From Mycetocola tolaasinivorans (lineage in GTDB: Bacteria > Actinomycetota > Actinomycetes > Actinomycetales > Microbacteriaceae): a stretch of DNA of 64,000 nt. The DNA lies in NCBI RefSeq assembly GCF_003667565.1, contig NZ_RCUX01000001.1:1-64000 (forward strand). Reading direction: 5' to 3'. The position numbers were made by a program, and so were the translations under genes. Below the pieces are notes generated by a model. That model searched no databases. It saw only the letters and a program-made list of their open reading frames with translations, and was not told the origin of the DNA. Below are positions 1 through 64,000 of this stretch, piece after piece (positions within the stretch are counted from its first letter, which is position 1; every line of letters starts with the position of its first letter).

Positions 1-404
1 TCAACGCGATCCAGGACGAGACCGGCGCGGACATCTCGATCGAAGAGGACGGCACCGTGTACATCGGCGCCGTGGACGGTCCGTCGGCCGAGGCTGCGCG
101 TGCGCAGGTCAACGCCATCGCGAACCCCACCAACCCCGAGATCGGTGAGCAGTTCCTCGGAACCGTCGTGAAGCTCGCCGCCTTCGGTGCGTTTGTGTCG
201 CTGCTGCCCGGCAAGGACGGCCTGCTGCACATCTCCGAGGTGCGCAAGCTCGCCGGTGGCAAGCGCGTGGAGAACGTCGAAGACGTGCTCGGCGTGGGCC
301 AGAAGGTTCTCGTTGAGATCACCAAGATCGACGACCGCGGCAAGCTGTCGCTGTCGCCGGTTCTGGCCGATGAGGCCGCAGCCGAGGCTCCGGCCGAGGA
401 CTAA
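1..404 (+). CDS. pnp: Polyribonucleotide nucleotidyltransferase, C-terminal part
   Basis: This is the 3' end of the PNPase gene, cut by the window edge; whole codons begin at base 3. PNPase degrades RNA 3' to 5' by phosphorolysis. The visible part is the end of the KH domain (through [16 protein letters not shown]) and a complete S1 RNA-binding domain running from [18 protein letters not shown] through LLHISEV to [10 protein letters not shown], followed by a short Ala/Glu-rich tail. The catalytic RNase PH domains lie outside the window. A strong hairpin follows the stop directly, so the gene appears to end its own transcript. The family call is secure. Confidence 0.97.
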
Positions 405-416
405 TCCTCAGTAGGT

Positions 417-462
417 AAAACACCGCCGCCCGTCCCGTTTTCGGGGCGGGCGGCGGTGTTTT
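417..462 (+). terminator. Rho-independent terminator after pnp
   Basis: A GC-rich stem (AACACCGCCGCCCG paired with CGGGCGGCGGTGTT) with a short loop is followed by TTTT. It lies 12 nt after the pnp stop and before the convergent lipoprotein gene, so it may serve both strands. Confidence 0.9.
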
Positions 463-469
463 GTGCGGG

Positions 470-1075
470 CTAGGGTCCCTCGGCCAGGAGCTCGGCTTCG
501 GTCTTGGTGATGGTGGGAAGCGCGGCCCGGTCAGTGTGATCGAGGATCTTCGGGAGGTCGGGGCTCTGCGTGTCGACCCGCTGGAAGCGCGTCCGGGTGT
601 TCTTTTGGGTGGCCGCGAAGAAGCCCGCAGGCCCGCCAACAATGGCGTATCCACCGATGGGATCCTGTGCGCCATACATTGCCGGGGTCAGGAAGACCGC
701 ATAGGGGCCGCCGGTTTCCAGCGCGGAAAACCCCGTGTTTTCATCGATGCCCGGAGTCGCAACCTCGATGGTGTCGCCGCTCAGCTCGCCCGACACCACC
801 GACACCACCCGGACGATATCGAAAACGATCGGTGCGGAATCCGGCAGACCGTATCCCTCGGGCAGCGGCACCTCGTGCGTGCGCCCGGTGGGCTCAACCA
901 CGGCGATCGCACTCGCCCGCTGGGCAAGCTCATCGAGGCTCGAATACTCGTAAGCCCGAAATCCCCGGTCCTGAATATCGGGAATCCTCAGTGACTCGGA
1001 TGCTGCGGCGCACCCCGCCATACCCGCAAGGAGGCCCACGCCAAGTGTCCCCACCAGGAAGTTTCGACCTCGCAT
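470..1075 (-). CDS. Putative lipoprotein of unknown function
   Basis: A 201-residue protein with a short basic N-terminus, a hydrophobic segment and a lipobox ending M-A-G-C with Cys22. It should be lipidated and held on the outer face of the membrane. I do not recognise the mature domain. It reads as a compact soluble fold containing PIVFDIVRVVSVVSGEL and GGPYAVFLTPA, which resembles small secreted domains that carry an embedded beta-barrel, but that is only an impression. The ATG start is preceded by GGGGGAAAC. The gene converges on pnp and diverges from merR, so it is transcribed alone. Confidence 0.7.
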   Translation of the reverse strand: MRGRNFLVGTLGVGLLAGMAGCAAASESLRIPDIQDRGFRAYEYSSLDELAQRASAIAVVEPTGRTHEVPLPEGYGLPDSAPIVFDIVRVVSVVSGELSGDTIEVATPGIDENTGFSALETGGPYAVFLTPAMYGAQDPIGGYAIVGGPAGFFAATQKNTRTRFQRVDTQSPDLPKILDHTDRAALPTITKTEAELLAEGP

Positions 1076-1175
1076 GTTTCCCCCGCCTCAATTGATAAGT
1101 CATCTTCACACTGTGCGATGTGGGAGCGCAACGAAAACCGGGTAATTGGAAGAGTCCGACATCGCGACCAAACGC

Positions 1176-1206
1176 TTGACCTGGAGTGCACTCCAGGGTC
1201 TATCGT
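1176..1206 (+). promoter_or_regulatory. MerR-type promoter and operator, leaderless
   Basis: A -35 box TTGACC (1176-1181) and a -10 box TATCGT (1201-1206) are 19 bp apart, the long spacer typical of MerR-activated promoters. The spacer holds the perfect 16-bp palindrome CTGGAGTGCACTCCAG (1181-1196). Only 7 nt separate the -10 from the ATG, so the merR transcript is probably leaderless. Confidence 0.85.
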
Positions 1207-1213
1207 GGCGACT

Positions 1214-1597
1214 ATGAGCGACACCATCACCGACCTCTCGATCTCCGCCCTCGCGGACCTCTCCGGGGTCTCCATCGATACGCTGCGATACTACGAGCGT
1301 GCCAACCTCTTCGTGCGGCCGGTTCGCCGGGACGAGGCAGGCCGGCGACGCTACGGAGAGCGCGACGTGATCTGGGTCCAGTTTGTGACCCGGCTGCGCG
1401 CCACCGGCATGGGGATCACCACGATCGCCGAGTACACCCGGTTGGCACGTCTCGGTGAGGCCACGAACCCCGAGCGGCTCGCGCTGCTTGAGGAGCATCG
1501 GGAGCACGTGGTGGAAAAGCTCAGGGAGACTCAGGCGAGCCTCGACGCGATCTCCTACAAGATCGCCGAATACGAACGAAAGGTAGCCGACCTATGA
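1214..1597 (+). CDS. MerR family transcriptional regulator
   Basis: A 127-residue regulator with the MerR winged-helix start ([24 protein letters not shown]), the RRYGERDV wing and a C-terminal coiled helix of Arg/Glu-rich heptads ([23 protein letters not shown]) for dimerisation. No metal-binding cysteines are visible, so an NmlR/AdhR-like sensor of electrophiles or aldehydes is more likely than a metal sensor (inference). The start is set by the leaderless promoter. The stop overlaps the start of the aldo/keto reductase by 4 bp (ATGA), so the two are co-transcribed and the regulator probably controls its own operon through the palindrome in the promoter. Confidence 0.9.
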
Positions 1598-2583
1598 AAA
1601 CCACCACACTGGGCAGCGAAAACACCCCGAATGGAGCCCTGACCGTGGGCCGTCTCGGCCTCGGCTGCATGGGAATGTCCGCGTTCTACTCCGGCGCGGG
1701 GCAGGACGATGCGGCCTCGATCCGCACGATCCACCGCGCACTCGACCTCGGCGTCACCCTGATCGATACCGCCGAAATGTACGGCCCGTACACAAACGAA
1801 ACCCTCGTCGGTCAGGCCCTTGCGGGGCGTCGCGACGAGGTCACCCTCGCCACCAAGTTCGGCATTCTGCCGGCCGGTGAGGGCGAGCGGCGTTTTGATG
1901 GTTCCCCCGAAAACGTGCACCGCTCGATCGACGGATCCCTCCAGCGGCTCGGTACCGACTACGTGGACCTCTACTACCTGCACCGGGTTGACCCGAACGT
2001 GGCCATCGAGGAAACCGTGGGTGCGCTGGCCGAGTTGGTTGCGGCGGGAAAGATCCGGCACATCGGACTCTCCGAGGCCGCCGCGGACACCATTCGCCGT
2101 GCCCACGCCGTGCACCCGATCACCGCGGTCCAGACCGAGTATTCGCTCTGGACCCGCGACCCCGAGGCGGAGATCCTGCCGGTCGTGCGCGAACTCGGCA
2201 TCGGATTTGTGCCGTATTCGCCGCTCGGCCGGGGGTTCCTGACCGGCACCATTCGCACCCTCGACGGCCTGGACGAAAACGACTTCCGTCGCTTCAATCC
2301 GCGCTTTGCCGGCGACAGCCTGGAGGCCAACATTCGCATCGTCGAGCAGGTGGATGCGGTCGCCCGTGAACTCGATGCGACCCCGGGGCAGGTGGCCCTC
2401 GCCTGGCTGCTGGCCCAGGGCGAGCACATTGCCCCGATCCCCGGCACCCGCAAGGTAGCGAACCTCGAGCAGAACGTGTCCGCTGATGTCCTAGAACTGA
2501 GCGCAGCTCAGCTCGCGGCCCTCGACGCCGTGGCCGCCCCGGTGGGGGAGCGCTACCCCGATATGTCCTCGCTCAACCGCTAA
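1594..2583 (+). CDS. Aldo/keto reductase
   Basis: A 329-residue NADPH-dependent reductase with the (beta/alpha)8 AKR fold. The catalytic tetrad can be read directly: Asp58 and Tyr63 in IDTAEMYG, Lys88 in LATKFG and His130 in LYYLHRVDP. The C-terminal nucleotide-binding segment is present ([16 protein letters not shown]). It is co-translated with the upstream MerR gene by an ATGA overlap, which suggests a role in detoxifying the carbonyl compound the regulator senses. The physiological substrate cannot be read from sequence. Confidence 0.92.
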
Positions 2584-2606
2584 CTACGCGGAATTAGATG
2601 CTCTAG

Positions 2607-2640
2607 AGGGTGCCCCGATCCGTGTGGATCGGGGCACCCT
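2607..2640 (+). terminator. Hairpin terminator after the aldo/keto reductase
   Basis: A perfect 15-bp stem (AGGGTGCCCCGATCC and its complement) with the loop GTGT lies 24 nt after the stop. There is no clear T-run, so termination efficiency is uncertain. Confidence 0.7.
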
Positions 2641-2672
2641 CGTGCGTTCACGAATCGGCGAGAGCGGACTAG

Positions 2673-3198
2673 CCGGATGAAAGTGCCCGTTATCTGGTTG
2701 CCCTGAACATCCCCGAGGCAGAGACTGAGGCAAACAGGGAGGAACCTCCTGCTCATTCACTCATCACCGCCGGCCACACGCTCGACAGCGAGCCCATGGG
2801 CCAAAATCCTAGGCCCGTGCTTTACCGCCGATTCGCTGCGCACCGAGCTGGGTCTCACCCCGGCCGCGGCCGCCGATGCATTCGCATCCCTGCGGGTCCT
2901 CAGCCTGAAAACCGCCGATGACGTTGAGGTTTTTCCCGCTTTTCAGTTTGTCGACGGGAAGCCCGTTCGCGGGCTGAACGCGGTACTCGAGGCACTCAGC
3001 GTTGGCACCGATGATCGCTGGACGTGGGCTCAATGGCTGAATACGCCGCGGCCCGCAGAGCCCCGGGCTTATCGTGGCACCCGCGTCCACAATGATGCCC
3101 GTTCCACCCTCGTGCGCAACATCGACTGCCTGGCCTCGGGAGATGTGGACGGAACCGTCACCGCCGCTCGGCGGACGGCGGCGAACTGGGCATCATGA
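2673..3198 (+). pseudogene. RES-associated Xre/MbcA/ParS antitoxin gene, frameshifted
   Basis: From about 2791 an open frame reads SPWAKILGPCFTADSLR, then FPAFQF and RWTWAQWLNTP. These are the signature blocks of the antitoxin partner of RES-domain toxins (MbcA/ParS toxin-binding family). No ATG, GTG or TTG occurs in this frame between the upstream stop at 2704 and the conserved region. Reading the other frame upstream (ARYLVALNIPEAETE, HTLDSEP) and removing one C from the CCC at 2793-2795 gives a continuous LDSEPWAKILGPCFT, so a single inserted base appears to break the gene. The true start is not identifiable. The frame ends in an ATGA overlap with the toxin gene. Confidence 0.65.
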
Positions 3199-3938
3199 CG
3201 GCGGTTCTCGGCTCGCCGGATACGCACGCCGACTACTCGGGATTTCCACGACGAGGGATCCCCGCGGGGTCGACGCTTTTTCGAGCTCACAGCACCACGC
3301 GTTCGGCATGGTGGTTCGACAGCGGTCCGTACGGCAGATTCAACCTCCCGAGTCCGAGAGGTACGTGCTACGTATCTACTCTGGTTGAAACCGCCGTTCG
3401 CGAGCGCGTTCGTTCGGAAATTCAACTCTCTGGAGTTGTTTCAACCGCTTTTGCGTCGTCGTTTGTGGTGTCCCGTTTGACCGCCCCACAGAGATATTCG
3501 TGTGCGGCGGTGAGCTCGGCACGTGCGGCGCGCTACCAAATCGTGCGCGCGCTGGTCACGACCGCAGATTATCGTCTCACTCGAGAGTGGGCGGGCGTGT
3601 TTGGTGATGCGGGGTTCAGCGGCATCAGCTATGGGTTCGCTTTCACCACTGGGAGACCAACCGCGCTGGGACTGTTCGGCACGGAGGGAAAACCCGGCGA
3701 CGGCTTTACATCTGCGCGCCGCCTCGCCGGCAATCAAGCCTGCATGATTGCGGGTCCTGAAGTAGCCAGTGCGCCCGACGCCGCAGCCCTCGAGCTGGTC
3801 CGCCCGGGTCTCACCACAGAAACGGCCGCGACCGGAAAACCGGTCGCGGCCGAACGAACGGCTGTGCCCGCTGACGCCGTGCCCGCTGACGCTGTGCCCG
3901 CTGACGCTGTGCCAGCAGACGCTGTGCCAGCTGGCTAG
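3195..3938 (+). CDS. RES-domain toxin (putative NAD-degrading)
   Basis: A 247-residue protein with the RES fold: TLFRAHS (Arg30), GRFNLPSPRGTCYVST (Arg48, Tyr59), Glu65, and FSGISYG with Ser145. These match the conserved Arg, Glu and Ser of RES toxins such as MbcT, which consume NAD+. The ATG overlaps the antitoxin stop by 4 bp, the usual antitoxin-first layout. The C-terminus carries an added low-complexity tail of PADAV repeats from a 15-bp tandem repeat, which is not part of the family. Because the antitoxin looks broken, the toxin may be weak, inactive or neutralised in trans. Confidence 0.75.
   Translation: MTAVLGSPDTHADYSGFPRRGIPAGSTLFRAHSTTRSAWWFDSGPYGRFNLPSPRGTCYVSTLVETAVRERVRSEIQLSGVVSTAFASSFVVSRLTAPQRYSCAAVSSARAARYQIVRALVTTADYRLTREWAGVFGDAGFSGISYGFAFTTGRPTALGLFGTEGKPGDGFTSARRLAGNQACMIAGPEVASAPDAAALELVRPGLTTETAATGKPVAAERTAVPADAVPADAVPADAVPADAVPAG
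3864..3932 (+). repeat. 15-bp tandem repeat in the 3' end of the RES gene
   Basis: Four full copies of GTGCCCGCTGACGCT (the last with two A substitutions) and a partial fifth encode VPADA repeats at the C-terminus of the RES protein. Copies two and three are identical, which suggests recent slippage. Confidence 0.9.
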
Positions 3939-4303
3939 GAAGCGATGTAGAGGAACCCGAGTACGGCGCTCGCGAGGCTCAGCAGGGTGAGCACCACCAC
4001 GGGGATGACGGGCTCCCTGTGGCGCACGTGGATCACGATCGCACCGATCATGATGACGGCCAGACCGAGCGCGGCAATCGGGGTGAGCACGGGGGCCACA
4101 CCGGTGACCACGGGCAGGATCAGGCCGATACCACCAATGACCTCGGCAAGGCCGATGAAGCGGGTGAACGCGGTGGGGAAGCGATCGACGAAGGTCATGC
4201 CGCGCTCACTCAGGCGCGGGATGGGGGTTACCACCTTCATCCCGCCGGAACCGATAAAGGCGAGTGCCAGCAGGGCGTTGAGAATGATCAGGGCAATAAA
4301 CAC
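3935..4303 (-). CDS. DoxX family membrane protein
   Basis: A 122-residue integral membrane protein with four hydrophobic helices (MFIALIILNALLALAFIGSG; a helix starting FIGLAEVIGGIGLILPVV; LTPIAALGLAVIMIGAIVIH; VVVLTLLSLASAVLGFL). The sequence and size fit the DoxX/DoxD-like family; GLAEVIGGIGLI is a typical DoxX block. The GTG start at 4303 is chosen because AAGGAG lies 5 nt upstream and the hydrophobic region starts at once; the open frame extends further but looks non-coding. Its stop TAG and that of the convergent RES gene share one palindromic CTAG (3935-3938). It diverges from a MarR gene that may regulate it. Confidence 0.85.
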   Translation of the reverse strand: MFIALIILNALLALAFIGSGGMKVVTPIPRLSERGMTFVDRFPTAFTRFIGLAEVIGGIGLILPVVTGVAPVLTPIAALGLAVIMIGAIVIHVRHREPVIPVVVLTLLSLASAVLGFLYIAS

Positions 4304-4377
4304 GGGGTCTCCTTGGGGAATGGCCCTGAAAACGGGCAGGTGATCACCGTAGCGAAAATTATTTGAACTCGCAAGTA

Positions 4378-4405
4378 TTGAAGGTTCACGCAAATTGGAT
4401 AGGGT
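4378..4405 (+). promoter_or_regulatory. Putative promoter of the marR gene, leaderless
   Basis: TTGAAG (4378-4383), a 16-bp spacer and TAGGGT (4400-4405) are followed by the ATG 6 nt later. TGAAC and GTTCA half-sites flank the -35 region and could be a MarR operator. Confidence 0.55.
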
Positions 4406-4411
4406 GGACGT

Positions 4412-4918
4412 ATGGAAACCCCGCGCTGGCTCAACGAGACGGAACTCGCCCTGTGGATGCGCCTGCAGGTGGTGAGTGAGTACTTGCCCGCGAGTATCGA
4501 TGCGCAGCTCCGCGCCGACGCCGGGCTTACCCGCTACGAGTATCACGTGCTCGCGATGCTATCGGAGGCGGAGGGGCGCAGCCTGCCCATGAGCACGCTG
4601 GCCTTCGTTACCAATGGATCGCTCTCTCGGCTTTCCCATGCGGCGCGCAGGCTTGAACAGGAGGGGTGGATTGAACGCACTCGCGTTCCCGCGGATCGCC
4701 GCGCGATGATCGCGACACTGACCGACTCCGGCTGGGAGAAGATTGTCCGGTCTGCACCCGGTCACGTCGAGCACGTGCGATCCGAGGTGTTTGACCATCT
4801 CACTGCGGAGCAGGTCGCCGCCCTCGAAGTCGCGATCGAACCGCTCGTGCAGGCACTCTTGCCCACCGAGTGCCCCGCCGAGGGGATGGGTGGGGTCGCG
4901 CACCCCGCGCAGGACTGA
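4412..4918 (+). CDS. MarR family transcriptional regulator
   Basis: A 168-residue winged-helix regulator. The DNA-binding core is clear: LTRYEYHVLAMLSEAEGRSLPMSTLA, then the recognition helix region (TNGSLSRLSHAARRLEQEGWIERT) and the wing DRRAMIATLTDSG. The flanking helices form the dimer interface. It is divergent from doxX with 108 bp between them and lies upstream of an aldo/keto reductase, either of which could be its target. No ligand can be inferred. Confidence 0.9.
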   Translation: METPRWLNETELALWMRLQVVSEYLPASIDAQLRADAGLTRYEYHVLAMLSEAEGRSLPMSTLAFVTNGSLSRLSHAARRLEQEGWIERTRVPADRRAMIATLTDSGWEKIVRSAPGHVEHVRSEVFDHLTAEQVAALEVAIEPLVQALLPTECPAEGMGGVAHPAQD

Positions 4919-5007
4919 CCCGCAGGGCCATTCCCATCACAGCCCGTATCCAAATCGTTATCATCGCCGGAGAAACGCGGGGCCGAGGGGTGATCTGCGG
5001 GGTGAAA

Positions 5008-5030
5008 CCTGACGTACACTACGTGTCAGG
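5008..5030. promoter_or_regulatory. Candidate operator upstream of the second aldo/keto reductase
   Basis: Nested inverted repeats: outer arms CCTGAC (5008-5013) and GTCAGG (5025-5030), inner arms ACGTA (5012-5016) and TACGT (5020-5024). It lies 55 bp before the reductase start and 90 bp after the marR stop. Confidence 0.45.
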
Positions 5031-5084
5031 CGGCCGTTTATCGGCACAATACGCCACCGCGTCGCCTAGAGGGGGAGAGGGCCG

Positions 5085-6095
5085 ATGCTGAATCAGTCGG
5101 TAGCGAGGGTTGAGTCAATTCCGTTGACCCTGCCCGGGCTCGTCTCGCTTCCCGAAACACTTCATTCCGATGCGTCTTTGCGTCGTGACCTGGGAGATAC
5201 CGGGCTGCGGGTTCACCCGATTGCCCTCGGCACCAGCGTTTTCGGCTGGACCGCCCAGACCTCGGACTGCGAGCTGATCCTGGATCGCTATGCGGAGCAG
5301 GGGGGAAACTTCCTTGACACCGCGGACAGCTACTCCGCGGGCCGCAGTGAACACATCATCGGCCAGTGGATGTCGCGGCGCGGAAACCGCGACCGAATGG
5401 TGGTTTCGACCAAGGTGGGCCGGCACCCGGACAACCCGGGCCTCGGTTCGGTCAGCGTGGTGCGTGCGGTGGAGGCCAGCCTGGAGCGCCTGCAGACCGA
5501 TCACATCGACGTGCTCTACTTTCACGATGACGACCCGAGCGTCCCTCTCGAAGACGCTCTGGGTACCGCCGAGTGGCTGATCGAGACCGGAAAGATTCGG
5601 CACCTCGCGGTGTCCGGATATCGCCCGGAGCGCCTGGTCCAGGCGCGCATTCTCGCAGCCTCCGGCTACCCTCGGATCGCCGCGGTGGGCACCCACTACT
5701 CGCTCCTGCACCGCAGCAGCTATGAGGGTTCCCTCGAACTCGTTTCGCGGGGGCAGCACCTCGCCGTATTGCCCTACCTGACCCTGGAAAACGGCTTCCT
5801 GAGCGGCAAGTACCGCTCACGCGCGCAGCTCGACACCTCCGCCCGTGGCACCCGTGTCTCAAGCCTGGTGAACCGCCAGGGTCTGCGTGCGCTCCAGGTG
5901 CTCGATCGCGTGGCGGAGGAGCAGGAGCAAAGCCCGACCTCGGTTGCGCTCGCCTGGGTGCTGTCGCGCCCCGGCATCACGGCACCCGTGGTCAGCGCTA
6001 ACGATCCCGAGCAGGTTGATGCCCTGATGGCGGCACCAAATATTGAGCTCACGCGCACCCAGCGTGCCGACCTCGAAAAGGTGTGGCACTCGTAG
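5085..6095 (+). CDS. Aldo/keto reductase
   Basis: A 336-residue AKR-fold reductase with a roughly 30-residue N-terminal extension before the fold (RDLGDTGLRVHPIALGTSVFG). The catalytic tetrad is readable: Asp78 and Tyr83 in LDTADSYS, Lys110 in VSTKVG and His147 in LYFHDDD. The C-terminal PVVSANDPEQVDALMAAP segment matches the cofactor-binding end. The ATG is preceded by a strong GAGGGGGAGAGG. It is only distantly similar to the reductase at 1594-2583, so the two are not a recent duplication. The substrate is unknown. Confidence 0.9.
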   Translation: MLNQSVARVESIPLTLPGLVSLPETLHSDASLRRDLGDTGLRVHPIALGTSVFGWTAQTSDCELILDRYAEQGGNFLDTADSYSAGRSEHIIGQWMSRRGNRDRMVVSTKVGRHPDNPGLGSVSVVRAVEASLERLQTDHIDVLYFHDDDPSVPLEDALGTAEWLIETGKIRHLAVSGYRPERLVQARILAASGYPRIAAVGTHYSLLHRSSYEGSLELVSRGQHLAVLPYLTLENGFLSGKYRSRAQLDTSARGTRVSSLVNRQGLRALQVLDRVAEEQEQSPTSVALAWVLSRPGITAPVVSANDPEQVDALMAAPNIELTRTQRADLEKVWHS

Positions 6096-6169
6096 ACTCG
6101 GTCCCGGCCGGGTTTGTGCCAATTTGGCCCCGCGCCGAACAAACCTTCGGTTCTTCGCCCGACCTGGCC

Positions 6170-6175
6170 TAGGGT
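6170..6175 (+). promoter_or_regulatory. -10 box, leaderless M16 peptidase gene
   Basis: TAGGGT ends 7 nt before the ATG. Confidence 0.55.
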
Positions 6176-6182
6176 GGAGCCG

Positions 6183-7565
6183 ATGATTCCCCCGAGAGAG
6201 TTCCCACTCACCGAGCCCAGTATTGACTTCGAGACCGCGGCCGGTTCCCGGATCCGCCGCACCGTTTTGCCCACCGGGCTTCGGATTCTCAGCGAGGAAA
6301 TGCCCGCCGCACAGAGCGCCACGATCGGCTTTTGGGTGGGGGTGGGTTCGCGTGACGAGCTCGCCACCGACTCCGCGGTCGGTGCCTCCGGCTTTGGGTC
6401 CACACACTTCCTGGAGCACCTGCTCTTCAAGGGCACGCCCTCACGCAGCGCCCTGGATATCGCCATCGCGTTCGACGCCGTGGGTGGCGAGCACAACGCC
6501 CTCACGGCGAAGGAGTACACCTGCTACTACGCCAAGGTGCGCGACCAGGACCTCTCGATGGCCACCTCCGTCCTCGCCGATATGATCGCCTCCTCGCTGA
6601 TCGACCCGGAGGAGTTTGAGCGCGAGCGCCAGGTCATCATCGAAGAGCTCGCCATGCGCGAAGACGACCCCGGCACCGCGGTCTGGGAACTCCTGTTTGA
6701 GGCGGTACTGGGCGATCACCCGCTCGCGCGTCCGATCGGCGGAACCCCGCAGACCATCGAGGAGTGCACCCGCGAGGCCGTGCTGGAACACTATGCACGC
6801 AACTACCGCGCCGCCGACGTCGTGATCTCCGCGGCGGGCGCCGTGCGCCACGACGAACTGGTGGCCGAGGTTGTGGCCGCGCTGACCGCAGCCGGCTGGG
6901 ATCAGAGCATCGAGGCCGCACCGGTTTCGCGTCGCCCACTGGTGGCCGTAGACACCACGCCCGCCCGCAGCCTCATCGTTGAGCACCGCCCGATCGAGCA
7001 GGTGCACCTGCTGCTCGGCTGCACCGGCATTGCGATGCGGGATGAGCGATGGCCGGTCATGAGCATCCTCAACTCAATCCTCGGCGGCGGCATGTCCTCG
7101 CGCCTGTTCCAGGAGGTGCGCGAAAAGCGCGGGCTCGCCTACTCGGTGTACTCGTTCTCCAGCGCATTTTCAGACACCGGGGTGTTCGGGATGGGTGCCG
7201 CCTGCACCCCGGCCCGCGCCCGCGAGGTCGCCGATCTGATGCACGCCGAGCTGGTCGCTATGGCCACGGACGGTGTGACCGAGGAGGAGCTGTCGCGCGC
7301 CCTCGGTCAGCTCTCGGGGGCTTCCGCGTTGGCACTCGAGGACTCCGATTCCCGGATGTCCCGGTTGGGCCGCGCCGACCTGATTCTCGGCGAGTTCCAG
7401 GAATTGGACACCATCCTGGGAATGCTGGCCTCCGTCACCGCCGAGGACGTGCGTACGCTCGCGCGTGAACTCGCGGATCGCTCGTTTACGGTTGCCGCCG
7501 TCGGCGCAATCGACGAGAGTGTATTTGATGGCTTTGGCGAGCCCGGGGAAGGAAATCGATCATGA
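6183..7565 (+). CDS. M16 family zinc peptidase (insulinase/pitrilysin type)
   Basis: A 460-residue protease of the processing-peptidase type. The inverted zinc motif HFLEH gives His75, Glu78 and His79, with the downstream Glu-rich helix (ERQVIIEELAMREDDP) supplying the third ligand. The inactive second half is present, with SSRLFQEVREKRGLAYSVYSF. The ATG at 6183 is preferred over further upstream codons because a leaderless -10 sits just before it and the conserved fold begins soon after. In related actinobacteria this gene follows pnp directly; here 5.8 kb of accessory genes lie between. It overlaps the next gene by 4 bp. Confidence 0.93.
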   Translation: MIPPREFPLTEPSIDFETAAGSRIRRTVLPTGLRILSEEMPAAQSATIGFWVGVGSRDELATDSAVGASGFGSTHFLEHLLFKGTPSRSALDIAIAFDAVGGEHNALTAKEYTCYYAKVRDQDLSMATSVLADMIASSLIDPEEFERERQVIIEELAMREDDPGTAVWELLFEAVLGDHPLARPIGGTPQTIEECTREAVLEHYARNYRAADVVISAAGAVRHDELVAEVVAALTAAGWDQSIEAAPVSRRPLVAVDTTPARSLIVEHRPIEQVHLLLGCTGIAMRDERWPVMSILNSILGGGMSSRLFQEVREKRGLAYSVYSFSSAFSDTGVFGMGAACTPARAREVADLMHAELVAMATDGVTEEELSRALGQLSGASALALEDSDSRMSRLGRADLILGEFQELDTILGMLASVTAEDVRTLARELADRSFTVAAVGAIDESVFDGFGEPGEGNRS

Positions 7566-8164
7566 GTCAGTACCTGTACCTGGTGCGGCACGGCGAACAG
7601 CAGGACGCGGAACACGGCCTACCGGATGGCCCGCTCTCTCCGCGCGGACGCCGACAGGCCCGCCTGATCGGCGAGCGTCTGAGCGGCCTGCCGCTGAACG
7701 CCGCGTATCACTCCCCGCTCCAGCGCGCGGCCGAAACCGCGGAACTCATCGCCGAGCGCCTGCCCTCGATCACACTTGAGCCCTCGGCCCTGCTGTTTGA
7801 CTGCGTTCCGACCGGCAAGACCCCGGACACCCCGAGCGCCTACGAGCCGTTCTTCGGCGGTATCACCGATGCCGAAACCGAGGCCGGTACCGCGCAGATG
7901 AACGACGCCGTTGCCGAGTTCCTGGCTCCGAAGAGTGGCGAGCGACACGATCTGATCATCAGTCACAACTTCGTGATTGCCTGGTTCGTGCGCGAGGTCC
8001 TGGGCGCGCCGGACTGGCGCTGGATGACCCTCGACCAGGCCAACTGCGGGCTCACGGTGATTCACCGCAAGCCCGGGCGCCCGTGGAGCCTGCTCACGCA
8101 CAACGACCTTGCTCACCTGCCGGTTGAGCTGCGTACCGGCCTGCCGGACCCGCTGCCGGTATAG
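7562..8164 (+). CDS. Histidine phosphatase family protein
   Basis: A 200-residue member of the phosphoglycerate-mutase-like superfamily. The LVRHGE motif carries the phosphohistidine His10, the second arginine block is YHSPLQRAAETAE, and the second catalytic histidine is His135 in LIISHN. The whole core of the family is present and of ordinary length. It is translationally coupled to the M16 gene by ATGA. The substrate cannot be stated from sequence; the family includes phosphatases of sugars, nucleotides and cofactors. Confidence 0.9.
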   Translation: MSQYLYLVRHGEQQDAEHGLPDGPLSPRGRRQARLIGERLSGLPLNAAYHSPLQRAAETAELIAERLPSITLEPSALLFDCVPTGKTPDTPSAYEPFFGGITDAETEAGTAQMNDAVAEFLAPKSGERHDLIISHNFVIAWFVREVLGAPDWRWMTLDQANCGLTVIHRKPGRPWSLLTHNDLAHLPVELRTGLPDPLPV

Positions 8165-8173
8165 CGCGCATTA

Positions 8174-8215
8174 CAGCAACAGCCTCGCCCGAGAACTCGG
8201 GCGAGGCTGTTGCTG
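8174..8215. terminator. Bidirectional terminator between convergent genes
   Basis: A perfect 20-bp stem (CAGCAACAGCCTCGCCCGAG and its complement) around the 2-nt loop AA lies between the phosphatase and the convergent GNAT gene. Confidence 0.88.
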
Positions 8216-8225
8216 TGTGATGGCT

Positions 8226-8684
8226 CTAGCCGGCGAGCGTCTTGCCGTACCAGTGGTTGGCGTTCGGGTTGCTGTTGTAGGGGGCGATCTCCGCGAAACC
8301 CGAGCTGCGATACAGGCCACCGGCGGCCGCGAGGGTCGCGTTGGTGTCGAGCACGAGCTCGGTGGCACCGAGCGTGCGGGCCTCGGTCTCGAGGCGTTCG
8401 AGCAGGCGGCGGCCGTGGCCGGCGCCGCGCGCCGCGGGACGCAGGAACACGTGCTTGACCTCGAACCGCTCGGGGGAGAGGGCGCGCACCCCGCCGCAGC
8501 CCACCGGCTCGCCATCCACCACGAGCACGATGAAGGCACCGACGGGGGCGACGAAGTTTTCCGGGTTGGGGGCGTTGACGACGTAGTCGCCGTCTTCAAA
8601 ACCCTCCGCACGCTCGATGAAGTATTCCTCGAGCAGCGCGGCTGCGTCGTGGGAGTCGGTGCGGAGGGCCAAAAAAGTCTGCAT
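8226..8684 (-). CDS. GNAT family N-acetyltransferase
   Basis: A 152-residue acetyl-CoA-dependent acyltransferase. The GNAT core is visible: FIVLVVDGEPVGCGGVRAL (beta strands), EVKHVFLRPAARGAGHGRRLLERLE (motif A, with the R-x-x-G-x-G/A acetyl-CoA loop as RGAGHG) and a C-terminal LYRSSGFAEI block. The acceptor substrate is unknown. The minus-strand sequence TACGAT (8696-8691) ends 6 nt before the ATG, so the transcript is probably leaderless. It is a single gene between two convergent or divergent neighbours. Confidence 0.9.
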   Translation of the reverse strand: MQTFLALRTDSHDAAALLEEYFIERAEGFEDGDYVVNAPNPENFVAPVGAFIVLVVDGEPVGCGGVRALSPERFEVKHVFLRPAARGAGHGRRLLERLETEARTLGATELVLDTNATLAAAGGLYRSSGFAEIAPYNSNPNANHWYGKTLAG

Positions 8685-8690
8685 GCTTCC

Positions 8691-8696
8691 ATCGTA
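8691..8696 (-). promoter_or_regulatory. -10 box, leaderless GNAT gene
   Basis: TACGAT on the minus strand ends 6 nt before the start codon. Confidence 0.55.
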
Positions 8697-8722
8697 CGTC
8701 TCGGAGAACCGGGCGGGCTTGC

Positions 8723-8728
8723 TAGATT
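8723..8728 (+). promoter_or_regulatory. -10 box, leaderless dapB
   Basis: TAGATT ends 6 nt before the ATG of dapB. Confidence 0.6.
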
Positions 8729-8734
8729 AGGGGC

Positions 8735-9475
8735 ATGACTACACGGGTTGCGATTGTTGGTGCCAGCGGAAAAATGGGGCGGCTGTTTGGTCGCCTGATC
8801 GAGGCTCATCCCGACTATGAGGTGCACGCCGCGCTGACCTCGAAGAGCGAGCTCAGCGAGATGGACGGTGCCGACCTCGTTGTCGACGTGAGCACCCCCG
8901 CGGTGAGTGCCGACGTCGTCGCCCACGCGCTGGCCGCCGGAGCAAACGTGCTGGTGGGTACCTCGGGCTGGTCACGGGAACGTCTCGACGTGCTTGAACG
9001 CTCGATTCCCGCCGGTCGCGGCGTGCTGATCATCCCCAACTTCTCGGTGGGTTCGGCCCTCGGTACCGCGCTGTCGATCCTGGCCTCGCGCTTCTACGAG
9101 TCGATCGAGATCATCGAGTCGCACGCGTCCACCAAGATCGATTCCCCGAGCGGAACCGCGGTGCGCACCGCCGAGCTGATCGACCGCGCCCGCGCGGATC
9201 TTGGCCCGGTCGAGGCACCGCACGCGGATCAGCGGGCACGTGGGGAACTGATCGCCGGCATCCCGGTGCACAGCCTGCGTCAGCGCGGCATCGTGGCCCA
9301 GCAGCGCGTAATTCTTGGTGGTCCGGGCGAAACCCTGACCATCGCGCACGACACCATCGATCAGGGTGCCTATGAGCACGGCATCACGCTGGCCCTGGAA
9401 AAGGTTCAGGGTATGACCGGCCTCGTGGTGGGCCTCGAGAACGTCATCGATCTGGGTCTCGGCGGCACCAACTAG
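8735..9475 (+). CDS. dapB: 4-hydroxy-tetrahydrodipicolinate reductase
   Basis: A 246-residue cytoplasmic enzyme of the diaminopimelate/lysine pathway; it reduces hydroxy-tetrahydrodipicolinate with NAD(P)H. The Rossmann loop GASGKMG spans residues 9-15, LVGTSGWS is the nicotinamide-side loop, IPNFSVG follows, and ESHASTKIDSPSGTA holds His130 and Lys134 of the active site. The length fits the family. Its stop TAG overlaps the GTG of the next gene by one base. dapA and dapF are elsewhere in this window, so the pathway genes are dispersed. Confidence 0.97.
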   Translation: MTTRVAIVGASGKMGRLFGRLIEAHPDYEVHAALTSKSELSEMDGADLVVDVSTPAVSADVVAHALAAGANVLVGTSGWSRERLDVLERSIPAGRGVLIIPNFSVGSALGTALSILASRFYESIEIIESHASTKIDSPSGTAVRTAELIDRARADLGPVEAPHADQRARGELIAGIPVHSLRQRGIVAQQRVILGGPGETLTIAHDTIDQGAYEHGITLALEKVQGMTGLVVGLENVIDLGLGGTN

Positions 9476-9918
9476 TGCGCGCTCGCCTTCCCGCCATTCT
9501 GGTTTCGGCCTTCCTCGTTGTCTGCCTCGTTCTGGTGGGGCAGAAGGCATTCATCGCGTTTGGTACCGGCGAACCCATCGCCATCGCCATCGGCCTCGCC
9601 CTCGTGGTGCTAATTCTCGCCGGCATGTGGGCGCTGTGGCGCGAACTGCGCTTCGGCTCGGCATCCACCCGCCTCGGAAACCTGCTCGAGGAGCGTGGCC
9701 AGCTGCCCGAGGACGAGGTGCCCGTACGCCCGAGTGGCCGGCCCGATCGTGAGGCCGTGGACAGGCTCTTCCCCGCCTACCGGGAGGCCGTGGAGGCCCA
9801 CCCCGAGAGCTGGGTGGCCTGGTTCCGCCTGGGCATCGTCTACGACGGTGCCGGCGATCGCACCCGCGCCCGCCACGCCATTCGTGAGGCGATTCGGCTG
9901 GAGCGCGCCGCGCGCTAG
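9475..9918 (+). CDS. Membrane protein with a TPR-like C-terminus, unknown function
   Basis: A 147-residue protein with two transmembrane helices (residues about 6-26 and 34-54) and a soluble C-terminal part ending AWFRLGIVYDGAGDRTRARHAIREAI, which reads as one tetratricopeptide-like helix pair. The GTG start shares one base with the dapB stop, so it is translated with dapB. Its function is not known to me; small two-helix proteins with this tail follow dapB in related actinobacteria, so it is probably part of the conserved backbone (established neighbourhood, recalled and not checked). Confidence 0.75.
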   Translation: MRARLPAILVSAFLVVCLVLVGQKAFIAFGTGEPIAIAIGLALVVLILAGMWALWRELRFGSASTRLGNLLEERGQLPEDEVPVRPSGRPDREAVDRLFPAYREAVEAHPESWVAWFRLGIVYDGAGDRTRARHAIREAIRLERAAR

Positions 9919-9960
9919 CCGTAGCGCACGCACTACCCGCCGCGCGCGGGACCTGGGCGC

Positions 9961-9984
9961 GGGGTCAACCGATCGGTTGACCCC
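9961..9984. promoter_or_regulatory. 24-bp perfect palindrome upstream of the ABC exporter
   Basis: The arm GGGGTCAACCGA is followed directly by its exact complement with no loop. It lies 54 bp before the exporter ATPase start. The lack of a loop argues for a dimeric repressor or regulator site over a terminator. A TTGACC (9977-9982) inside it could be a -35 element. Confidence 0.6.
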
Positions 9985-10037
9985 GTGTCCGTCATCCGGG
10001 CCTCTTTTTGGGTCTTCGCGAACGCAACCATGGAAGC

Positions 10038-10967
10038 ATGACGGTTGCACTGCAGATTCGAGAGTTACGGAAGTCCTACGGAGATACTGTGGCGGTGTCC
10101 GGGCTGAGCTTCGATGTCGAGGCGGGAAGCCTCACGGCCCTGCTCGGATCGAACGGCGCCGGGAAGTCCACCACCATTGCCTGCATTACCACCCTGCTCG
10201 GTGTTGATTCGGGAGAGATCAGCGTGGGTGGCGATCGGGTATCCGCCGGGGCCGAGGCCGCCGCGCGCATTCGGCGGCGGCTCGGGGTGGTGTTCCAAGA
10301 CTCGGTGCTCGATCCGCTGCTCAGCGTGCGCGAAAACCTGAGCACCCGCGCCCGCCTCTACGGGCTGGACGCCGCCCAGACCCGCACGCGCATCGACGAG
10401 CTTGCGACCCTGGTGGATCTCACCGCGTTTCTGGATCGCCGCTACGGCACCCTCTCCGGTGGGCAGCGACGCCGCGCCGATATCGCCCGTGCGCTCATCC
10501 ACTCGCCGGAGATTTTGATCCTGGACGAACCCACCGCGGGGCTTGATCCGGCGAGTCGTGAACGCATCTGGGACGCCATTCACGCCCTGCGCGCGCACAC
10601 CGGGATGACCGTGCTGCTGACCACCCACTACCTCGCCGAAACCGAGATGGCCGATGACGTGCTGATCATCGCCGCGGGTGTCCTGGTCGAGCGCGGCTCG
10701 GCCGCCGAACTGCGGGCACGGCTCGGCACCAGCCGACTGAGCATCACCGCGCGGCCGGACGCCGAGGCGCTCATCCGCGCCTGCGCGGCACTGCCCGGCT
10801 CGCGCAGCGGTGACCGCTACGACCTGCGCCTACCCGGCGCCGCGGTCGCCCTCGACCTGATCGCCGAGTATCGCGCCGATATCCTCGACTTCGAGTTCCG
10901 GCACGGCACGATGGACGACGTGTTCCTCGCCGTGACCGAGACCCCCTCCACTAAGGACGCAGCATGA
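10038..10967 (+). CDS. ABC exporter ATP-binding protein (DrrA-like)
   Basis: A 309-residue ATPase of the ABC-2 exporter class. Walker A is GSNGAGKST (37-45), the signature is LSGGQRRR, Walker B is ILILDEPTAGLDP and the switch histidine is in TTHYLAE. The C-terminal extension after the ATPase domain is typical of the daunorubicin-resistance DrrA group. The ATG at 10038 follows GGAAGC; an upstream start in the same frame would add unconserved residues. It overlaps the permease gene by ATGA, and a two-component system follows, which suggests drug- or stress-induced efflux. The substrate is unknown. Confidence 0.92.
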   Translation: MTVALQIRELRKSYGDTVAVSGLSFDVEAGSLTALLGSNGAGKSTTIACITTLLGVDSGEISVGGDRVSAGAEAAARIRRRLGVVFQDSVLDPLLSVRENLSTRARLYGLDAAQTRTRIDELATLVDLTAFLDRRYGTLSGGQRRRADIARALIHSPEILILDEPTAGLDPASRERIWDAIHALRAHTGMTVLLTTHYLAETEMADDVLIIAAGVLVERGSAAELRARLGTSRLSITARPDAEALIRACAALPGSRSGDRYDLRLPGAAVALDLIAEYRADILDFEFRHGTMDDVFLAVTETPSTKDAA

Positions 10968-11845
10968 GCACGATTCTGACCCTGACCCGGCGCAACCTCC
11001 GCCTGTTCTTCCGCGACCGCATGCGGGTGTTCTTCTCCCTGCTCTCCGCCCTGATCCTGGTGGGCCTCTACGTGTTCTTCCTGGGTGCCCAGGTGACCAG
11101 CGCGGTGACCGCGCAGCTGCCGGGTGCCCCCGCAGAGGATGCCGACCGTTTCATCCGCGCCTGGGTGTTTGCGGGCGTCATCATGATCACCTCGCTCACC
11201 GCGAGCCTCGGCGCGATGGCCGTGTTCGTGGACGACCGGGTGGCCCACCGATTCGATGATTTCCTGGTGGCCCCGCCCCGTCGCGGCAGCCTCACCGTGG
11301 GATACCTGCTGGCGGCGTTCATCGTCGCGGCGCTCCTCTCGCTGCTGCTTCTCGTTGCCGCGCAGGCATACCTCGCCCTGACCGGTGGCGGCATGGATGC
11401 GGGGGAGTTTGTCGCGGCCGCGGGTATCACCGTGCTGTGCTGCCTGACGTTCGCGGCGCTGTCCGCGTTTGTGTCCACGTTTATCGGATCCTCCGGGGCC
11501 TTCGCCGCGCTTTCCACCATCGTGGGCACCGCGGTCGGGTTCCTCGCCGGGGCCTACGTGCCGATGGGCACCCTTCCCGCCTCGGTGGCGAACGTGTTGA
11601 ATGCGCTGCCGTTTGCCCAGGCGGCGAGCCTCGTGCGCGGCCCGCTCACCGCGGCCTCGCTCGACACCCTGGATGCCGCGCTGCCGGGCTCCGGGGCCTC
11701 GCTGGGGGAGTACTTCGGCGTGAGCGCCACGGTCGGCAATACCGAGCTCACGACGCCGCTGCTCCTCGCGATTCTCTGCGGGCTCGGGATCCTGTTCCTG
11801 CTGCTCGCGATCGCCCGCTTCGGAAAGCGCCTGCGTACCGCGTGA
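10964..11845 (+). CDS. ABC-2 type exporter permease
   Basis: A 293-residue membrane protein with about six transmembrane helices and the ABC-2 layout: a cytoplasmic N-terminus (LTLTRRNLRLFFRDRMRVFFS), first helix SLLSALILVGLYVFFLGA, a large extracellular loop, then helices from about residue 60 to the end. The FDDFLVAPPRRGSLTVGYLL block is characteristic of DrrB-like permeases. It is translationally coupled to the upstream ATPase and is presumably its membrane partner. Confidence 0.9.
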   Translation: MSTILTLTRRNLRLFFRDRMRVFFSLLSALILVGLYVFFLGAQVTSAVTAQLPGAPAEDADRFIRAWVFAGVIMITSLTASLGAMAVFVDDRVAHRFDDFLVAPPRRGSLTVGYLLAAFIVAALLSLLLLVAAQAYLALTGGGMDAGEFVAAAGITVLCCLTFAALSAFVSTFIGSSGAFAALSTIVGTAVGFLAGAYVPMGTLPASVANVLNALPFAQAASLVRGPLTAASLDTLDAALPGSGASLGEYFGVSATVGNTELTTPLLLAILCGLGILFLLLAIARFGKRLRTA

Positions 11846-11859
11846 GGGGCTGTGTCACA

Positions 11860-13092
11860 ATGAGGGACATGACGGTCAGACGGGGATGGGACATCGCGGT
11901 CTCCGTCTGCCTGGTGATGCTCACGCTGCTCGCAGTGCTGTCCTCCGTGAACACCGAGATTTCCCGGATTCCCCTCGCGGTGCGCGGAGTCCTGCTTGCC
12001 GTCGGCCTGGCGGCTCTCCTCGCGTACTATCTCATCTGGGCACGTCCCCGGCTGGGCACCGAATCCGAGGGCTGGGGCGTACTCGCCGTCGTCGTGATCG
12101 GCGCGCTGCTCACGCTGTCGAGCCCCAACATGTTCACCGCCCAGGTGATCATCTACCCGCTGATCTGGCAGGGCAGCCGGGGCCTGCGCCGCCCCGTGAT
12201 TGTCTCTGCACTGGCGGCCATCGCGATGACCACCACCTCGATCCTGGGGGCCGCCAACCCGGACTGGATCAGCAGCGCCATCGCCATCGGCCTGGTTTCC
12301 TACGCGTTCAACCTCGCGATGGGGCTCTGGATATCCGGCATCGCCCGGGTGGGTTCCGAAAACGCGCGCCTGTACGCCGAACTCCAGCTGCGACAGGAGG
12401 AGATCGCCGCACTCAACCGGGATGCCGGGGCGATGCATGAGCGCGGACGCCTCTCCCGCGACCTCCACGACACCGTGGCGCAAACCCTCACCGGCGTGGT
12501 GATGCTCTCGCGCAGCGCGCTGCGGCAGGCCGAGAGCGGGTCACCGAAACTCGTGGATACCGTGCGCCTGATCGAGTCCAGCGCAGCCGAGGCGCTCGCC
12601 GAAACCCGGGCGATGGTCGCGATGGCCTCGTCTCTGGAGGAGTCGACCCTGGCCGAAACCCTCGAACGGTTTTGCACGCGCTTCTCTCGAGAAACCGGAA
12701 TCTCCGTCGATCTGCGTCTCGGGCTCGACCAGGCCACCGTCCTCACCCGTGCCGAGGAGGTCATCCTGCTGCGCTGCGTGCAGGAGGGCCTCGCGAACGT
12801 GCGGAAGCACTCGGGGGCCAACGCCGTGCGAATCGAAACCGCGCGGACCGACGCGGGTATCCGGCTCACCCTCGCCGATAACGGTCGCGGGCCGGGCGCA
12901 TCGATCGCGGTGGTGGGCGGACAGTTCGGCCTGGCCGGTCTGGCCGAGCGTCTCGCCGGTGTGGGCGGTGCCGTTGCCCTCGCGGCCGATCCCGGTGGGG
13001 GAGCGCTGCTGAGCGTCGACCTGCCACTCGCGAGCGTGGCCGCACCCATTCCGAAACCACGAGCATCCGACACAACCGAGGACCACGCATGA
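11860..13092 (+). CDS. NarL-type sensor histidine kinase
   Basis: A 410-residue membrane kinase of the HisKA_3 group. About five transmembrane helices span residues 10-150, then a short coiled helix leads to RGRLSRDLHDTVAQTLTG, with His203 as the phosphorylation site. The ATPase domain has NVRKHSGANAVRI (N box), DNGRGPG and a GLAGLAERL block. The ATG at 11860 is preceded by GAGGGG; ATG 11869 is possible. It follows the exporter closely and overlaps the response regulator by ATGA. The hydrophobic sensor without an extracellular domain suggests membrane or intramembrane sensing. Confidence 0.92.
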   Translation: MRDMTVRRGWDIAVSVCLVMLTLLAVLSSVNTEISRIPLAVRGVLLAVGLAALLAYYLIWARPRLGTESEGWGVLAVVVIGALLTLSSPNMFTAQVIIYPLIWQGSRGLRRPVIVSALAAIAMTTTSILGAANPDWISSAIAIGLVSYAFNLAMGLWISGIARVGSENARLYAELQLRQEEIAALNRDAGAMHERGRLSRDLHDTVAQTLTGVVMLSRSALRQAESGSPKLVDTVRLIESSAAEALAETRAMVAMASSLEESTLAETLERFCTRFSRETGISVDLRLGLDQATVLTRAEEVILLRCVQEGLANVRKHSGANAVRIETARTDAGIRLTLADNGRGPGASIAVVGGQFGLAGLAERLAGVGGAVALAADPGGGALLSVDLPLASVAAPIPKPRASDTTEDHA

Positions 13093-13754
13093 CCCCCGCC
13101 GCCCCGACCTCAACCCCGATCGAGCTGCGCGTCTTCGTGGTGGACGATCACCCGATCGTCCGTGCGGGTATCTCGGCCACCCTCGAGGACGCCGACGGCA
13201 TCGTGGTGGTGGGTACGGCATCGAGCGGCCCCGAGGCGGTCGCCCGGGTACGGGCGATCCCGGTGGACGTCGTGCTGATGGACCTCCGCATGCCCGGCGG
13301 CGACGGTGTTGCGGCGACCGCGGAGATTCTCGCGCTGTGTCCGGACACCCGGGTGCTGATCCTCACCACCTATGAGAGCGATGATGCGATCCTCGACGCG
13401 ATCGAGGCGGGTGCCGCGGGCTATCTGCTGAAGGCCGCCCCGGAGGAGGAGATCATCGCCGGGGTGCGCGCGGTGGCCGCGGGCAAAACCGTGCTGGCGC
13501 CGGAGATCGCGGCCGCGCTGGTGTCTCGCATGCGGGCACCGGCCGTACCGGCCGGCCCCACCCTGACCCCGCGCGAGCGCGAGGTGCTCGCCCTTGTCGC
13601 CCAGGGTCGCACGAACGGGCAGATCGCGCGTGCACTGCACGTCACCGAGGCCACGGTCAAAACCCACCTGGTGCGCGTCTTTGACAAGCTCGGTGTCGGC
13701 GACCGTACCCGCGCGGTCACCCTCGCCCTCGAGCTCGGCATCCTGACCGACTAG
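13089..13754 (+). CDS. NarL/LuxR-type response regulator
   Basis: A 221-residue two-domain regulator. The receiver domain has the acidic pair in VVDDH, the phosphorylation site Asp65 in LMDLRMPG and Lys in YLLKAA. The C-terminal LuxR helix-turn-helix spans LTPREREVLALVAQGRTNGQ to KLGVGDRTRAV. It is the partner of the upstream kinase by ATGA overlap, and the exporter operon that precedes both is the likely target. The palindrome at 9961-9984 is a candidate binding site (inference). Confidence 0.93.
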   Translation: MTPAAPTSTPIELRVFVVDDHPIVRAGISATLEDADGIVVVGTASSGPEAVARVRAIPVDVVLMDLRMPGGDGVAATAEILALCPDTRVLILTTYESDDAILDAIEAGAAGYLLKAAPEEEIIAGVRAVAAGKTVLAPEIAAALVSRMRAPAVPAGPTLTPREREVLALVAQGRTNGQIARALHVTEATVKTHLVRVFDKLGVGDRTRAVTLALELGILTD

Positions 13755-13767
13755 GTGCTTCCAAGCG

Positions 13768-13805
13768 CTCCGCAGGTTGCCAGACTCGTTGTCTGACCTG
13801 CGGAG
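13768..13805 (+). terminator. Hairpin terminator after the two-component operon
   Basis: The stem CTCCGCAGGT pairs with ACCTGCGGAG, with an inner CAGAC/GTCTG extension. A second, looser inverted repeat (ACCCCGG with CCGGGGT, 13817-13873) follows before the convergent gene. I see no coding sequence in 13755-13927. Confidence 0.65.
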
Positions 13806-13927
13806 ACACGGCAAAACCCCGGTCGTGTGATCGGTTCCTCGGTGAGAGAAACCACAGGGACGGCTCCGGGGTGTGAGCACCGACGCTACAGGAGGTACGG
13901 CCCATCGGCAATCAGGGAAAACTGTCC

Positions 13928-14818
13928 CTAGCGGGGCTCGAGCGCGGCGCGCAGCGCACCCTCAGCGGTGGGATGGGTGAACTCGAAACCCTCGCTGAGG
14001 AGCACCGAGGGGCGGATGTGCTGGTCAACCAGCAGGAGATCCTCTGCGGCGTCCTGCAGCACGAGCCGGAGTGCGAAGGCCGGGGCCGGGAGCCAGTAGG
14101 GGCGGCCCAGCGTTTCGGCGAGGGCGCGACCGACCTCACCGGCGGTCGCGGGCTCGGGACCCACGATGTTGACCGGCCCGGTCAGGGTCGAGGTCAGCAG
14201 GTGTTCCAGCGCGCGCACCTCGTCGTCGAGGGAGACCCAGGGCCAGACGTTTTTGCCCGAGCCGAGCGGGCCGCCAAGACCCAGCTTTGTGAGCGTCAGC
14301 ATCGGGCCGATCGCCCCGGCCGGATCGAGCACGATCCCGGTGCGCGCGAGCACCACGGTGCAGCGATCGGCGGCCTCGAGGGCCGCGGCCTCCCAGCGCA
14401 CCGTGAGCCCGGCAAGAAAACCCGCGCCGGTGGGACTGGACTCATCGAGGGTCTCGCCGGGGCGCGAGCCGTAGAAGCCCGAGGCCGAGGCGTTGATCAG
14501 GATGCGCGGGGGAGCAGCGGACGTGCGGATCGCCCGCACGAGCGTCTGCGTTCCGGACAGCCGCGAGGTCAGCAGCTGTTCGCGGTACCGCGCCGTCCAG
14601 GGAAGCTTGCCGATGCTCGCGCCGCCCAGGTTGATCACGGCCTCGATGCCGTTCAGGGCGTCGCCCGGGACGAAGTGGGCGTCCGGATCCCAGCGCACCT
14701 CGTGCTCGGCCGTAGGCTCACGCCGCACCAGCACCCGGAGCTCGTGCCCGGCCGCGCGCAGGCGCGACTGCAGGGCGGAACCAATCAGGCCGGAAGCGCC
14801 GGCCAACAGGATGTGCAT
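13928..14818 (-). CDS. TIGR01777 family NAD-dependent epimerase/dehydratase-like protein
   Basis: A 296-residue extended-SDR protein. GASGLIG at residues 7-13 is the nucleotide-binding loop, and the blocks LINASASGFYG and LARTGIVLDPAGAI are typical of the TIGR01777 (SulA/YfcH-like) family. The C-terminal DUF1731-like part (RPSVLLSEGFEFTHPTAEGALRAAL) is present, so the gene is full length. The biochemical activity of this family is not established. It lies 20 nt after the OsmC gene on the same strand and is probably in its operon. Confidence 0.9.
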   Translation of the reverse strand: MHILLAGASGLIGSALQSRLRAAGHELRVLVRREPTAEHEVRWDPDAHFVPGDALNGIEAVINLGGASIGKLPWTARYREQLLTSRLSGTQTLVRAIRTSAAPPRILINASASGFYGSRPGETLDESSPTGAGFLAGLTVRWEAAALEAADRCTVVLARTGIVLDPAGAIGPMLTLTKLGLGGPLGSGKNVWPWVSLDDEVRALEHLLTSTLTGPVNIVGPEPATAGEVGRALAETLGRPYWLPAPAFALRLVLQDAAEDLLLVDQHIRPSVLLSEGFEFTHPTAEGALRAALEPR

Positions 14819-14838
14819 GATTCCGCCCCGCGTTCCGG

Positions 14839-15264
14839 CTAGGCCAGGCTCGCCTCGAGGGTGATCTCGATGCCCGCAAGCGCGGCCGAAACCGGGCAGC
14901 CGGCCTTTGCCTCGTTCGCGATGCGGTCGAAGTCCTCGGCCGAGATACCCGGAACGCTGGCGTTGACCAGCAGGTGGCTACCGGTGATGCCGGTGCCGGG
15001 AACGAAGGTGACGGCGGCGGTGACGTGCAGGCGCTCGGGGGTGAAACCGGCCTCGGTCAGCATGTTCGAGAACGCCATCGAGTAGCAGGACGAGTGCGCC
15101 GCACCGATGAGCTCCTCGGGGGTGGTGACGCGGTCCGAACCCTCGGAGCGGGCCTTCCAGTTGACCGGGAGGTTCGCCGCGGAGGACGAGTCCAGGTTGA
15201 CGGTGCCCGAGCCCTCAAACAGGGACCCGGTCCAGACGGTGGTTGCTTCGCTGGTAATTGCCAT
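14839..15264 (-). CDS. OsmC family peroxiredoxin
   Basis: A 141-residue thiol peroxidase that reduces organic hydroperoxides. The two redox cysteines are Cys60 in AAHSSCYS and Cys123 in KAGCPVS, with the conserved TPEELIGAAH block before the first. The ATG at 15264 is chosen because GGAGGAC sits just upstream; an in-frame ATG 12 nt further 5' would put the ribosome site inside the coding region. It is first in a probable two-gene operon with the TIGR01777 gene. The 278 bp to divergent thyX hold no gene that I can support. Confidence 0.92.
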   Translation of the reverse strand: MAITSEATTVWTGSLFEGSGTVNLDSSSAANLPVNWKARSEGSDRVTTPEELIGAAHSSCYSMAFSNMLTEAGFTPERLHVTAAVTFVPGTGITGSHLLVNASVPGISAEDFDRIANEAKAGCPVSAALAGIEITLEASLA

Positions 15265-15530
15265 GGTGTCCTCCACAGGTAGCGTTGAATGGCCGCCGGA
15301 CGCTGCGCCCGGAAGGCCTCGTGTACGCCGAGCCTAACCCGTTCCGGGAGCGGGCGCACCTCTCTCCGGGCGTTTTTCCGGGACGATTCCGAATGAATTT
15401 TGCCCGTCACTTCGCCGCGCCCGAGACACGGTCGCCCCGGTCGCGTCCATTCGCATCAAACTTCCCGAAGTGGGGGACATTCCGTGAGTGAACTCCGGCC
15501 AACCTCGACTCACTCTCGCCACCCACACGA

Positions 15531-15536
15531 TAGGCT
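15531..15536 (+). promoter_or_regulatory. -10 box, leaderless thyX
   Basis: TAGGCT ends 6 nt before the GTG start of thyX. Confidence 0.6.
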
Positions 15537-15542
15537 GGGGGC

Positions 15543-16268
15543 GTGTCAGAGATCGAATTCCGCAGCGAAATGACGGTGGAACTGGTTCGTTCAAACGCCA
15601 GTGACGCCGATGTCCTGTTTGCCGCCCGGGTGTCCACCCAGGGCGAGCAGACCCTCGAATCCGCCCAGAGCGGTGACGAGGCCACGAGCCGCGACCGCGG
15701 ACTCATCAACTACCTCATGCGTGACCGCCACGGTTCCCCGTTCGAGCACAACTCGATGACCTTCTACGTGCAGGCACCGATCTTCGTGTTCCGCGAGTTC
15801 ATGCGTCACCGCATGGCCAGCTACAACGAGGAATCGGGTCGCTACCGTCAGCTGAACCCCACCTTCTACGTGCCCAACGAGAAGCGCAACCTGGTGCAGG
15901 AGGGTAAGCCCGGCGCCTACAACTTCCTGCCCGGCACCGCCGAGCAGACCGCGCTGGTTCAGGCCGAGGCCGAGGCCCAGTCGGTCGCCGCCTACGAGTC
16001 CTACCAGCGCATGCTGGAGGCCGGTGTGGCACGCGAGGTAGCGCGAATCGTGCTGCCGCTGAACCTCTACTCCTCGATGTACGTGACCGTCAACGCCCGT
16101 TCGCTGATGAACTTCCTCAGCCTTCGGACCAAGCGCGAGGGTACGCACTTCCCGTCGTTCCCGCAGCGCGAGATCGAGATGTGTGCCGAGCAGATGGAGA
16201 ACTTCTTCGCCGAGCTCATGCCGCTCACCTATGAGGCGTTCAACAAGAACGGCCGCGTGGCCCCGTAG
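15543..16268 (+). CDS. thyX: FAD-dependent thymidylate synthase
   Basis: A 241-residue flavin-dependent thymidylate synthase, which makes dTMP from dUMP with methylene-tetrahydrofolate and NADPH. The ThyX signature RHRxxSxNExSxRY is present as RHRMASYNEESGRYR at residues 88-102. The C-terminal NARSLMNFLSLRTK block, which holds further substrate-binding residues, is intact. The GTG start fits a leaderless promoter with TAGGCT 6 nt upstream. It lies alone between a divergent OsmC operon and a strong terminator. Confidence 0.97.
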   Translation: MSEIEFRSEMTVELVRSNASDADVLFAARVSTQGEQTLESAQSGDEATSRDRGLINYLMRDRHGSPFEHNSMTFYVQAPIFVFREFMRHRMASYNEESGRYRQLNPTFYVPNEKRNLVQEGKPGAYNFLPGTAEQTALVQAEAEAQSVAAYESYQRMLEAGVAREVARIVLPLNLYSSMYVTVNARSLMNFLSLRTKREGTHFPSFPQREIEMCAEQMENFFAELMPLTYEAFNKNGRVAP

Positions 16269-16283
16269 CCCGCACCGCTTCAC

Positions 16284-16322
16284 ACACCACACCCCCGGTT
16301 CACCGGGGGTGTGGTGTTTTTC
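16284..16322 (+). terminator. Rho-independent terminator after thyX
   Basis: A perfect 15-bp stem (ACACCACACCCCCGG and its complement), the loop TTCA, then a run of T. Confidence 0.93.
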
Positions 16323-16413
16323 CGGTGGTGTTTTCGGGGAAGGCCTGAGACGCGTAGGCTGGTGCGACGCACAGAGTGAGTGCACCTCCCCCTCTCCGTC
16401 AGGAACCACACGT

Positions 16414-17790
16414 ATGTCCCAGCTGCTGCACTTCAACGCCTTCGAGATGAACACCGTGAGCCACATCAATCACGGACTGTGGGTGCATCCGGAAAACCGT
16501 CGTCACGAATACACGGACATCGAGTACTGGGTCGAGACCGCGCAGCTGCTGGAGCGCGGGCTCTTCGACGCAATGTTCCTCGCCGACGTGGTGGGCACCT
16601 ACAGCGTGTATCGCGGAAGCCGCGACGCCGCGGTCGAGCGCGGTATTCAGATCCCCAACAACGATCCCTTCCTGATCGTGCCGGCCATGGCCGCCGTCAC
16701 GAAGGATCTGGGGTTCGCCGTGACCTTCGCGACCACCTATGAGTCGCCCTTCGCAAACGCCCGACGCCTCTCGACCCTGGATCACCTCACCAAGGGCCGG
16801 ATCGCCTGGAACGTCGTGACCGGCTACCTGCCCGATGCCGCCAAAAACTTCGGCCTGAGCGAGCAGGTCACCCACGACGTGCGCTATGAGGTGGCCGAGG
16901 AGTTCCTCGAGGTCTCGTACAAGCTGTGGGAGGGCTCCTGGGATCGCGATGCGGTGGTGCGTGACCGCGAGCGCGCAATCTACACCGACCCGCGAAAGGT
17001 GCACGAGATCGGGCACGTCGGCAAGTACTTCACCGTGGATGGCCCGCACCTCTCCGAGCCGAGCCCGCAGGGCACCCCGGTGATCTATCAGGCCGGTTCC
17101 TCCGGCGCGGGCAAGCTCTTCGCGGCCAACAACGCCGAGGGTGTGTTTGTCTCCTCCCGCACGCTGGCCGAGGTTGCCAAAAACGTCGCCGATCTGCGCG
17201 ACCTGACCGAGCAGGTGGGCCGCGGCCGCGATGCGATCCGCGCCCTCGCCTCGATCAACATCGTGATCGGCGAAACCGAGGCTGAGGCGAAGCGCAAGAC
17301 CGAGGAGGTGCTGGCGCTGCGCGACGTGCATGGCTATCTGGTGCACATCGGGGGCGGCACCGGAATCGACTTCTCCGCGGTCGGCAAGAACGAGACGCTG
17401 GAGTTCCGCGGACGCGGACACATTGAGTCTTCCGAGGCGGCGCACACCCGCGACGCGAAGGCGAACGGCGCGCAGTTCGTGATCGACAAGCTGACCGATC
17501 CGCGCGGGGACGAGTTCTTCGTCTCCGGCACGGTGGAGCAGGTGGCCGACCGGGTCGAGGAGATCGCCGAGGCCACCGGCGTAGACGGCTTCAACCTCGT
17601 GCAGTACCTCTCGCCCGGCACCTTCACCGACGTGGTCGAGATGCTCGTGCCCGAGCTACAGAAGCGCGGGCGCTACCGCACCGAGTACACCGAACACACG
17701 CTGCGCGAGCGGCTGTTCCCCGGACGGGGCAGCCAGCTTCCCGCCACCCACCCGGCCGCCGCCTATCGCGGGGCATTCGGGGGCGAGTAG
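16414..17790 (+). CDS. FMN-dependent monooxygenase (NtaA/SnaA/DszA family)
   Basis: A 458-residue flavin-dependent monooxygenase of the bacterial luciferase superfamily. The NtaA/SnaA/DszA features are LLHFNAFEMNTVSHINHGLW, GLFDAMFLAD, TYESPFANARRLSTLDHLTKGR, IAWNVVTGYLPDAAKNFGL, and HVGKYFTVDGPHLSEPSPQGTPVIYQAG. Members act with a separate flavin reductase on substrates such as nitrilotriacetate, dibenzothiophene or pristinamycin; the substrate here is unknown. The ATG at 16414 is preceded by AGGAA. It follows the thyX terminator and is transcribed alone. Confidence 0.93.
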   Translation: MSQLLHFNAFEMNTVSHINHGLWVHPENRRHEYTDIEYWVETAQLLERGLFDAMFLADVVGTYSVYRGSRDAAVERGIQIPNNDPFLIVPAMAAVTKDLGFAVTFATTYESPFANARRLSTLDHLTKGRIAWNVVTGYLPDAAKNFGLSEQVTHDVRYEVAEEFLEVSYKLWEGSWDRDAVVRDRERAIYTDPRKVHEIGHVGKYFTVDGPHLSEPSPQGTPVIYQAGSSGAGKLFAANNAEGVFVSSRTLAEVAKNVADLRDLTEQVGRGRDAIRALASINIVIGETEAEAKRKTEEVLALRDVHGYLVHIGGGTGIDFSAVGKNETLEFRGRGHIESSEAAHTRDAKANGAQFVIDKLTDPRGDEFFVSGTVEQVADRVEEIAEATGVDGFNLVQYLSPGTFTDVVEMLVPELQKRGRYRTEYTEHTLRERLFPGRGSQLPATHPAAAYRGAFGGE

Positions 17791-17897
17791 CGCCCCGGGG
17801 TGTGGCGTTTCGGCGGGGCGCGCGAGCGCACCCCGCCGCCCACACGCTGTTCCGGTGTCGCACGGGAATGTCCCGGCTGGTATCCAGGCGCGAGGAT

Positions 17898-17903
17898 TAG
17901 GCT
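17898..17903 (+). promoter_or_regulatory. -10 box, leaderless membrane protein gene
   Basis: TAGGCT ends 6 nt before the ATG at 17910. Confidence 0.6.
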
Positions 17904-17909
17904 AGGCGC

Positions 17910-19529
17910 ATGCTCGAGATTTCCGCCCCCGGTTACGCCTCTCGCGCGACCCCCGGGGAGACCGGATCGGGCCAGCCCGGCCACGTGCCAGACTCCCGTG
18001 AGCTCGCCCGGTTCGATCGCGAGGTTGCGCTGCGCGCCGCCGCGATCGCCGCGTTTGCCGCGGTCGTGCTGGCCGGTGCGCTGCTCGGCGTCGACGCCCT
18101 CTTCCCCGAAACGCTGGCACCGTTCCCGGATGACGCCTCGAACACCATCGTGCTCATCCCCGCCACCGTTCTCGGTGCCATCATCAGCGTCTGGGGCGCG
18201 CGCAGCGTCGAGCGTCGTCGCGGGCAGTATACGCCGCTCGTGCCGCTCACCACGCTGGCACTCGGCCTCGCCGTCGCCAGCCCCTATCTCGTTCTGCCGG
18301 TGGTCACTACGGTCATGGCCGGCACCCCGAGCCGTCGCGCGATCGCCTCGCTCGTGTTTGCCGCGGTGATCTGGGTGCTCGTGGGCCTCGCCTACCGCCG
18401 GGCCATCCGCCTGCCCGATACCGCGGTGCGGCGCATCATGGGTCGCACGATCCTGGTGGTCGTGGCACTGCTCGTGCTTGCGCTGCTGTGCACCGGCCTC
18501 GCGGCCCCGTGGTCGTTCTACGCGTTCCTGCTGCTGACACCCGGGTATGCGTTTGCGCCGTTCCTGTTTGTGGGGCTGTTTGCCTGGGCCGGTGCCCTCG
18601 CCGGGCGGGACCGTCGCGGCGACGTTCCCGGGCTCGCGTTCCGCACCCGGATCGCCGGCAGCCTCATCCTGATCTCGCTGGTCGCGGGCACCCTCGGCTG
18701 GGTCGGAATCCAGCGCGTGGCCAATCGCGATCCGCTCGGCTGGGATCTCTCCGCGGTGGTCAATACCGCCGAACCCCTCGCGGATATGACCGCGGTACGC
18801 GTGCTGGTGCTGATTGCCCTGGCCGCCGCCCTGCTGGCCCTGTTGGCACGGCGTACCGCCGGTACCGCGGTGTTCCTGGTGATCTCGACGCTGCTGGCCC
18901 TGATCGTCGTGCCGATGAGCTTCCGCGGGGAATCCCCGGTGCCCTCGGCCGCGCCCGCCGCTTTTGCCCCCGCTACCGCCGCCCCCGATGCCTCAAACAC
19001 GCCCGATCTCTACAACGCGGTGCCGAATGCCGCCCCGACCCTGGATCCCGCGGACGTCATGCGTGGCTCGCGCTCGAGCGTGCTGACCGAGGAGGAATCG
19101 ATTCCCCGGAACGAGGTGCACTACGAGTCGGCGGCGGTACCGGATGGCACGCTCATTCGCGGCATCAGCCAGCCGGATCTCCTGGCCCGGTTTACCGCCC
19201 TCGTGGACGACAGCGCGCACGCGATCGATCCGCAGGCCAATCCCACCCCGGATATCCAAACCGTGGCGTGTGCCGGCGGTACCGGTGTGAGCTATGCCTG
19301 GGGTTCCGACGCCCTGAGTGCGGGCGCCGATGACGTCGAGGCGAACGCCTACGCACTGGTGCGGGTCGGGCAGGTGTGGAACGCCGCCGGACACAACCTT
19401 GCGGTGGCGCGGATGGACAACCTCACCGGCGTGCGCTCGAGCGCCGGGATCGGCCAGACCCTCAGCGCTCAGCACCGCTACGACCACGTGACGCTCGGGA
19501 TGACGAGCATCTGCGTTTCCGCCCACTAG
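17910..19529 (+). CDS. Polytopic membrane protein of unknown function with an extracytoplasmic C-terminal domain
   Basis: A 539-residue protein. About eight hydrophobic helices occur between residues 45 and 340 (for example AAAIAAFAAVVLAGALLGV, ILVVVALLVLALLCTGL, VLVLIALAAALLALLA, VFLVISTLLALIVVPM). Then comes an Ala/Pro-rich linker (SAAPAAFAPATAAPDA) and a C-terminal domain of about 170 residues with two cysteines (VACAGGTG and TSICVSAH) that could form a disulphide outside the cell. I do not recognise the family. The start is fixed by the leaderless -10. It precedes dapA but dapA has its own promoter. Confidence 0.75.
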   Translation: MLEISAPGYASRATPGETGSGQPGHVPDSRELARFDREVALRAAAIAAFAAVVLAGALLGVDALFPETLAPFPDDASNTIVLIPATVLGAIISVWGARSVERRRGQYTPLVPLTTLALGLAVASPYLVLPVVTTVMAGTPSRRAIASLVFAAVIWVLVGLAYRRAIRLPDTAVRRIMGRTILVVVALLVLALLCTGLAAPWSFYAFLLLTPGYAFAPFLFVGLFAWAGALAGRDRRGDVPGLAFRTRIAGSLILISLVAGTLGWVGIQRVANRDPLGWDLSAVVNTAEPLADMTAVRVLVLIALAAALLALLARRTAGTAVFLVISTLLALIVVPMSFRGESPVPSAAPAAFAPATAAPDASNTPDLYNAVPNAAPTLDPADVMRGSRSSVLTEEESIPRNEVHYESAAVPDGTLIRGISQPDLLARFTALVDDSAHAIDPQANPTPDIQTVACAGGTGVSYAWGSDALSAGADDVEANAYALVRVGQVWNAAGHNLAVARMDNLTGVRSSAGIGQTLSAQHRYDHVTLGMTSICVSAH

Positions 19530-19628
19530 CGCTCGGCCCCTCCGCCGTGGCGGCGATCGCGGTGCCGCGGGCGCGCCCGGCCACGCGTTTTCACAGCTCG
19601 AATGGTGCGCATCGTGCCCACTTGCCGG

Positions 19629-19634
19629 TACTCT
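19629..19634 (+). promoter_or_regulatory. -10 box, leaderless dapA
   Basis: TACTCT ends 6 nt before the GTG at 19641. Confidence 0.6.
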
Positions 19635-19640
19635 GGAGTG

Positions 19641-20618
19641 GTGTCTAACGTTGAAAACCCCTTCGGTCAGGTCCTCGTCGCGCTCGTCACCCCGTTCACC
19701 GCTGACGGTGAGGTGGATTGGCCCGGCGTCGAGAAGCACATCGATGACGTGATCAGCGCCGGTGCCGACGGCATCGTCGTGACCGGCACCACGGGGGAGA
19801 CCTCCACCCTGACCGACGCCGAGAAGCTGCGCCTGGTCGAGGTTGCACGCTCGGTATCGAACGGCCGCGCGAAGATCATCACCGGCGGTGGCTCCAACGA
19901 GACCGCCCACGCGATCGAGCTCTACAAGGCCAGCGAAAAGGCCGGAGCCGACGGCGTCATGATCGTGACCCCGTACTACAACAAGCCCACTCAGGCCGGA
20001 GTGCTCACCCACTTCCGGATGATCGCCGACGCCACCGACCTCCCGGTCATCCTGTATGACATCCCGGGCCGCACCGGCATCCAGATCACCTACGACACCA
20101 TCCTGCGTGCCGCCAAGCACCCCAACATCCTCGCCGTGAAGGATGCCAAGGGCGACTTCTCCGAGGTGAGCCGGGTCCTCAACCAGACCGATCTGCTCTA
20201 CTTCTCGGGCGATGACGCCAACGCCCTGCCGCACCTCTCGATCGGTGCCTCGGGCCTCATCGGCGTGACCGCCAACATCGCGGCCACCCCCTACCGCCAG
20301 ATCGTTGACGCCGTCAACGCCGGCGACCTCGCGGCCGCCACCGCCGCACACAAGAGCCTCGAGCCGCTCGTTCGTGCCGTCATGACGCACGTGCCCGGCA
20401 CCGTGGCCGCCAAGTACATCCTGCAGGGTCTCGGGCGCATCGACAGCGCGCGCGTTCGCCTGCCCCTGGTTGGTCCCGAAGACTTCGAGGCCGCCAAGAT
20501 CGAAGACGACCTCGCTCTGGTGGGCACCATTCCCGGTGTTGACCTGAGCAACTTCCGCCCCGACCGCAACGCTGCGGCCGGTGGCGCACTCCCCAAGGTG
20601 CACGGCACCACGCGATAG
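19641..20618 (+). CDS. dapA: 4-hydroxy-tetrahydrodipicolinate synthase
   Basis: A 325-residue class I aldolase that condenses pyruvate with aspartate semialdehyde, the first step of the DAP branch. GTTGETSTLT holds the pyruvate-binding threonines, YYNKPTQ is the family block, Tyr139 is in ILYDIPGRTG and the Schiff-base Lys167 is in LAVKDAKGD. There are two adjacent GTG codons (19638 and 19641); the second is preferred from its distance to the -10 and gives the usual N-terminus MSNVENPFG. A separate transcript from rnj is possible, because rnj has its own ribosome site 84 nt downstream. Confidence 0.96.
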   Translation: MSNVENPFGQVLVALVTPFTADGEVDWPGVEKHIDDVISAGADGIVVTGTTGETSTLTDAEKLRLVEVARSVSNGRAKIITGGGSNETAHAIELYKASEKAGADGVMIVTPYYNKPTQAGVLTHFRMIADATDLPVILYDIPGRTGIQITYDTILRAAKHPNILAVKDAKGDFSEVSRVLNQTDLLYFSGDDANALPHLSIGASGLIGVTANIAATPYRQIVDAVNAGDLAAATAAHKSLEPLVRAVMTHVPGTVAAKYILQGLGRIDSARVRLPLVGPEDFEAAKIEDDLALVGTIPGVDLSNFRPDRNAAAGGALPKVHGTTR

Positions 20619-20702
20619 CTCCGGCTTCGCGCGGCTGGCCTACACCGCACAACACAATAAATATGGATGCGGAACTTCACCGCATCCCGATAAGGAGGGC
20701 GT

Positions 20703-22385
20703 ATGCCCGTAACCGCCTACACCCCGCCGAAGCTCAAGAAGGGGACCCTGCGCGTCACCCCGATCGGTGGACTCGGTGAGGTCGGTCGCAACATGACCAC
20801 CTTCGAGATCGACGGCAAGCTGCTGATCGTTGACTGTGGCGTGCTCTTCCCCGAGGAGCACCAGCCCGGTGTCGACGTCATCCTGCCCGATTTCGGCCCC
20901 ATCAAGGACCGCCTGCAGGACGTCGTGGGCGTCGTGCTGACCCACGGTCACGAGGACCACATCGGTGCCGTGCCCTACCTGCTGCGTCTGCGTCAGGACA
21001 TCCCGCTGATCGGTTCCGGCCTGACCCTCGCCCTCGTTGAGGCGAAGCTCAAGGAACACCGGATCAAGCCCTACACCCTGACCGTCAAGGAGGGCGAGAC
21101 CGAGAAGCTCGGCCCGTTCGGCCTCGAGTTCGTCGCGGTGAACCACTCGATCCCGGACGCCCTGGCCGTCTTCATCCGTACCGTGGCCGGCAACGTCCTC
21201 GTGACCGGTGATTTCAAGATGGACCAGCTGCCGCTCGACGGCCGCATCACCGACCTGCGCGCCTTTGCCCGCCTGGGCGAGGAGGGCGTCGATCTGTTCC
21301 TGCCCGACTCCACCAACGCCGAGGTTCCCGGCTTCACCTCGCCCGAGCGCGAGATCGGTCCGGTGCTCTCCTCAGTCATGGCGAAGACCCCGGGCAAGGT
21401 TGTGGTGGCCTCGTTCTCGAGCCACGTGCACCGCGTCCAGCAGGTACTGGATGCCGCCCACCAGAACGGCCGTCGCGTCGCGCTGCTGGGTCGCTCGATG
21501 GTGCGCAACATGACCATCGCCGCCGAGCTCGGTTACCTGAAGGTGCCGGACGGCGTGCTGATCGATTTCAAGAAGACCGCCGGCGTACCGGACAACAAGA
21601 TCGTCTTCATGTCCACCGGTTCGCAGGGTGAGCCGATGGCCGTTCTCAGCCGCATGGTCAACCGCGACCACCAGGTTGAGCCGCGCGAGGGCGACACCGT
21701 GATCCTGGCCTCGAGCCTGATCCCGGGTAACGAGAACGCCGTCTACCGCATCATCGACGGCCTCACCAAGCTCGGTGCCAACGTCGTTCACAAGGGCAAC
21801 GCCCGCGTGCACGTCTCGGGTCACGCCTCGGCCGGCGAGCTGCTGTACTGCTACAACATCCTGAAGCCGAAGAACGTGCTGCCGGTTCACGGTGAGCACC
21901 GCCACCTGTTTGCCAACGGCAAGCTGGCAAACCAGACCGGTGTGCCCGAGCAGAACACCATCCTCGGTGAGGATGGCACTGTTGTTGACCTCCGCGACGG
22001 CGTCGCGAAGGTTGTTGGCCAGCTTGACCTGAAGTTCGTCTATGTGGACGGCAAGACCGTCGGTGAGATCACCGAGGACGACCTGCACGATCGCCGCGTG
22101 CTCGGCGAGGAGGGCTTTATCTCCATCGTCGTGGCCGTGGACCTGAAGAACGGAAAGATCCTTTCCGGTCCGCAGATCTCCGCCCGCGGTTTTGCCGAGG
22201 ACGCCCGCGTCTTCGACAAGGTGCGCCCGAAGCTGGTTCAGGCGCTGAACGATGCGCTGTCCAACGGCACCCGCGACACCCACGCGCTCAGCCAGATCGT
22301 GCGTCGCACGACCGGTCGCTGGGTTGCGACCTCGCTGCGTCGCCGTCCGATGATCGTGCCCCTGGTGGTCGACGCCGGGAAGTAG
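20703..22385 (+). CDS. rnj: Ribonuclease J
   Basis: A 560-residue metallo-beta-lactamase/beta-CASP nuclease with endo- and 5'-exonuclease activity on RNA. The zinc motif HGHEDH occupies residues 81-86, followed by VNHSIPDALAV, GDFKMD and SFSSHVHRVQQVL of the beta-CASP region, and SGHASAGEL and LPVHGEHRHL near the C-terminal side of the active site. The ATG is preceded by AAGGAGGGCGT. dapA and rnj are adjacent in many actinobacteria, so this is backbone. A hairpin at 22429-22466 ends the unit. Confidence 0.97.
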   Translation: MPVTAYTPPKLKKGTLRVTPIGGLGEVGRNMTTFEIDGKLLIVDCGVLFPEEHQPGVDVILPDFGPIKDRLQDVVGVVLTHGHEDHIGAVPYLLRLRQDIPLIGSGLTLALVEAKLKEHRIKPYTLTVKEGETEKLGPFGLEFVAVNHSIPDALAVFIRTVAGNVLVTGDFKMDQLPLDGRITDLRAFARLGEEGVDLFLPDSTNAEVPGFTSPEREIGPVLSSVMAKTPGKVVVASFSSHVHRVQQVLDAAHQNGRRVALLGRSMVRNMTIAAELGYLKVPDGVLIDFKKTAGVPDNKIVFMSTGSQGEPMAVLSRMVNRDHQVEPREGDTVILASSLIPGNENAVYRIIDGLTKLGANVVHKGNARVHVSGHASAGELLYCYNILKPKNVLPVHGEHRHLFANGKLANQTGVPEQNTILGEDGTVVDLRDGVAKVVGQLDLKFVYVDGKTVGEITEDDLHDRRVLGEEGFISIVVAVDLKNGKILSGPQISARGFAEDARVFDKVRPKLVQALNDALSNGTRDTHALSQIVRRTTGRWVATSLRRRPMIVPLVVDAGK

Positions 22386-22428
22386 TCGGGCGTACCGGCC
22401 AGCAGCCGGACAACACACGCTATTCCGC

Positions 22429-22466
22429 CACGGGCGGGTGCATTCTTGCGAATACACCCGCCCGTG
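22429..22466 (+). terminator. Hairpin terminator after rnj
   Basis: The 12-bp stem CACGGGCGGGTG pairs with CACCCGCCCGTG around a 14-nt loop and is followed by a GTTTT. Confidence 0.8.
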
Positions 22467-22550
22467 CCGCGTTTTGGGGGTACGCTCAGCTGATAGACCG
22501 GCGGTGCGGCGGGTGATTCTGAGGCGCGCTCGCTGCTAACGTCGAAATGA

Positions 22551-22561
22551 ATACCAGGTAT
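22551..22561. promoter_or_regulatory. Palindrome in the region upstream of the MacA-like gene
   Basis: ATACCAGGTAT is a perfect inverted repeat and is followed by TATACACGGTAT, so a -10-like TATACA (22559-22564) lies next to it. It is the only marked structure in the gene-free stretch 22467-22678 and may be the promoter or operator of the efflux operon. Confidence 0.4.
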
Positions 22562-22678
22562 ACACGGTATCGCCGTGATCAGCATTCCCCGCGCCTGGTC
22601 CCTTCTCCACGCCGCGGAGCGCACCCGAAGGGGCCACCCGCGACGTAGACGAGGGCGTACTACATAAGAGGAGCAGCC

Positions 22679-23728
22679 ATGGGTGTCTGGCGTCGATGGA
22701 TCTTTCCGAGCCTGAGAATCGCTGTGTTCGCGGCCATCGCCGTGGCGCTGGTCAAGATCGCATTCTTCCCGACCGCCGAACCCGAGCGCGAGGTTATGCC
22801 GCCCACCGGCAACGTCGACGAACAGGTGGTCGCCGTGGTGACCGGCAACATCGTGAACGAGATCGAGCTGGATGCCACCGTGGCCGCCGACCCGGCCATC
22901 CCCGCGCGCGCAAACCTCGTTGGTGAGGTCGCGGAACTGCACGTGACCGAGGGGGCGAGCGTCGCCGCGGGCGCGGTCATTGCGACGCTGCGCAACGAAA
23001 TCGAGCAGGAACCGATTGTTCGCACCGACTCCGAGGGGAACGTGACCACGGTCATCCCGAAGCCGAAGTATCGCACCGCGCAGGTCACCACGTCCGTCGC
23101 CGGCACGGTTTCCTCGCTGCCGCTCGTGGTGGGTCAGAGCGTTGCCATCGGCGATGCCGTGGCGCAGGTGGCCCCGACCACGTTCTCGGTGACCGCCACG
23201 ATCGATCCCGCCCAGCGCTTCCGTCTGGTCGAGGAGCCCTCCGAGGCTCGCGTCTCGGTCGTGGGTGGCCCGGCCGACTTCACCTGCACCGCGCTGCGCA
23301 TCACAACCCCGCTCGAGGGACAGACCGAGGGCGAGGGTGCGGGCAGCCCCGGCGCGGCCGTCCGCTGCGCCGTACCGGGCGACGTTCGCGTGTTCGCGGG
23401 CCTCGGTGGCAAGCTGATGCTGCCCGGTGGCAGCGTCGAAAACGCGCTCATCCTGCCGGTGACCGCGGTCAAGGGCAGCTCGCAGAGCGGCAACGTCTGG
23501 GTCGTCGCCGAGGGCGGCGCACCGGAAATTCGCGATGTGAAGCTCGGCCTGAACGATGGCCGCCAGGTACAGATTGTCGAGGGCGTGGCCGAGGGCGACA
23601 GCGTTCTGGAGTTCATCCCGGCCACGGATCCCACCAACCCGGAGACCGGTAAGGATATCGGCAACGGCTGTGTCGAGCTGCCCGATGGCAGCGTCGAGTG
23701 TGGCGCCGTCGGGTATGTGGAGGGATAG
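22679..23728 (+). CDS. MacA-like efflux periplasmic adaptor protein
   Basis: A 349-residue membrane-anchored adaptor. One N-terminal helix (IAVFAAIAVALVKIAFF) is followed by a lipoyl/barrel-sandwich region (LVGEVAELHVTEGASVAAGAVIATL and AGTVSSLPLVVGQSVAIGDAVAQV), a beta-barrel region with LPVTAVKGSSQSGNVWVV, and KLGLNDGRQVQIVEGVAEGD as the membrane-proximal domain. This is the adaptor of an ABC-type MacAB-like system, here without an outer membrane. The ATG follows AGAGGAG. A short Cys-containing tail (GNGCVELPDGSVECG) is unusual. The ATPase gene overlaps by one base. Confidence 0.87.
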   Translation: MGVWRRWIFPSLRIAVFAAIAVALVKIAFFPTAEPEREVMPPTGNVDEQVVAVVTGNIVNEIELDATVAADPAIPARANLVGEVAELHVTEGASVAAGAVIATLRNEIEQEPIVRTDSEGNVTTVIPKPKYRTAQVTTSVAGTVSSLPLVVGQSVAIGDAVAQVAPTTFSVTATIDPAQRFRLVEEPSEARVSVVGGPADFTCTALRITTPLEGQTEGEGAGSPGAAVRCAVPGDVRVFAGLGGKLMLPGGSVENALILPVTAVKGSSQSGNVWVVAEGGAPEIRDVKLGLNDGRQVQIVEGVAEGDSVLEFIPATDPTNPETGKDIGNGCVELPDGSVECGAVGYVEG

Positions 23729-24447
23729 TGAGCCTGCTGCAACTGGGGCGGGTCACGCGAGCCGTGAGACTGCCCGATGACACCATCCTGCCCATCCTGC
23801 ACGACGTCCGGTTGACCGTGAACGCGGGGGAGCGGGTCTCGATCGTGGGCCGTTCGGGGTCCGGTAAGTCCACCCTGCTGAACATCCTCGGCCTGCTGGA
23901 CACCCCGACCTCCGGCGAGCTGCTGTTCGACGGCACCGACGTTTCCCAGCTCTCGCAGCGCCGTCGTGACCGGCTGCGCGGCGACAACGTGGGCTTCGTC
24001 TTCCAGCAGTTCAACCTGCTGGATGGCCGCACCGCACTGGAAAACGTGGTTATGCCGCTGATGTACGCGACCGGACGCGAGTTCTGGATGCGCAACCGTA
24101 TTGCCGCCGAAATGCTCGAGCGGGTGGGGTTGGGGCACCGAATCAACTCGATGCCGAGCAGCCTGTCCGGTGGTGAGCAGCAGCGCGTCGCGATCGCCCG
24201 TGCGCTGGTGCGTCGCCCCCGGCTGATCCTCGCCGACGAGCCCACCGGAGCGCTCGATCTCGAAACCGGGCACACCGTCATGGCCCTGATGGACGAGATC
24301 GTGCGAGAGGACGGCGCGGCCCTCGTGACCATCACCCACGACCCCGCGATCGCCGAGCGCGGGGACCGACACTACCGCCTCGAAAAGGGCGTGCTGTACT
24401 CGGATGCCCGTGCCGTCACCGAAACCACACCGGAGGTGGGCGCATGA
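23728..24447 (+). CDS. MacB/LolD-type ABC transporter ATP-binding protein
   Basis: A 239-residue ATPase. Walker A is GRSGSGKST, the signature is LSGGEQQR, Walker B is LILADEPTGALD and the switch histidine is in TITHDP; FVFQQFNLLDGRTALENV is typical of the MacB/LolD group. The GTG at 23728 is preferred because it follows GGAGGGA and overlaps the adaptor stop; an in-frame upstream ATG gives an unconserved start. It overlaps the permease start by ATGA, so the three genes form a tight operon for export or membrane-stress efflux. Confidence 0.93.
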   Translation: MSLLQLGRVTRAVRLPDDTILPILHDVRLTVNAGERVSIVGRSGSGKSTLLNILGLLDTPTSGELLFDGTDVSQLSQRRRDRLRGDNVGFVFQQFNLLDGRTALENVVMPLMYATGREFWMRNRIAAEMLERVGLGHRINSMPSSLSGGEQQRVAIARALVRRPRLILADEPTGALDLETGHTVMALMDEIVREDGAALVTITHDPAIAERGDRHYRLEKGVLYSDARAVTETTPEVGA

Positions 24448-25685
24448 ACCGCTTTTTTGCCGGCGTAGTCGGTGCCTTTGCCGATGCCGCCCAGGAGGTG
24501 CGCGTCCATCGCGGCCGCGTGCTGCTCTCCCTCGTCGGCGTTGCGGCCGCCGTAACCGCGCTGACCGTCTCGATGGCATTTGCCGACATGACCGAGCGCA
24601 CGCTGGTCGAGCAGATGGAGCGGTATAACGGTCGGCCAACCACCATCACGATGACGGCGTCCCCGAACGGGAACCCGCACGTCGATCAGCTGCAGCGAAT
24701 TGACGATGCCTGGATGGCGCTGATCAGCCGTTCGGACATCACCTACGCGACCCGCGAGGCGGGAGCAAGCGCGCAGATGCGATTCTCGACCGGTGCCAGC
24801 AACGTCCGGTTGACGGTCGTGGATCAGGCCTACGGGGTGCTGCGCAACATCCGCATGCTGGAGGGGAACTGGTTCGTCCCCGGGGACTCCGAGCGGCTGG
24901 CCCCGGCCATCGTGATCAACCGCGCCATGCACGACCGGCTGGGGAACCCCGATATCGCGACGCACCCCACCATCGTCAGCCCCGGGCTGGGAAACACCCG
25001 TCTGGTGGTCGTGGGGGTCTACGATGGCCCGACATGGGAGGGTCAGGAGCCCGAGGCCATGATCCTCACCACGTCGTTCCGAGCGACCGCACCCGACGCC
25101 CTCATCCTCAATACGGCGGGCGGTACCGCCTATCAGACCTGGGTGCCGCCCGAGATTGGGGCCGATCTCACCAAGCGCACCGAGCAGTCGATGCGTTCGG
25201 CACTCGGCACCGATTTTTCGGTGAGCGTCTCGAACAACGTGCAGACGGATATGGGTTTCGGCCAGGATCCCACGGCGATCTTCCGGGCCCTGTCGCTCGG
25301 TATCGGCTCGATCATCCTGCTGCTCGGCGCGCTGGGCCTCGTCAACATCGCCATCGTGTCGGTGCGCCAGCGCGTGCGCGAGATCGGGGTGCGGCGCAGC
25401 TTCGGTGCGAGTACCGGGCGCGTGTTCTTCTCGGTCATGATGGAGAGCGTGGTGGCCACGCTGGTTGCGGGCTTCGTGGGCGTGATGATCGCGATCCTGG
25501 TGATGCGGATCCCGGCGGTGTACGGCCTCGTGACCGGCGGCGTCGAGGGCGGCGGGGTGCCCGCGTTCCCGGTGGGTGCCGCGATTATCGGTATGGTGGC
25601 CGCGACCATCGTGGGCGCGCTTGCGGGGCTCATTCCGGCGATCATTGCCACGCGGGTCAAGGTAATCGACGCGATTCGCTTCTAG
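24444..25685 (+). CDS. MacB-like ABC transporter permease (FtsX domain)
   Basis: A 413-residue permease with one N-terminal helix (about 20-45), a large extracytoplasmic domain (about 50-270) and three C-terminal helices in the FtsX fold. [19 protein letters not shown] and [14 protein letters not shown] form the conserved MacB-like coupling block. It is coupled by ATGA to the ATPase and lies directly after the MacA-like adaptor, so a complete tripartite inner-membrane pump is encoded. The exported substrate is not inferable. A strong terminator follows. Confidence 0.92.
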
Positions 25686-25703
25686 CGGGACCAGCCCGCG
25701 CGA

Positions 25704-25740
25704 GCGGGTTCGGTCGGTGCTCGGCACCGACCGAACCCGC
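25704..25740 (+). terminator. Hairpin terminator after the MacAB-like operon
   Basis: A perfect 17-bp stem (GCGGGTTCGGTCGGTGC and its complement) around the 3-nt loop TCG. There is no T-run. Confidence 0.8.
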
Positions 25741-25807
25741 CCGTGCGAAACGCCGCATGATTCCGCGGTTTTCCGCGTCAATCCCGGCAAAAATCGGTGG
25801 GGCGCAG

Positions 25808-25813
25808 TACCGT
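25808..25813 (+). promoter_or_regulatory. -10 box, leaderless ftsK
   Basis: TACCGT ends 6 nt before the ATG at 25820. The intervening AGGAGC could also be read as a weak ribosome site. Confidence 0.5.
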
Positions 25814-25819
25814 AGGAGC

Positions 25820-28800
25820 ATGGCTACTCGTTCCACACCCACCGGTCCGCGCAAGAAGTCGACCCCCGCGTCGACCACCGCGCGCGGTGGTGGCGCGCGC
25901 GCCGCGGCTCCCAAGTCCGGGAAGTCCGCCGCGGGTGCCGGTGCAAAACCGGCCACCGCGACCACCCGCGTCACGTCCGCCCGCGGGGCAAAAACGTCGC
26001 AGACACCCACCGTCGCCTTCGCCGCCGATGGCACCTCGCGGAACCCCGCGGTGGTGGCCTGGCTCGCCATGGCCCACGTGGTGGGCGGGGCGTTCCGCGC
26101 CTTTGGCAGCGAAAAGCTGGCCCCCGAGGAGCGCCGCGACGGAGTACCCTTCCTCTTCTTCCTGCTCGCGGTCATCGGCGCCGGGGTCGTCTGGTTCGGC
26201 GTCAACAACCCGGTCGCACAGAACCTCAACGCCTGGAGCTTTGGCGGGCTGGTGGGCCAGGTGGCCTTTGCCATGCCGGTGATCCTGGTGCTGCTCGCGC
26301 TCTGGCTGTTCCGCAACCCCAGCTCGGTTCATGACAATGGCCGGATCGGTATCGGGCTTTCTGTCGCCCTGATCTCGGTCACCGGTCTCTGCCACACCTT
26401 CTCCTCCCTGCCCGATCCCAGCCAGGGCCTGCCTGCGCTCGCGGCGGCCGGTGGACTGATCGGGTGGATGGTGGGCGGCCCGCTCACGTTCCTGCTGACC
26501 CCGATCGGTTCGGGAATCGTGCTCTCGATTGTGCTGGCGCTGAGCCTGCTGATCATCACCAAGACCCCGCCGAACCGAATCCCGGATCGCCTGCGCGAGC
26601 TCTACGGCTGGCTGTTTGGTGCCGAGACCCATGCTTCCCCGCGCGCGAAGGCTTCGGACGAGGTGGCCGGCTCCGAGGCATTCGGCGCCGATGAGATCGA
26701 CGACGACCCCATTTCGGACCCCAATACGCTGCCCTGGTGGCGTCGCAACTCGAGCAAGCGTGAGGAGGCCCCCGAGGCCTCCGGCCCCGCGCCGGCCGAG
26801 GCCGTGACCGAACTGCTCAGCGGCTCGGTTCAGGGTGGCTTCGATAGCGCGCTCGAGCCCGAAACCGTGCCCGCCCGTGTGCCGGACAACACCGCCGGCC
26901 AGACCGAGGCCATTCAGCACCTCGCCGCGGCCGAGGCCGCACTGGATGGCTACGCCGCCTCCGGTGCCGGAAACGCCCTGCGCGAGGACAGCGCGAGCGA
27001 TGCCACCGAGGTGCTTCCGGATCTGTCGTCCGTCGCGCTGCGCGACGGCACCGACACCGGTGAGCTCACGCGCGGTGGCATTCCCGACGTGCAGAGCGGC
27101 CCGTATCAGCTGCCCTCGGCGCAGTCGCTCTCGGCGGGTACCCCGCCGAAGGCACGCTCGGCCGCCAACGATGCGATCGTTGCGGCGATCACCGAGGTGT
27201 TTGCCCAGTTCAAGGTGGATGCCCGGGTCACCGGGTTCAGCCGCGGCCCGACGGTTACCCAGTACGAGATCGAGGTGGGCCCCGGCGTCAAGGTGGAGCG
27301 CATCACCGCGCTGCAGAACAACATCGCCTATGCGGTCGCCTCGAACGAGGTGCGGATCCTCGCCCCGATTCCCGGTAAGTCTGCAATCGGTGTCGAGATT
27401 CCGAACACCGACCGCGAGATCGTCTCCCTCGGTGACGTACTGCGCTCGGCGGTCAACGTCAAGGCCACGCACCCGATGACCATCGGTGTGGGTAAGGACG
27501 TCGGTGGCGGTTTCGTGGTGGCCAACCTCGCGAAGATGCCCCACCTGCTCGTGGCCGGTTCCACCGGTTCCGGTAAGTCTTCGTTTGTGAACTCGATGAT
27601 CACGAGCCTCCTGATGCGTGCAACGCCGCAGGAGGTGCGCATGGTGCTGATCGACCCCAAGCGCGTGGAACTCGCCCCCTATGCCGGCATTCCGCACCTG
27701 ATTACCCCGATCATCACCAACGCCAAGAAGGCCGCCGAGGCGCTGCAGTGGGTCGTCAAGGAAATGGACATGCGATACGACGATCTGGCGAGCTTCGGCT
27801 TCCGCCACATCGACGACTTCAACCGTGCGGTCCTCGGCGGGGAGATCGTACTCCCCGCGGGTTCGGAGCGCGTCCTCAAGCCCTACCCGTACCTCCTCGT
27901 GGTGGTCGACGAGCTCGCCGACCTCATGATGGTTGCCCCGCGCGATGTTGAAGACTCGATCGTGCGCATCACCCAGCTCGCGCGTGCCTCGGGTATCCAC
28001 CTGGTGCTCGCCACGCAGCGTCCGTCGGTGGATGTCGTGACCGGTCTGATCAAGGCCAACGTGCCCTCGCGCCTCGCCTTCGCCGTGACCAGCGTCACCG
28101 ACTCCCGCGTGATCCTCGACCAGCCCGGTGCCGATAAGCTCATCGGCCAGGGTGACGCCCTGTTCCTGCCCATGGGCGCATCCAAGGCCCTGCGCGTGCA
28201 GGGTGCCTGGGTCAACGAGGACGAAATCGAGAAGGTGGTGCACCACGTCACCGCCCAGGCTCGACCGGACTACCGCAAGGATGTCGAGGCCGTCATCGAG
28301 AAGAAGGAGGTCGACGCAGACATCGGCGATGACCTCGAACTCCTCTGCGAGGCCGTGACCCTGGTGGTGGGCACCCAGTTCGGATCCACCTCGATGCTGC
28401 AGCGCAAGCTGCGCGTGGGCTTCGCGAAGGCCGGCCGCCTGATGGACCTCATGGAGTCTCGCGACATCGTGGGCCCCTCCGAGGGATCGAAGGCGCGCGA
28501 CGTGCTCGTGACCGCCGAACAGCTGCCCGGCACCATCGCGATGCTGCGCGGCGATGCACCGCCGTCCGGCTCTGCCGCGCCCGCAGCCCCCGCGGGGCCT
28601 GCCGAGCCCAGCGCCCCGGCAGCCTCTGCCGCGGCCCAGGTGGCCGGTGGACTGCCGCTCCCGGGACCCGTGGACGATGCGCCGCAGGGCCACCATGCGA
28701 CGCCTGCCGGAATCGAGGACGACCGCTATGCGGGCGACCCGATCGAGAAGCAGTTTGAGGGTTACCCCGTGGTAGACGCGGATGATGAAGACGGCGAAGA

Positions 28801-28828
28801 TGCCTGGGCACTGACGGGACGAGACTAG
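25820..28828 (+). CDS. ftsK: DNA translocase FtsK/SpoIIIE
   Basis: A 1002-residue septal DNA pump that clears chromosome dimers and trapped DNA at division. An Ala/Thr-rich basic N-terminus is followed by four transmembrane helices (about residues 105-250), a long acidic Ala/Glu/Asp-rich linker (about 265-440), and the motor: Walker [10 protein letters not shown] near residue 581, Walker [14 protein letters not shown] and the ATQRPSVDV block. The C-terminal gamma-like winged helix is present ([23 protein letters not shown]), so it should read oriented sequences. The start is chosen by the -10 spacing and by the loss of conservation upstream. Next gene pgsA starts 2 nt after the stop. Confidence 0.95.
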
Positions 28829-28830
28829 AC

Positions 28831-29415
28831 ATGACCACACCCTCCGCGGCGAAAGCGCCCTCGAACTGGAACGTACCGAACGCCATTACGGTGTTTAGAA
28901 TCCTGCTTGCCCCGCTGTTTATCTGGTGGCTCCTGCTGGATGATGGTGCCGGAGGTCCGCTCCGCTGGTGGGCGGCCGGACTGTTTATCTTTGCTATCGC
29001 CACCGACGGCATCGACGGTGCCATCGCCCGGCGCACCGGCCAGGTCACCGACCTGGGAAAGCTTCTTGACCCCATCGCGGACAAGATCCTCACCGGCGGT
29101 GCGCTGGTGGCGCTCTCGATCATCGGCGAACTGCCGGTCTGGGTGACCGTTATCGTGCTGGTTCGCGAGATCGGCATCACCGTGCACCGGATGATCGTGG
29201 TGAGCGACCACGTGGTGGCCGCCGCCTGGATGGGTAAGCTCAAAACCGTGGCGCAGGCGGTAGCCATTTCTCTGGCCCTCCTTCCGTTCCCCGCGCTGCT
29301 TGGAGACTGGGTCAACGGCGTCAACATCGTGACCATGACCATCGCCGTGATCCTCACCATCGCGAGCGGCCTCGACTATGTCGTGACCGAGGTGCGCGGA
29401 CGCTCACGGAAATGA
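28831..29415 (+). CDS. pgsA: CDP-diacylglycerol-glycerol-3-phosphate 3-phosphatidyltransferase (PgsA type)
   Basis: A 194-residue membrane enzyme of the CDP-alcohol phosphatidyltransferase family, making phosphatidylglycerol phosphate. The family motif DGxxARx8Gx3Dx3D is present across DGIDGAIARRTGQVTDLG and LLDPIADK. About five to six membrane helices flank it. It follows ftsK by 2 nt and overlaps cinA by ATGA. The family also contains phosphatidylinositol-phosphate and cardiolipin-type enzymes, but the ftsK-pgsA-cinA order supports PgsA. Confidence 0.93.
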   Translation: MTTPSAAKAPSNWNVPNAITVFRILLAPLFIWWLLLDDGAGGPLRWWAAGLFIFAIATDGIDGAIARRTGQVTDLGKLLDPIADKILTGGALVALSIIGELPVWVTVIVLVREIGITVHRMIVVSDHVVAAAWMGKLKTVAQAVAISLALLPFPALLGDWVNGVNIVTMTIAVILTIASGLDYVVTEVRGRSRK

Positions 29416-29999
29416 CCGCGCACGGTAGCGACCCGCTGCAGGATCAAGCTGTGGGGCCTGGCGATGGCCGCGATGGCCGCGCTCTCGCGGACGCCGTGTT
29501 ACCGCCCGACCTGTCCGCCGTGTTTGCCGCTGGCCGTAGTGTGGCGATAGCCGAATCCCTGACCGGTGGGCTTGTTCTGGCCGAAATTGTGGGCACACCT
29601 GGCGCATCTGCGGTTTTGCGGGGCGGCGTGGTTGCGTATGACACCGAGCTCAAGCGTCGGGTTCTCGGGGTGGATGCAGCGCTTCTGGCCGAGCGCGGGC
29701 CGGTTGACCCCCGCGTGGCACGAGAAATGGCGCGCGGGGTGCGCCGGGTCTGTGCCACCGAAGGGGGCGAGGCCGCGATCGGCATCTCCACCACCGGCGT
29801 GGCCGGACCCTCGGCAGATCCGCAGACCGGCACCGCCGTGGGCACCGTATTCATCGGCGTGAGCAGCGCCCGCGGAGAGCGTGCGATCGCCCTGAACCTG
29901 GATGGTGATCGGGCAGAAATCCGCGCCAAAACCGTGTGTGCCGCGCTGAGCGCACTGGCCGAAGAGACGGTTTTCCTCGATCAGGACGCCCATTCCTGA
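29412..29999 (+). CDS. cinA: CinA-like nicotinamide-nucleotide amidohydrolase (PncC domain)
   Basis: A 195-residue protein corresponding to the stand-alone C-terminal CinA domain, which deamidates nicotinamide mononucleotide. The blocks AIAESLTGGLVLAEIVGTPGAS, LRGGVVAYDTELKRRVLGVD and GISTTGVAGPSADPQTGTAVG are clear; Ser/Thr/Lys residues in the first and second are the known active-site region. The N-terminal 30 residues (HGSDPLQDQAVGPGDGRDG) look unconserved. It is coupled by ATGA to pgsA. Confidence 0.92.
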   Translation: MTAHGSDPLQDQAVGPGDGRDGRALADAVLPPDLSAVFAAGRSVAIAESLTGGLVLAEIVGTPGASAVLRGGVVAYDTELKRRVLGVDAALLAERGPVDPRVAREMARGVRRVCATEGGEAAIGISTTGVAGPSADPQTGTAVGTVFIGVSSARGERAIALNLDGDRAEIRAKTVCAALSALAEETVFLDQDAHS

Positions 30000-30079
30000 A
30001 TATTCGCCGATAACCTGGAATAGTCACACGGGGGCGCGAGTTATATTCGGTGTCAACGAAAGTGCTACAAGATCTCATC

Positions 30080-30115
30080 CGTTCCGTGATTTCACAGGGA
30101 ACGGTGTAGTAATCT
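30080..30115 (+). promoter_or_regulatory. Candidate operator and promoter of the ClgR-like regulator gene
   Basis: CGTTCC (30080-30085) and GGAACG (30098-30103) form an inverted repeat around an inner GTGATTTCAC. A -10-like TAATCT (30110-30115) follows. The 171-bp gap after cinA holds no other gene. The start codon is preceded by GAAAGGGAGG. Confidence 0.5.
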
Positions 30116-30170
30116 AAATCATCCCTCGGGTTATTCGATCCGGGGAGGCACGGTAGAAAGGGAGGCCCCA

Positions 30171-30479
30171 ATGGTACTCGTACGTCAGGAAATCGGCGAC
30201 GTTCTTCGTGACTTCCGCCTGCAGAAGGGACGCACGCTGCGTCAGGTTGCGGGTAAGGCTAGCGTTGCCCTCGGCTACCTCAGCGAGGTCGAGCGTGGTC
30301 AGAAGGAAGCCTCCAGCGAGATTCTTGCATCGGTTGCCGATGCTCTCGATACCCCGATCTCGGTCATCATGCGTGAGGTGGGTGATCGCCTCGCGATCAT
30401 CGAGGGCCTCGCCCCCATCCCGGACACCATTCCGGACAGCTTCGCGGCCGATATTGAGGCCGAACTCGCGGTTCGCTAA
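30171..30479 (+). CDS. clgR: ClgR-like helix-turn-helix transcriptional regulator
   Basis: A 102-residue XRE-type regulator. The helix-turn-helix spans IGDVLRDFRLQKGRTLRQVA to VALGYLSEVERGQKEASSE, followed by SVADALDTPISVIMREVGD. The sequence and the cinA-clgR-DUF3046-recA neighbourhood match actinobacterial ClgR, which activates Clp protease and recA-linked genes. Known ClgR is subject to proteolysis through its C-terminus; the end here is AELAVR, with two small hydrophobic residues, but no clear degron can be asserted. It is transcribed separately from recA, since a terminator follows. Confidence 0.88.
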   Translation: MVLVRQEIGDVLRDFRLQKGRTLRQVAGKASVALGYLSEVERGQKEASSEILASVADALDTPISVIMREVGDRLAIIEGLAPIPDTIPDSFAADIEAELAVR

Positions 30480-30492
30480 GAATCCGTCGATG

Positions 30493-30527
30493 ACACCCCG
30501 CATGGTTCGCCATGCGGGGTGTTTCAT
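30493..30527 (+). terminator. Rho-independent terminator after the ClgR-like gene
   Basis: A perfect 13-bp stem (ACACCCCGCATGG and its complement), the tetraloop TTCG, then TTCATTT. Confidence 0.92.
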
Positions 30528-30620
30528 TTCCCCTCGGGTTCGCCTGGTTGCTGGCGCTCGGGGGAGTGGATGGCAGAGCGGATGCGGTGGTGAGCGTGCG
30601 GCGGTGTCGCCGCGGGAAGG

Positions 30621-30626
30621 TAGTCT
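30621..30626 (+). promoter_or_regulatory. -10 box, leaderless DUF3046 gene
   Basis: TAGTCT ends 6 nt before the GTG at 30633. Confidence 0.6.
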
Positions 30627-30632
30627 AAAACG

Positions 30633-30857
30633 GTGAAAAACAGCGAACTTCGTCACGCCATTGCCGCTGAATTTGGGGCCGGATACGGTGACGTTCTGAT
30701 GCGCGATCTCGCGCTGCGCGACCTGGGCGGGCGCTCGGGTGAGGATGCACTGCGCGCGGGCGTCCCCGCGCGCGACGTCTGGCTGGCGCTCTGCCGCGAG
30801 AACGATGTGCCGCGCGAGCGCTGGGACGGCATGCGCCTGCCCACACCGCGGGACTAG
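30633..30857 (+). CDS. DUF3046 family protein
   Basis: A 74-residue protein found next to recA in actinobacteria. The conserved features are a helical domain MRDLALRDLGGRSGEDALRAG followed by VPARDVWLALCRENDVPRERWD, the typical DUF3046 ending in a basic/acidic RWDGM segment. It has no known function. The start is a GTG with a -10 6 nt upstream, so a leaderless transcript is likely. It ends 310 bp before recA and is followed by a regulatory region rather than a terminator. Confidence 0.88.
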   Translation: MKNSELRHAIAAEFGAGYGDVLMRDLALRDLGGRSGEDALRAGVPARDVWLALCRENDVPRERWDGMRLPTPRD

Positions 30858-30888
30858 CCGCCAACCGAAAACTCTTTCGACACGCCGG

Positions 30889-30913
30889 TTCGAAAATATC
30901 GAACATTCATTCG
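30889..30913 (+). promoter_or_regulatory. SOS (LexA) box-like site upstream of recA
   Basis: The 14-mer at 30900-30913 reads CGAACATTCATTCG and matches the actinobacterial LexA box pattern CGAAC-N4-GTTCG except for the first base of the right half. A second half-site, GTTCG (30889-30893), lies 7 nt before it and makes an inverted repeat with CGAAC. A -10-like TATGCT follows at 30922-30927. Confidence 0.7.
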
Positions 30914-31167
30914 TATCGGCGTATGCTCCTACACAGGACGAAATCCTCGGATTGTTTTCCACAAAAGTGTCATTCTCCGGCCGAGTGTCGGAGGGTGATC
31001 CTAGAGTCGAAGCAGTCGGAGTATTCCGCTCCAGCCTTGTTTTCGGGGGCGTGCCACTCACCCTATGAGCGGCACCTGTTCCCCTCCGAGACAGCATGTA
31101 GGCGCACCACCCACGAGAGTAGCCCGCGAGTATCCGCGGCCGCTGCCGAGACGAAAGAGAGACGACC

Positions 31168-32316
31168 ATGGCTTCCCCCACTGATCGCGAAAAAGCACTC
31201 GAAACCGCCCTTGCCCAGATCGACCGCCAGTTCGGTAAGGGCTCGGTCATGCGCCTCGGTAGCGATGAGCGCGCCCCCGTCGAGATCATCCCCACCGGTT
31301 CGATCGCCCTCGACGTAGCACTCGGCGTGGGAGGGCTGCCCCGCGGCCGCATCATCGAGATCTACGGCCCGGAGTCCTCGGGTAAGACCACCCTGACCCT
31401 GCACGCCATTGCCAACGCCCAGCGTCAGGGCGGTATCGCCGCCTTCATCGACGCCGAGCACGCACTCGACCCGGAGTACGCCAAGAAGCTCGGCGTTGAC
31501 ATCGATGCGCTCCTGGTTTCCCAGCCGGACACCGGTGAGCAGGCCCTCGAGATTGCCGACATGCTGATCCGCTCGGGCTCCATTGACCTCGTTGTCATCG
31601 ACTCCGTTGCCGCACTGGTGCCCCGCGCCGAGATCGAGGGCGAGATGGGTGACTCCCACGTGGGTCTGCAGGCCCGCCTGATGTCGCAGGCACTGCGAAA
31701 GATCACCGGTGGCCTGAACCAGACCAAGACCACCGCCATCTTCATCAACCAGCTGCGCGAGAAGATCGGTGTCTTCTTCGGTAGCCCCGAAACCACCTCC
31801 GGTGGTAAGGCGCTGAAGTTCTACGCCTCCGTGCGTCTCGACATCCGCCGCATCGAAACCCTGAAGGACGGCTCCGACGCCGTGGGTAACCGCACCCGCG
31901 TCAAGGTCGTGAAGAACAAGATGGCTCCGCCCTTCAAGCAGGCCGAGTTCGACATCCTCTACGGTGTCGGTATCTCCCGTGAGGGCAGCTTGATCGACTT
32001 CGGTGTCGAGCACGGCCTGGTCAAGAAGTCCGGCTCCTGGTACACCTACGATGGCGACCAGCTGGGTCAGGGCAAGGAAAACGCTCGTAACTTCCTCATC
32101 AACAACCCGGACATCGCCGCCGACATCGAGACCAAGCTTCTCGTGAAGCTCGGCATCGGTGCGGCCGGGGCTCAGGCCAAGGCCGACGCCGCGGCTGCCG
32201 AGGCAGCAAAGGAAGCCGCGGATAAGGCAGCGGCAGCAAAGGCCGCCGCCGCAAAGAGCGCACCGGCCACCGGTGCGGACGCCGCTCCCGCCGTAGCCCT
32301 GAAGCGCGGCGCATAG
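31168..32316 (+). CDS. recA: DNA recombination/repair protein RecA
   Basis: A 382-residue ATP-dependent recombinase and SOS co-protease. Walker A is GPESSGKTT (67-75), Walker [13 protein letters not shown], and the L1/L2 loop regions are intact ([31 protein letters not shown]). The core ends near residue 335; the C-terminal tail is longer than usual and Ala/Lys-rich ([19 protein letters not shown]). It has an ATG preceded by GAAAGAGAGACGACC. The SOS-box-like site about 255 bp upstream supports LexA control. recX follows after 4 nt. Confidence 0.98.
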
Positions 32317-32320
32317 CATC

Positions 32321-33745
32321 ATGGTCCGCTTCATCGATGAGGGTCCCTCCACGGATGGCCCCGAGTCCGAGGGCAGCGGGCACGCACGATTCGGTGGGGC
32401 CGACGGCTCATCCACCACCCCGGCCTGGGGCTCCGCACGTTCGCGTGCGGCAGCCCCCGGCGGGGAACAGGATGAGGCGGCGGCCCCCTCGGCGTACAGG
32501 CCCCGCTTCGCCCCGGTCTGGGGCGTGAGCGTCGAGACGGCCGGCGAGGCCGTGTCCGCTGGTGATGCGGTGTCCGCTGGTGAGGCAGCTTCTGCCGGCG
32601 ATGCTGGCTCCGCGGGCAACCGCGACGCCGGGGCTCCGACCTTTGCCCCGGCCTGGGGCATCGCGGGGGAGGAACCCCCCGCTGAGGCCGTGCCCGTGGA
32701 AGCTGTGCCGGTGCAAGCTGTGCCGGTGCAAGCTGTTGTGCCCGCGGAGGGGGCATCGGTGAGGGCTGCGGAAGCTTCCGTATCGCCCGCACTGGCACCG
32801 GTTACCTCGCTGGGCGGTCGTCGTCGCGCACGGTTGGCCGCAATCTCGGGAGACGAATCCGGGGATTCCGTGGAATCCGAAGCACCGGGAGATCTATCCG
32901 CGGGGTCTTCTGCCGACGCCACGGTGCTGGGTACCGAGGTGCAGCCCGTACCGGTGCCGAGCGGCGAGGCGATCGTCAGCGACTTTGCGGCGCGCGCTGC
33001 GCGAGCATCCCGCTCCCTCGTTTCCGAAGCTCCTCATGCAGCCACCTCGAATAACGTCGCGTCGAACACCGCCGATTCGAATGCCGAGGACCTTCCCGTC
33101 GCGGCATTCGAGGAGTACCCCGACGCCGAGATCTTCGCGCTGACACGCAGGGACGCGGCACGGCCGCACGGCCCCGTCGACGACCTCGCGCACATCCCCG
33201 AATTTATCGAGGGGGAGGACGACGAAGACGATGAGGAAGACGAGGAGGTCCCGCCCCCGACATTCGAGGAGGCCGTGGAACACCTGGTGCGGCGCCTTGC
33301 ACGATCGGCACTGAGCCGGGCCGAGGTGGTCCGCGAGGCCGAGGGTATCGGCCTGGAAAACGATGCGGCCGAGGCTGTGGCCGAACGGCTGGACGAACTC
33401 GGTTATCTCGACGATGCGGTGCTCGCCGAACAGCTCAAGCACTCGCTCTACGATCGCAAGGGCAAATCGCGGCAGGTCGTTGCCCGCGAAATGGCCCAGC
33501 GGAAGATTCCCGCGGACATCATCGAGGAGGCTCTCGCCGAGGTTGCGGACGACGATGAGCTCGCCGCCGCCACGGAACTCGCGATCAAGCGCGTGGGTCA
33601 GATGAGCTCTCTCGACGACGCCGTGGCCGATCGCCGGCTCTCCGGCTTCCTCGCCCGCCGCGGATACCCCGGATCGATCGTGCGTGAGGCGGTGCGCTCG
33701 GCACTCGCCACCCGTGGCCGTCGCGGCCGCGTCACGTTCCGATAG
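32321..33745 (+). CDS. recX: Regulatory protein RecX with a long N-terminal extension
   Basis: A 474-residue protein; only the last ~155 residues are the RecX family domain (helices from TFEEAVEHLVRRLARSALSR to VREAVRSALATRG), which binds and limits RecA filaments. The first ~310 residues are Ala/Gly/Pro/Glu-rich low complexity, including SAGDAVSAGEAASAGDA and AVPVQAVPVQAV repeats. Actinobacterial RecX commonly has some extension, but this is very long. The ATG 4 nt after recA is accepted because the frame is open throughout with coding-like base composition. A later start near residue 300 cannot be excluded. Confidence 0.85.
   Translation: MVRFIDEGPSTDGPESEGSGHARFGGADGSSTTPAWGSARSRAAAPGGEQDEAAAPSAYRPRFAPVWGVSVETAGEAVSAGDAVSAGEAASAGDAGSAGNRDAGAPTFAPAWGIAGEEPPAEAVPVEAVPVQAVPVQAVVPAEGASVRAAEASVSPALAPVTSLGGRRRARLAAISGDESGDSVESEAPGDLSAGSSADATVLGTEVQPVPVPSGEAIVSDFAARAARASRSLVSEAPHAATSNNVASNTADSNAEDLPVAAFEEYPDAEIFALTRRDAARPHGPVDDLAHIPEFIEGEDDEDDEEDEEVPPPTFEEAVEHLVRRLARSALSRAEVVREAEGIGLENDAAEAVAERLDELGYLDDAVLAEQLKHSLYDRKGKSRQVVAREMAQRKIPADIIEEALAEVADDDELAAATELAIKRVGQMSSLDDAVADRRLSGFLARRGYPGSIVREAVRSALATRGRRGRVTFR
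32549..32745 (+). repeat. Degenerate in-frame tandem repeats in recX
   Basis: Two groups of repeats are in frame: GTGTCCGCTGGTGATGCG-like units (about 32549-32620) and 15-mers GTGCAAGCTGTGCCG (about 32698-32733). They encode SAG(D/E)A and VQAVP motifs. Confidence 0.8.
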
Positions 33746-33850
33746 GTTACGCCCTCGCATTTCCGGTACCCGGGGCCGGTGGAAGCTCTCCACAAGCCCC
33801 GGGTTTTCCACTGGTTCCGTGGCCGACCGGAAACTTTGGGTGAGGTTTCG

Positions 33851-33856
33851 TAGAAT
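33851..33856 (+). promoter_or_regulatory. -10 box, leaderless miaB
   Basis: TAGAAT ends 6 nt before the ATG of miaB. Confidence 0.65.
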
Positions 33857-33862
33857 AGGGGC

Positions 33863-35491
33863 ATGACCACTTCTGTGAGCACCTCACCCGTTAGCACCCC
33901 CACCGTCATTGCGCCCTCCGGGGCCGCGATCGACACCGCCGGGCGGCGACGAACCTATGAGGTGCGCACGTACGGCTGCCAGATGAATGTTCACGACTCC
34001 GAACGCCTCAGCGGCTCGCTCGAGGCCGCCGGCTACGTGCTCGCCTCGGGGGAGCGCCCCGACGTCGTGGTCATCAACACCTGCGCCGTCCGTGAAAACG
34101 CAGACAACAAGCTCTACGGCAACCTCGGCCACCTCGCCTCGGTAAAGAAGCGCCACGAGGGCATGCAGATCGCCGTGGGCGGCTGCCTCGCGCAGAAAGA
34201 TAAGAACGTCATCCTCGAGAAGGCCCCCTGGGTCGACGTCGTGTTCGGCACCCACAACATGGGCGCGCTGCCCAGCCTTCTCGAACGGGCACGCCACAAT
34301 GACGAGGCCCAGATGGAGATCCTCGAGTCCCTCGAAACGTTCCCGTCCACGCTGCCCACCAAGCGAGATTCCAGCTACAGCGGCTGGGTATCCATCTCTG
34401 TCGGGTGTAACAACACCTGCACCTTCTGCATCGTGCCCGCGCTCCGCGGCAAGGAAAAGGATCGCCGCCCGGGCGAGATCCTCGCCGAAATCCAGGCCCT
34501 CGTCGACGACGGTGCCATCGAAGTCACGCTCCTCGGCCAGAACGTCAACAGCTACGGCGTCGAGTTTGGCGACCGCTTCGCTTTCAGTAAGCTGCTGCGC
34601 GCGGCCGGCCAGATCGAGGGTCTTGAGCGCATCCGCTTCACGAGCCCGCATCCCGCCGCCTTCACCCAGGACGTCATCGACGCCATGGCCGAAACCCCAA
34701 ACGTCATGCCGCAGCTCCACATGCCACTGCAGTCCGGTTCGGACACCGTGTTGAAGGCCATGCGCCGGTCGTACCGTAGCAAGAAGTTCCTCGGCATACT
34801 CGACCAGGTGCGCGAGAAAATCCCGCAGGCCGCCATCTCTACCGACATCATCGTGGGCTTCCCCGGCGAGACCGAGGAAGACTTCCAGGAGACACTGCGC
34901 GTCGTCGAGGCCTCCCGCTTCGCCACCGCATTCACCTTCCAGTACTCGGTGCGTCCCGGCACCCCCGCCGGTGAAATGGAAAACCAGATTCCCAAGGCTG
35001 TCGTTCAGGATCGTTACGAGCGCCTCGCCGCCCTGCAGGATCGCATCTCGCTCGAGGAAAACCAGGCGATCGTGGGCCGCGAGGTCCGCATTCTGGTCGC
35101 CACCGGCGAGGGCAAAAAGGATGCCGCCACCCGCCGGATGTCCGGCCGCGCCGAAGACTCTCGCCTCGTCCACTTCTCGCTGCCCGAGGGCTCCGAGATT
35201 CCCCGGCCCGGCGACGTTGTGACCGCCATCGTGACCGAGGCCGCTCCGTTCCACCTCATCGCCGACACCCCCGAGGGCACCCCGCTCCAGATCCGCCGCA
35301 CCCGCGCCGGAGACGCCTGGGATCGCGACCAGGCCGAGTCCTGCGGTGTGCCCGCGGCCGGCGACGGCACCGCATCCGGTACCGGCGCATCCGCCGCGGG
35401 TGGACCGGTCAACCTCGGTTTCCCGAGCCTGCGCGTCGGCCCGCCCGTCAGCACCGTACCGATTTACAACACCAACGACGATCTGCGCTAG
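33863..35491 (+). CDS. miaB: tRNA-2-methylthio-N6-dimethylallyladenosine synthase MiaB
   Basis: A 542-residue radical SAM methylthiotransferase acting on A37 of tRNA after MiaA. The UPF0004 domain holds Cys39, Cys74 and Cys108 ([27 protein letters not shown]), and the radical SAM cluster is CNNTCTFC with Cys182, 186 and 189. A TRAM domain follows (residues about 395-465). The last ~60 residues are low-complexity ([18 protein letters not shown]) and unlike the family. It is followed 3 nt later by miaA, its pathway partner. Confidence 0.97.
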
Positions 35492-35494
35492 GGC

Positions 35495-36523
35495 GTGAGT
35501 ACTCCAATCAATACCACGGACATCGCGCAGACCCCGAACAACCCGCACATCACAGACAACCCGCATATGCCCACGCCCGGAGCCCTCCTCGGCGACCTCT
35601 CAGCACCCCGGCTCATTGCGGTTGTTGGTGCTACGGGCACCGGAAAGAGCGACCTCTCCCTCGAGCTCGCCCGCCGTCTGGCAGCGCACGGGCAGGCCGC
35701 CGAAATTGTGAACGTCGATGCCATGCAGTTCTACCGCGGCATGGATATCGGCACGGCCAAGGTTTCCGCAGCCGAACGCGCGGAGTTCCCCCACCACCTG
35801 TTCGACATCCTCGACCCACACGAGGACGCCGCCGTCGCGCACTACCAGCCCGAGGCCCGCGGCATCATCGCCGACATCCTCGCCCGCGGTGCCTGGCCGA
35901 TCCTCGTCGGCGGCTCCGGCCTGTACGTTTCCAGCGTGCTCTTCGACTTCGACTTCCCGGGGCAAGACCCCGAAGTACGGGCCCGGCTCGAGGCCGAACT
36001 CAGCGAGCAGGGCCCGGGTCTGCTGTACCGCCGCCTGCGCGAACTCAGCCCCGAGGCCGCAGAACGCATCGGACCTCACAACGGTCGCCGCATCGTGCGG
36101 GCCCTCGAGGTCGCTGAAATCACCGGTACCCCCGTCGCCGGCACCCTGCCGGAAGAACCCACCTGGTGGACGCCCACCCTCCTGATCTCGCTCACCGCAC
36201 CCCGCGAAGACCTCGTCGCGCGACTCGACGCCCGCGTGACCCGCATGTGGGAGGCCGGTCTGCTCGCCGAAACCGCGGGCCTGCTCGCCGCGGGAATCGA
36301 CGCCGGAATCACCGCGCGCCGCGCCATCGGCTACGGCCAAGCCGCCGCCGAACTCCGCGGAGAGATGACGGAAGCCGAAGCCATCGAAGACACCCGCCGC
36401 CTCACCCGCCGCTACGCCCGCCGCCAGGTGAGCTGGTTCAAGCGCTACCAGGGTGCCCACGTGTTTGACACCGTCGCCGAACCACTCCCCGCCATCGCAG
36501 ACCACATCCTGCCCACCCCGTAA
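35495..36523 (+). CDS. miaA: tRNA dimethylallyltransferase MiaA
   Basis: A 342-residue enzyme that attaches a dimethylallyl group to A37 of t[12 protein letters not shown] at residues 45-53 is the P-loop; [18 protein letters not shown], the catalytic block, and [11 protein letters not shown] follow. [20 protein letters not shown] belongs to the insertion domain, and the tail [20 protein letters not shown] is family-like. The GTG start lies 3 nt after miaB; an ATG at 35567 (MPTPGALLG) would skip an unconserved Asn/Pro-rich leader and is equally plausible. A hexamer repeat lies just beyond the stop. Confidence 0.95.
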
Positions 36524-36531
36524 CCTACGCA

Positions 36532-36591
36532 CCGTAGCCGTAGCCGTAGCCGTAGCCGTAGCCGTAGCCGTAGCCGTAGCCGTAGCCGTAG
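36532..36591. repeat. Hexanucleotide microsatellite (CCGTAG)10
   Basis: Ten perfect tandem copies of CCGTAG begin 8 nt after the miaA stop and end before a terminator-like hairpin. No gene spans it that I can support. Confidence 0.97.
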
Positions 36592-36640
36592 CTACGTCGC
36601 CTCACGTGCGCCGCGGGTCGGCCCCGCATCCTCGCATCAC

Positions 36641-36682
36641 CACAGCGGCACCGCCTCAAAACCTCGAGACGGTGCCGCTGTG
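36641..36682. terminator. Bidirectional hairpin between miaA and tctA
   Basis: The 13-bp stem CACAGCGGCACCG pairs with CGGTGCCGCTGTG around a 16-nt loop, between convergent miaA and tctA. Confidence 0.8.
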
Positions 36683-36695
36683 TCCTCCCCACGTT

Positions 36696-38225
36696 CTACC
36701 TCACAGAATCGACCAGCGCGCGCCGCTTCGCCGCGCGAGCATGCAGCCCCTGGAATAGCGTGAACGCAATGGCCACCGCCATCAGCGAGTACAGCGCGAT
36801 CGTGATCGGCGAACCCACCAGAATGCCCAGGTCGCCCTCGGACACCGCGAGCGCCCGGCGCAGCTCGGTTTCGGCGAGCGGCCCCAGGATCGCCGCGATC
36901 AGCACCGGGGCCAGAGGAATCGAGAACCGCCGCATCAGGAAGCCCAGCAGGCCGATGCCGAGCACCAGCCACAGATCCATCTCGGCCGAGGCGATCGCAT
37001 ACACACCGAGCATCGCAAACAGCGTGATACCCGCGTACAGGTAGTGTTTGGGTACCAGCAGCAGCTTCGCCCACACCGCAGCAAAGGGCAGGTTGATGAT
37101 CAGCAGGATCACGAGGCCCACAAACAGGCTTGCGAGCAGCGGCCACACCAGATCCGCGCTGCGCTCGAACAGCAGCGGGCCGGGCTGCATGCCGTACTGC
37201 TGGAACGCGGCGATCATCATCGCCGCGGTTGCCGAGGTCGGCAACCCCAGCGCGAGCAGCGCACCCATTGCGGTGCCCGCGGTGGCGTTACCGGCGGCCT
37301 CGGGAGCGGCCACACCCTGAATGGCACCACGGCCGCCAAAGTCGGTGTCACCGCGGCGCTGAGCGAGACGCTTCTCCGTGCCGTAGGCGAGGAACGTCGG
37401 CACCTCGGAGCCTCCCACCGGAATCACCCCGAACGGCACACCGAAGCTCGTACCGCGCAGGAACGCGGGGAACGCCTTGCGGAACTCCCGCCAGTTGAGG
37501 AACGGCGAACCACCCGCCGACACCCGGGTGACGGCGCCGTCGCGATGGATCCGCGAGGCCACGTGTAGCACCTCACCGAGTGCGAGCAGACCCACCGTGA
37601 TCACGATGATTGAGATGCCGTCAAAGAGCTGCGGCAGCCCGAGCGTAAAGCGAGCGGCCCCGCTCGGCCCATCGATACCGACCATGGCGAGCGCCAGGCC
37701 GATCGACAGCGCGAGGAGCCCGCGCAGCACGGATTCGGCAACGACCGAGGAGATCGCAACGAACGCAAACGCGGCGAGGGCGAAGTACTCAGCTGGGCCA
37801 AACATGGTGGCGAGGCGCACCAGGTACGGTGCGAAGAACACCACCAGGGTCGTGGCGATCATACCGCCGAGGAATGCACCCATCGCCGAGGTACCGAGGG
37901 CCTTCGCGGCGCGGCCATCCTTGGCCATCCGATGCCCCTCAAACGTGGTCGCAATGGCGGAGGAGTTGCCCGGGGTGTTGAGTAGGATGCCCGCGGTTGA
38001 GTCTCCGAAGAGCCCACCGAAGTAGATGCTCGCGAACATGATGAACGCCCCGGTGGGGTCGAGGCTGAACGTGACCGGGAGCAGCAGCGCCACCGCCATT
38101 GCCGAACCGAGGCCGGGCAGCACGCCCACGGCCGTGCCGAGGACGGCACCGATGACGAGCCACAGCAGGTTGATCGGCGTGAGCGCGACACTGAAACCCT
38201 CAAGCAGGTGGGTTAGCTGATCCAT
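36696..38225 (-). CDS. tctA: Tripartite tricarboxylate transporter, large membrane subunit TctA
   Basis: A 509-residue membrane protein with about 12 helices. The TctA signature is visible: GAVLGTAVGVLPGLGSAMAV, ASIYFGGLFGDSTAGILLNTPGN and the repeated VPFGVIPVGGSEVPTFLAYG and GALLALGLPTSATAAMMIAAFQ blocks. It forms the channel of a secondary transporter for tri- or dicarboxylates with TctB and TctC. It overlaps tctB by 13 bp, so it is the last gene of the tctCBA operon. The substrate is unknown; the adjacent citrate-type two-component system suggests a carboxylate. Confidence 0.95.
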   Translation of the reverse strand: MDQLTHLLEGFSVALTPINLLWLVIGAVLGTAVGVLPGLGSAMAVALLLPVTFSLDPTGAFIMFASIYFGGLFGDSTAGILLNTPGNSSAIATTFEGHRMAKDGRAAKALGTSAMGAFLGGMIATTLVVFFAPYLVRLATMFGPAEYFALAAFAFVAISSVVAESVLRGLLALSIGLALAMVGIDGPSGAARFTLGLPQLFDGISIIVITVGLLALGEVLHVASRIHRDGAVTRVSAGGSPFLNWREFRKAFPAFLRGTSFGVPFGVIPVGGSEVPTFLAYGTEKRLAQRRGDTDFGGRGAIQGVAAPEAAGNATAGTAMGALLALGLPTSATAAMMIAAFQQYGMQPGPLLFERSADLVWPLLASLFVGLVILLIINLPFAAVWAKLLLVPKHYLYAGITLFAMLGVYAIASAEMDLWLVLGIGLLGFLMRRFSIPLAPVLIAAILGPLAETELRRALAVSEGDLGILVGSPITIALYSLMAVAIAFTLFQGLHARAAKRRALVDSVR

Positions 38226-38848
38226 GAGAACACCCCCGCGAGGAGGCCCGAGGGCAGCGTGAGGCCGAGCCCGGCCGAAAAGGCGAGCTGGATGGCCGAG
38301 GACATCAGGATCGCGATCGCGATGTCAAACACGGGCCGCTTGCTGCCGAGCGCGTGCGCGATGACCCAAAACAGCGCGGCACCCGCGAGAATCCAGCCCA
38401 CGGGCACCAGGATGATCACAAACCCGATGAGCCCGGCCAGGACCATCGCGAAGGTCTTCCAGTCGGTGCCGGTGCGCGGAACATCCTCTCCGGTGGCCGA
38501 GGCCACCACGCGGATCTCCGAGGTGGTGTCGATATCTCCGAGGTCGCCGAGCATCTCGGCATCCATCTCGAGGTCATCGCTGCCGCCCGCACCGACCTCG
38601 GCCTCGGGGTGACGGATGACCCGTACGGCGAGGAGTACGCCGAGGATGGCGAGGCCCGCGGTCACGATGGTGGGGAAGAACTGCGGTCCGGGCACACCGG
38701 CACCGGCGGGAACGTCCATGGTGACCGTGCCGATCCCGAGGAATATCGCGAGCCCCAGCACCAGCGCGGCGACAACGAGCTCCCCGCGGCCGTGCCACCA
38801 GGTGGCGTTTGCGGGGCGGACGGGGGCCCCGGTGTGAGTCACGGTCAT
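38213..38848 (-). CDS. tctB: Tripartite tricarboxylate transporter, small membrane subunit TctB
   Basis: A 211-residue membrane protein with four hydrophobic helices (ELVVAALVLGLAIFLGIG; FFPTIVTAGLAILGVLLAV; FAMVLAGLIGFVIILVPVGW; then a C-terminal pair from about 160 to the end). An acidic cytoplasmic loop (GAGGSDDLEMDAEMLGDLGD) separates the first and last pairs. This arrangement and its position between tctC and tctA identify it as TctB, which is poorly conserved in sequence. It overlaps tctC by ATGA and tctA by 13 bp. Confidence 0.9.
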   Translation of the reverse strand: MTVTHTGAPVRPANATWWHGRGELVVAALVLGLAIFLGIGTVTMDVPAGAGVPGPQFFPTIVTAGLAILGVLLAVRVIRHPEAEVGAGGSDDLEMDAEMLGDLGDIDTTSEIRVVASATGEDVPRTGTDWKTFAMVLAGLIGFVIILVPVGWILAGAALFWVIAHALGSKRPVFDIAIAILMSSAIQLAFSAGLGLTLPSGLLAGVFSWIS

Positions 38849-39825
38849 AGTCCCAGCTCCCTAATCAGGTCGGATACGCGGGTGGTCTCCTCCTCGAGGA
38901 AGGCATCAAACTCATCGCCCACCTGGAAGGAGTCGGTCCAGTTGTTGCGGCGGAGGGTATCGGCCCACTCGTCCGTCTGGTGCAGCTCGGTGATGATCGC
39001 GACCATCTCGTCGCGGGCGTCATCGGCGATGCCGGGTGGGGCCACGTATCCACGCCAGTTCGACATCTGTACGTCGATGCCCGACTCGATGAACGTGGGC
39101 ACGGGCACCCCGTCGAGGCGTTCGGGGGAGGAGATCCCGAGGGCGCGCAGGGTACCGGCCTCGATCTGATCCCGGAACTCGTTGTAGCCGGAGATTCCGG
39201 CCGCCGCGGTGTTGGAGAGCATCGAGGCGAGCACCTCGCCGCCTCCGGAATATGCCACGTAGTTCACGGCGCTCGGGGTGATACCCACGGTACGGCCGAG
39301 GAGGCCGCTGAGGAGGTGGTCGATGCTGCCGAGGGATCCGCCGGCGATGGAGTGCGCGCCGGGAGCCTTCTGCCAGGCCTCGACGAACTCGGCCATCGTG
39401 TTGTACGGCGAGGCCGCGGGCACCACGAGAACCGAATAGTCGTCGGCGAGGCGGGCGATCGGCGTGGTATCCGCGAGGGATTCCGAGGTCTTGGAGAGCA
39501 CGCTGGCACCGATCATCACCGCACCGGTGACCATCAGCATGTCGTCCCGCCCATCCATTTGAACGAGCTTGCTGAGCCCGATCGTGCCGCCGGCACCGGG
39601 TACATTGATGACCTGCGCGTTGTTGACGATGCCCGCTCGGCGCAGACCCTGCTGGGCCTCACGGCCGAAGCCGTCCCAGCCTCCGCCGGGGGCGGCGGGG
39701 GCCATGATGGTGAGTTTGCTGCGTGCCGAGGCCGTGGAGCCCGAGGCGCTGGCATCCATTGCCGCCGCCGTGAACACGCCGATCGTGAGAACCCCCACCA
39801 CGATCGAAATGATTCGTTTTTTCAT
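38845..39825 (-). CDS. tctC: Tripartite tricarboxylate transporter substrate-binding protein TctC
   Basis: A 326-residue exported binding protein. A Sec signal peptide (KKRIISIVVGVLTIGVFTAAA) precedes the mature domain, which has the TctC blocks APAAPGGGWDGFGREAQQGL, INVPGAGGTIGLSKLVQMDG and a second half with INYVAYSGGGE-like NYVAYSGGGEVLASML. Signal-peptide cysteine is absent, so it may be soluble or held by the uncleaved helix. The ATG at 39825 is chosen for GGAAGGAA upstream and the signal peptide. It is the first gene of the operon and diverges from citA. Confidence 0.94.
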   Translation of the reverse strand: MKKRIISIVVGVLTIGVFTAAAMDASASGSTASARSKLTIMAPAAPGGGWDGFGREAQQGLRRAGIVNNAQVINVPGAGGTIGLSKLVQMDGRDDMLMVTGAVMIGASVLSKTSESLADTTPIARLADDYSVLVVPAASPYNTMAEFVEAWQKAPGAHSIAGGSLGSIDHLLSGLLGRTVGITPSAVNYVAYSGGGEVLASMLSNTAAAGISGYNEFRDQIEAGTLRALGISSPERLDGVPVPTFIESGIDVQMSNWRGYVAPPGIADDARDEMVAIITELHQTDEWADTLRRNNWTDSFQVGDEFDAFLEEETTRVSDLIRELGL

Positions 39826-39920
39826 GATTGTTCCTTCCACCCGCGCCACAACACTGTGACGGAGTCTGGTTCTCTCGACGCTAGGCATTCGCGCGGCGAG
39901 AGTCCATTTGTGTGGATTGT

Positions 39921-39934
39921 GGTCTTAAATGACC
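39921..39934. promoter_or_regulatory. Inverted repeat in the tctC/citA divergent region
   Basis: GGTC (39921-39924) and GACC (39931-39934) flank the AT-rich TTAAAT. It is the clearest symmetric element in the 181-bp divergent region and could be a CitB-type regulator site. Confidence 0.4.
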
Positions 39935-40006
39935 GCACCGGCCGGTTCCGAGGCGGGGGTGCGCGCTGGTAACCTGAGCGGACGCCGACCGTGAGGGAGG
40001 ACAGCG

Positions 40007-41371
40007 ATGTCTCGGCCGAACTCGTCCACGCGCGCCCCGGGTGGTGCCGCCACCGCGTCCCACCCCGTGAAGACCACGGCGCCGCGCCGCCTCACGATGC
40101 TGCTCGTCCAGACGGGCATCGTTTTTGTGTGTGTCGGGATCACCGTGGTGGTGGCCCTGATCGTGCAGGACCGCCAGATTCGGGCGGCAACCGAGGAGCG
40201 GGTGATCCGGGTTGCCGAGTCGCTGTCGAACCTGCCGGCGGTGCGTGCGGGAATCGTCGCCCCCTGGCCCACCGATGAACTGCAACCGGTGGCCGATCTC
40301 GTGGCCGAGGCCGCGGGCATGGACTACGTCGTCATCACGGACACCGCGGGCATCCGGTTGACCCACCCGAACGCCGCGCGTGTGGGTGAGGAGGTCTCGA
40401 CCGATCACCGTCGAGTGCTTGCCGGTGAGAGCTACGTCGGCATCGAGGTGGGAACCCTCGGCCCGACCCTGCGGGCGAAGATGCCCGTCTACGACACCTC
40501 TGGCGAGATCATCGGTACCGCCTCGGTGGGAATCCTGGAGAGCGCCATCGCCGAGGATATGCACACCGGGGTGGCGGGCCTCATACCCTGGGCTCTGGGG
40601 TCGCTTGCTGTGGGTATCGGTGCCGCGGCGCTGGTGACGATGCTGCTCGGACGCCGGCTCGATCGCCTGGCCCGTGACTCCCGCGAACTCGTGCTGCAGC
40701 GCCGGGTTTCCGCGGCTCTGGGGGAGCAGCAGCACGAGTTCGCGAATCGGCTGCACGTGCTCTACGGCCTACTCGAGGATCGCGAGAACGACGAGGCACT
40801 GGGCTACATTCGCACCCTCGTTCCGGTGGATGCCGAGGCCGAGCTGGCCCGCAACACCGCACCGATCCCGGTGACCCGCACCGGGCTCCAGAACCTCCTC
40901 GACGAGCAGCGCGGCCGTCTGCGCGCGGGCGGTGGCCGGCTCGAGGTTGAAGGAGATGCGGGGTCTCGGGTGGCCGGCAGCACCCCGGATATTGATACCG
41001 ATGAGTTTGCCGTGATCGCGAACCTGCTCTCTAACGCTGTGGATGCGGCCGGCCCCGCGGGTACGGTCGCGCTGCGTCTCACCCGCACCGCGGAGGGCCT
41101 CTCGATCAGCGTGACCGATGACGGTTCCGGAATCGATGTGTCCGCCTATGGCCGCATCTTCGAGCACGGCTACAGCACGAAGCCCAGGCGCACCCTGGAA
41201 GACGGCGATCTCCCGCGCGGATACGGGCTCGCGCTCGTCGCCCGCGTTCTCGAGCATCGCGCGGGATGGGTGCGCGTGGGCGTCGCACCCGGGGTGCCTC
41301 ACGGCACCCGGATGGAGGCGTTTGTCCCGCCCCTCACGATGGCCGCAGATACGAGTGGGGTGCCGCGATGA
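40007..41371 (+). CDS. CitA/DcuS-type sensor histidine kinase
   Basis: A 454-residue membrane kinase. Two transmembrane helices (about 31-53 and 190-214) bracket an extracytoplasmic PAS-like domain of about 135 residues typical of carboxylate sensors (YVVITDTAGIRLTHPN, GTASVGILES). The phospho-acceptor is His243 in QQHEFANRLHVLYGLLE, and the ATPase has NLLSNAVDAA and GYGLALVARVLEHR. The ATG follows GGGAGGA. It is coupled by ATGA to its regulator and divergent from tctCBA, which it probably controls in response to external carboxylates. Confidence 0.93.
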   Translation: MSRPNSSTRAPGGAATASHPVKTTAPRRLTMLLVQTGIVFVCVGITVVVALIVQDRQIRAATEERVIRVAESLSNLPAVRAGIVAPWPTDELQPVADLVAEAAGMDYVVITDTAGIRLTHPNAARVGEEVSTDHRRVLAGESYVGIEVGTLGPTLRAKMPVYDTSGEIIGTASVGILESAIAEDMHTGVAGLIPWALGSLAVGIGAAALVTMLLGRRLDRLARDSRELVLQRRVSAALGEQQHEFANRLHVLYGLLEDRENDEALGYIRTLVPVDAEAELARNTAPIPVTRTGLQNLLDEQRGRLRAGGGRLEVEGDAGSRVAGSTPDIDTDEFAVIANLLSNAVDAAGPAGTVALRLTRTAEGLSISVTDDGSGIDVSAYGRIFEHGYSTKPRRTLEDGDLPRGYGLALVARVLEHRAGWVRVGVAPGVPHGTRMEAFVPPLTMAADTSGVPR

Positions 41372-42042
41372 TTCGCACGCTGATAGTAGAGGATGACCCG
41401 GCGGTTGCCCGGATGCATCAGCGCGCCCTGGAGCGCCTGCCCGGGTTTGTCGTGGTGGGCACCGTCGATACCGGCGCGGCCGCCCTGGATCGCCTGCTGG
41501 ATGGCGGTATCGATCTCGTGCTGCTTGATATTCACCTGCCGGATTTCAGCGGTGTTGAGGTGCTGCATCGCCTGCGCCGGCTGAGCGATGAGGCGGTGGA
41601 CGTGATCGTGGTGAGTTCGGCCAACGACGGGATCACCGTTTCTCAGGCGGCATCGGCGCGGATTGCCGACTACCTGGTGAAGCCGTTCTCGCGCGCGGTG
41701 TTTGAGCAGAAGCTCGGCAGCTATCGGGACGCCGGTCGTTCCCCCCGGGAGCGGATCGATCCCGCCCCGCTCGGGCAGGAGGACGTGAATGCGCTGGTGG
41801 AGGCGGGGCGTATTCCTGACCGCCGCCTGCCCAAGGGGCTTTCGGCCTCCACCGCGAGGCTCGTGGAGAGCGCGGTGCCGGTTGAGCAGGCGGCCTCGGC
41901 CAGCGAGGTCGCGTCCACCTGCGGCCTGTCGCGTATTACTGCACGACGCTATCTCGACCACCTCGTGCGTACGGGAAACCTGCAGAGCGAGCACCGTTAT
42001 GGGCAGCGCGGACGCCCGGAGATCCTGTATCGGCGGCGCTGA
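41368..42042 (+). CDS. CitB/DcuR-type response regulator
   Basis: A 224-residue regulator. The receiver domain has VEDD and the phosphorylation site Asp54 in LVLLDIHLPDFSG with Lys in YLVKPFS. The C-terminal part has a CitB-type helix-turn-helix (SASEVASTCGLSRITARRYLDHLVRTG) with the recognition helix in SRITARRYLDHL. The ATG at 41368 overlaps the kinase stop; the longer upstream frame is not conserved. The likely target is the divergent tctCBA promoter. Confidence 0.93.
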   Translation: MIRTLIVEDDPAVARMHQRALERLPGFVVVGTVDTGAAALDRLLDGGIDLVLLDIHLPDFSGVEVLHRLRRLSDEAVDVIVVSSANDGITVSQAASARIADYLVKPFSRAVFEQKLGSYRDAGRSPRERIDPAPLGQEDVNALVEAGRIPDRRLPKGLSASTARLVESAVPVEQAASASEVASTCGLSRITARRYLDHLVRTGNLQSEHRYGQRGRPEILYRRR

Positions 42043-42075
42043 GGCCTCGGGTTTCGTTCGCGGGTCGGTGACGCC

Positions 42076-42081
42076 TAAACT
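42076..42081 (+). promoter_or_regulatory. -10 box, leaderless dapF
   Basis: TAAACT ends 6 nt before the ATG of dapF. Confidence 0.62.
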
Positions 42082-42087
42082 GGGGCA

Positions 42088-42984
42088 ATGGCGAACACTC
42101 TCGATTTTCACAAGGGCCACGGCACCGGCAACGATTTCGTGCTGATCACCGATCCGAATGCCGAGCGTGAGCTGACGCCCCGGGTGATCGCCGCGCTGTG
42201 TGATCGCCGCTTCGGCGTGGGGGCCGATGGCCTGATCCGGGCCGCCCGTTCCTCCGCGCTCGAGTATGGTGCCGAGAGCCTCGCCGAGGATTCCGGAGCC
42301 GAGTGGTTCATGGACTACTACAACGCCGATGGCTCGGTGGCCGAGATGTGTGGCAACGGGATCCGCGTGTTTGTGCGCTACCTGATCGAGACCGGCCTCG
42401 TTACCCTGGCCCGCGGCGAGAGCATCGCGATCGGCACCCGCGCGGGTGTCCGCGATGTCCAGGTGACCGCCGGTGGCTTTGCCGTCGACCTCGGCCGCTG
42501 GCGCCTCGAGGAGGACGGCCCGCTGGTCAGTACCCGCGGCGTCGAGGTTGCCCGTCCGGGCGTGGGCATCAACGTGGGCAACCCGCACGTGGTGGTAGCG
42601 CTCGCCGATGACTCCGAGCTCGAAAACGCCGACCTCACCGTCGCCCCGATCCTCGATCCCGCCCCCGAGGCCGGTGCCAACGTGGAGCTCGTGGTGCCCG
42701 CGGCCCAGCTGGTGCGCGATGGCGTCGGCCAGATCAGCATGCGCGTGCACGAGCGTGGGTCGGGAGAAACCCTCTCCTGCGGCACCGGTATCGCCGCCGC
42801 GGCCCTCGCCACCCGCTTCTGGGCGGGCCCGACCGCACCGAACCAGTGGCGCGTGAGCGTCCCCGGCGGCGTCTGCGCCGTGCGCATGTTCCCGACGGAG
42901 GACGGCGAGCACGTCTCGCTGTCCGGCCCGGCCGAGCTCGTCTACGCGGGTTCGCTCGATCTCGAGGCCCTCACCCGCGCGTAG
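42088..42984 (+). CDS. dapF: Diaminopimelate epimerase
   Basis: A 298-residue cofactor-independent epimerase that converts LL-DAP to meso-DAP for lysine and peptidoglycan. The two catalytic thiols are Cys88 in [10 protein letters not shown] and Cys231 in [22 protein letters not shown] at the N-terminus and [10 protein letters not shown] in the middle are further family blocks. A loop of about 15 residues ([15 protein letters not shown]) between strands is longer than in many homologues but common in actinobacteria. Transcription is probably leaderless and ends at the hairpin 43017-43057. Confidence 0.97.
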
Positions 42985-43016
42985 CTCGAAACGAGCGGTA
43001 CACGAAGCCGTGTATC

Positions 43017-43057
43017 AGAAATGCCCCGACAGGTCACCGACCTGCCGGGGCATTTCT
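43017..43057. terminator. Bidirectional hairpin between dapF and a methyltransferase gene
   Basis: AGAAATGCCCCG pairs with CGGGGCATTTCT, with a further CAGGTC/GACCTG inner stem. It separates convergent genes. Confidence 0.85.
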
Positions 43058-43067
43058 CACGTGTGGG

Positions 43068-43706
43068 CTACGGAAACTCGGGGAGCTCCTCCTCGGCACC
43101 GGAGTGATCCACGAAGATCACCCGGAAGCCCTTGGCCGTGGTGTGACGGCTGACGCTGAACTCGCTGCCCAGCATCTCGGCGATCCACTTCTGCAGGGAG
43201 TCGCCACCGAGGTTCTTCTGCACGACGAGCCAGGCCTCGCCCTGATCAACCAGACGCGGGAGCCAGTGCTCGAGCATGCCGTGGAGCACGTCCTTGCCCA
43301 CGCGAATCGGGGGGTTGGACCAGATTGCCTCGAAACGGATGTCTTCCGGAACCTCCTCGGGGCGTACCGCGCGAATGTTGGTGACGCCCAGCGCCGCCGC
43401 GTTCTTCCGCACCAGTTCGAGCGCGCGATCGTTGACGTCCACCGCCCAGACCGTGGCCTCGGGGCTCAGCAGCGCGAGCTCGAGCGAGATCGGCCCCCAG
43501 CCCGCACCGAGGTCCAGCAGGTTGCCATGGGTCGGCGGCTCGGGCACCTCCTCCAGCAGGATTCGGGTGCCCTCGTCGAGGTGGGCGGGGGAGAAGACCT
43601 TGTTCGCCGTGGTGAGGGTGCGCTCGACACCGGCCAGGCGCACGCTGATCGTGCGATAGACCGCGTCACCCGCGGGAGTAGCATCAAAATAGTGTTCACT
43701 CGACAT
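43068..43706 (-). CDS. Class I SAM-dependent methyltransferase (RsmC/MTS type)
   Basis: A 212-residue methyltransferase of the small MTS-domain type. Motif I is LLDLGAGWGPISLELA, followed by AVDVNDRALELVRKNAAALG, and the catalytic motif IV is SNPPIRVGK, which points to N-methylation of an RNA guanine (RsmC-like). The 30-residue N-terminus with TTANKVFSPAHLDEGT is typical of the family. Target rRNA position is not established. On the minus strand TACGGT (43718-43713) ends 6 nt before the ATG, so the transcript is probably leaderless and diverges from hflX. Confidence 0.88.
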   Translation of the reverse strand: MSSEHYFDATPAGDAVYRTISVRLAGVERTLTTANKVFSPAHLDEGTRILLEEVPEPPTHGNLLDLGAGWGPISLELALLSPEATVWAVDVNDRALELVRKNAAALGVTNIRAVRPEEVPEDIRFEAIWSNPPIRVGKDVLHGMLEHWLPRLVDQGEAWLVVQKNLGGDSLQKWIAEMLGSEFSVSRHTTAKGFRVIFVDHSGAEEELPEFP

Positions 43707-43712
43707 ATTTAG

Positions 43713-43740
43713 ACCGTATCCGATGGATACGAACTAGGGT
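43713..43740. promoter_or_regulatory. Divergent leaderless promoters with a shared palindrome
   Basis: Minus-strand -10 TACGGT (43718-43713) serves the methyltransferase and plus-strand -10 TAGGGT (43735-43740) serves hflX. Between and overlapping lies GTATCCGATGGATAC (43716-43730), a 6-bp inverted repeat with a 3-nt centre. Only 41 bp separate the two start codons. Confidence 0.6.
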
Positions 43741-43747
43741 TAACTCG

Positions 43748-45418
43748 ATGACAAAAGACACCCCGAACACCATCAACGCCGGACACGATCACGAGGCCGC
43801 CGATCAGAGCGCCCCGAATGGCTTCGAAGCCGAAGCTCCGGCCCGCCACAACACCACGACCGGCGGCGACTCCGCCGCACATTCCCCCGAGGCATCCGGG
43901 CATGATGCCGCCCCCGACGGCACCAACGACGGTGCCGAATCCGAGGACGCCGTCGAGCGCGTCCTTCGTGGTGCGGCATCGCGCGCCGGGGCCGTCAACG
44001 TCTTTGCGACCGGCCGCGCCGAGGCGCTGCAGGATCACGCATCGGGAGACTCCTTCGGAGACGGCGATCAGGCCGATCGCGCCGATCGTGCCGCGCTGCG
44101 CCGCGTCGCCGGCCTCTCCACCGAGCTTGAGGACGTCACCGAGGTTGAGTATCGTCAGCTCCGCCTCGAAAACGTCGTCCTCATCGGCGTGTATCCGCAG
44201 GGCAAGCAGGACGACGCCGAGAACTCGCTGCGTGAACTCGCCGCGCTCGCCGAAACCGCGGGTGCGGCCGTGCTTGACGGCCTGCTGCAGCGCCGGGTCA
44301 ACCCCGACGCCAGCACGTACCTGGGAAGCGGTAAGGCCGCCGAGCTCGCGGGCATCGTCAAGGCGCTCGGCGCGGATACCGTGATCGCCGATACCGAGCT
44401 CTCGCCCAGCCAGCGGCGCGCGCTGGAGGACGTCGTGAAGGTCAAGGTCATTGACCGTACCGCCGTGATCCTCGACATCTTCAGCCAGCACGCGAAGAGC
44501 CGCGAGGGTAAGGCCCAGGTTGAGCTGGCTCAGCTCGAATACCTCCTGCCGCGTCTGCGCGGATGGGGTGAGTCGATGTCGCGTCAGGCCGGTGGCCAGG
44601 TGGGCGGCGCGGGTATGGGCTCGCGTGGCCCGGGTGAGACCAAGCTCGAGCTGGATCGCCGACACATTCACATTCGCATGTCGAAGCTGCGCCGCCAGAT
44701 CAAGGGCTTCCTGCCCGCGCGCGAGGCCAAGCGGGCGAACCGTCAGCGCTTTGAGGTGCCCTCGGTTGCGATTGCCGGGTACACCAACGCCGGTAAGTCG
44801 AGCCTGCTGAACCGCATTACCCGCGCCGGTGTGCTGGTCGAAAACGCCCTGTTTGCCACGCTGGACGCCACCGTCCGGAAGAACCGCACCGAGGACGGCC
44901 GGGTCTACACCCTGACCGACACGGTCGGGTTCGTGCGTAACCTGCCGCACCAGCTGGTCGAGGCGTTCCGCTCCACTCTCGAGGAGGTCGGCGATTCCGA
45001 TGTCATTGTGCACGTGGTGGATGGTTCGCACCCGGATCCCGCCGCTCAGCTCACCACCGTCCGCGACGTAATCAACGACGTGGGTGCCCGGGATATCCCG
45101 GAGATCGTGGTGTTCAACAAGTCTGATCTGGTGTCCGAGGAGGACCGGCTGGTTCTGCTGGGGCTCGAGCCCCACGCGATCTTCGCCTCGGCTCGCACCG
45201 GTGAGGGTGTGGATGAGATCCTCGCCCGCATCGCCGAACTCCTGCCGAGCCCATCGGTTGAGCTGCACCTGCTGGTGCCCTACGATCGCGGCGACGTGAT
45301 CTCGCTGCTGCACCGCCGCGGCCGCGTGGTCACCCTCGACTACGTGGAGGAGGGCACCCGGGTGCACGCGTTTGCCTCACCCGAGGTGGCCGCGGGGCTG
45401 GAGACATTCGCCGAGTAG
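43748..45418 (+). CDS. hflX: GTPase HflX
   Basis: A 556-residue ribosome-associated GTPase that splits stalled ribosomes. The first ~115 residues are a low-complexity Ala/Gly/Asp-rich extension. The HflX N-terminal domain follows (ENSLRELAALAETAGAAVLD, RRVNPDASTYLGSGKAAELA), then the glycine-rich loop in GAGMGSRGPGETKLELDRR and the G domain: G1 GYTNAGKSS near residue 344, G3 DTVGFVRNLP and G4 VVFNKSDL. The ATG is 7 nt after a -10, so the mRNA is probably leaderless. A terminator follows, and the surface locus starts beyond it. Confidence 0.95.
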   Translation: MTKDTPNTINAGHDHEAADQSAPNGFEAEAPARHNTTTGGDSAAHSPEASGHDAAPDGTNDGAESEDAVERVLRGAASRAGAVNVFATGRAEALQDHASGDSFGDGDQADRADRAALRRVAGLSTELEDVTEVEYRQLRLENVVLIGVYPQGKQDDAENSLRELAALAETAGAAVLDGLLQRRVNPDASTYLGSGKAAELAGIVKALGADTVIADTELSPSQRRALEDVVKVKVIDRTAVILDIFSQHAKSREGKAQVELAQLEYLLPRLRGWGESMSRQAGGQVGGAGMGSRGPGETKLELDRRHIHIRMSKLRRQIKGFLPAREAKRANRQRFEVPSVAIAGYTNAGKSSLLNRITRAGVLVENALFATLDATVRKNRTEDGRVYTLTDTVGFVRNLPHQLVEAFRSTLEEVGDSDVIVHVVDGSHPDPAAQLTTVRDVINDVGARDIPEIVVFNKSDLVSEEDRLVLLGLEPHAIFASARTGEGVDEILARIAELLPSPSVELHLLVPYDRGDVISLLHRRGRVVTLDYVEEGTRVHAFASPEVAAGLETFAE

Positions 45419-45447
45419 CGCGTCGCCGGTCCGGTAGCGTACAGACG

Positions 45448-45480
45448 ACGAAGCCCTCGCTCAGTGAGCGAGGGCTTCGT
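45448..45480. terminator. Bidirectional hairpin after hflX
   Basis: CGAAGCCCTCGCTC pairs with GAGCGAGGGCTTCG around a 3-nt loop, between convergent hflX and the nucleotidyltransferase gene. Confidence 0.85.
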
Positions 45481-45518
45481 CGGTGTGTGGGGTGGCGTGA
45501 GTGATGAGTGGAGGCGGG

Positions 45519-46424
45519 CTAGTGCAGTTCGTCAACCGAACGGGTGGACGACACAAAGGCGCGGGCCTGCCGCACCCCGCGCAGGGCCCGGGCGGGCCCA
45601 CGAACCCAGCGTCTCAGCAGTGCCAGCAGAAGCCGCGGAAGTGTCGGGCGGGCATGAATATCGTTCTTCAGCAGTGTTGAGGAGGTGGGGGCGATCGCCA
45701 GGCGCATGAGGTGCACCTTTTCGCGCATGGGGGCCTGCATGAGCAGGGCCATGCGTCGAGCGTTGGGGGAGGTGAGCGTGGTGCGAAGGATCCACTCCTC
45801 GCTCGCCGGGGGAGTACCCGCGGGTAGTGCGAGGCCGTAAGCCTCACGGAGGTAGGGAGCGATACACGCGAGCGCACCCACCGAGCGGGCCTGATCAACG
45901 AGTACCGTCGAATCAAACCGTGTGGCCTGCCGAACCAGGGCGCGATACTCGCTCTCCTGACGCTGCAATCCGGGGCTGCGCAGGCAGTGAAGGACCGCGA
46001 TGGTGAGCGCATCCACCAGCCCGGGGTGGGCAATGCTTCGCCCGATCATGTTCAGGTGGCTGCGACGAAAATAGAGCGCGTCAAAGACCTCCTCCGCGTC
46101 CCCCTCGAGCCCCGGAAAGCGAAAGTGTACGTCGAGATCGCAGGGCCATTCCGCATGGAAGTACGTGACCGAGTGCTGCGGGAACGCGCCGGTATCGATG
46201 TCACTGGGGCGCAACTGCCAGCCTCGACGCGCCACCTCGGTGGTGAATCGATCGAGATCGGCCGGTGAAACCAGCACGTCAACATCGGAGGAGAATCCCG
46301 TGGGACGCAGCCCGTGGGACGTGGTGCTCGCCCCCTTGATAACGAGGTAGCGAGCACCCGTGACCTCGCTGACATCGTCAACAAGGGCGTGCAAAAAGCC
46401 GAGGGCAACCGCGTGGGGAAACAT
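45519..46424 (-). CDS. Putative nucleotidyltransferase family protein
   Basis: A 301-residue protein resembling the uncharacterised nucleotidyltransferase group found in polysaccharide loci. YLVIKGASTTSHG is followed by FSSDVDVLVSP, matching the KG...SDxD pattern in which the two aspartates bind metal, and PCDLDVHFRF supplies a third acidic residue. Helical C-terminal parts are rich in Arg. The acceptor is unknown. The ATG lies 3 nt after the kinase stop, so it is the distal gene of the tatA-kinase-nucleotidyltransferase unit. Confidence 0.7.
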   Translation of the reverse strand: MFPHAVALGFLHALVDDVSEVTGARYLVIKGASTTSHGLRPTGFSSDVDVLVSPADLDRFTTEVARRGWQLRPSDIDTGAFPQHSVTYFHAEWPCDLDVHFRFPGLEGDAEEVFDALYFRRSHLNMIGRSIAHPGLVDALTIAVLHCLRSPGLQRQESEYRALVRQATRFDSTVLVDQARSVGALACIAPYLREAYGLALPAGTPPASEEWILRTTLTSPNARRMALLMQAPMREKVHLMRLAIAPTSSTLLKNDIHARPTLPRLLLALLRRWVRGPARALRGVRQARAFVSSTRSVDELH

Positions 46425-46427
46425 CGG

Positions 46428-48014
46428 CTAGTGGCCGGAACGCCGCACAGTTCGACGCGATGTCGCCTCTTCCGGGGCGGCCAGCGGGGTTGCTGCGGCG
46501 ATGGGAGTGGCGGAGTCACCCTCTACTACGGTCGATTCATCGCTCGGCTGAGCGGTCGCGGTCGTAGCCGGGGTCTCCTCATTGGCGTAGTAGGTACCGC
46601 CGTAGTACCCGTACTGGTGTGCGTCCTGTCCGCTGGTGGGAACACGGTTCAGGACCGTTCCCAACAGGTGCGCACCGCCGCGTTTGATGAGCTGCTGAGC
46701 GCGGCCGAACTGTTCATAGGTGGTGTTTCGGGCACTCGCGACCAGTACCACGCCATCGGCGGAGTTTGCGAGTACGACGGCGTCGGTGACGGGAAGTATC
46801 GGCGGTGCGTCCAGAATCACTATTGACTGCTCGCCGAGGGCGGCCAGTAGCTCCTTCATCGCTCGCGATCCGAGCAGCTCGCTGGGGTTCGGCGGGATAC
46901 GTCCGGCACCCAGGATCCAGAGCTTTTCGGAGTCCCCGCAGGGCTGGATTACCTGCTGAAGCTCCGCACGTCCGCTCAGCACATCGGTAAGACCGGCACC
47001 CTCGACCGCGTTGAAGATCTTTGACAGGGTGGGGCGGCGCAGATCGCAGTCGATGACCACGACGTTCTTGCCCGAGTTCACCGCGAGTGTTTCTGCGAGG
47101 TTCGCGCTCAGCGTGGACTTTCCCTCACCGGGGTTCGGGCTCGTGACGACAAATACTTGCGGGGGATTGTCAACGTCCACATAGGACAGGTTGGTCCGCA
47201 GTTCGCGCAGCGATTCGGCCATCGCAAAGGACGCATGACGGCTCTCCGTGGAGGTCTCAGTCAGCTGTGAGAGCAGCTGGCTTCCCTTCCGCAGGAACGG
47301 GTTCATCGGGATGGTTCCGAGCACGGAGGTACCGTAGCGCTGCTCCAGAACATCGGCCGAGCGGATGCGCCGGTCGAGGTGCTGGCGGATGACCGCATAC
47401 GCAATCGCGAGGAGCGTGCCCGTGATCGTGGCCAGAACGAGGGCGATGATCACGTTGGGGGAGACCGGGCTGTTGGGGGTTGCCGCCTTCGACACACTCA
47501 CAAATTTGGTGTTTTGAGCACCGATGACGCCGTCGTTTCCCTGAATGGCTTCGATCTGTTCGGACATCGCGGTGATCCACGCATCGGCGAGGGTGCGCGC
47601 GGAATCCCCGGTCGGCCCCTTGGCCGTGATCTCGATGAGGACGGTGTCCTGCGGCTGAAGTGCCGTGATTCGGCCCAGGAGAACCCCGGCAGACTGCTTG
47701 ACTACTCCTGCCTTTTCCACCCGCTCGGCAACCGCGAGCGAGGTCGCGACGGTTGCATAGGATGCCGCCTGCGACTTCGAGAGAGCCTCGGACGAGTACG
47801 CGTTACTCGGGTCGTTTCCACGCGGTGCCTGGACGATACCCGTGGCCTTCGCTTCAAACACCTGTGGTTGGAAGAGGGTCCACACCGCACCCGAGGCGAT
47901 GCTCAGGGCGATGATGAGGAGCGCTCCCATCCAGTAGGTGCGAATCATGCGAACGAAGTCGCGAAGACTGCGATCGTTGTCATTCACGATGTCGGGGTTT
48001 GTCTCGGCGTCCAT
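46428..48014 (-). CDS. Polysaccharide co-polymerase with bacterial tyrosine kinase domain (Wzz/BY-kinase)
   Basis: A 528-residue membrane protein. The Wzz part has transmembrane helices at about 28-50 and 187-209 around an extracytoplasmic domain. The cytoplasmic kinase has Walker A SPNPGEGKST (292-301), Walker A' VVVIDCDLRRP (318-328) and Walker B IVILDAPP near 400. The C-terminal region has a tyrosine cluster (HQYGYYGGTYY) that is the expected autophosphorylation site. It regulates chain length and export of a surface polysaccharide. The ATG at 48014 lies after CTGGAG; the upstream open frame crosses a G/C run and has no conserved residues. Confidence 0.93.
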   Translation of the reverse strand: MDAETNPDIVNDNDRSLRDFVRMIRTYWMGALLIIALSIASGAVWTLFQPQVFEAKATGIVQAPRGNDPSNAYSSEALSKSQAASYATVATSLAVAERVEKAGVVKQSAGVLLGRITALQPQDTVLIEITAKGPTGDSARTLADAWITAMSEQIEAIQGNDGVIGAQNTKFVSVSKAATPNSPVSPNVIIALVLATITGTLLAIAYAVIRQHLDRRIRSADVLEQRYGTSVLGTIPMNPFLRKGSQLLSQLTETSTESRHASFAMAESLRELRTNLSYVDVDNPPQVFVVTSPNPGEGKSTLSANLAETLAVNSGKNVVVIDCDLRRPTLSKIFNAVEGAGLTDVLSGRAELQQVIQPCGDSEKLWILGAGRIPPNPSELLGSRAMKELLAALGEQSIVILDAPPILPVTDAVVLANSADGVVLVASARNTTYEQFGRAQQLIKRGGAHLLGTVLNRVPTSGQDAHQYGYYGGTYYANEETPATTATAQPSDESTVVEGDSATPIAAATPLAAPEEATSRRTVRRSGH

Positions 48015-48048
48015 GTGGCAGCGGCTCCAGTTCTCGATTGGATACTCA

Positions 48049-48059
48049 GGGGGGGGGGG
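48049..48059. repeat. Homopolymeric G11 tract (C11 on the sense strand of the kinase gene)
   Basis: Eleven consecutive G on the plus strand lie in the 62-nt gap between tatA and the BY-kinase, about 35 nt upstream of the kinase start. Another GGGG follows after one A. Confidence 0.95.
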
Positions 48060-48076
48060 AGGGGCGGAGGGTCGGT

Positions 48077-48286
48077 TTAGGATTCGGACTTGCCGGTGGA
48101 CTCGGTGCCCTCTGCTTCGGCGTTCTGAGCGGCGTCCTTCTTGGGCTGATCGACTTCCGAACGGAAGATGCGGATCGACTGGCCGATTCCCTTTGCGAGG
48201 GCGGGCAGCTTGGTTGCACCAAACAGGAGAACCACTACGGCGAGGATGATGAGCAGGTGCCAACCACTAAAGGCGTTTCCGAGCAT
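48077..48286 (-). CDS. tatA: Twin-arginine translocase component TatA
   Basis: A 69-residue protein with the TatA pattern: a short periplasmic start, one membrane helix (HLLIILAVVVLLF), the FG motif at residues 22-23, an amphipathic helix (ATKLPALAKGIGQSIRIFRSE) and an acidic charged tail. TatA oligomers open the membrane for folded proteins carrying twin-arginine signals. The ATG at 48286 follows AAGGAG; the longer upstream reading is not TatA-like. tatC is not nearby, so this is probably an extra tatA. It faces two Tat-signal proteins directly upstream. Confidence 0.92.
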   Translation of the reverse strand: MLGNAFSGWHLLIILAVVVLLFGATKLPALAKGIGQSIRIFRSEVDQPKKDAAQNAEAEGTESTGKSES

Positions 48287-48790
48287 GTGTAATCTCCTTG
48301 TAATTTGACCCCGGGGTGGGGTGAGGCAACGTAGTTCGTGCCCATGCACAGTAAGAGACGGGGAGCCCCCCGATTCATTACGTTGATTTTGGGGATTCGT
48401 GGCGAAACGCGTATTTCCCTCGTGATACCCGAATCGCTACTCGGAAGGCTCGAAACGCTACTTGCCGCGCATTCGGCTGGTAAATGGGCGACGATCGGCA
48501 GACGATGGATGAAATGTCTGATGTCGAAAATGGCATCCACACAGGGTCTTGGGGAGACCGGGGGAGCGACTGACTGCCGAGCGAATGCTCGCGGGGTTTT
48601 CGCGCTAACGCGCGTACGCCGCGATCATTCAACCCAAGATCCGGCCACGGGGGTGGTAGTGCGGGCGGGGGGCTTATGTCGCCGAGATCAAGCTGCAATT
48701 CCAGATGGCAAGAGCACTGCAGGTCGTGTAAATGAGCGCACATACATCGCAACGGTGTCGCGCAAAACCGATGAAAGTAGATGAATCATC
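48287..48790. other. Gene-free divergent region between tatA and the first Tat substrate
   Basis: The 504 bp contain open frames on both strands, but none has a ribosome site with coding-like residues or recognisable motifs. A short GC palindrome (CGGGGAGCCCCCCG) occurs near 48358. It probably holds divergent promoters and a long 5' leader. CGAATCGCTACT (48430-48441) recurs at 52396-52407, downstream of the second Tat gene. Confidence 0.6.
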
Positions 48791-50383
48791 TTGAATGAGA
48801 CTTCAAAAGAAAGCGTCCCCGCTTCGGGGACGGATGGCCAGGGATTCGGTCTCAGCCGTCGGACCCTGGTTGCCGGTGCAGCATGGTCCGTGCCGGCGAT
48901 CGCGCTGATCAGTGCGTCCCCCGCGGCTGCCTCCTCCTCCGTCGCAACATGGGCGTTTGCCGATCAGGACCAGTGGCTGGGTGAGGTGGATCGCTGCGAT
49001 ACCATTACCGCCGGTTATGTAACGTTCACGCTACTGCGCAACGACGTTCTGCCCAAGCCCAGTCAGGAGCAGGACGTCACCGTCGAGCTCAGCACGGGTA
49101 TCTCGTTCGCGGGTGCCGCCGAGGGGCAGAGCCAGGTCCAGACCTTCCGCACCCTGGGCGGTACCATCACGCTTCCGGGAATCGATTCCTACGGATCCAC
49201 CGGTTACTACACCATCACGGCCACGTCTCAGGGGCAGACGCAGATCCTCTACATGGCCATTCAGGGTGCCGCTTCCGGAGCCGTTTACACGTTCCGTGCG
49301 GGTTCGAGCCAGCCTCTCTCGCTCGATCGGGTTGACGACTTCGATGGTATCCGCGGAGACGTGGGAGACAACGCCAACTACGTGATCGATGCCAAGGGAT
49401 ACCTCTGGTACTGGGGCTCCGCGTTTACCGCCTCCGATGGCAAAAGAATCGCCGAGTTCGGCGGAAAGTACATCGAGAATGTCACCAAGATTTCCGGCTG
49501 GGGTATGGAAACCACCGGGTACTACACCGGATGCCTGATCTACACCGCGGATAAGCGCGTGTACCGCGGTCTGGGTAACGGCCGTGGCCTGACCATCACC
49601 GAACTGACCACGTTCACCGGTGACGTCCTCGAGATCGCGGCCGTCCAGAACGCCTACTACGTCCTGACCACCGATGGCCTATGGCTCGGCGGCAGCGCAA
49701 TTCAGGGCTCCAGCAACACCGCGGCGCTGCAGGGCCCGTACGGCCCCAGCGGGGGAGCATCCAAGCTCTCGGTGTGGAGCTCTCCGGTGAGTACCATCTG
49801 GCAGACCGGTGGTGCCTTCGTGATGGCCAACGGCCAGGTCCATACCTTCAAGGCTTCCGGAGTCTCGGCTCCCACCGTGGTGAACAACATGGGTGTCGAC
49901 GGCGATATCGAGGTTCTCTACGCGAACGAAAGCTCGAACATCGTCCTCACCACCCGCGGCGTGGTCTGGGGTGCCGGTCCCGCGTTCCCCGGAAACAACT
50001 GGGCGCTTCTCGCCAACAACGCACTCACGGTCTCGGCCTGGGGCGTGAAAACCACGCGTGACTACGCTGGTGGCGCGATCCTGGTGCAGAACGGTTCGAT
50101 CATCGAGTTCTTCCGCCAGTCGGGGGACTCGCGCGCTTACGCTCAGATCGTTCCCGGCAAGCTTGCGAATATCGCGCGAGTTTTTGCGACCGACGGTAGC
50201 TACCTGGCGTTGACTTCGAGCGGTGAACTCTGGCGCTGGAACGGTAACGCCGATGCGTCCCTCAGCACGCCTATCCAGCTCAACGTGCCGGAACTGACCG
50301 ACGTCGCACACTACGGGTACCACCAGAACGGTAAGTGGTATGCCTGGGTTGTCGGTATTTCGTCCGACGCCTGCGTCTTCTAG
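48791..50383 (+). CDS. Tat-exported protein with RCC1-like repeats (paralogue 1)
   Basis: A 530-residue exported protein. The Tat signal has SRR at residues 22-24 and a hydrophobic stretch ending SPAAA|SS near residue 47. A beta-rich region of about 110 residues follows, then repeats with the pattern of RCC1-type propellers: LWYWGSAF, GLWLGG, VVWGAGPAF and GELWRWNGNAD. Cys69 (DRC), CLIY and a final DACVF are shared with the paralogue. The TTG start is chosen because it gives MNET, as in the neighbour. The protein is not LPXTG-anchored. The function is unknown. Confidence 0.82.
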   Translation: MNETSKESVPASGTDGQGFGLSRRTLVAGAAWSVPAIALISASPAAASSSVATWAFADQDQWLGEVDRCDTITAGYVTFTLLRNDVLPKPSQEQDVTVELSTGISFAGAAEGQSQVQTFRTLGGTITLPGIDSYGSTGYYTITATSQGQTQILYMAIQGAASGAVYTFRAGSSQPLSLDRVDDFDGIRGDVGDNANYVIDAKGYLWYWGSAFTASDGKRIAEFGGKYIENVTKISGWGMETTGYYTGCLIYTADKRVYRGLGNGRGLTITELTTFTGDVLEIAAVQNAYYVLTTDGLWLGGSAIQGSSNTAALQGPYGPSGGASKLSVWSSPVSTIWQTGGAFVMANGQVHTFKASGVSAPTVVNNMGVDGDIEVLYANESSNIVLTTRGVVWGAGPAFPGNNWALLANNALTVSAWGVKTTRDYAGGAILVQNGSIIEFFRQSGDSRAYAQIVPGKLANIARVFATDGSYLALTSSGELWRWNGNADASLSTPIQLNVPELTDVAHYGYHQNGKWYAWVVGISSDACVF

Positions 50384-50402
50384 TACCCCACAGCAAAGAA
50401 GT

Positions 50403-50440
50403 CTGAGGGAGGTCGCTGGCGCGGCTCCCTCAGGCTTTTT
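50403..50440 (+). terminator. Rho-independent terminator after Tat paralogue 1
   Basis: A 9-bp stem (CTGAGGGAG with CTCCCTCAG) around a 13-nt loop, followed by GCTTTTT. Confidence 0.85.
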
Positions 50441-50498
50441 CGCGCACCCGCGCACCCGCACTCCTCATAACGCACGTAATAGAACGGGCTCTCGCTCG

Positions 50499-50504
50499 TA
50501 TATA
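50499..50504 (+). promoter_or_regulatory. -10 box for Tat paralogue 2
   Basis: TATATA, 110 nt before the GTG start, is the best -10 in the 174 bp after the terminator. It implies a leader of about 100 nt, so this gene is not leaderless. Confidence 0.45.
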
Positions 50505-50614
50505 TAGGTGCAGTGTGTGTTCGGTTGGTAGCCGAAGACACGATTTTCTTGCGCTCACGCGCACGCTATGAGGCCTTACCAAATATCAGAACCAAAACGA
50601 AAGAGAACAATTCC

Positions 50615-52195
50615 GTGAACGAGACGACTATCGATAGTCCGCAAAACCCCGGGGGCGATAGCCGGGGATTCGGTCTGAGCCGACGTACCCTCGTTGCCGG
50701 TGCCGCCTGGTCGGTGCCCGCAATCGCGCTCATTAGCGCATCTCCCGCTGCAGCTACCTCAGGCGAATCCGTCTGGGAGCTGGAAACCCCCGAACCGTGG
50801 CTCGGTGTGGTTGACCGCTGTGCCACCGTGACCCCGGGGCACGTGCGGTTCTCCGTAACCGAAAACGGTACGGTTCCGAGCGAAGAGCAGACCATCACCG
50901 TGACCCTGAGCGAGGGTATTTCCTTCTCGCGCGCAGTTCCAGGACAGGAGCAGGAGCAGCAGTTCCGCACCATTGGCGGAACGATCCGTCTGCCCGGTAT
51001 TGATGCTTCCGGTACCTCCGGCTACTACTCGATTACCGCCACCGTTCGTGGTCTCACCTCGACCGTCCTGATGGGAATCGTGGGAACCGCGCCGGGCGCC
51101 GTCTTTACATTCAACACCGGTGCCAGCCAGGAGCCCTCGATGGTTCCGCACACCGAGTTCCGTGCGAAGACCGCCGCCGTGGCTCGAAATGCACACTGGG
51201 CCGTCGATGACCGTTCCATGCTGTGGTACTGGGGCCAGGCATTCGGTGGCGGAGCCAAGCGTATCGCAACTATCGACGGTGCAGTGACCGCCGTTTCCGG
51301 TTGGTCCAGTCAGCCCGGTAGCCAGTACTTCACGGGTTGCCTCGTGCTCACCGAAGACAACCGGGTGTTCCGGGGTCTGGGTACCGGTGGAAGCCTGAGC
51401 TTCACTGAGCTGACCTCGTTCAGGGGTGTTGTTGACCAGATCGTCGCCTGCGACAACGCGTACTACGTTCTGACCGATGAGGGCCTGTGGCACGGTGGTG
51501 GCGCATTCAAGGACTCCAGCAACACCGCACAGCTGGTTGGCCCGTACCGTCCGAGTGCGGGTGCAAGCAAGCTGACCGCCTGGAGTACCTACACCGACAA
51601 GTGGTACACCGGTGGTGGAATCGAGATGGCGAACGGCCAGATCAACACGTTCCGTGCAAACTCGAACAACACCATCTATTCGGCAAGCAGGACGAGTGTT
51701 CTGGGTAACGTCCACACCCTGTTCGCCACCGATACCTCCATCATCGTGATGAACGATAAGCGTGAGGTGTTTGGGGCCGGAGACGCCTTTGGTGGCCCCA
51801 ACAACCTGGTCTTCATTGCTCAGAACGCCGTTGAGGTTGCCGCGTGGGGTATTCGCTCCGGTGGAAACGAGAAGGCGTACACCGGTGGTGTCATCCTGGT
51901 TGAAAATGGTTCGATCATCGAGTTCCTCCAGGAGGACGGCAAGTCGATGAAGTCCAAGATCGTTCCCGGCGAGCTGGAAAATGTTACCCGGGTATTTGCC
52001 GCGGACGGCAGCTACCTCGCCCTCGACGCGAACGGTTCGGTATTCCGCTGGACCGGTAACGCGGACTCGACAATCACGAAGCCGAGCAAGGTTGCCGTAC
52101 CGGCGATGACGGACATCTTCCACTACGGATATCACACGCCGAACTGGTGGGCCGGTTACGTCGTCGGAATCGCTGCCGACGTCTGTACGTTCTAA
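50615..52195 (+). CDS. Tat-exported protein with RCC1-like repeats (paralogue 2)
   Basis: A 526-residue exported protein with the same architecture as its neighbour. The RR pair is at residues 23-24, and residues 18-47 are identical to those of paralogue 1. The mature region shares WLG-VDRC, LPGID, LWYWG-AF, FRGLG, NAYYVLT, SSNTA-L-GPY, GSIIEF, KIVPG and a GNAD-containing end, but many positions differ. Cys69 and the final DVCTF match. The GTG start gives MNET. A terminator and the TATATA -10 upstream suggest independent transcription of the two genes. Confidence 0.85.
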   Translation: MNETTIDSPQNPGGDSRGFGLSRRTLVAGAAWSVPAIALISASPAAATSGESVWELETPEPWLGVVDRCATVTPGHVRFSVTENGTVPSEEQTITVTLSEGISFSRAVPGQEQEQQFRTIGGTIRLPGIDASGTSGYYSITATVRGLTSTVLMGIVGTAPGAVFTFNTGASQEPSMVPHTEFRAKTAAVARNAHWAVDDRSMLWYWGQAFGGGAKRIATIDGAVTAVSGWSSQPGSQYFTGCLVLTEDNRVFRGLGTGGSLSFTELTSFRGVVDQIVACDNAYYVLTDEGLWHGGGAFKDSSNTAQLVGPYRPSAGASKLTAWSTYTDKWYTGGGIEMANGQINTFRANSNNTIYSASRTSVLGNVHTLFATDTSIIVMNDKREVFGAGDAFGGPNNLVFIAQNAVEVAAWGIRSGGNEKAYTGGVILVENGSIIEFLQEDGKSMKSKIVPGELENVTRVFAADGSYLALDANGSVFRWTGNADSTITKPSKVAVPAMTDIFHYGYHTPNWWAGYVVGIAADVCTF

Positions 52196-52201
52196 CAACT
52201 G

Positions 52202-52234
52202 AACGCCCGTGTGCGAGTGCACACGGGCGTTCTG
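52202..52234 (+). terminator. Rho-independent terminator after Tat paralogue 2
   Basis: A perfect 13-bp stem (AACGCCCGTGTGC and its complement) with the loop GAGT, followed by TCTGCTGTCTGT. Confidence 0.85.
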
Positions 52235-52938
52235 CTGTCTGTCGCGGAACGCGCTAGTTTTCGTCGCCTTCTCCTGTGAGATTGACGGGAATTGGCCTGA
52301 GTGATGGCGAAGAATGGGTGTGATTGGCCGCGTCTGTCCGGCATGATGCGTGCGGCAACGCGCGTTTCGTCGCACGAACCGCTCACGATTATTCACGAAT
52401 CGCTACTGAATCCCGCAGCGAGTTGCCGGGTGAGCGGATTGCCTCAATGATTATTCAAGACATCAGGTACCGCTCAAGCGATGCCGATGCGGGTCCGGGG
52501 GGACCCGAGGGGAAACTGGGGGACCAGTGGCCGCGGGGGCGGAAACCACCGTCCACGCTGCCGTACTCGCGGTGCAGTGCTCACTGAGCAGTGCTCACCG
52601 TAGTACCCACCGCACGCCACTCACCGCGCACCGCTCACGGAGTGTACGCAGGGCGCAGCGCAGATCGCGCTGCACTCCTGGCACTGCGTTTGTGATACCG
52701 CACTCGTGGCACCACGTAACGGCCGTCATGCCCGCATAGTCGTGGGTGTTGCCCGTGCTCCTTCACTCGTTAGATCGGGCTCGCCGTGGCTGGATCTAGG
52801 CAGCGGCCCGTGCGCCATACCCGGGCGAAATCGCCAAAATGTGACCTCACATTCAATTTACCAAACATCCGTAATTACAACCCGCGAATGCCGTCTACCC
52901 CCTGTGACGACGACTTCGGATGAAAGCCAAAACAGACT
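52235..52938. other. Gene-free region with short repeats
   Basis: About 700 bp without a supported gene. Short open frames in all frames lack ribosome sites and motifs. It includes a tandem GCAGTGCTCAC (52574-52584, 52588-52598) and a GC-rich, CAC-rich stretch around 52600-52660. The last 100 bp are more AT-rich and probably contain the promoter of the following lipoprotein gene. Confidence 0.6.
52574..52598 (+). repeat. Direct repeat GCAGTGCTCAC
   Basis: Two copies of an 11-mer separated by 3 nt; the GCTCACTGAGC at their junction is itself an inverted repeat. Confidence 0.75.
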
Positions 52939-53568
52939 ATGAATGAAACACACGGCGGGCGTGCCCGCACCGGCCTGGGTGCCATCGCTCTGGCCCTCAC
53001 ACTCGGGTTTACCCTGGCGGGTTGTACTCAGGCCACCACTACGGCCAAGCCTTCGCCTTCGGCCTCCGCTTCGGCTTCGCCGAGCTCCTCTGCCTCGACC
53101 GAGGCGGAACCCGATGCCACCGCAGATCCAGAGAGCACCGCTACCGCCGAGCCCGGCGAGGTGAAGCAGAACACCGACAAGCTCGTTGACCCGAGCAAGG
53201 CGGCGGACGTCTGCGGAGTTTTTGGCGCGCTGAGTGATCTCAACGCTCAGATCGCCGCCCTTTCGCCCGAGTCTGCACAGACCCGATTCGGTGATCTGCT
53301 CCGGTTGACCGGTGCGACCTTTGCCCGACTTGCCGAGGTGGATGACGTCACCGAGCTTCGTGCCGGATGGCAGAAGGTTGGCGAATCCGCGACCAAGGCC
53401 GGCGACTCGTTCACCGTATTCGGCGGCGAGGCGATGAACGCGACCACCCTCGAGGCCCTGGGCCAGCTGAGCATCGATTATGAAGAGGTCGTCGGGCCCC
53501 AGCTCGAGAACGTACAGAAGCGCTGTGGCGTCGATGTCGGCTCTCTGACCCCGGTGGAAAAGGAGTAG
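52939..53568 (+). CDS. Putative lipoprotein of unknown function
   Basis: A 209-residue lipoprotein. The signal peptide ends in a lipobox L-A-G-C with Cys29. A Thr/Ser/Ala/Glu-rich linker (about residues 31-75) leads to a helical domain, with a helix rich in Ala/Leu (FGALSDLNAQIAALSPESAQ) and two cysteines (ADVCGVFG, KRCGVD) that could pair. I do not recognise the family. It lies 3 nt before the next lipoprotein gene, so they are co-transcribed. The start codon again gives MNET, as in the two upstream Tat proteins. Confidence 0.75.
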   Translation: MNETHGGRARTGLGAIALALTLGFTLAGCTQATTTAKPSPSASASASPSSSASTEAEPDATADPESTATAEPGEVKQNTDKLVDPSKAADVCGVFGALSDLNAQIAALSPESAQTRFGDLLRLTGATFARLAEVDDVTELRAGWQKVGESATKAGDSFTVFGGEAMNATTLEALGQLSIDYEEVVGPQLENVQKRCGVDVGSLTPVEKE

Positions 53569-53571
53569 CGC

Positions 53572-54378
53572 GTGCGGATGACGAAGGCGCGTGCCCTTCC
53601 ACTCCTCCTGATTTCGGTACTCGCGCTCTCTGCATGCTCGGCCGATGGTCAGGATGGGCCTACCCCCTCCGCTTCACCCTCGGCGAGTGCACCGTCTACC
53701 TCTCCGGAACCGAGCGAGTCCCCCGAGACCGAGGACGCTAAGCCCTTCGGCATTCAGGGGGACGGTGCGGAGATTACCGCCGATGGCACCGCTCGATTGG
53801 CGGCCGCAAAGGAGTCCTTCGAATCCGCCGCGGGATTCACGCTGCAGGGGAGTGCCGAATCCTCCGGTGGTGCCCTGAGCTGGGAGATGACCGCTTCGGG
53901 CGATGGCTCCGACTGGACGGGAACCGTGTACCTCCCGCAGCAGGAGCTCAGGGTGCGGCACACCGAGGCCACCACCTGGGTCTCCGCATCCGAGGAATAC
54001 TGGACCCTGTTTGGCCTGCCCGAGGAACTCGCGAAGCGCGCCGGTGAGCCCGATCAGTTCGTGGTGTTTCCACGGGACGTACCGGTAGCCACCGTTTCCT
54101 TCGTGGACGTCTCGACGCTGGTCCAGGCCATCAAGATGCTGGATCCCGCGACGGCGAGCCACACACATGACGCCGCAGACGGCACGGTCGTGTTCACCGT
54201 AGAGGCCGCCGACCAGACCACGTGGCTGCAGACCTCGGCGAATCCCACTCCGCGTCTGGAGGGGCTCGCATCCCGCGCCGCGGGCAGCCTGAATGCCGTT
54301 GTCATCACCTATCTTGACTCCGCACCGACCATCGAGCTGCCGAGTTCCGATCGCGTGATCATCGCGCCCAAACCATAG
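53572..54378 (+). CDS. Putative lipoprotein, LppX/LprG-like
   Basis: A 268-residue lipoprotein. The signal peptide ends in L-S-A-C with Cys22, followed by a Ser/Pro-rich linker. The mature domain has alternating strands (FTLQGSAESSGGALSWEM, WTGTVYLPQQELRVRHTEATTWVS) and ends in IELPSSDRVIIAP, which resembles the LppX/LprG/LolA-like lipid-binding fold in pattern only. The GTG start is 6 nt after AGGAG that overlaps the upstream stop; an ATG 6 nt later would be 12 nt from it. It is co-transcribed with the preceding lipoprotein gene. Confidence 0.65.
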   Translation: MRMTKARALPLLLISVLALSACSADGQDGPTPSASPSASAPSTSPEPSESPETEDAKPFGIQGDGAEITADGTARLAAAKESFESAAGFTLQGSAESSGGALSWEMTASGDGSDWTGTVYLPQQELRVRHTEATTWVSASEEYWTLFGLPEELAKRAGEPDQFVVFPRDVPVATVSFVDVSTLVQAIKMLDPATASHTHDAADGTVVFTVEAADQTTWLQTSANPTPRLEGLASRAAGSLNAVVITYLDSAPTIELPSSDRVIIAPKP

Positions 54379-54491
54379 ATTTTCTAGCTTTCTCGACCGC
54401 TCATCACACGTGAACGGGAGAGAAAATCGGGGCTTTTGCCCCAGGTCGTTGTTTACGGCCGACCATCCCTTCAATAAGGACAAAAATCACA
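54379..54491 (+). promoter_or_regulatory. Leader region of the secreted Pro-rich protein gene
   Basis: The 113-bp gap has GATTTTCT near its 5' end and AGAAAATC about 40 nt later as an inverted repeat, and the small hairpin GGGGCTTTTGCCCC (about 54430-54443). These could be the 3' end of the lipoprotein transcript or a structured leader. AAGGA lies about 10 nt before the next ATG. Confidence 0.4.
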
Positions 54492-55925
54492 ATGAAGAAG
54501 AATACTCGATTTGGCTCTGCCGTCTCGCGTAGCGTTGCCCTGGCTCTCGCCGGCACCGTTATCGCGGGTGCCGGCATCAGCGCAGCCGCGGCTCCGGCCA
54601 TGGCAGCCCCGGCAAAGGCTGACACCTCGGACCTCGGCCCCGCCTACAGCGGTGCTGTCCGTACCTATGGTGTCTACGCTGCAGCAGACGTGCTTTTCGG
54701 TGTGGTGTCGGCTCGTGCCAACATCTCCGAGGCCGTTGCCGTTGCAGACAGCCACGGCCTGAAGCCCTACGCCGGCGTTGGCGCTGACATGTACGGTGTT
54801 CCCTACCGTGTATGGAGCGACGCGAACTCGCGTTCCTACGCTCGTTCGGCCCCCCTGGGTATCGGTGCACTCGGTCTGCCGATCATCCCGATCCAGTCCG
54901 AATCGAAGTCGGGCGTGCTCGGCGATGGCGGACGCAAGGCCAGCCCCGTTGGCGAGCTGTCGCTCGGCGCGATCGGTGCGCTGAACCTGCTCTCCGGCGA
55001 TGCTGACTCCTCGTGGCGCGTCGCCCAGAAGGGTGGCGTTCTCGCCGAGGCCAACCAGACCATCGGTACCCTCGACCTGCTGCCCAAGTCGACCCTTCCC
55101 GAGCTGCCCCTGATTCTGCCCCTCGTTGGTGCAGACCTCGGTCAGACCTCCGCAAAGGTTGAGCTCACCACCCAGGCCCTGACCGGCAAGGAAGACCAGC
55201 TGCAGGTCAACTCGACCGCTACCTGGACCTTCGCTGACGTTCAGATCCTCGGTGACCTGCTCCGCGCTTCGTGGAGTGGTTCGCGCGACACCGTTCCGAC
55301 CCTGACCGCTTCGGCTTCGGGTCTGTTCGGTCAGGCCAAGGTTGACATCCCCAACATGCCGATGATGCAGATTCGTGTTCTCGGTATTCCGGTTACCATC
55401 ACCCCGAACGCCACCATCGACCTGGACGCGATCCTGCCCTACGAGGTTTCCCGCATCATCAGCGGTTCGATCTCCTACGGTGGAATCACCAACGTCTACG
55501 AGGACCCGTACGGTACCGAGGCTCGTGGAACCATGAACGGTCTGAACGCTTCGCTGCGCATCCTCAAGGTGCTCCCGTGGCTGCCGCCGCTGGGTAACGC
55601 CGAGCTCGGCTTCATGCGTGCCGACGTTTCCGCCAAGATGCAGGCCGGTGGCGTGACCACCCAGGACATGCAGGCCATCGTTGACGGCTACCCCGTTGAC
55701 GGCACCAACGCCGGTTCGGGCGTTGTCCCGCGCAAGACCGAGGCCCCGGCAGACCTGCCGTTCCTCGCTCCGAAGTCCTCGACCCCGGCAGTAACCACCC
55801 CGGCACCGAAGCCCTCGGCTCCGGCAGTCACCCCGTCGGCTCCCGCAAAGACCCCGGCACCGGCGTTCACCCCGCCGCCCCTGAACGGTAAGAACACCGT
55901 AAAGGCTCCGACCGTCAAGAAGTAA
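54492..55925 (+). CDS. Secreted protein with a Pro/Ala-rich C-terminal tail, unknown function
   Basis: A 477-residue exported protein. A Sec signal peptide (AVSRSVALALAGTVIAGAG, cleavage near AMA|AP, residue 39) precedes a large beta-rich domain with repeated strands ending in TIDLDAILPYEVSRIISG and a C-terminal tail of about 60 residues of PAV/TPAPKPSAPA repeats. No LPXTG or lipobox is visible. Codon use is biased to GGT, GTT, TCG and AAG-type choices unlike its neighbours, which suggests high expression. A strong terminator follows. I do not recognise the domain. Confidence 0.78.
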   Translation: MKKNTRFGSAVSRSVALALAGTVIAGAGISAAAAPAMAAPAKADTSDLGPAYSGAVRTYGVYAAADVLFGVVSARANISEAVAVADSHGLKPYAGVGADMYGVPYRVWSDANSRSYARSAPLGIGALGLPIIPIQSESKSGVLGDGGRKASPVGELSLGAIGALNLLSGDADSSWRVAQKGGVLAEANQTIGTLDLLPKSTLPELPLILPLVGADLGQTSAKVELTTQALTGKEDQLQVNSTATWTFADVQILGDLLRASWSGSRDTVPTLTASASGLFGQAKVDIPNMPMMQIRVLGIPVTITPNATIDLDAILPYEVSRIISGSISYGGITNVYEDPYGTEARGTMNGLNASLRILKVLPWLPPLGNAELGFMRADVSAKMQAGGVTTQDMQAIVDGYPVDGTNAGSGVVPRKTEAPADLPFLAPKSSTPAVTTPAPKPSAPAVTPSAPAKTPAPAFTPPPLNGKNTVKAPTVKK

Positions 55926-55939
55926 TCTCGGTCTGAACG

Positions 55940-55979
55940 AACCGTGGGATAGTCACCTCGACTATCCCACGGTTTTTTT
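55940..55979 (+). terminator. Rho-independent terminator after the secreted protein gene
   Basis: A 15-bp stem (AACCGTGGGATAGTC and its complement) with the loop ACCTC, followed by TTTTT. It is one of the strongest in the window. Confidence 0.95.
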
Positions 55980-56079
55980 GTTCCCAAATGCGCTAAGACC
56001 CCTAATGCATCAACCAGCTCTTCGTCTATTCCCCTGTATGCGAGATTTGTGCGTGAATGCACGACGAAGGTGTCTGGCA

Positions 56080-56556
56080 TTGGTGGAGAAGAATACGGCG
56101 GTGAGATTCCGTGACGACATCCAGGGTCTACGTGCGGTAGCCGTGATCGTGGTTGTGCTGGATCATCTGTGTGCCGCACTGCTCTCGGTTAACTGGCAGC
56201 CCTGGGCATTTGTCACGACGTGTGGGGTGGTTGCGCTCTCGCGGCTCTGGGCGTTCGCAGAAACCACGTCAAGTTTAGGTATCGCATTATTTTCGACCGT
56301 ATCGCGCGCGTGGGAACTCGGGATTGGGGCGGCACTTGCCGGGCTTCTTGCCCGGAAGCCCATCCGTATCGGAGCCGTCGTTTCTTCGGTGCTGGTACTG
56401 CAACGAATCGGGACAGTGCCCACCATTCATTGGTGACACCCTGGTGAAGACAGACCTGACCCCTCCGACGCTGGCACACGCCGAGAAGCTGACCCCCCCA
56501 TCCGCGATGAATTTGTGCGGGCTGGTGTACTGAGTGACACCCCAGCCGAGGGCTGA
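56080..56556 (+). pseudogene. Decayed SGNH-type acyltransferase gene
   Basis: Fragments of the same family as the intact gene at 59205-61403 can be read in order: RDDIQGLRAVAVIVVVLDHL (N-terminus), then a jump to LFSTVSRAWELGIGAALAGLLARKP (middle), then in another frame WYCNESGQCPPFIGDTLVK and TDLTPPTLAHAEKL, and after a shift in a run of C, IRDEFVRAGVLSDTPAEG with a stop. So it has two large internal deletions and at least two frameshifts. The D-x-x-H motif before the end is TDLTPPT, with the histidine lost. Confidence 0.85.
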
Positions 56557-56565
56557 GTAGTACCG

Positions 56566-56611
56566 AACGGGCGAGGGGCAGTCGATGTAAATCGACTGCC
56601 CCTCGCCCGTT
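56566..56611. terminator. Bidirectional hairpin after the acyltransferase pseudogene
   Basis: A 21-bp perfect stem with the loop GTAA (arms begin AACGGGCGAGGGGC), between the pseudogene and the convergent araC-type gene. Confidence 0.9.
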
Positions 56612-56654
56612 GTCGTTGTGGTCGGCGCGTGGTGCACAGAACCGAACCTGGCCG

Positions 56655-57518
56655 TTATGAAGCGCGGATGTGTTTGAGCATTGTGCGGACACTGGTGAAT
56701 CCTGCGGCCCGTGCGGTATCGGGGGAGGGATGATGGCCGCTGTGGAGGAGCTGGTGTGCGGCCTGGGTGCGGGCGTGGGCGATTTCGCGGAGTGCAGAGG
56801 TGCCCTCATCGGCCATGATTTTGCGCAGGTACTGGGGGGAGATATTGAGGGCGCGACTGAGGGATTGGACGGTGAATTCGGGGTTGTGAGCGCGGGTCTG
56901 GATGAGGCGTTTGGCTCGGTGGAAGAGGGCGCGTTGGGCGGTGGATTGGGAGGAGGGTGATCCAAATCCCGGGCGTGAGGTGGCCGCGAGGAGGAGCTGT
57001 TCGATGGCGTAGCGCAGGTGTGGTTCGCTGCCGGGTTCGAGGTCGGCATCTGAGGCAATGACGGACATTGCAAGGGCGCAGAGGGCGCTCACGGCGAGGG
57101 AGTCTTTGCCGACCTTTGTGAAGGCGGTTTGAAGGTCTTTGCCCGGGGTATCGAGGGTGATTTCGAGATAGGCGGGGCTGCCGCTTGCGCGGAGGGTGAG
57201 TTCGCCTTCGCCCTCGCAGAGGAGCAGTTCGCGTTCGCGGAGGGTTTGTTTGAGCGCACCGTTTTGGACGGTGAGCTCGCCATCAACGACGAGGTAGAGC
57301 GTGCGCTGTGTGGAGGGGGAGTGTTTGCGGAGTTCTGCGCTTGAGTGGCAGATACGGGTGAGGGTGCAGCCTTCGAAGGTCAGGGTGTCGGCGAAGACCT
57401 GCATGTGGAGTCGTGGGGGGTGGATGGAGAACCCCTGGTTGGTGAGCCATTTGGCGGCGTCCTCTCCCGCGGCCGCGATGTCGCGTGCGCGGGAGAGGCA
57501 GGTGGTGTGGGTGTCCAC
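56655..57518 (-). CDS. AraC family transcriptional regulator
   Basis: A 287-residue regulator. The C-terminal AraC domain has HNPEFTVQSLSRALNISPQYL and RKIMADEG...REIAHARTQAAHQLLHSGHH, with the second helix-turn-helix in DTARAAGFTSVRTMLKHIR. The N-terminal ~150 residues form a sensing domain with a beta-rich part (TLYLVVDGELTVQNG) like a cupin. The GTG start is preceded by AAGGGAAG. It lies upstream of a polymerase gene on the same strand and could regulate it or the divergent acyltransferase. Confidence 0.85.
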   Translation of the reverse strand: MDTHTTCLSRARDIAAAGEDAAKWLTNQGFSIHPPRLHMQVFADTLTFEGCTLTRICHSSAELRKHSPSTQRTLYLVVDGELTVQNGALKQTLRERELLLCEGEGELTLRASGSPAYLEITLDTPGKDLQTAFTKVGKDSLAVSALCALAMSVIASDADLEPGSEPHLRYAIEQLLLAATSRPGFGSPSSQSTAQRALFHRAKRLIQTRAHNPEFTVQSLSRALNISPQYLRKIMADEGTSALREIAHARTQAAHQLLHSGHHPSPDTARAAGFTSVRTMLKHIRAS

Positions 57519-57576
57519 GTTTCTTCCCTTTCCCGAGTTTTGTTGTTATGACGTAGACGGTGGGAGGGGGATACGG

Positions 57577-58857
57577 TTACGGGGTCTGGCTCGCGAGGGC
57601 GCGAGAGCGGGAGGCGGACGTGCGACGAGACCTGTTCGCCCGATCGGTTTTGGGCAGGGTGAGACTGAACACCATGAGCATTCCGCCAAAGAACCAGACG
57701 ACAATGTCAAACGAGAAAAACATGGTGACGCTCACCACGACCAGGGCCTTACCCAGAGAATCGGCGCGGATAAAGATGACAACGCAGGTGATCGCGAGAA
57801 GCAATAGCCCGATTACCCCCATCGTGCCCAGAACATAGACCACGAAGTTGTCCACCACTTTGAGGCCAAAGCTCATGGGGATCAGGCCACGGTCATACAG
57901 GCTCACCTCGGTGCCCCACCCACTGCCCCAGAGCATCTCTCCGGTCTCGCGGGCGAGAAGTGCGTCGACCGATCCGAGCGAGTTCAGCCGGTGTGTCCAA
58001 GACCCGGAGTCAAGAAGATCGGTGACGAGACGCGAGACGTTGACCGACTGGAGATACACCACGATCGCGAGGCTCGCAATCAAGATGATGTTTCGGAACC
58101 AGGACGTGAGGTGGGAACGCATGAGGGTGTGCACCAGAATTCCGGTGAGACAGGCGAGTACCGCGCTCCGAGTACCGGAAAGGAGTAAACCGGCAGCGAT
58201 GACCATGAGCAGAGCGACCCGGGGTCCCCGGCGCAACCCGGCGGCGGCCCCATTCCAGGCGATCACGCCGACTACCGCCATGAAGTAGCCCATGACCAGC
58301 GGGTGACCGAAGGTGCCCTGGTCACGAACGATACCGTCGATGAAGGGGTTTTCACGCATGAGACCGCCGCGGTAGCCCCAGAGCGGGACGAACCTAAAGA
58401 CGAACTCTAATGCGGCGAGGAAGACCTCGAGGCAGGCCAGTATGAGAATTCCGCGCAGAACCAGACGAACCTCGCGTCGAGACAGGGCCGTTACCGTCAC
58501 TCCGAGCAGCAGCAGCAGACCAAAATACAGGCCAACAACCTCGGCGCCGATACCACGCGAGATGAGCGCGCTGAAGGCCGCCAGCGTCAGCCAGATCACC
58601 AGCAACAGGCTGCCAGCGTGCCAGCCCATTCGGAGGCCGCCTCGCGCGGCTCCGATCACAAGCAGCGCCATGAGGAGCAGCCCGACCGGGCCCCAGACGG
58701 GCGCAGGAACACTGTTGTTGATCACGATGGCGCCGGCGATGAGTGAGATTGTGACGGCCCATCCCTTCGCGGTTGAGGCGGGCACAACGATCGCCACAAA
58801 GAGAAGGAGGAGGATCCCGACGACGCCGCCGAGCAGAAGAACGGGCAGTGACATCAT
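57577..58857 (-). CDS. O-antigen ligase/polymerase-like membrane protein
   Basis: A 426-residue protein with about 11 hydrophobic helices and one large extracytoplasmic loop near residues 205-290. The loop and its flanks have RDQGTFGHPLVMGYFMAVV and GLLLSGTRSAVLACLTGI, which match the Wzy/WaaL pattern (conserved Gly, Thr and SGTRSA-type Arg). It would polymerise or ligate a lipid-linked oligosaccharide. It is transcribed toward the araC gene and diverges from the acyltransferase gene across 347 bp. Confidence 0.82.
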   Translation of the reverse strand: MMSLPVLLLGGVVGILLLLFVAIVVPASTAKGWAVTISLIAGAIVINNSVPAPVWGPVGLLLMALLVIGAARGGLRMGWHAGSLLLVIWLTLAAFSALISRGIGAEVVGLYFGLLLLLGVTVTALSRREVRLVLRGILILACLEVFLAALEFVFRFVPLWGYRGGLMRENPFIDGIVRDQGTFGHPLVMGYFMAVVGVIAWNGAAAGLRRGPRVALLMVIAAGLLLSGTRSAVLACLTGILVHTLMRSHLTSWFRNIILIASLAIVVYLQSVNVSRLVTDLLDSGSWTHRLNSLGSVDALLARETGEMLWGSGWGTEVSLYDRGLIPMSFGLKVVDNFVVYVLGTMGVIGLLLLAITCVVIFIRADSLGKALVVVSVTMFFSFDIVVWFFGGMLMVFSLTLPKTDRANRSRRTSASRSRALASQTP

Positions 58858-59204
58858 GTTAGGCCTCGCATTCGTGATGCATGAGAGCGCAGGATGTACG
58901 CACCGGGTGGCGCACGCTTAACCCTGAAAATAGCCCATTACTGTCTCTTGCCACGGAAATTTCCCGCCTCTCGTCTGGTATCGATCTTCACCGGCTTGCC
59001 CCGCCCCGGCACCGCGGGGAGAAAACTATCCCCGGCCGACGCGGTCGACGCCCATCTGATCGGGCGTCTTTCGGTCTTTACTCATTGTCGCCCTGGCCAA
59101 ACGGGGGAGTTGTAGCCCAGGTGATCGGCGAGACGGAGTGAAAAAAGGGGTGAAATACGGACAGACCATATCTGTCGTAATGAAATAGAGGTCGATTCGT
59201 CCGT
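58858..59204. other. Divergent intergenic region with a terminator-like hairpin
   Basis: No gene is supported in this 347-bp region. A hairpin with arms GACGCCC (59047-59053) and GGGCGTC (59062-59068) followed by TTTCGGTCTTT lies 137 nt before the acyltransferase start and has the form of a factor-independent terminator. Confidence 0.55.
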
Positions 59205-61403
59205 GTGGTGTGCGAAGCACTAATGCGTCGCAACGATCACGAGGATGGTTGGGTTTTGACAACTGAAAAAAAGGTGGGCTCCGGTTTTCGACTGGATATC
59301 CAGGGGCTGCGCGCAGTAGCGGTCCTTGCTGTGGTCGCAGATCACCTGTTCGGATGGCCAAAGGGGGGCTTCGTTGGCGTCGACGTTTTCTTCGTGATCA
59401 GCGGATACCTCATCACATCGCTACTGCTGCGTGAGCTGCAACGCGAGCAGACAATCTCAATGTCTGGATTTGTGCGTAAGCGCATCCGACGGATCCTGCC
59501 CGCCTCTGCCGTAACCCTGCTTGTCACGGTTACGGCCAGCTATTTTGTGCTGGGAAAGGCGCGTTTCGATTCAATCCTGCAGGATGGAATTTTCGCGTCG
59601 CTACTCTCCGCCAACTGGCGTTTTGCCGCCGTGGGAACCGACTACTTTGCACAGGGTATCCCGGTTTCTCCGCTCCAGCACTTCTGGTCTCTTGCAGTGG
59701 AGGAACAGTTTTATCTGGTGTGGCCGCTCCTTCTGATCGCGGTGTGCGCACTCGCCGCCGCTCGCAGGCGGCGCCGCGGCCGGGAAACCAACTGGACGCT
59801 CTGGGTATTTGTCACGATGTGCGTCGTGATTGCGGTTTCCCTTGCCTGGGCCCTTGTCGAAACCAGTTCAACGCCCACCTTCGCGTATTTCTCAACGCTC
59901 TCTCGTGCCTGGGAGCTTGCGGTGGGTGCCGCACTCGCCGGTCTGCTCGCCTGGCGTCCGTTTCGATTGGGCGTGGTTGTTTCGAGCATCCTGGTGTGGA
60001 TCGGCACGATTGGTCTGGCGGCCAGCTTTGTGATCGTTCCCGCATCCCCCGGTTTCCCGGCGCCGTGGGCACTTCTTCCCGTGCTCTCCTCGATGATCCT
60101 CATTCTTGGTGGTGCCGGAGCGTCGCGACTGGCGACCCTGCACCTCACCAACCCGCCGATGCGTTACATCGGAAACATTTCATACTCTCTGTATCTGTGG
60201 CACTTCCCGGTGTTGATCCTCGGCGTTGCACTCCTCGATGCCTACCTCGGGGTCGACCACCCGCTGACCATGCCGTTGATCCTGGTAGGCGGGTTCGTAT
60301 TCGCGATTCTGTCTTACCACCTCGTGGAGGAACCCGTACGGCAATCGAAGTGGCTCCTCCCGAACCCCACGAGGGCGCGAGGAACCTCCCTCCGTCTGAT
60401 GGTCGCGGCTACCGCGGCCTGCGCCGCGCTGGTTGCGACCTCCGTTGTGGCCGGGGGACGCACCGACTCGAGCGATGTTGTTACTGCCGCTCAGGAGATC
60501 ACGGCTGAAAGCCTTACCGAGGTGAGTGTGGATGAGGCGAAGGCTGCGCTGGCTGCTGAGATCAAGGCCTCGCTTACCGCAACGGCCTGGCCCGATGATC
60601 TCACCCCCACCGTCGCCGACGGGAACGGTGTCGAGAACCCTCCGGGGAACACCGGACTGTGTGGTTCGCCCAACCCACCTAGCGCGGCCGAGTGTACGCT
60701 GGGGGACCCCAACGCCCCAAAGAAGGCATTTCTCGTTGGCGATTCCATCGCGCAGGCCTATGCACCCGCACTCGCGGCTATCTTCGGCTCGGGAGACTGG
60801 TCGTTACGCACCCTGTCGATGTATAGCTGCCCCTATATTGATATGCCGGTGGGATCAAGCGCTAGGGTGACGGAAACCTGCGCGAAGCGGCGAGCTCAGC
60901 AGGACGAGGCGATCAAGGCCGAACAGCCCGACCTCGTGATCATCAGCAACACCTACCTTCGTGAGTACAACCCGGCAACGGGCCTCGCGGTCACCCGAGA
61001 CCAGTGGAACGGCGCGTTTGCCTCGACGCTGAAACTCATAGCGGAGAACTCCAAGAAGGTTGTGGTGATTCCACAGCCGCCGCACGACAAGGAGATCAAC
61101 GAGTGCTTTAGCCCGCTGACCGGGCCGGATGCCTGCGTGAGTAACATCACCAAGCTGGAGTGGATCCAGATGGCTCAGGCTCAGAGCGCCGCGACCACGG
61201 AACTTGACGGATACTTCATCGACAATCAGTCCTGGTTCTGCAGCGACGCCGGGCTCTGCCCACCCTTCGTTGGAAACATCCTCGTCAAGCGCGACCTGAC
61301 CCACCCCACCCAGAAGTATGTGGAAAAACTCGCACCCGTTATTCGGCACGAGTTCGTAAAGGCCGGCGTGCTGAGTGACGCTGACCCGGCACCCGTCGAG
61401 TAG
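59205..61403 (+). CDS. OafA-type acyltransferase with a C-terminal SGNH domain
   Basis: A 732-residue membrane acyltransferase that should O-acylate a surface polysaccharide. The N-terminal membrane half has about ten helices, starting with DIQGLRAVAVLAVVADHLFG (conserved His) and GVDVFFVISGYLITSLLL. A linker of about 60 residues leads to the SGNH-like domain, with the nucleophile block VGDSIAQAY and the closing D-x-x-H in RDLTHPT. The start is uncertain: GTG 59205 or ATG 59223 are both in frame. A close relative has decayed at 56080-56556. Confidence 0.92.
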   Translation: MVCEALMRRNDHEDGWVLTTEKKVGSGFRLDIQGLRAVAVLAVVADHLFGWPKGGFVGVDVFFVISGYLITSLLLRELQREQTISMSGFVRKRIRRILPASAVTLLVTVTASYFVLGKARFDSILQDGIFASLLSANWRFAAVGTDYFAQGIPVSPLQHFWSLAVEEQFYLVWPLLLIAVCALAAARRRRRGRETNWTLWVFVTMCVVIAVSLAWALVETSSTPTFAYFSTLSRAWELAVGAALAGLLAWRPFRLGVVVSSILVWIGTIGLAASFVIVPASPGFPAPWALLPVLSSMILILGGAGASRLATLHLTNPPMRYIGNISYSLYLWHFPVLILGVALLDAYLGVDHPLTMPLILVGGFVFAILSYHLVEEPVRQSKWLLPNPTRARGTSLRLMVAATAACAALVATSVVAGGRTDSSDVVTAAQEITAESLTEVSVDEAKAALAAEIKASLTATAWPDDLTPTVADGNGVENPPGNTGLCGSPNPPSAAECTLGDPNAPKKAFLVGDSIAQAYAPALAAIFGSGDWSLRTLSMYSCPYIDMPVGSSARVTETCAKRRAQQDEAIKAEQPDLVIISNTYLREYNPATGLAVTRDQWNGAFASTLKLIAENSKKVVVIPQPPHDKEINECFSPLTGPDACVSNITKLEWIQMAQAQSAATTELDGYFIDNQSWFCSDAGLCPPFVGNILVKRDLTHPTQKYVEKLAPVIRHEFVKAGVLSDADPAPVE

Positions 61404-61424
61404 GGAGTTCACCGCGCCGCCGCC

Positions 61425-61475
61425 AAGACGTATCGCCCGGACCCGCAACAGCGGATCCGGGCGATACGTCTTTCT
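61425..61475. terminator. Bidirectional hairpin between the acyltransferase and glycosyltransferase genes
   Basis: AAGACGTATCGCCCGG pairs with CCGGGCGATACGTCTT around a 16-nt loop, followed by T-rich sequence on the plus strand. Confidence 0.9.
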
Positions 61476-61481
61476 CGGAGG

Positions 61482-63566
61482 CTAGAAAGTGAGGGTGCGA
61501 TACGCCTCGATCACCGGGGCATACACCTCGGCCGGGGAAACGAAGCGGCGCGCGTGGCTGAGCGCGGTTCGGGTCATATCGCGGCGTTCGGGAGCGAAGA
61601 GCGCCGAGCGAATCTGAGCCGCCTGTTCCTCGATGCTCACCCCCTCATCAAGCAGGATCCCGCGACCCTCGGACAGCGATTCCGCCACGCCGGGGACGGC
61701 ATAGCCGGCGACCGGCAGTCCCCGGCTGAACGCCTCGAGCGCGACGAGCGGGTTGCCCTCCCAGGTCGAGGTCAGCAGCAGCGCATCGGCGCTATCCATT
61801 CGCGCGATCACGTCATCCACGAAACCGGCGAAGGTGATGTCCACGCCGAGGGACTCGGCATAGTGTTCGGTCTCGGCGCGCAGCTCGCCATCGCCCAGCC
61901 AGGTCGCGGTGACCGGGGCGGTGCGATTGAGCGCGGCCACCAGATCAACGAACGCCCGGGGGTTCTTCTGCTCCGAGAGCCGACCCACGGCAATGACGCT
62001 GAGGGGATCGGTGACCCGAGCCCGCACCGGGGGCTTGGTCCGCACGGCACGGGTGGGTACGACGTTGCCGATCTCCACGATGCCGCGAGAATCCCGGTGG
62101 AAGTCGCGCTCCAGCATCGCGGTGACCGCGGGGCCCACGGAGAACGTGCGCCGGGTGCGGAACGACAGCGGCTTGAGCTTCTGATCGGGAAGCACCGTGT
62201 GGGCGTGTTCCACCACGGGAATCCCGCGCACGGCGGACACGATCAGGCAGGCCAGGGCCTCGCGACGCTGGTGGGCGTGCAAAACCGTGGGGCGATACTG
62301 CCGGCAGGCGCGATCGAGGGTGCGCACATAGCGCAGAAACCCGCCGGAGGGCACCTCCACAAACGTGGTTGAGTTCGGGAGCATGCGCACCGACGTGCCC
62401 GTCTCGGCCACAACCACCGAGCGGATGCCCTGCTGGTCCGAGTGCTTCATGATGTCCACGGCGACGCGCTGCGCACCGCCACCGGAGAGATCATCGAGGG
62501 CGTGCAGTACCACTGGGGTGCGAGCGGACTCGATCCGTCGAGCGAGGCCCTCGAACTCGTTGGCCACGTAGTCGGAGAGGATCCCGGCGGTGTGCGGGTA
62601 CCATGTGCCGGGAGCCGCAGTCAGACCGTCCAGGGCCGAAGCGAGCTCCTCGGCACCGTCGACCTGAATAAGCTGCGGGCCCACCAGGGAGTCAATTTCC
62701 GCCATCGCCGGGTTCTTCCCGGTAATGACGGTGCGTCCGGCGGCGAGGCCCTGCCACACCTTGTTGGCGATCACCGAGAGCGCCTTGGGGCTGTCGCCGA
62801 AGGTCCCGAGAACCACGTCGTGCGCGGCGATGACCCGGTTGAGCTCTTCGGTGCCCAGGGTTCCCACAAACGTGCAGCGATCCTCGACGCCCAGCCGGCG
62901 TGCCATCTCGCGATACTCGTGGATGCGCTCGCCGCCCACCAGGGTGAGCGAGGTGGAGGCGATGGTGGTGAGGGCGAGTCCCTGGATGATCGTCGGGATG
63001 CCGTGCAGGGGGAGGGCGGAACCATAGAACAGCACGCGCAGGTGATCCGCGGGCTCGGGCATGGTCGCGCTGATCCACTCCGGTGCCCCCACGGGTAGCG
63101 AGAGCGCCGGCGGCGTGAGCCGGTGCCGGGCGGTGGCGGCACGCGCACGCACCCGGGTGTCGGTGAGGTATACCGAGGCGAGCCGCGCGGCGCGGGCATC
63201 CACCATGCGGCACCAGAGCGCGCGCAGGGACCGCGGTGACGCCCGGTGCCAGTCTTCGATAACGGTTTCATACTTGCCCACGAAGCCATCCACCACGAGC
63301 TGCGCACGTGCGCTGCGGGCGGCGAGCCAGACGAGGGGGACAAAGGGCAGCGAGAACTCGGGGACCACAACCACATCGGCCCCACGGGTCACCCGGAAGA
63401 TCTCACGCACATCACGCAGTGAGCGGGAAATACGGCCCCCGCGGGCGCGGTCCGAAACCCGAATGTGGTGTCCACGATCCTGCAGATACGCGCGAATGCG
63501 GGCATTGCGAGGATAGTCGCGGTCTTCGACGCGAACATAGGCAATTTTCAGCGGACGGGTAGGCAT
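61482..63566 (-). CDS. Two-domain glycosyltransferase (tandem GT-B/GT4 fusion)
   Basis: A 694-residue protein made of two complete GT-B glycosyltransferases. The first (about residues 1-350) starts with LKIAYVRVEDRDYPRNARIRA and includes LRVLFYGSALPLHGIPTIIQ and VLGTFGDSPKALSVIANKV. The second (about 351-694) starts at VVLHALDDLSGGGAQRVA, contains LSVIAVGRLSEQKNPRAFV and the family E-x7-E region LLTSTWEGNPLVALEAFSRGLPV. Each half has its own donor-binding block, so two transfer steps by one polypeptide are likely. It starts 1 nt after the flippase stop, with AAGGA inside that gene. Confidence 0.92.
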   Translation of the reverse strand: MPTRPLKIAYVRVEDRDYPRNARIRAYLQDRGHHIRVSDRARGGRISRSLRDVREIFRVTRGADVVVVPEFSLPFVPLVWLAARSARAQLVVDGFVGKYETVIEDWHRASPRSLRALWCRMVDARAARLASVYLTDTRVRARAATARHRLTPPALSLPVGAPEWISATMPEPADHLRVLFYGSALPLHGIPTIIQGLALTTIASTSLTLVGGERIHEYREMARRLGVEDRCTFVGTLGTEELNRVIAAHDVVLGTFGDSPKALSVIANKVWQGLAAGRTVITGKNPAMAEIDSLVGPQLIQVDGAEELASALDGLTAAPGTWYPHTAGILSDYVANEFEGLARRIESARTPVVLHALDDLSGGGAQRVAVDIMKHSDQQGIRSVVVAETGTSVRMLPNSTTFVEVPSGGFLRYVRTLDRACRQYRPTVLHAHQRREALACLIVSAVRGIPVVEHAHTVLPDQKLKPLSFRTRRTFSVGPAVTAMLERDFHRDSRGIVEIGNVVPTRAVRTKPPVRARVTDPLSVIAVGRLSEQKNPRAFVDLVAALNRTAPVTATWLGDGELRAETEHYAESLGVDITFAGFVDDVIARMDSADALLLTSTWEGNPLVALEAFSRGLPVAGYAVPGVAESLSEGRGILLDEGVSIEEQAAQIRSALFAPERRDMTRTALSHARRFVSPAEVYAPVIEAYRTLTF

Positions 63567-63567
63567 G

Positions 63568-64000
63568 CTAATCCTTTTTACGAGAGCTTAGTGCGCCACG
63601 GATGGCGATGATCTGGACGGTGAGGACGGTGACCTCGGAGATGAGTGCCCCGATCAGGGCACCGGCGGCACCAAACAGCGAGGCACCGATCAGGATCGTC
63701 GGAACTCCGACGACCAGGCCGCTCGCGGCGCTCACGGTGAGCGCGCGCATTCGGCCGAGGGCGGGCAACATGATGCCACCGGTGGTGCGGGAAATACAGG
63801 TGGTGAGAATGATGAATCCACACACCACGGCAAACGCGGGTTCAACCGTCGCGACCCCCGAGAACAGAACGTGTGAGAGCCACGGCGCAAACAGCGCAAA
63901 CAGTGTCCCGGCGACGATTCCGAAGCCGGTGTTCACCGCGATCGCGAGGAAGCTGCGACGTACGCGCTCATCACGCTGGTTCTTCCCCACCCAGGACTGG
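63568..64000 (-). CDS. Polysaccharide flippase (Wzx/MATE-like), C-terminal part
   Basis: This is the C-terminal part of a membrane flippase; the gene continues past the window end. About 145 residues are visible, with four hydrophobic helices (AIAVNTGFGIVAGTLFALFAPW; FAVVCGFIILTTCIS; ALTVSAASGLVVGVPTILIG; AGALIGALISEVTVLTVQII). The pattern and position next to a glycosyltransferase fit an oligosaccharide flippase of the PST/Wzx type. The tail ends in RKKD. It is co-transcribed with the glycosyltransferase gene downstream. Confidence 0.8.
   Translation of the reverse strand, partial: QSWVGKNQRDERVRRSFLAIAVNTGFGIVAGTLFALFAPWLSHVLFSGVATVEPAFAVVCGFIILTTCISRTTGGIMLPALGRMRALTVSAASGLVVGVPTILIGASLFGAAGALIGALISEVTVLTVQIIAIRGALSSRKKD

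Follow-up and report, generated by a model that had tools for sequence, protein, structure and literature searches.

Some bacteria have several Tat translocases for particular substrates, e.g., TatAdCd and PhoD in B. subtilis. In the SipW-TasA system of Bacillus a dedicated signal peptidase is combined with secreted biofilm-matrix proteins that use another signal type and export route, and PEP-CTERM proteins are defined by a C-terminal PEP motif, a membrane helix and a basic tail. As described in the available part of Haft et al. (2006, PMC1569441), the PEP-CTERM/EpsH (exosortase) system has a short sorting signal that is common to otherwise different proteins, is sporadic in occurrence, and tracks an exopolysaccharide locus by phylogenetic profile; the same part states that no actinomycete example had been found at that time. 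Lasso-peptide tailoring, in the portions available of two reports, involves the HPr-kinase-like PadeK/PsmK, the nucleotidyltransferase PsmN and the PqqD-type B1 (PMC9266682, PMC7533575). The locus described here begins in the window, i.e., the whole 64,000-nucleotide stretch of Mycetocola tolaasinivorans DNA that was analysed, and continues beyond its end; its anatomy, its island status, the signal class, the co-occurrence and the separate Tat recruitments reported below were computed in this study.

A polysaccharide island probably gained horizontally

The island extends over ~32.5 kb from hflX to ogt, and the part within the window is as follows:

45419 to 64000, no strand: in-window part of the island, between hflX and ogt-lexA (ogt start at 77936 of contig C13)
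45519 to 46424, minus strand: NTP_transf_5 nucleotidyltransferase-like gene (PF14907, 33.1 bits, cut-off 31.2), third gene of tatA2-wzz-NTP5, separated from the Wzz/BY-kinase stop by 3 bp
46428 to 48014, minus strand: Wzz/BY-kinase fusion (polysaccharide co-polymerase and tyrosine autokinase), ATG at 48014
52939 to 53568, plus strand: lipoprotein-like gene (lipobox-like LAGC by eye; no family over cut-off)
53572 to 54378, plus strand: lipoprotein-like gene (LSAC by eye; no family over cut-off)
54492 to 55925, plus strand: secreted-looking protein (signal-like N-terminal segment by eye; no family match)
56655 to 57518, minus strand: AraC-type regulator-like gene (PF12833, 31.8 bits, slightly below the cut-off of 33.6)
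57577 to 58857, minus strand: polytopic membrane protein that resembles a polymerase/ligase in appearance only (hydrophobic pattern by eye; no family match)
59205 to 61403, plus strand: acyltransferase-SGNH fusion (PF01757, 104.6 bits; PF19040, 90.3 bits)
61482 to 63566, minus strand: GT4-type glycosyltransferase with two matched stretches (PF13692, 104.4 bits), in a run with the GT2 gene and tatC2
63568 to 64000, continuing to 65796 of C13, minus strand: GT2 glycosyltransferase (PF00535, 70.3 bits), cut by the window end, its start overlapping the tatC2 stop (ATGA)

The polysaccharide setting recognized in a preliminary description of this DNA was borne out by family matches of the Wzz/BY-kinase (TIGR01007, 164.9 bits, cut-off 108.05) and of a PGT (TIGR03025, 361.8 bits). 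The border genes hflX, ogt and lexA, identified with NCBIfam, are contiguous in the same-genus L264 and L265, and the island is absent between hflX and ogt-lexA in two same-genus genomes (G098 and G160). A third same-genus genome also lacked the island markers tested, and none of the three sampled had the HPr-kinase-like gene, the signal class with A/B, or a second TatC, all described below. G+C content is 0.638 over positions 45419-78512, compared with 0.669 in the left flank and 0.680 in the right. We consider the locus a polysaccharide island that was probably acquired by horizontal transfer; we infer gain here rather than loss in the relatives.

A predicted second set of Tat genes

The island carries a second Tat set, as predicted from sequence, made up of tatA2, tatC2 and a tatB-like gene (tatB2):

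48077 to 48286, minus strand: tatA2, 69 aa (PF02416, 57.9 bits, cut-off 21; TIGR01411, 60.1 bits, cut-off 53.9), leading the run that also holds the Wzz/BY-kinase and NTP5
48287 to 48790, no strand: intergenic region separating the divergent tatA2 and gene A, from the sequence
65793 to 66647 of C13, outside the window: tatC2 (PF00902, 187.8 bits, cut-off 25.1; TIGR00945, 155.7 bits, cut-off 132.7)

The likely start of tatA2 is the ATG at 48286, with AAGGAG immediately 5' (read by eye); a 90-aa ORF was set aside as its product in favour of the 69 aa from this ATG. Its two family matches confirm the small tatA that had been seen to lie divergent from two large paralogues. The preliminary description had taken it for a lone accessory isoform, which did not hold, as tatC2 and the tatB-like gene sit in the same island, 18-23 kb from tatA2 and beyond position 64000. 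TatB2 scored above the PF02416 cut-off (27.2 bits vs. 21) and below that of TIGR01410 (33.9 vs. 56.5); because the genome's other TatB also misses the latter (42.2 vs. 56.5), TIGR01410 is a poor judge of TatB here. The other Tat genes of the genome are separate from the island set, with tatA-tatC on contig C5 and tatB on C19. The three island Tat genes each lie in a tight run: tatA2-Wzz/BY-kinase-NTP5, tatC2-GT2-GT4 and PqqD-HprK-LuxR-tatB2. The proposed link of tatA to the two paralogues and the polysaccharide genes thus survives without the lone accessory status: all lie in one island that two same-genus genomes lack, and tatA2 heads the run with the Wzz/BY-kinase and NTP_transf_5.

Proteins A and B

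48791 to 50383, plus strand: protein A, Tat signal class, predicted C-terminal beta-propeller (signal HMM, 52.1 bits)
48848 to 48958, plus strand: Tat signal of A, RR-x5-AAWxxP...PAAAAS class (coordinates of the signal HMM match)
50615 to 52195, plus strand: protein B, paralogue of A, GTG start at 50615, same signal as A
50672 to 50779, plus strand: Tat signal of B (signal HMM, 59.3 bits)

That A and B are paralogues with twin-arginine signals was upheld by their 52% identity and by the signal HMM scores; the signal segment is identical at 30/30 positions and the mature part at 236/474. They are the only two signal-class proteins that the signal HMM detected in the genome. Their description as RCC1-like fared differently by sequence and by fold: PF25390 gave 14.6 bits for A (cut-off 150) and no match for B, whereas a model of A partly supports a propeller. 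This AlphaFold model, built from two rows, had a mean pLDDT of 56; 10-residue means over residues 191-500 were mostly 67-89 with some of 53-61, and residues 1-180 and 501-530 fell below 40. With this low-confidence two-row model, Foldseek placed RCC1-like propellers at the top (E 1e-9, TM up to 0.5), and a second aligner ranked WD40 (Z about 19) and lectin propellers (Z about 16) highest and about equal. Part of A models as a beta-propeller, a fold that is partly supported.

A Tat signal class that mostly accompanies HprK/PqqD polysaccharide loci

A and B share their N-terminal Tat signal, RR-x5-AAWxxP...PAAAAS, with a class of proteins recognized by it and otherwise mostly unrelated: 71 distinct mature parts fell into 36 clusters, and at least 34 class members occur in one genome. 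In the order searched, this signal class mostly accompanies polysaccharide loci with a gene for an HPr-kinase-like/PqqD enzyme. With A/B as query, the 219 Microbacteriaceae genomes divided into 18 with both signal and kinase, 2 with signal only, 3 with kinase only and 196 with neither; with the signal HMM the corresponding counts were 20, 3, 1 and 195 (Fisher 3e-24), and over the 297 genomes of the order 53, 7, 5 and 232 (Fisher 8e-45). Within-genus shuffles matched the observed concordance 27 times in 200000. Within 10 kb of the kinase, 59 of 80 named loci had a signal protein and 21 had none; the usual companion was Wzz/BY-kinase (71), with NTP_transf_5 (55) and signal peptidase I (39) often present. 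The nearest signal gene lay no more than 1 kb from the kinase gene in 37 of the 59.

The kinase resembles HPr kinases and ends in a PqqD-like domain, which matches PF05402 at 19.6 bits, below the cut-off of 23.4 that the separate PqqD protein exceeds (35.1 bits). Against the HprK-related kinase A equivalog TIGR04352 it scored 27.2 bits, far under the cut-off of 200; this model matches 28 of 37 kinase relatives at E 1e-3. Residues H106, K129 (in the P-loop), D145 and E146 are invariant. A relative from Subtercola was modelled with a pLDDT of 88, and Foldseek matched that model to PEPCK (E 4e-5) and to HPr kinase/phosphatase chains (E 7e-4 to 7e-3), with TM at most 0.5; structural alignment to PEPCK gave Z 14.2 and rmsd 4.3 over 246 aligned residues. 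Taken with the conserved His, the P-loop and the acidic pair, the model points to an HPr kinase/PEPCK fold in this relative.

Extra Tat genes at other kinase loci

It had been suggested that tatA, the Wzz/BY-kinase and A/B-type proteins might co-occur in related genomes. In that form the expectation mostly failed, given the three same-genus genomes noted above and the rarity of extra Tat genes, which only two of the 80 named kinase loci had (the present island and that of Herbiconiux). Tat genes were recruited separately in these two. The Herbiconiux locus is of the same kind, with tatA-tatC, signal-class genes and signal peptidase I, and its TatC clusters with the housekeeping-type TatC of Herbiconiux. 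A single clade of the Herbiconiux locus TatC and TatC2 was rejected (AU p 0.0067).

Of the 21 family genomes with the kinase, G000, G011, G093 and G205 had extra Tat genes; in G205 a tatA lacking a tatC lies at such a locus. Two others (G060 and G178) have an extra TatC distant from the locus, and G153, with four TatC on other short contigs, was left out of the locus judgement. Extra TatABC modules that belong to another clade are present in the family where there is no such locus. The signal class is weakly enriched in multi-TatC genomes (7/26, p 0.01). Full-length A/B relatives occur in four genomes with one TatC each (G045, G073, G171 and G188), and a second Tat is therefore dispensable for such proteins.

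Proposed function and alternatives

The explanation we favour, and hold to be reasonably probable, is an island with its own Tat translocase, polysaccharide genes, A and B as cargo, and a signal class linked to HprK/PqqD. Tat2 most likely exports A and B, as we infer from sequence. The signal-class proteins would reach their folded state before leaving the cytoplasm, and might there be phosphorylated and glycosylated by the HprK/PqqD enzyme together with NTP_transf_5, although no match shows modification of any class protein. Once folded they would leave via Tat, a signal peptidase would cleave after AxA, and the exported proteins would become surface or presumptive matrix proteins assembled with the polysaccharide. 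Alternatively, A and B may be exported by the Tat set of C5 and C19, with the island genes adding capacity or serving other cargo. This seems unlikely to us, if far from negligible: most kinase and signal loci examined lack extra Tat genes, A/B relatives exist alongside one TatC, and the signal retains an ordinary Tat motif of SRRxVVK type, but the two class members detected in this genome share the island with tatA2, tatC2 and tatB2, and Herbiconiux separately recruited Tat genes to such a locus. The recruitment in Herbiconiux, adjoining signal-class genes, also speaks against the improbable reading that the island Tat genes are hitch-hikers, close to A and B by chance of island assembly; that reading would fit the spread of three Tat genes over ~23 kb rather than one operon, and the other-clade TatABC modules, but each of the Tat genes is closely packed in a run with other genes of the island. 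That a lone accessory tatA aids the other Tat set in exporting A/B would suit the divergent position of tatA2 and the G205 locus, but is highly improbable with tatC2 and the tatB-like gene in the same island.

A stronger contender, only a little short of even, is that the kinase, PqqD and NTP_transf_5 act on a small peptide, lipid or polysaccharide, and that the signal-class proteins are co-inherited matrix proteins. Enzymes of all three types are known from lasso-peptide tailoring in the parts of the reports cited above, and the kinase and signal genes do not always adjoin; against this stand their very tight genome-level co-occurrence and their frequent proximity within 1 kb. Only the modification step is at issue in this alternative, and Tat2 could export A and B all the same. 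Beyond the favoured explanation, we tentatively put forward, as doubtful, a sorting and modification system of Actinomycetales in which the Tat signal on diverse proteins is read by PqqD domains, followed in the cytoplasm by phosphorylation by the HprK-like kinase and phospho-glycosylation by NTP_transf_5, passage in folded form through a sometimes private Tat, processing by a private signal peptidase and attachment to exopolysaccharide, the protein-sugar bond being primed before export. If true, modification before export would be a reason for using Tat.

Comparison with described systems

The island and the export-tag pattern suggest an as yet undescribed means of delivering proteins to the outer coat of the cell. 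If this is right, a mostly unannotated protein class would gain a common label and a set of partner enzymes. As in lasso-peptide tailoring, so far as the accessible text of those reports goes, an HprK-like kinase, a nucleotidyltransferase and a PqqD-type recognition element occur together, a likeness by enzyme type. In the kinase, His, the Lys of the P-loop and two acidic residues follow the order of the His-Lys-Asp-Asp motif of the lasso kinases described there, but the acidic pair is Asp-Glu and the enzyme has a C-terminal PqqD-like domain; unlike the lasso loci in that text, it is surrounded by polysaccharide genes and by genes of large Tat-signal proteins. SipW-TasA is similar by description only, in that the presumed matrix proteins go with a signal peptidase at many loci of the class; in contrast, no signal peptidase I was found in the present island. 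As with TatAdCd and PhoD, the extra Tat set is encoded near its presumed substrates, whereas here the Tat genes are dispersed in a polysaccharide island and the presumed substrates have a special signal class. In this island a private Tat translocase would occur naturally alongside candidate cargo, which would help in asking how Tat systems tell substrates apart.

A close parallel in genome profile is PEP-CTERM/EpsH, as the signal class matches a polysaccharide locus in this way, judged by the kinase profile and the kinase's polysaccharide neighbours. No PEP-CTERM-type C-terminus was seen by eye in A or B, which end in SSDACVF and AADVCTF. Exosortase PF09721 exceeded its cut-off in none of 23 genomes, including that of the island (one sub-threshold match in G060, 19.5 vs. 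25.7 bits; among control genomes, a match in M. jannaschii only). The signal here differs from the PEP-CTERM one in being N-terminal and Tat-type rather than C-terminal. If our reading is true, this would be an actinobacterial counterpart of PEP-CTERM/exosortase, matching secreted proteins to exopolysaccharide via Tat.

The tat genes of the island

The window's small tatA gene and the two large genes that it faces lie in an island between hflX (end 45418) and ogt (C13:77936, on the contig that carries the window; names by NCBIfam), which are ~32.5 kb apart in M. tolaasinivorans (G000). In two same-genus genomes, G098 and G160, the hflX gene is 96% identical to that of the window, and ogt and lexA follow in that order after a gap of ~137 bp; in a third, G017, hflX and lexA are ~3 kb apart with other genes in between. 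Searches of these three genomes found no HPr-kinase-like protein (HprK-like; hereafter the kinase), no proteins of the Tat signal class described below and no second TatC. The G+C content of 45419-78512 is 0.638, that of the flanks 0.669 and 0.680. The island was probably gained horizontally, a loss from the relatives being the less likely alternative. A comparison for a short repeat bounding the island found no common 12-mer in the stretches compared at its ends, and no tRNA was found in the 64-kb window. Near the right end are two large LuxR-type regulators with GerE domains (C13:68320-70941 and 74396-76870) and an ECF sigma factor (77143-77832). The features under discussion are:

48077-48286, minus strand: tatA2, 69 aa counted from ATG, a good TatA by family models
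48791-50383: protein A
50615-52195: protein B
C13:70973-71482: tatB2, a TatB-like gene

A search of the 3.44 Mb genome identified two TatC genes, at C5:87968-88600 and at C13:65895-66533 (tatC2), the latter 1.9 kb beyond the window end. The preliminary description had correctly placed a tatA beside two paralogous Tat-signal proteins (A and B, 52% identical overall), and its reading of this tatA as a lone accessory isoform is ruled out by the tatC and TatB-like genes of the same island. The C5 tatC is directly preceded by a tatA (C5:87709), and the other TatB of the genome adjoins an Mrp-like gene on C19; based on actinobacterial gene order, we take these C5 and C19 genes to be the housekeeping set. 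The genes ahead of the C5 tatA-tatC pair are presumably pafB and pafC, names for which NCBIfam gave no match at E 1e-10. A third tatA (C19:247910-248173; 4911-5174 of locus L013) closes what looks like an ABC operon for sugar transport, in which the binding protein carries a lipoprotein-type signal with RR (operon roles and signal read by eye).

Each island Tat gene is tied to other island genes by a shared gene run. On the minus strand tatA2 runs with the Wzz/BY-kinase gene and NTP_transf_5, and tatC2 overlaps a GT2 gene, with a GT4 gene next; on the plus strand a PqqD gene overlaps the kinase gene, followed by a LuxR-type STAND regulator and tatB2, and downstream of this run are a polyprenyl glycosylphosphotransferase and a WecG/TagA-type glycosyltransferase. 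The proposed link between Tat, A/B and polysaccharide genes is supported in this island, and in a stronger form, as a full Tat set; it does not extend to a general tatA-Wzz-protein combination. Between tatA2 and the Wzz/BY-kinase gene the plus strand has 11 G, one A and 4 G (48049-48064), a possible slippage tract.

Proteins A and B and their shared signal

The signal segments of A and B are identical (30/30) and their mature parts agree at 236/474 positions; a genome search found no third copy in G000. The two were initially described as RCC1-like, and by sequence they fall outside that family. A model of A built from two rows had a pLDDT of 56 overall, its usable part being residues 191-500. 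Foldseek placed RCC1-like domains at the top, and a second aligner other propellers, including lectins; the fold of A is thus probably that of a beta-propeller, which may or may not be related to RCC1. Close to A/B, 54492-55925 encodes a secreted-looking 477-aa protein that by eye is like choice-of-anchor G, with no family match.

Searching the 219 Microbacteriaceae genomes of the family sample with A/B gave matches in 20, G000 included; relatives were full-length in four (G045, G171, G073 and G188), and the 15 others matched only N-terminally, around the Tat signal. In this signal RR is followed after five residues by AAW, a P occupies both +3 and +12, and AAS lies close to its end. We built an HMM from 38-residue windows, chosen by a pattern imposing RR, W and P and some of them beside kinase genes. 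When distinct sequences were selected by RR and W alone, P was present at +3 in 64/64 and at +12 in 63/64, the detecting HMM having itself been trained on P. There were 115 ORFs at ≥25 bits, from which 36 without a simple RR...W pattern were removed; the 79 kept had 71 distinct mature parts that fell into 36 clusters (E 1e-3, 40% cover), so that the signal is common and the passengers mostly are not. The choice-of-anchor G family was matched by two of nine class members scanned. Tags from a looser signal pattern were mostly chance and were left out of counts, and the best score in 36 control loci, which flank TatC genes and come in part from the signal-positive genome G165, was 7.8 bits. Signal-class genes occur several in a row beside the kinase in L213, L161, G245 (C16:73863-85843) and G330 (C3), and one genome has at least 34.

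Association of the signal with kinase loci

The N-terminal Tat signal class is strongly associated, across genomes, with the HprK/PqqD polysaccharide locus, a pairing of which we found no description in the open-access literature searched. The kinase matched 21/219 family genomes. With the A/B query, 18 genomes had both, two signal only and three kinase only (n=219). With the signal HMM, 20 had both, three signal only (G085, G165, G199), one kinase only (G173, at 20 bits probably not a true kinase match) and 195 neither (Fisher 3e-24); this co-occurrence is partly circular because training windows were pattern-picked and some were kinase-adjacent, a circularity from which the A/B-only query is free. 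In the order sample (297 genomes, some shared with the family sample, G000 among them) 60 had the signal and 58 a strong kinase match, with 53 having both, seven signal only, five kinase only and 232 neither (Fisher 8e-45); the strong-kinase line of 100 bits was set after a gap from 105.7 to 57.2 bits was seen. Without G000 the values were 3e-23 (family) and 4e-44 (order). Fisher values ignore shared ancestry, for which shuffling labels within genera is the control: the observed concordance of 39/43 (43 genomes, 12 genera) was reached 27 times in 200000. Genome label lists for these and the multi-TatC tallies were compiled by eye.

A scan of genome contigs gave 225 kinase relatives, the best 80 of which, used as named loci, came from Subtercola, Microbacterium, Agromyces, Rathayibacter, Pseudoclavibacter, Herbiconiux, Arthrobacter, Pseudarthrobacter and others. 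Within 10 kb of the kinase, these best 80 of 225 had a Wzz/BY-kinase in 71, a signal-class gene in 59 (37 of which have the nearest one at ≤1 kb), NTP_transf_5 in 55, signal peptidase I in 39, a separate PqqD in 32, a glycosylphosphotransferase in 30 and tatA+tatC in two, both Herbiconiux; the counts are lower bounds, since several named loci are <20 kb. The loci were found via the kinase, the HMM set was iterated on them, and they overlap the genome sample (contigs L184 and L215 belong to G203 and G093, respectively). One locus signal peptidase tested against TIGR02227 scored 110.8 bits (cut-off 47); no signal peptidase I was found in the G000 island. Contig L232, filed as Stenotrophomonas maltophilia P13, has a Microbacterium-like kinase locus and is probably contamination.

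Extra Tat genes in relatives

Private Tat genes at such loci are rare among the 21 family kinase genomes and the 80 named loci, and they were recruited more than once. Of the family kinase genomes, G000 has them, as do three of a single genus, Herbiconiux (code g12): G011 and G093 carry tatA-tatC at the locus, and G205 carries a tatA only. A signal peptidase I gene directly precedes tatA in G011, G205 and Herbiconiux sp. VKM Ac-1786, and is a few kb off in G093. In our tree the TatC of the Herbiconiux loci groups, in a starred clade, with housekeeping-type TatC of that genus and with the G026 and G060 copies, and a single origin with the island TatC2 was rejected (AU p 0.0067); TatC2 is a long branch, which can bias the test and makes its placement approximate. 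That such loci acquired Tat genes on two separate occasions speaks for a functional link.

Two observations speak against a second Tat being strictly required: G045, G171, G073 and G188, which have the full-length relatives of A/B, each have a single TatC, and the signal class is only weakly enriched among multi-TatC genomes (7/26, p 0.01; counted in the 26 are G009, where an assembly overlap may explain two identical matches, and G124, whose matches are partial). A TatB-like ORF beside the kinase in G070, a genome with one TatC, was left out of the extra-Tat count because it may be its only TatB. A different extra module, tatA-tatC-tatB together, occurs in other Microbacteriaceae (L076, L087, L092, L099, L107, L109, L115, L117, L119). 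Its TatC mostly belongs to a clade of its own, and the stretches fetched gave no match to the kinase or to Wzz.

A possible modification route and comparison with known systems

Compared as a profile with sequences of solved structures, the kinase had ABC-transporter P-loops on top; a fold search was more informative, the model of a Subtercola relative (37 rows, pLDDT 88) matching PEPCK and HPr kinases. Its invariant residues are a His, the P-loop Lys and an Asp-Glu. The C-terminus of the G000 kinase resembles PqqD (19.6 bits, below the 23.4 cut-off), and PqqD was matched by 16/37 kinase relatives at E 0.01.

Studies of lasso peptides offer a precedent for the trio of HprK-like kinase, NTP_transf_5 and PqqD: PadeK and PsmK phosphorylate a C-terminal Ser, the hexoses carried by that phosphate being due to PsmN (PMC9266682), and PqqD-type B1 proteins bind leader peptides (PMC7533575). 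By analogy, we speculate that the trio may act on signal-class proteins in the cytoplasm, before export; if so, modification would be cytoplasmic, and Tat, a route for folded proteins, would export them modified and folded. If true, this would give a single account of the signal, the enzymes, the signal peptidase and the polysaccharide, the support for which is genomic. SipW of Bacillus, a signal peptidase linked with secreted matrix proteins, served as a further comparison.

Membership in the PEP-CTERM/exosortase system is ruled out by the C-termini of A/B and by a search in which no exosortase scored over cut-off in the 23 genomes checked. As a concept, PEP-CTERM/EpsH is nonetheless the nearest relative of a signal class paired with a polysaccharide locus; the authors of the PEP-CTERM/EpsH study report finding no actinomycete examples (PMC1569441).
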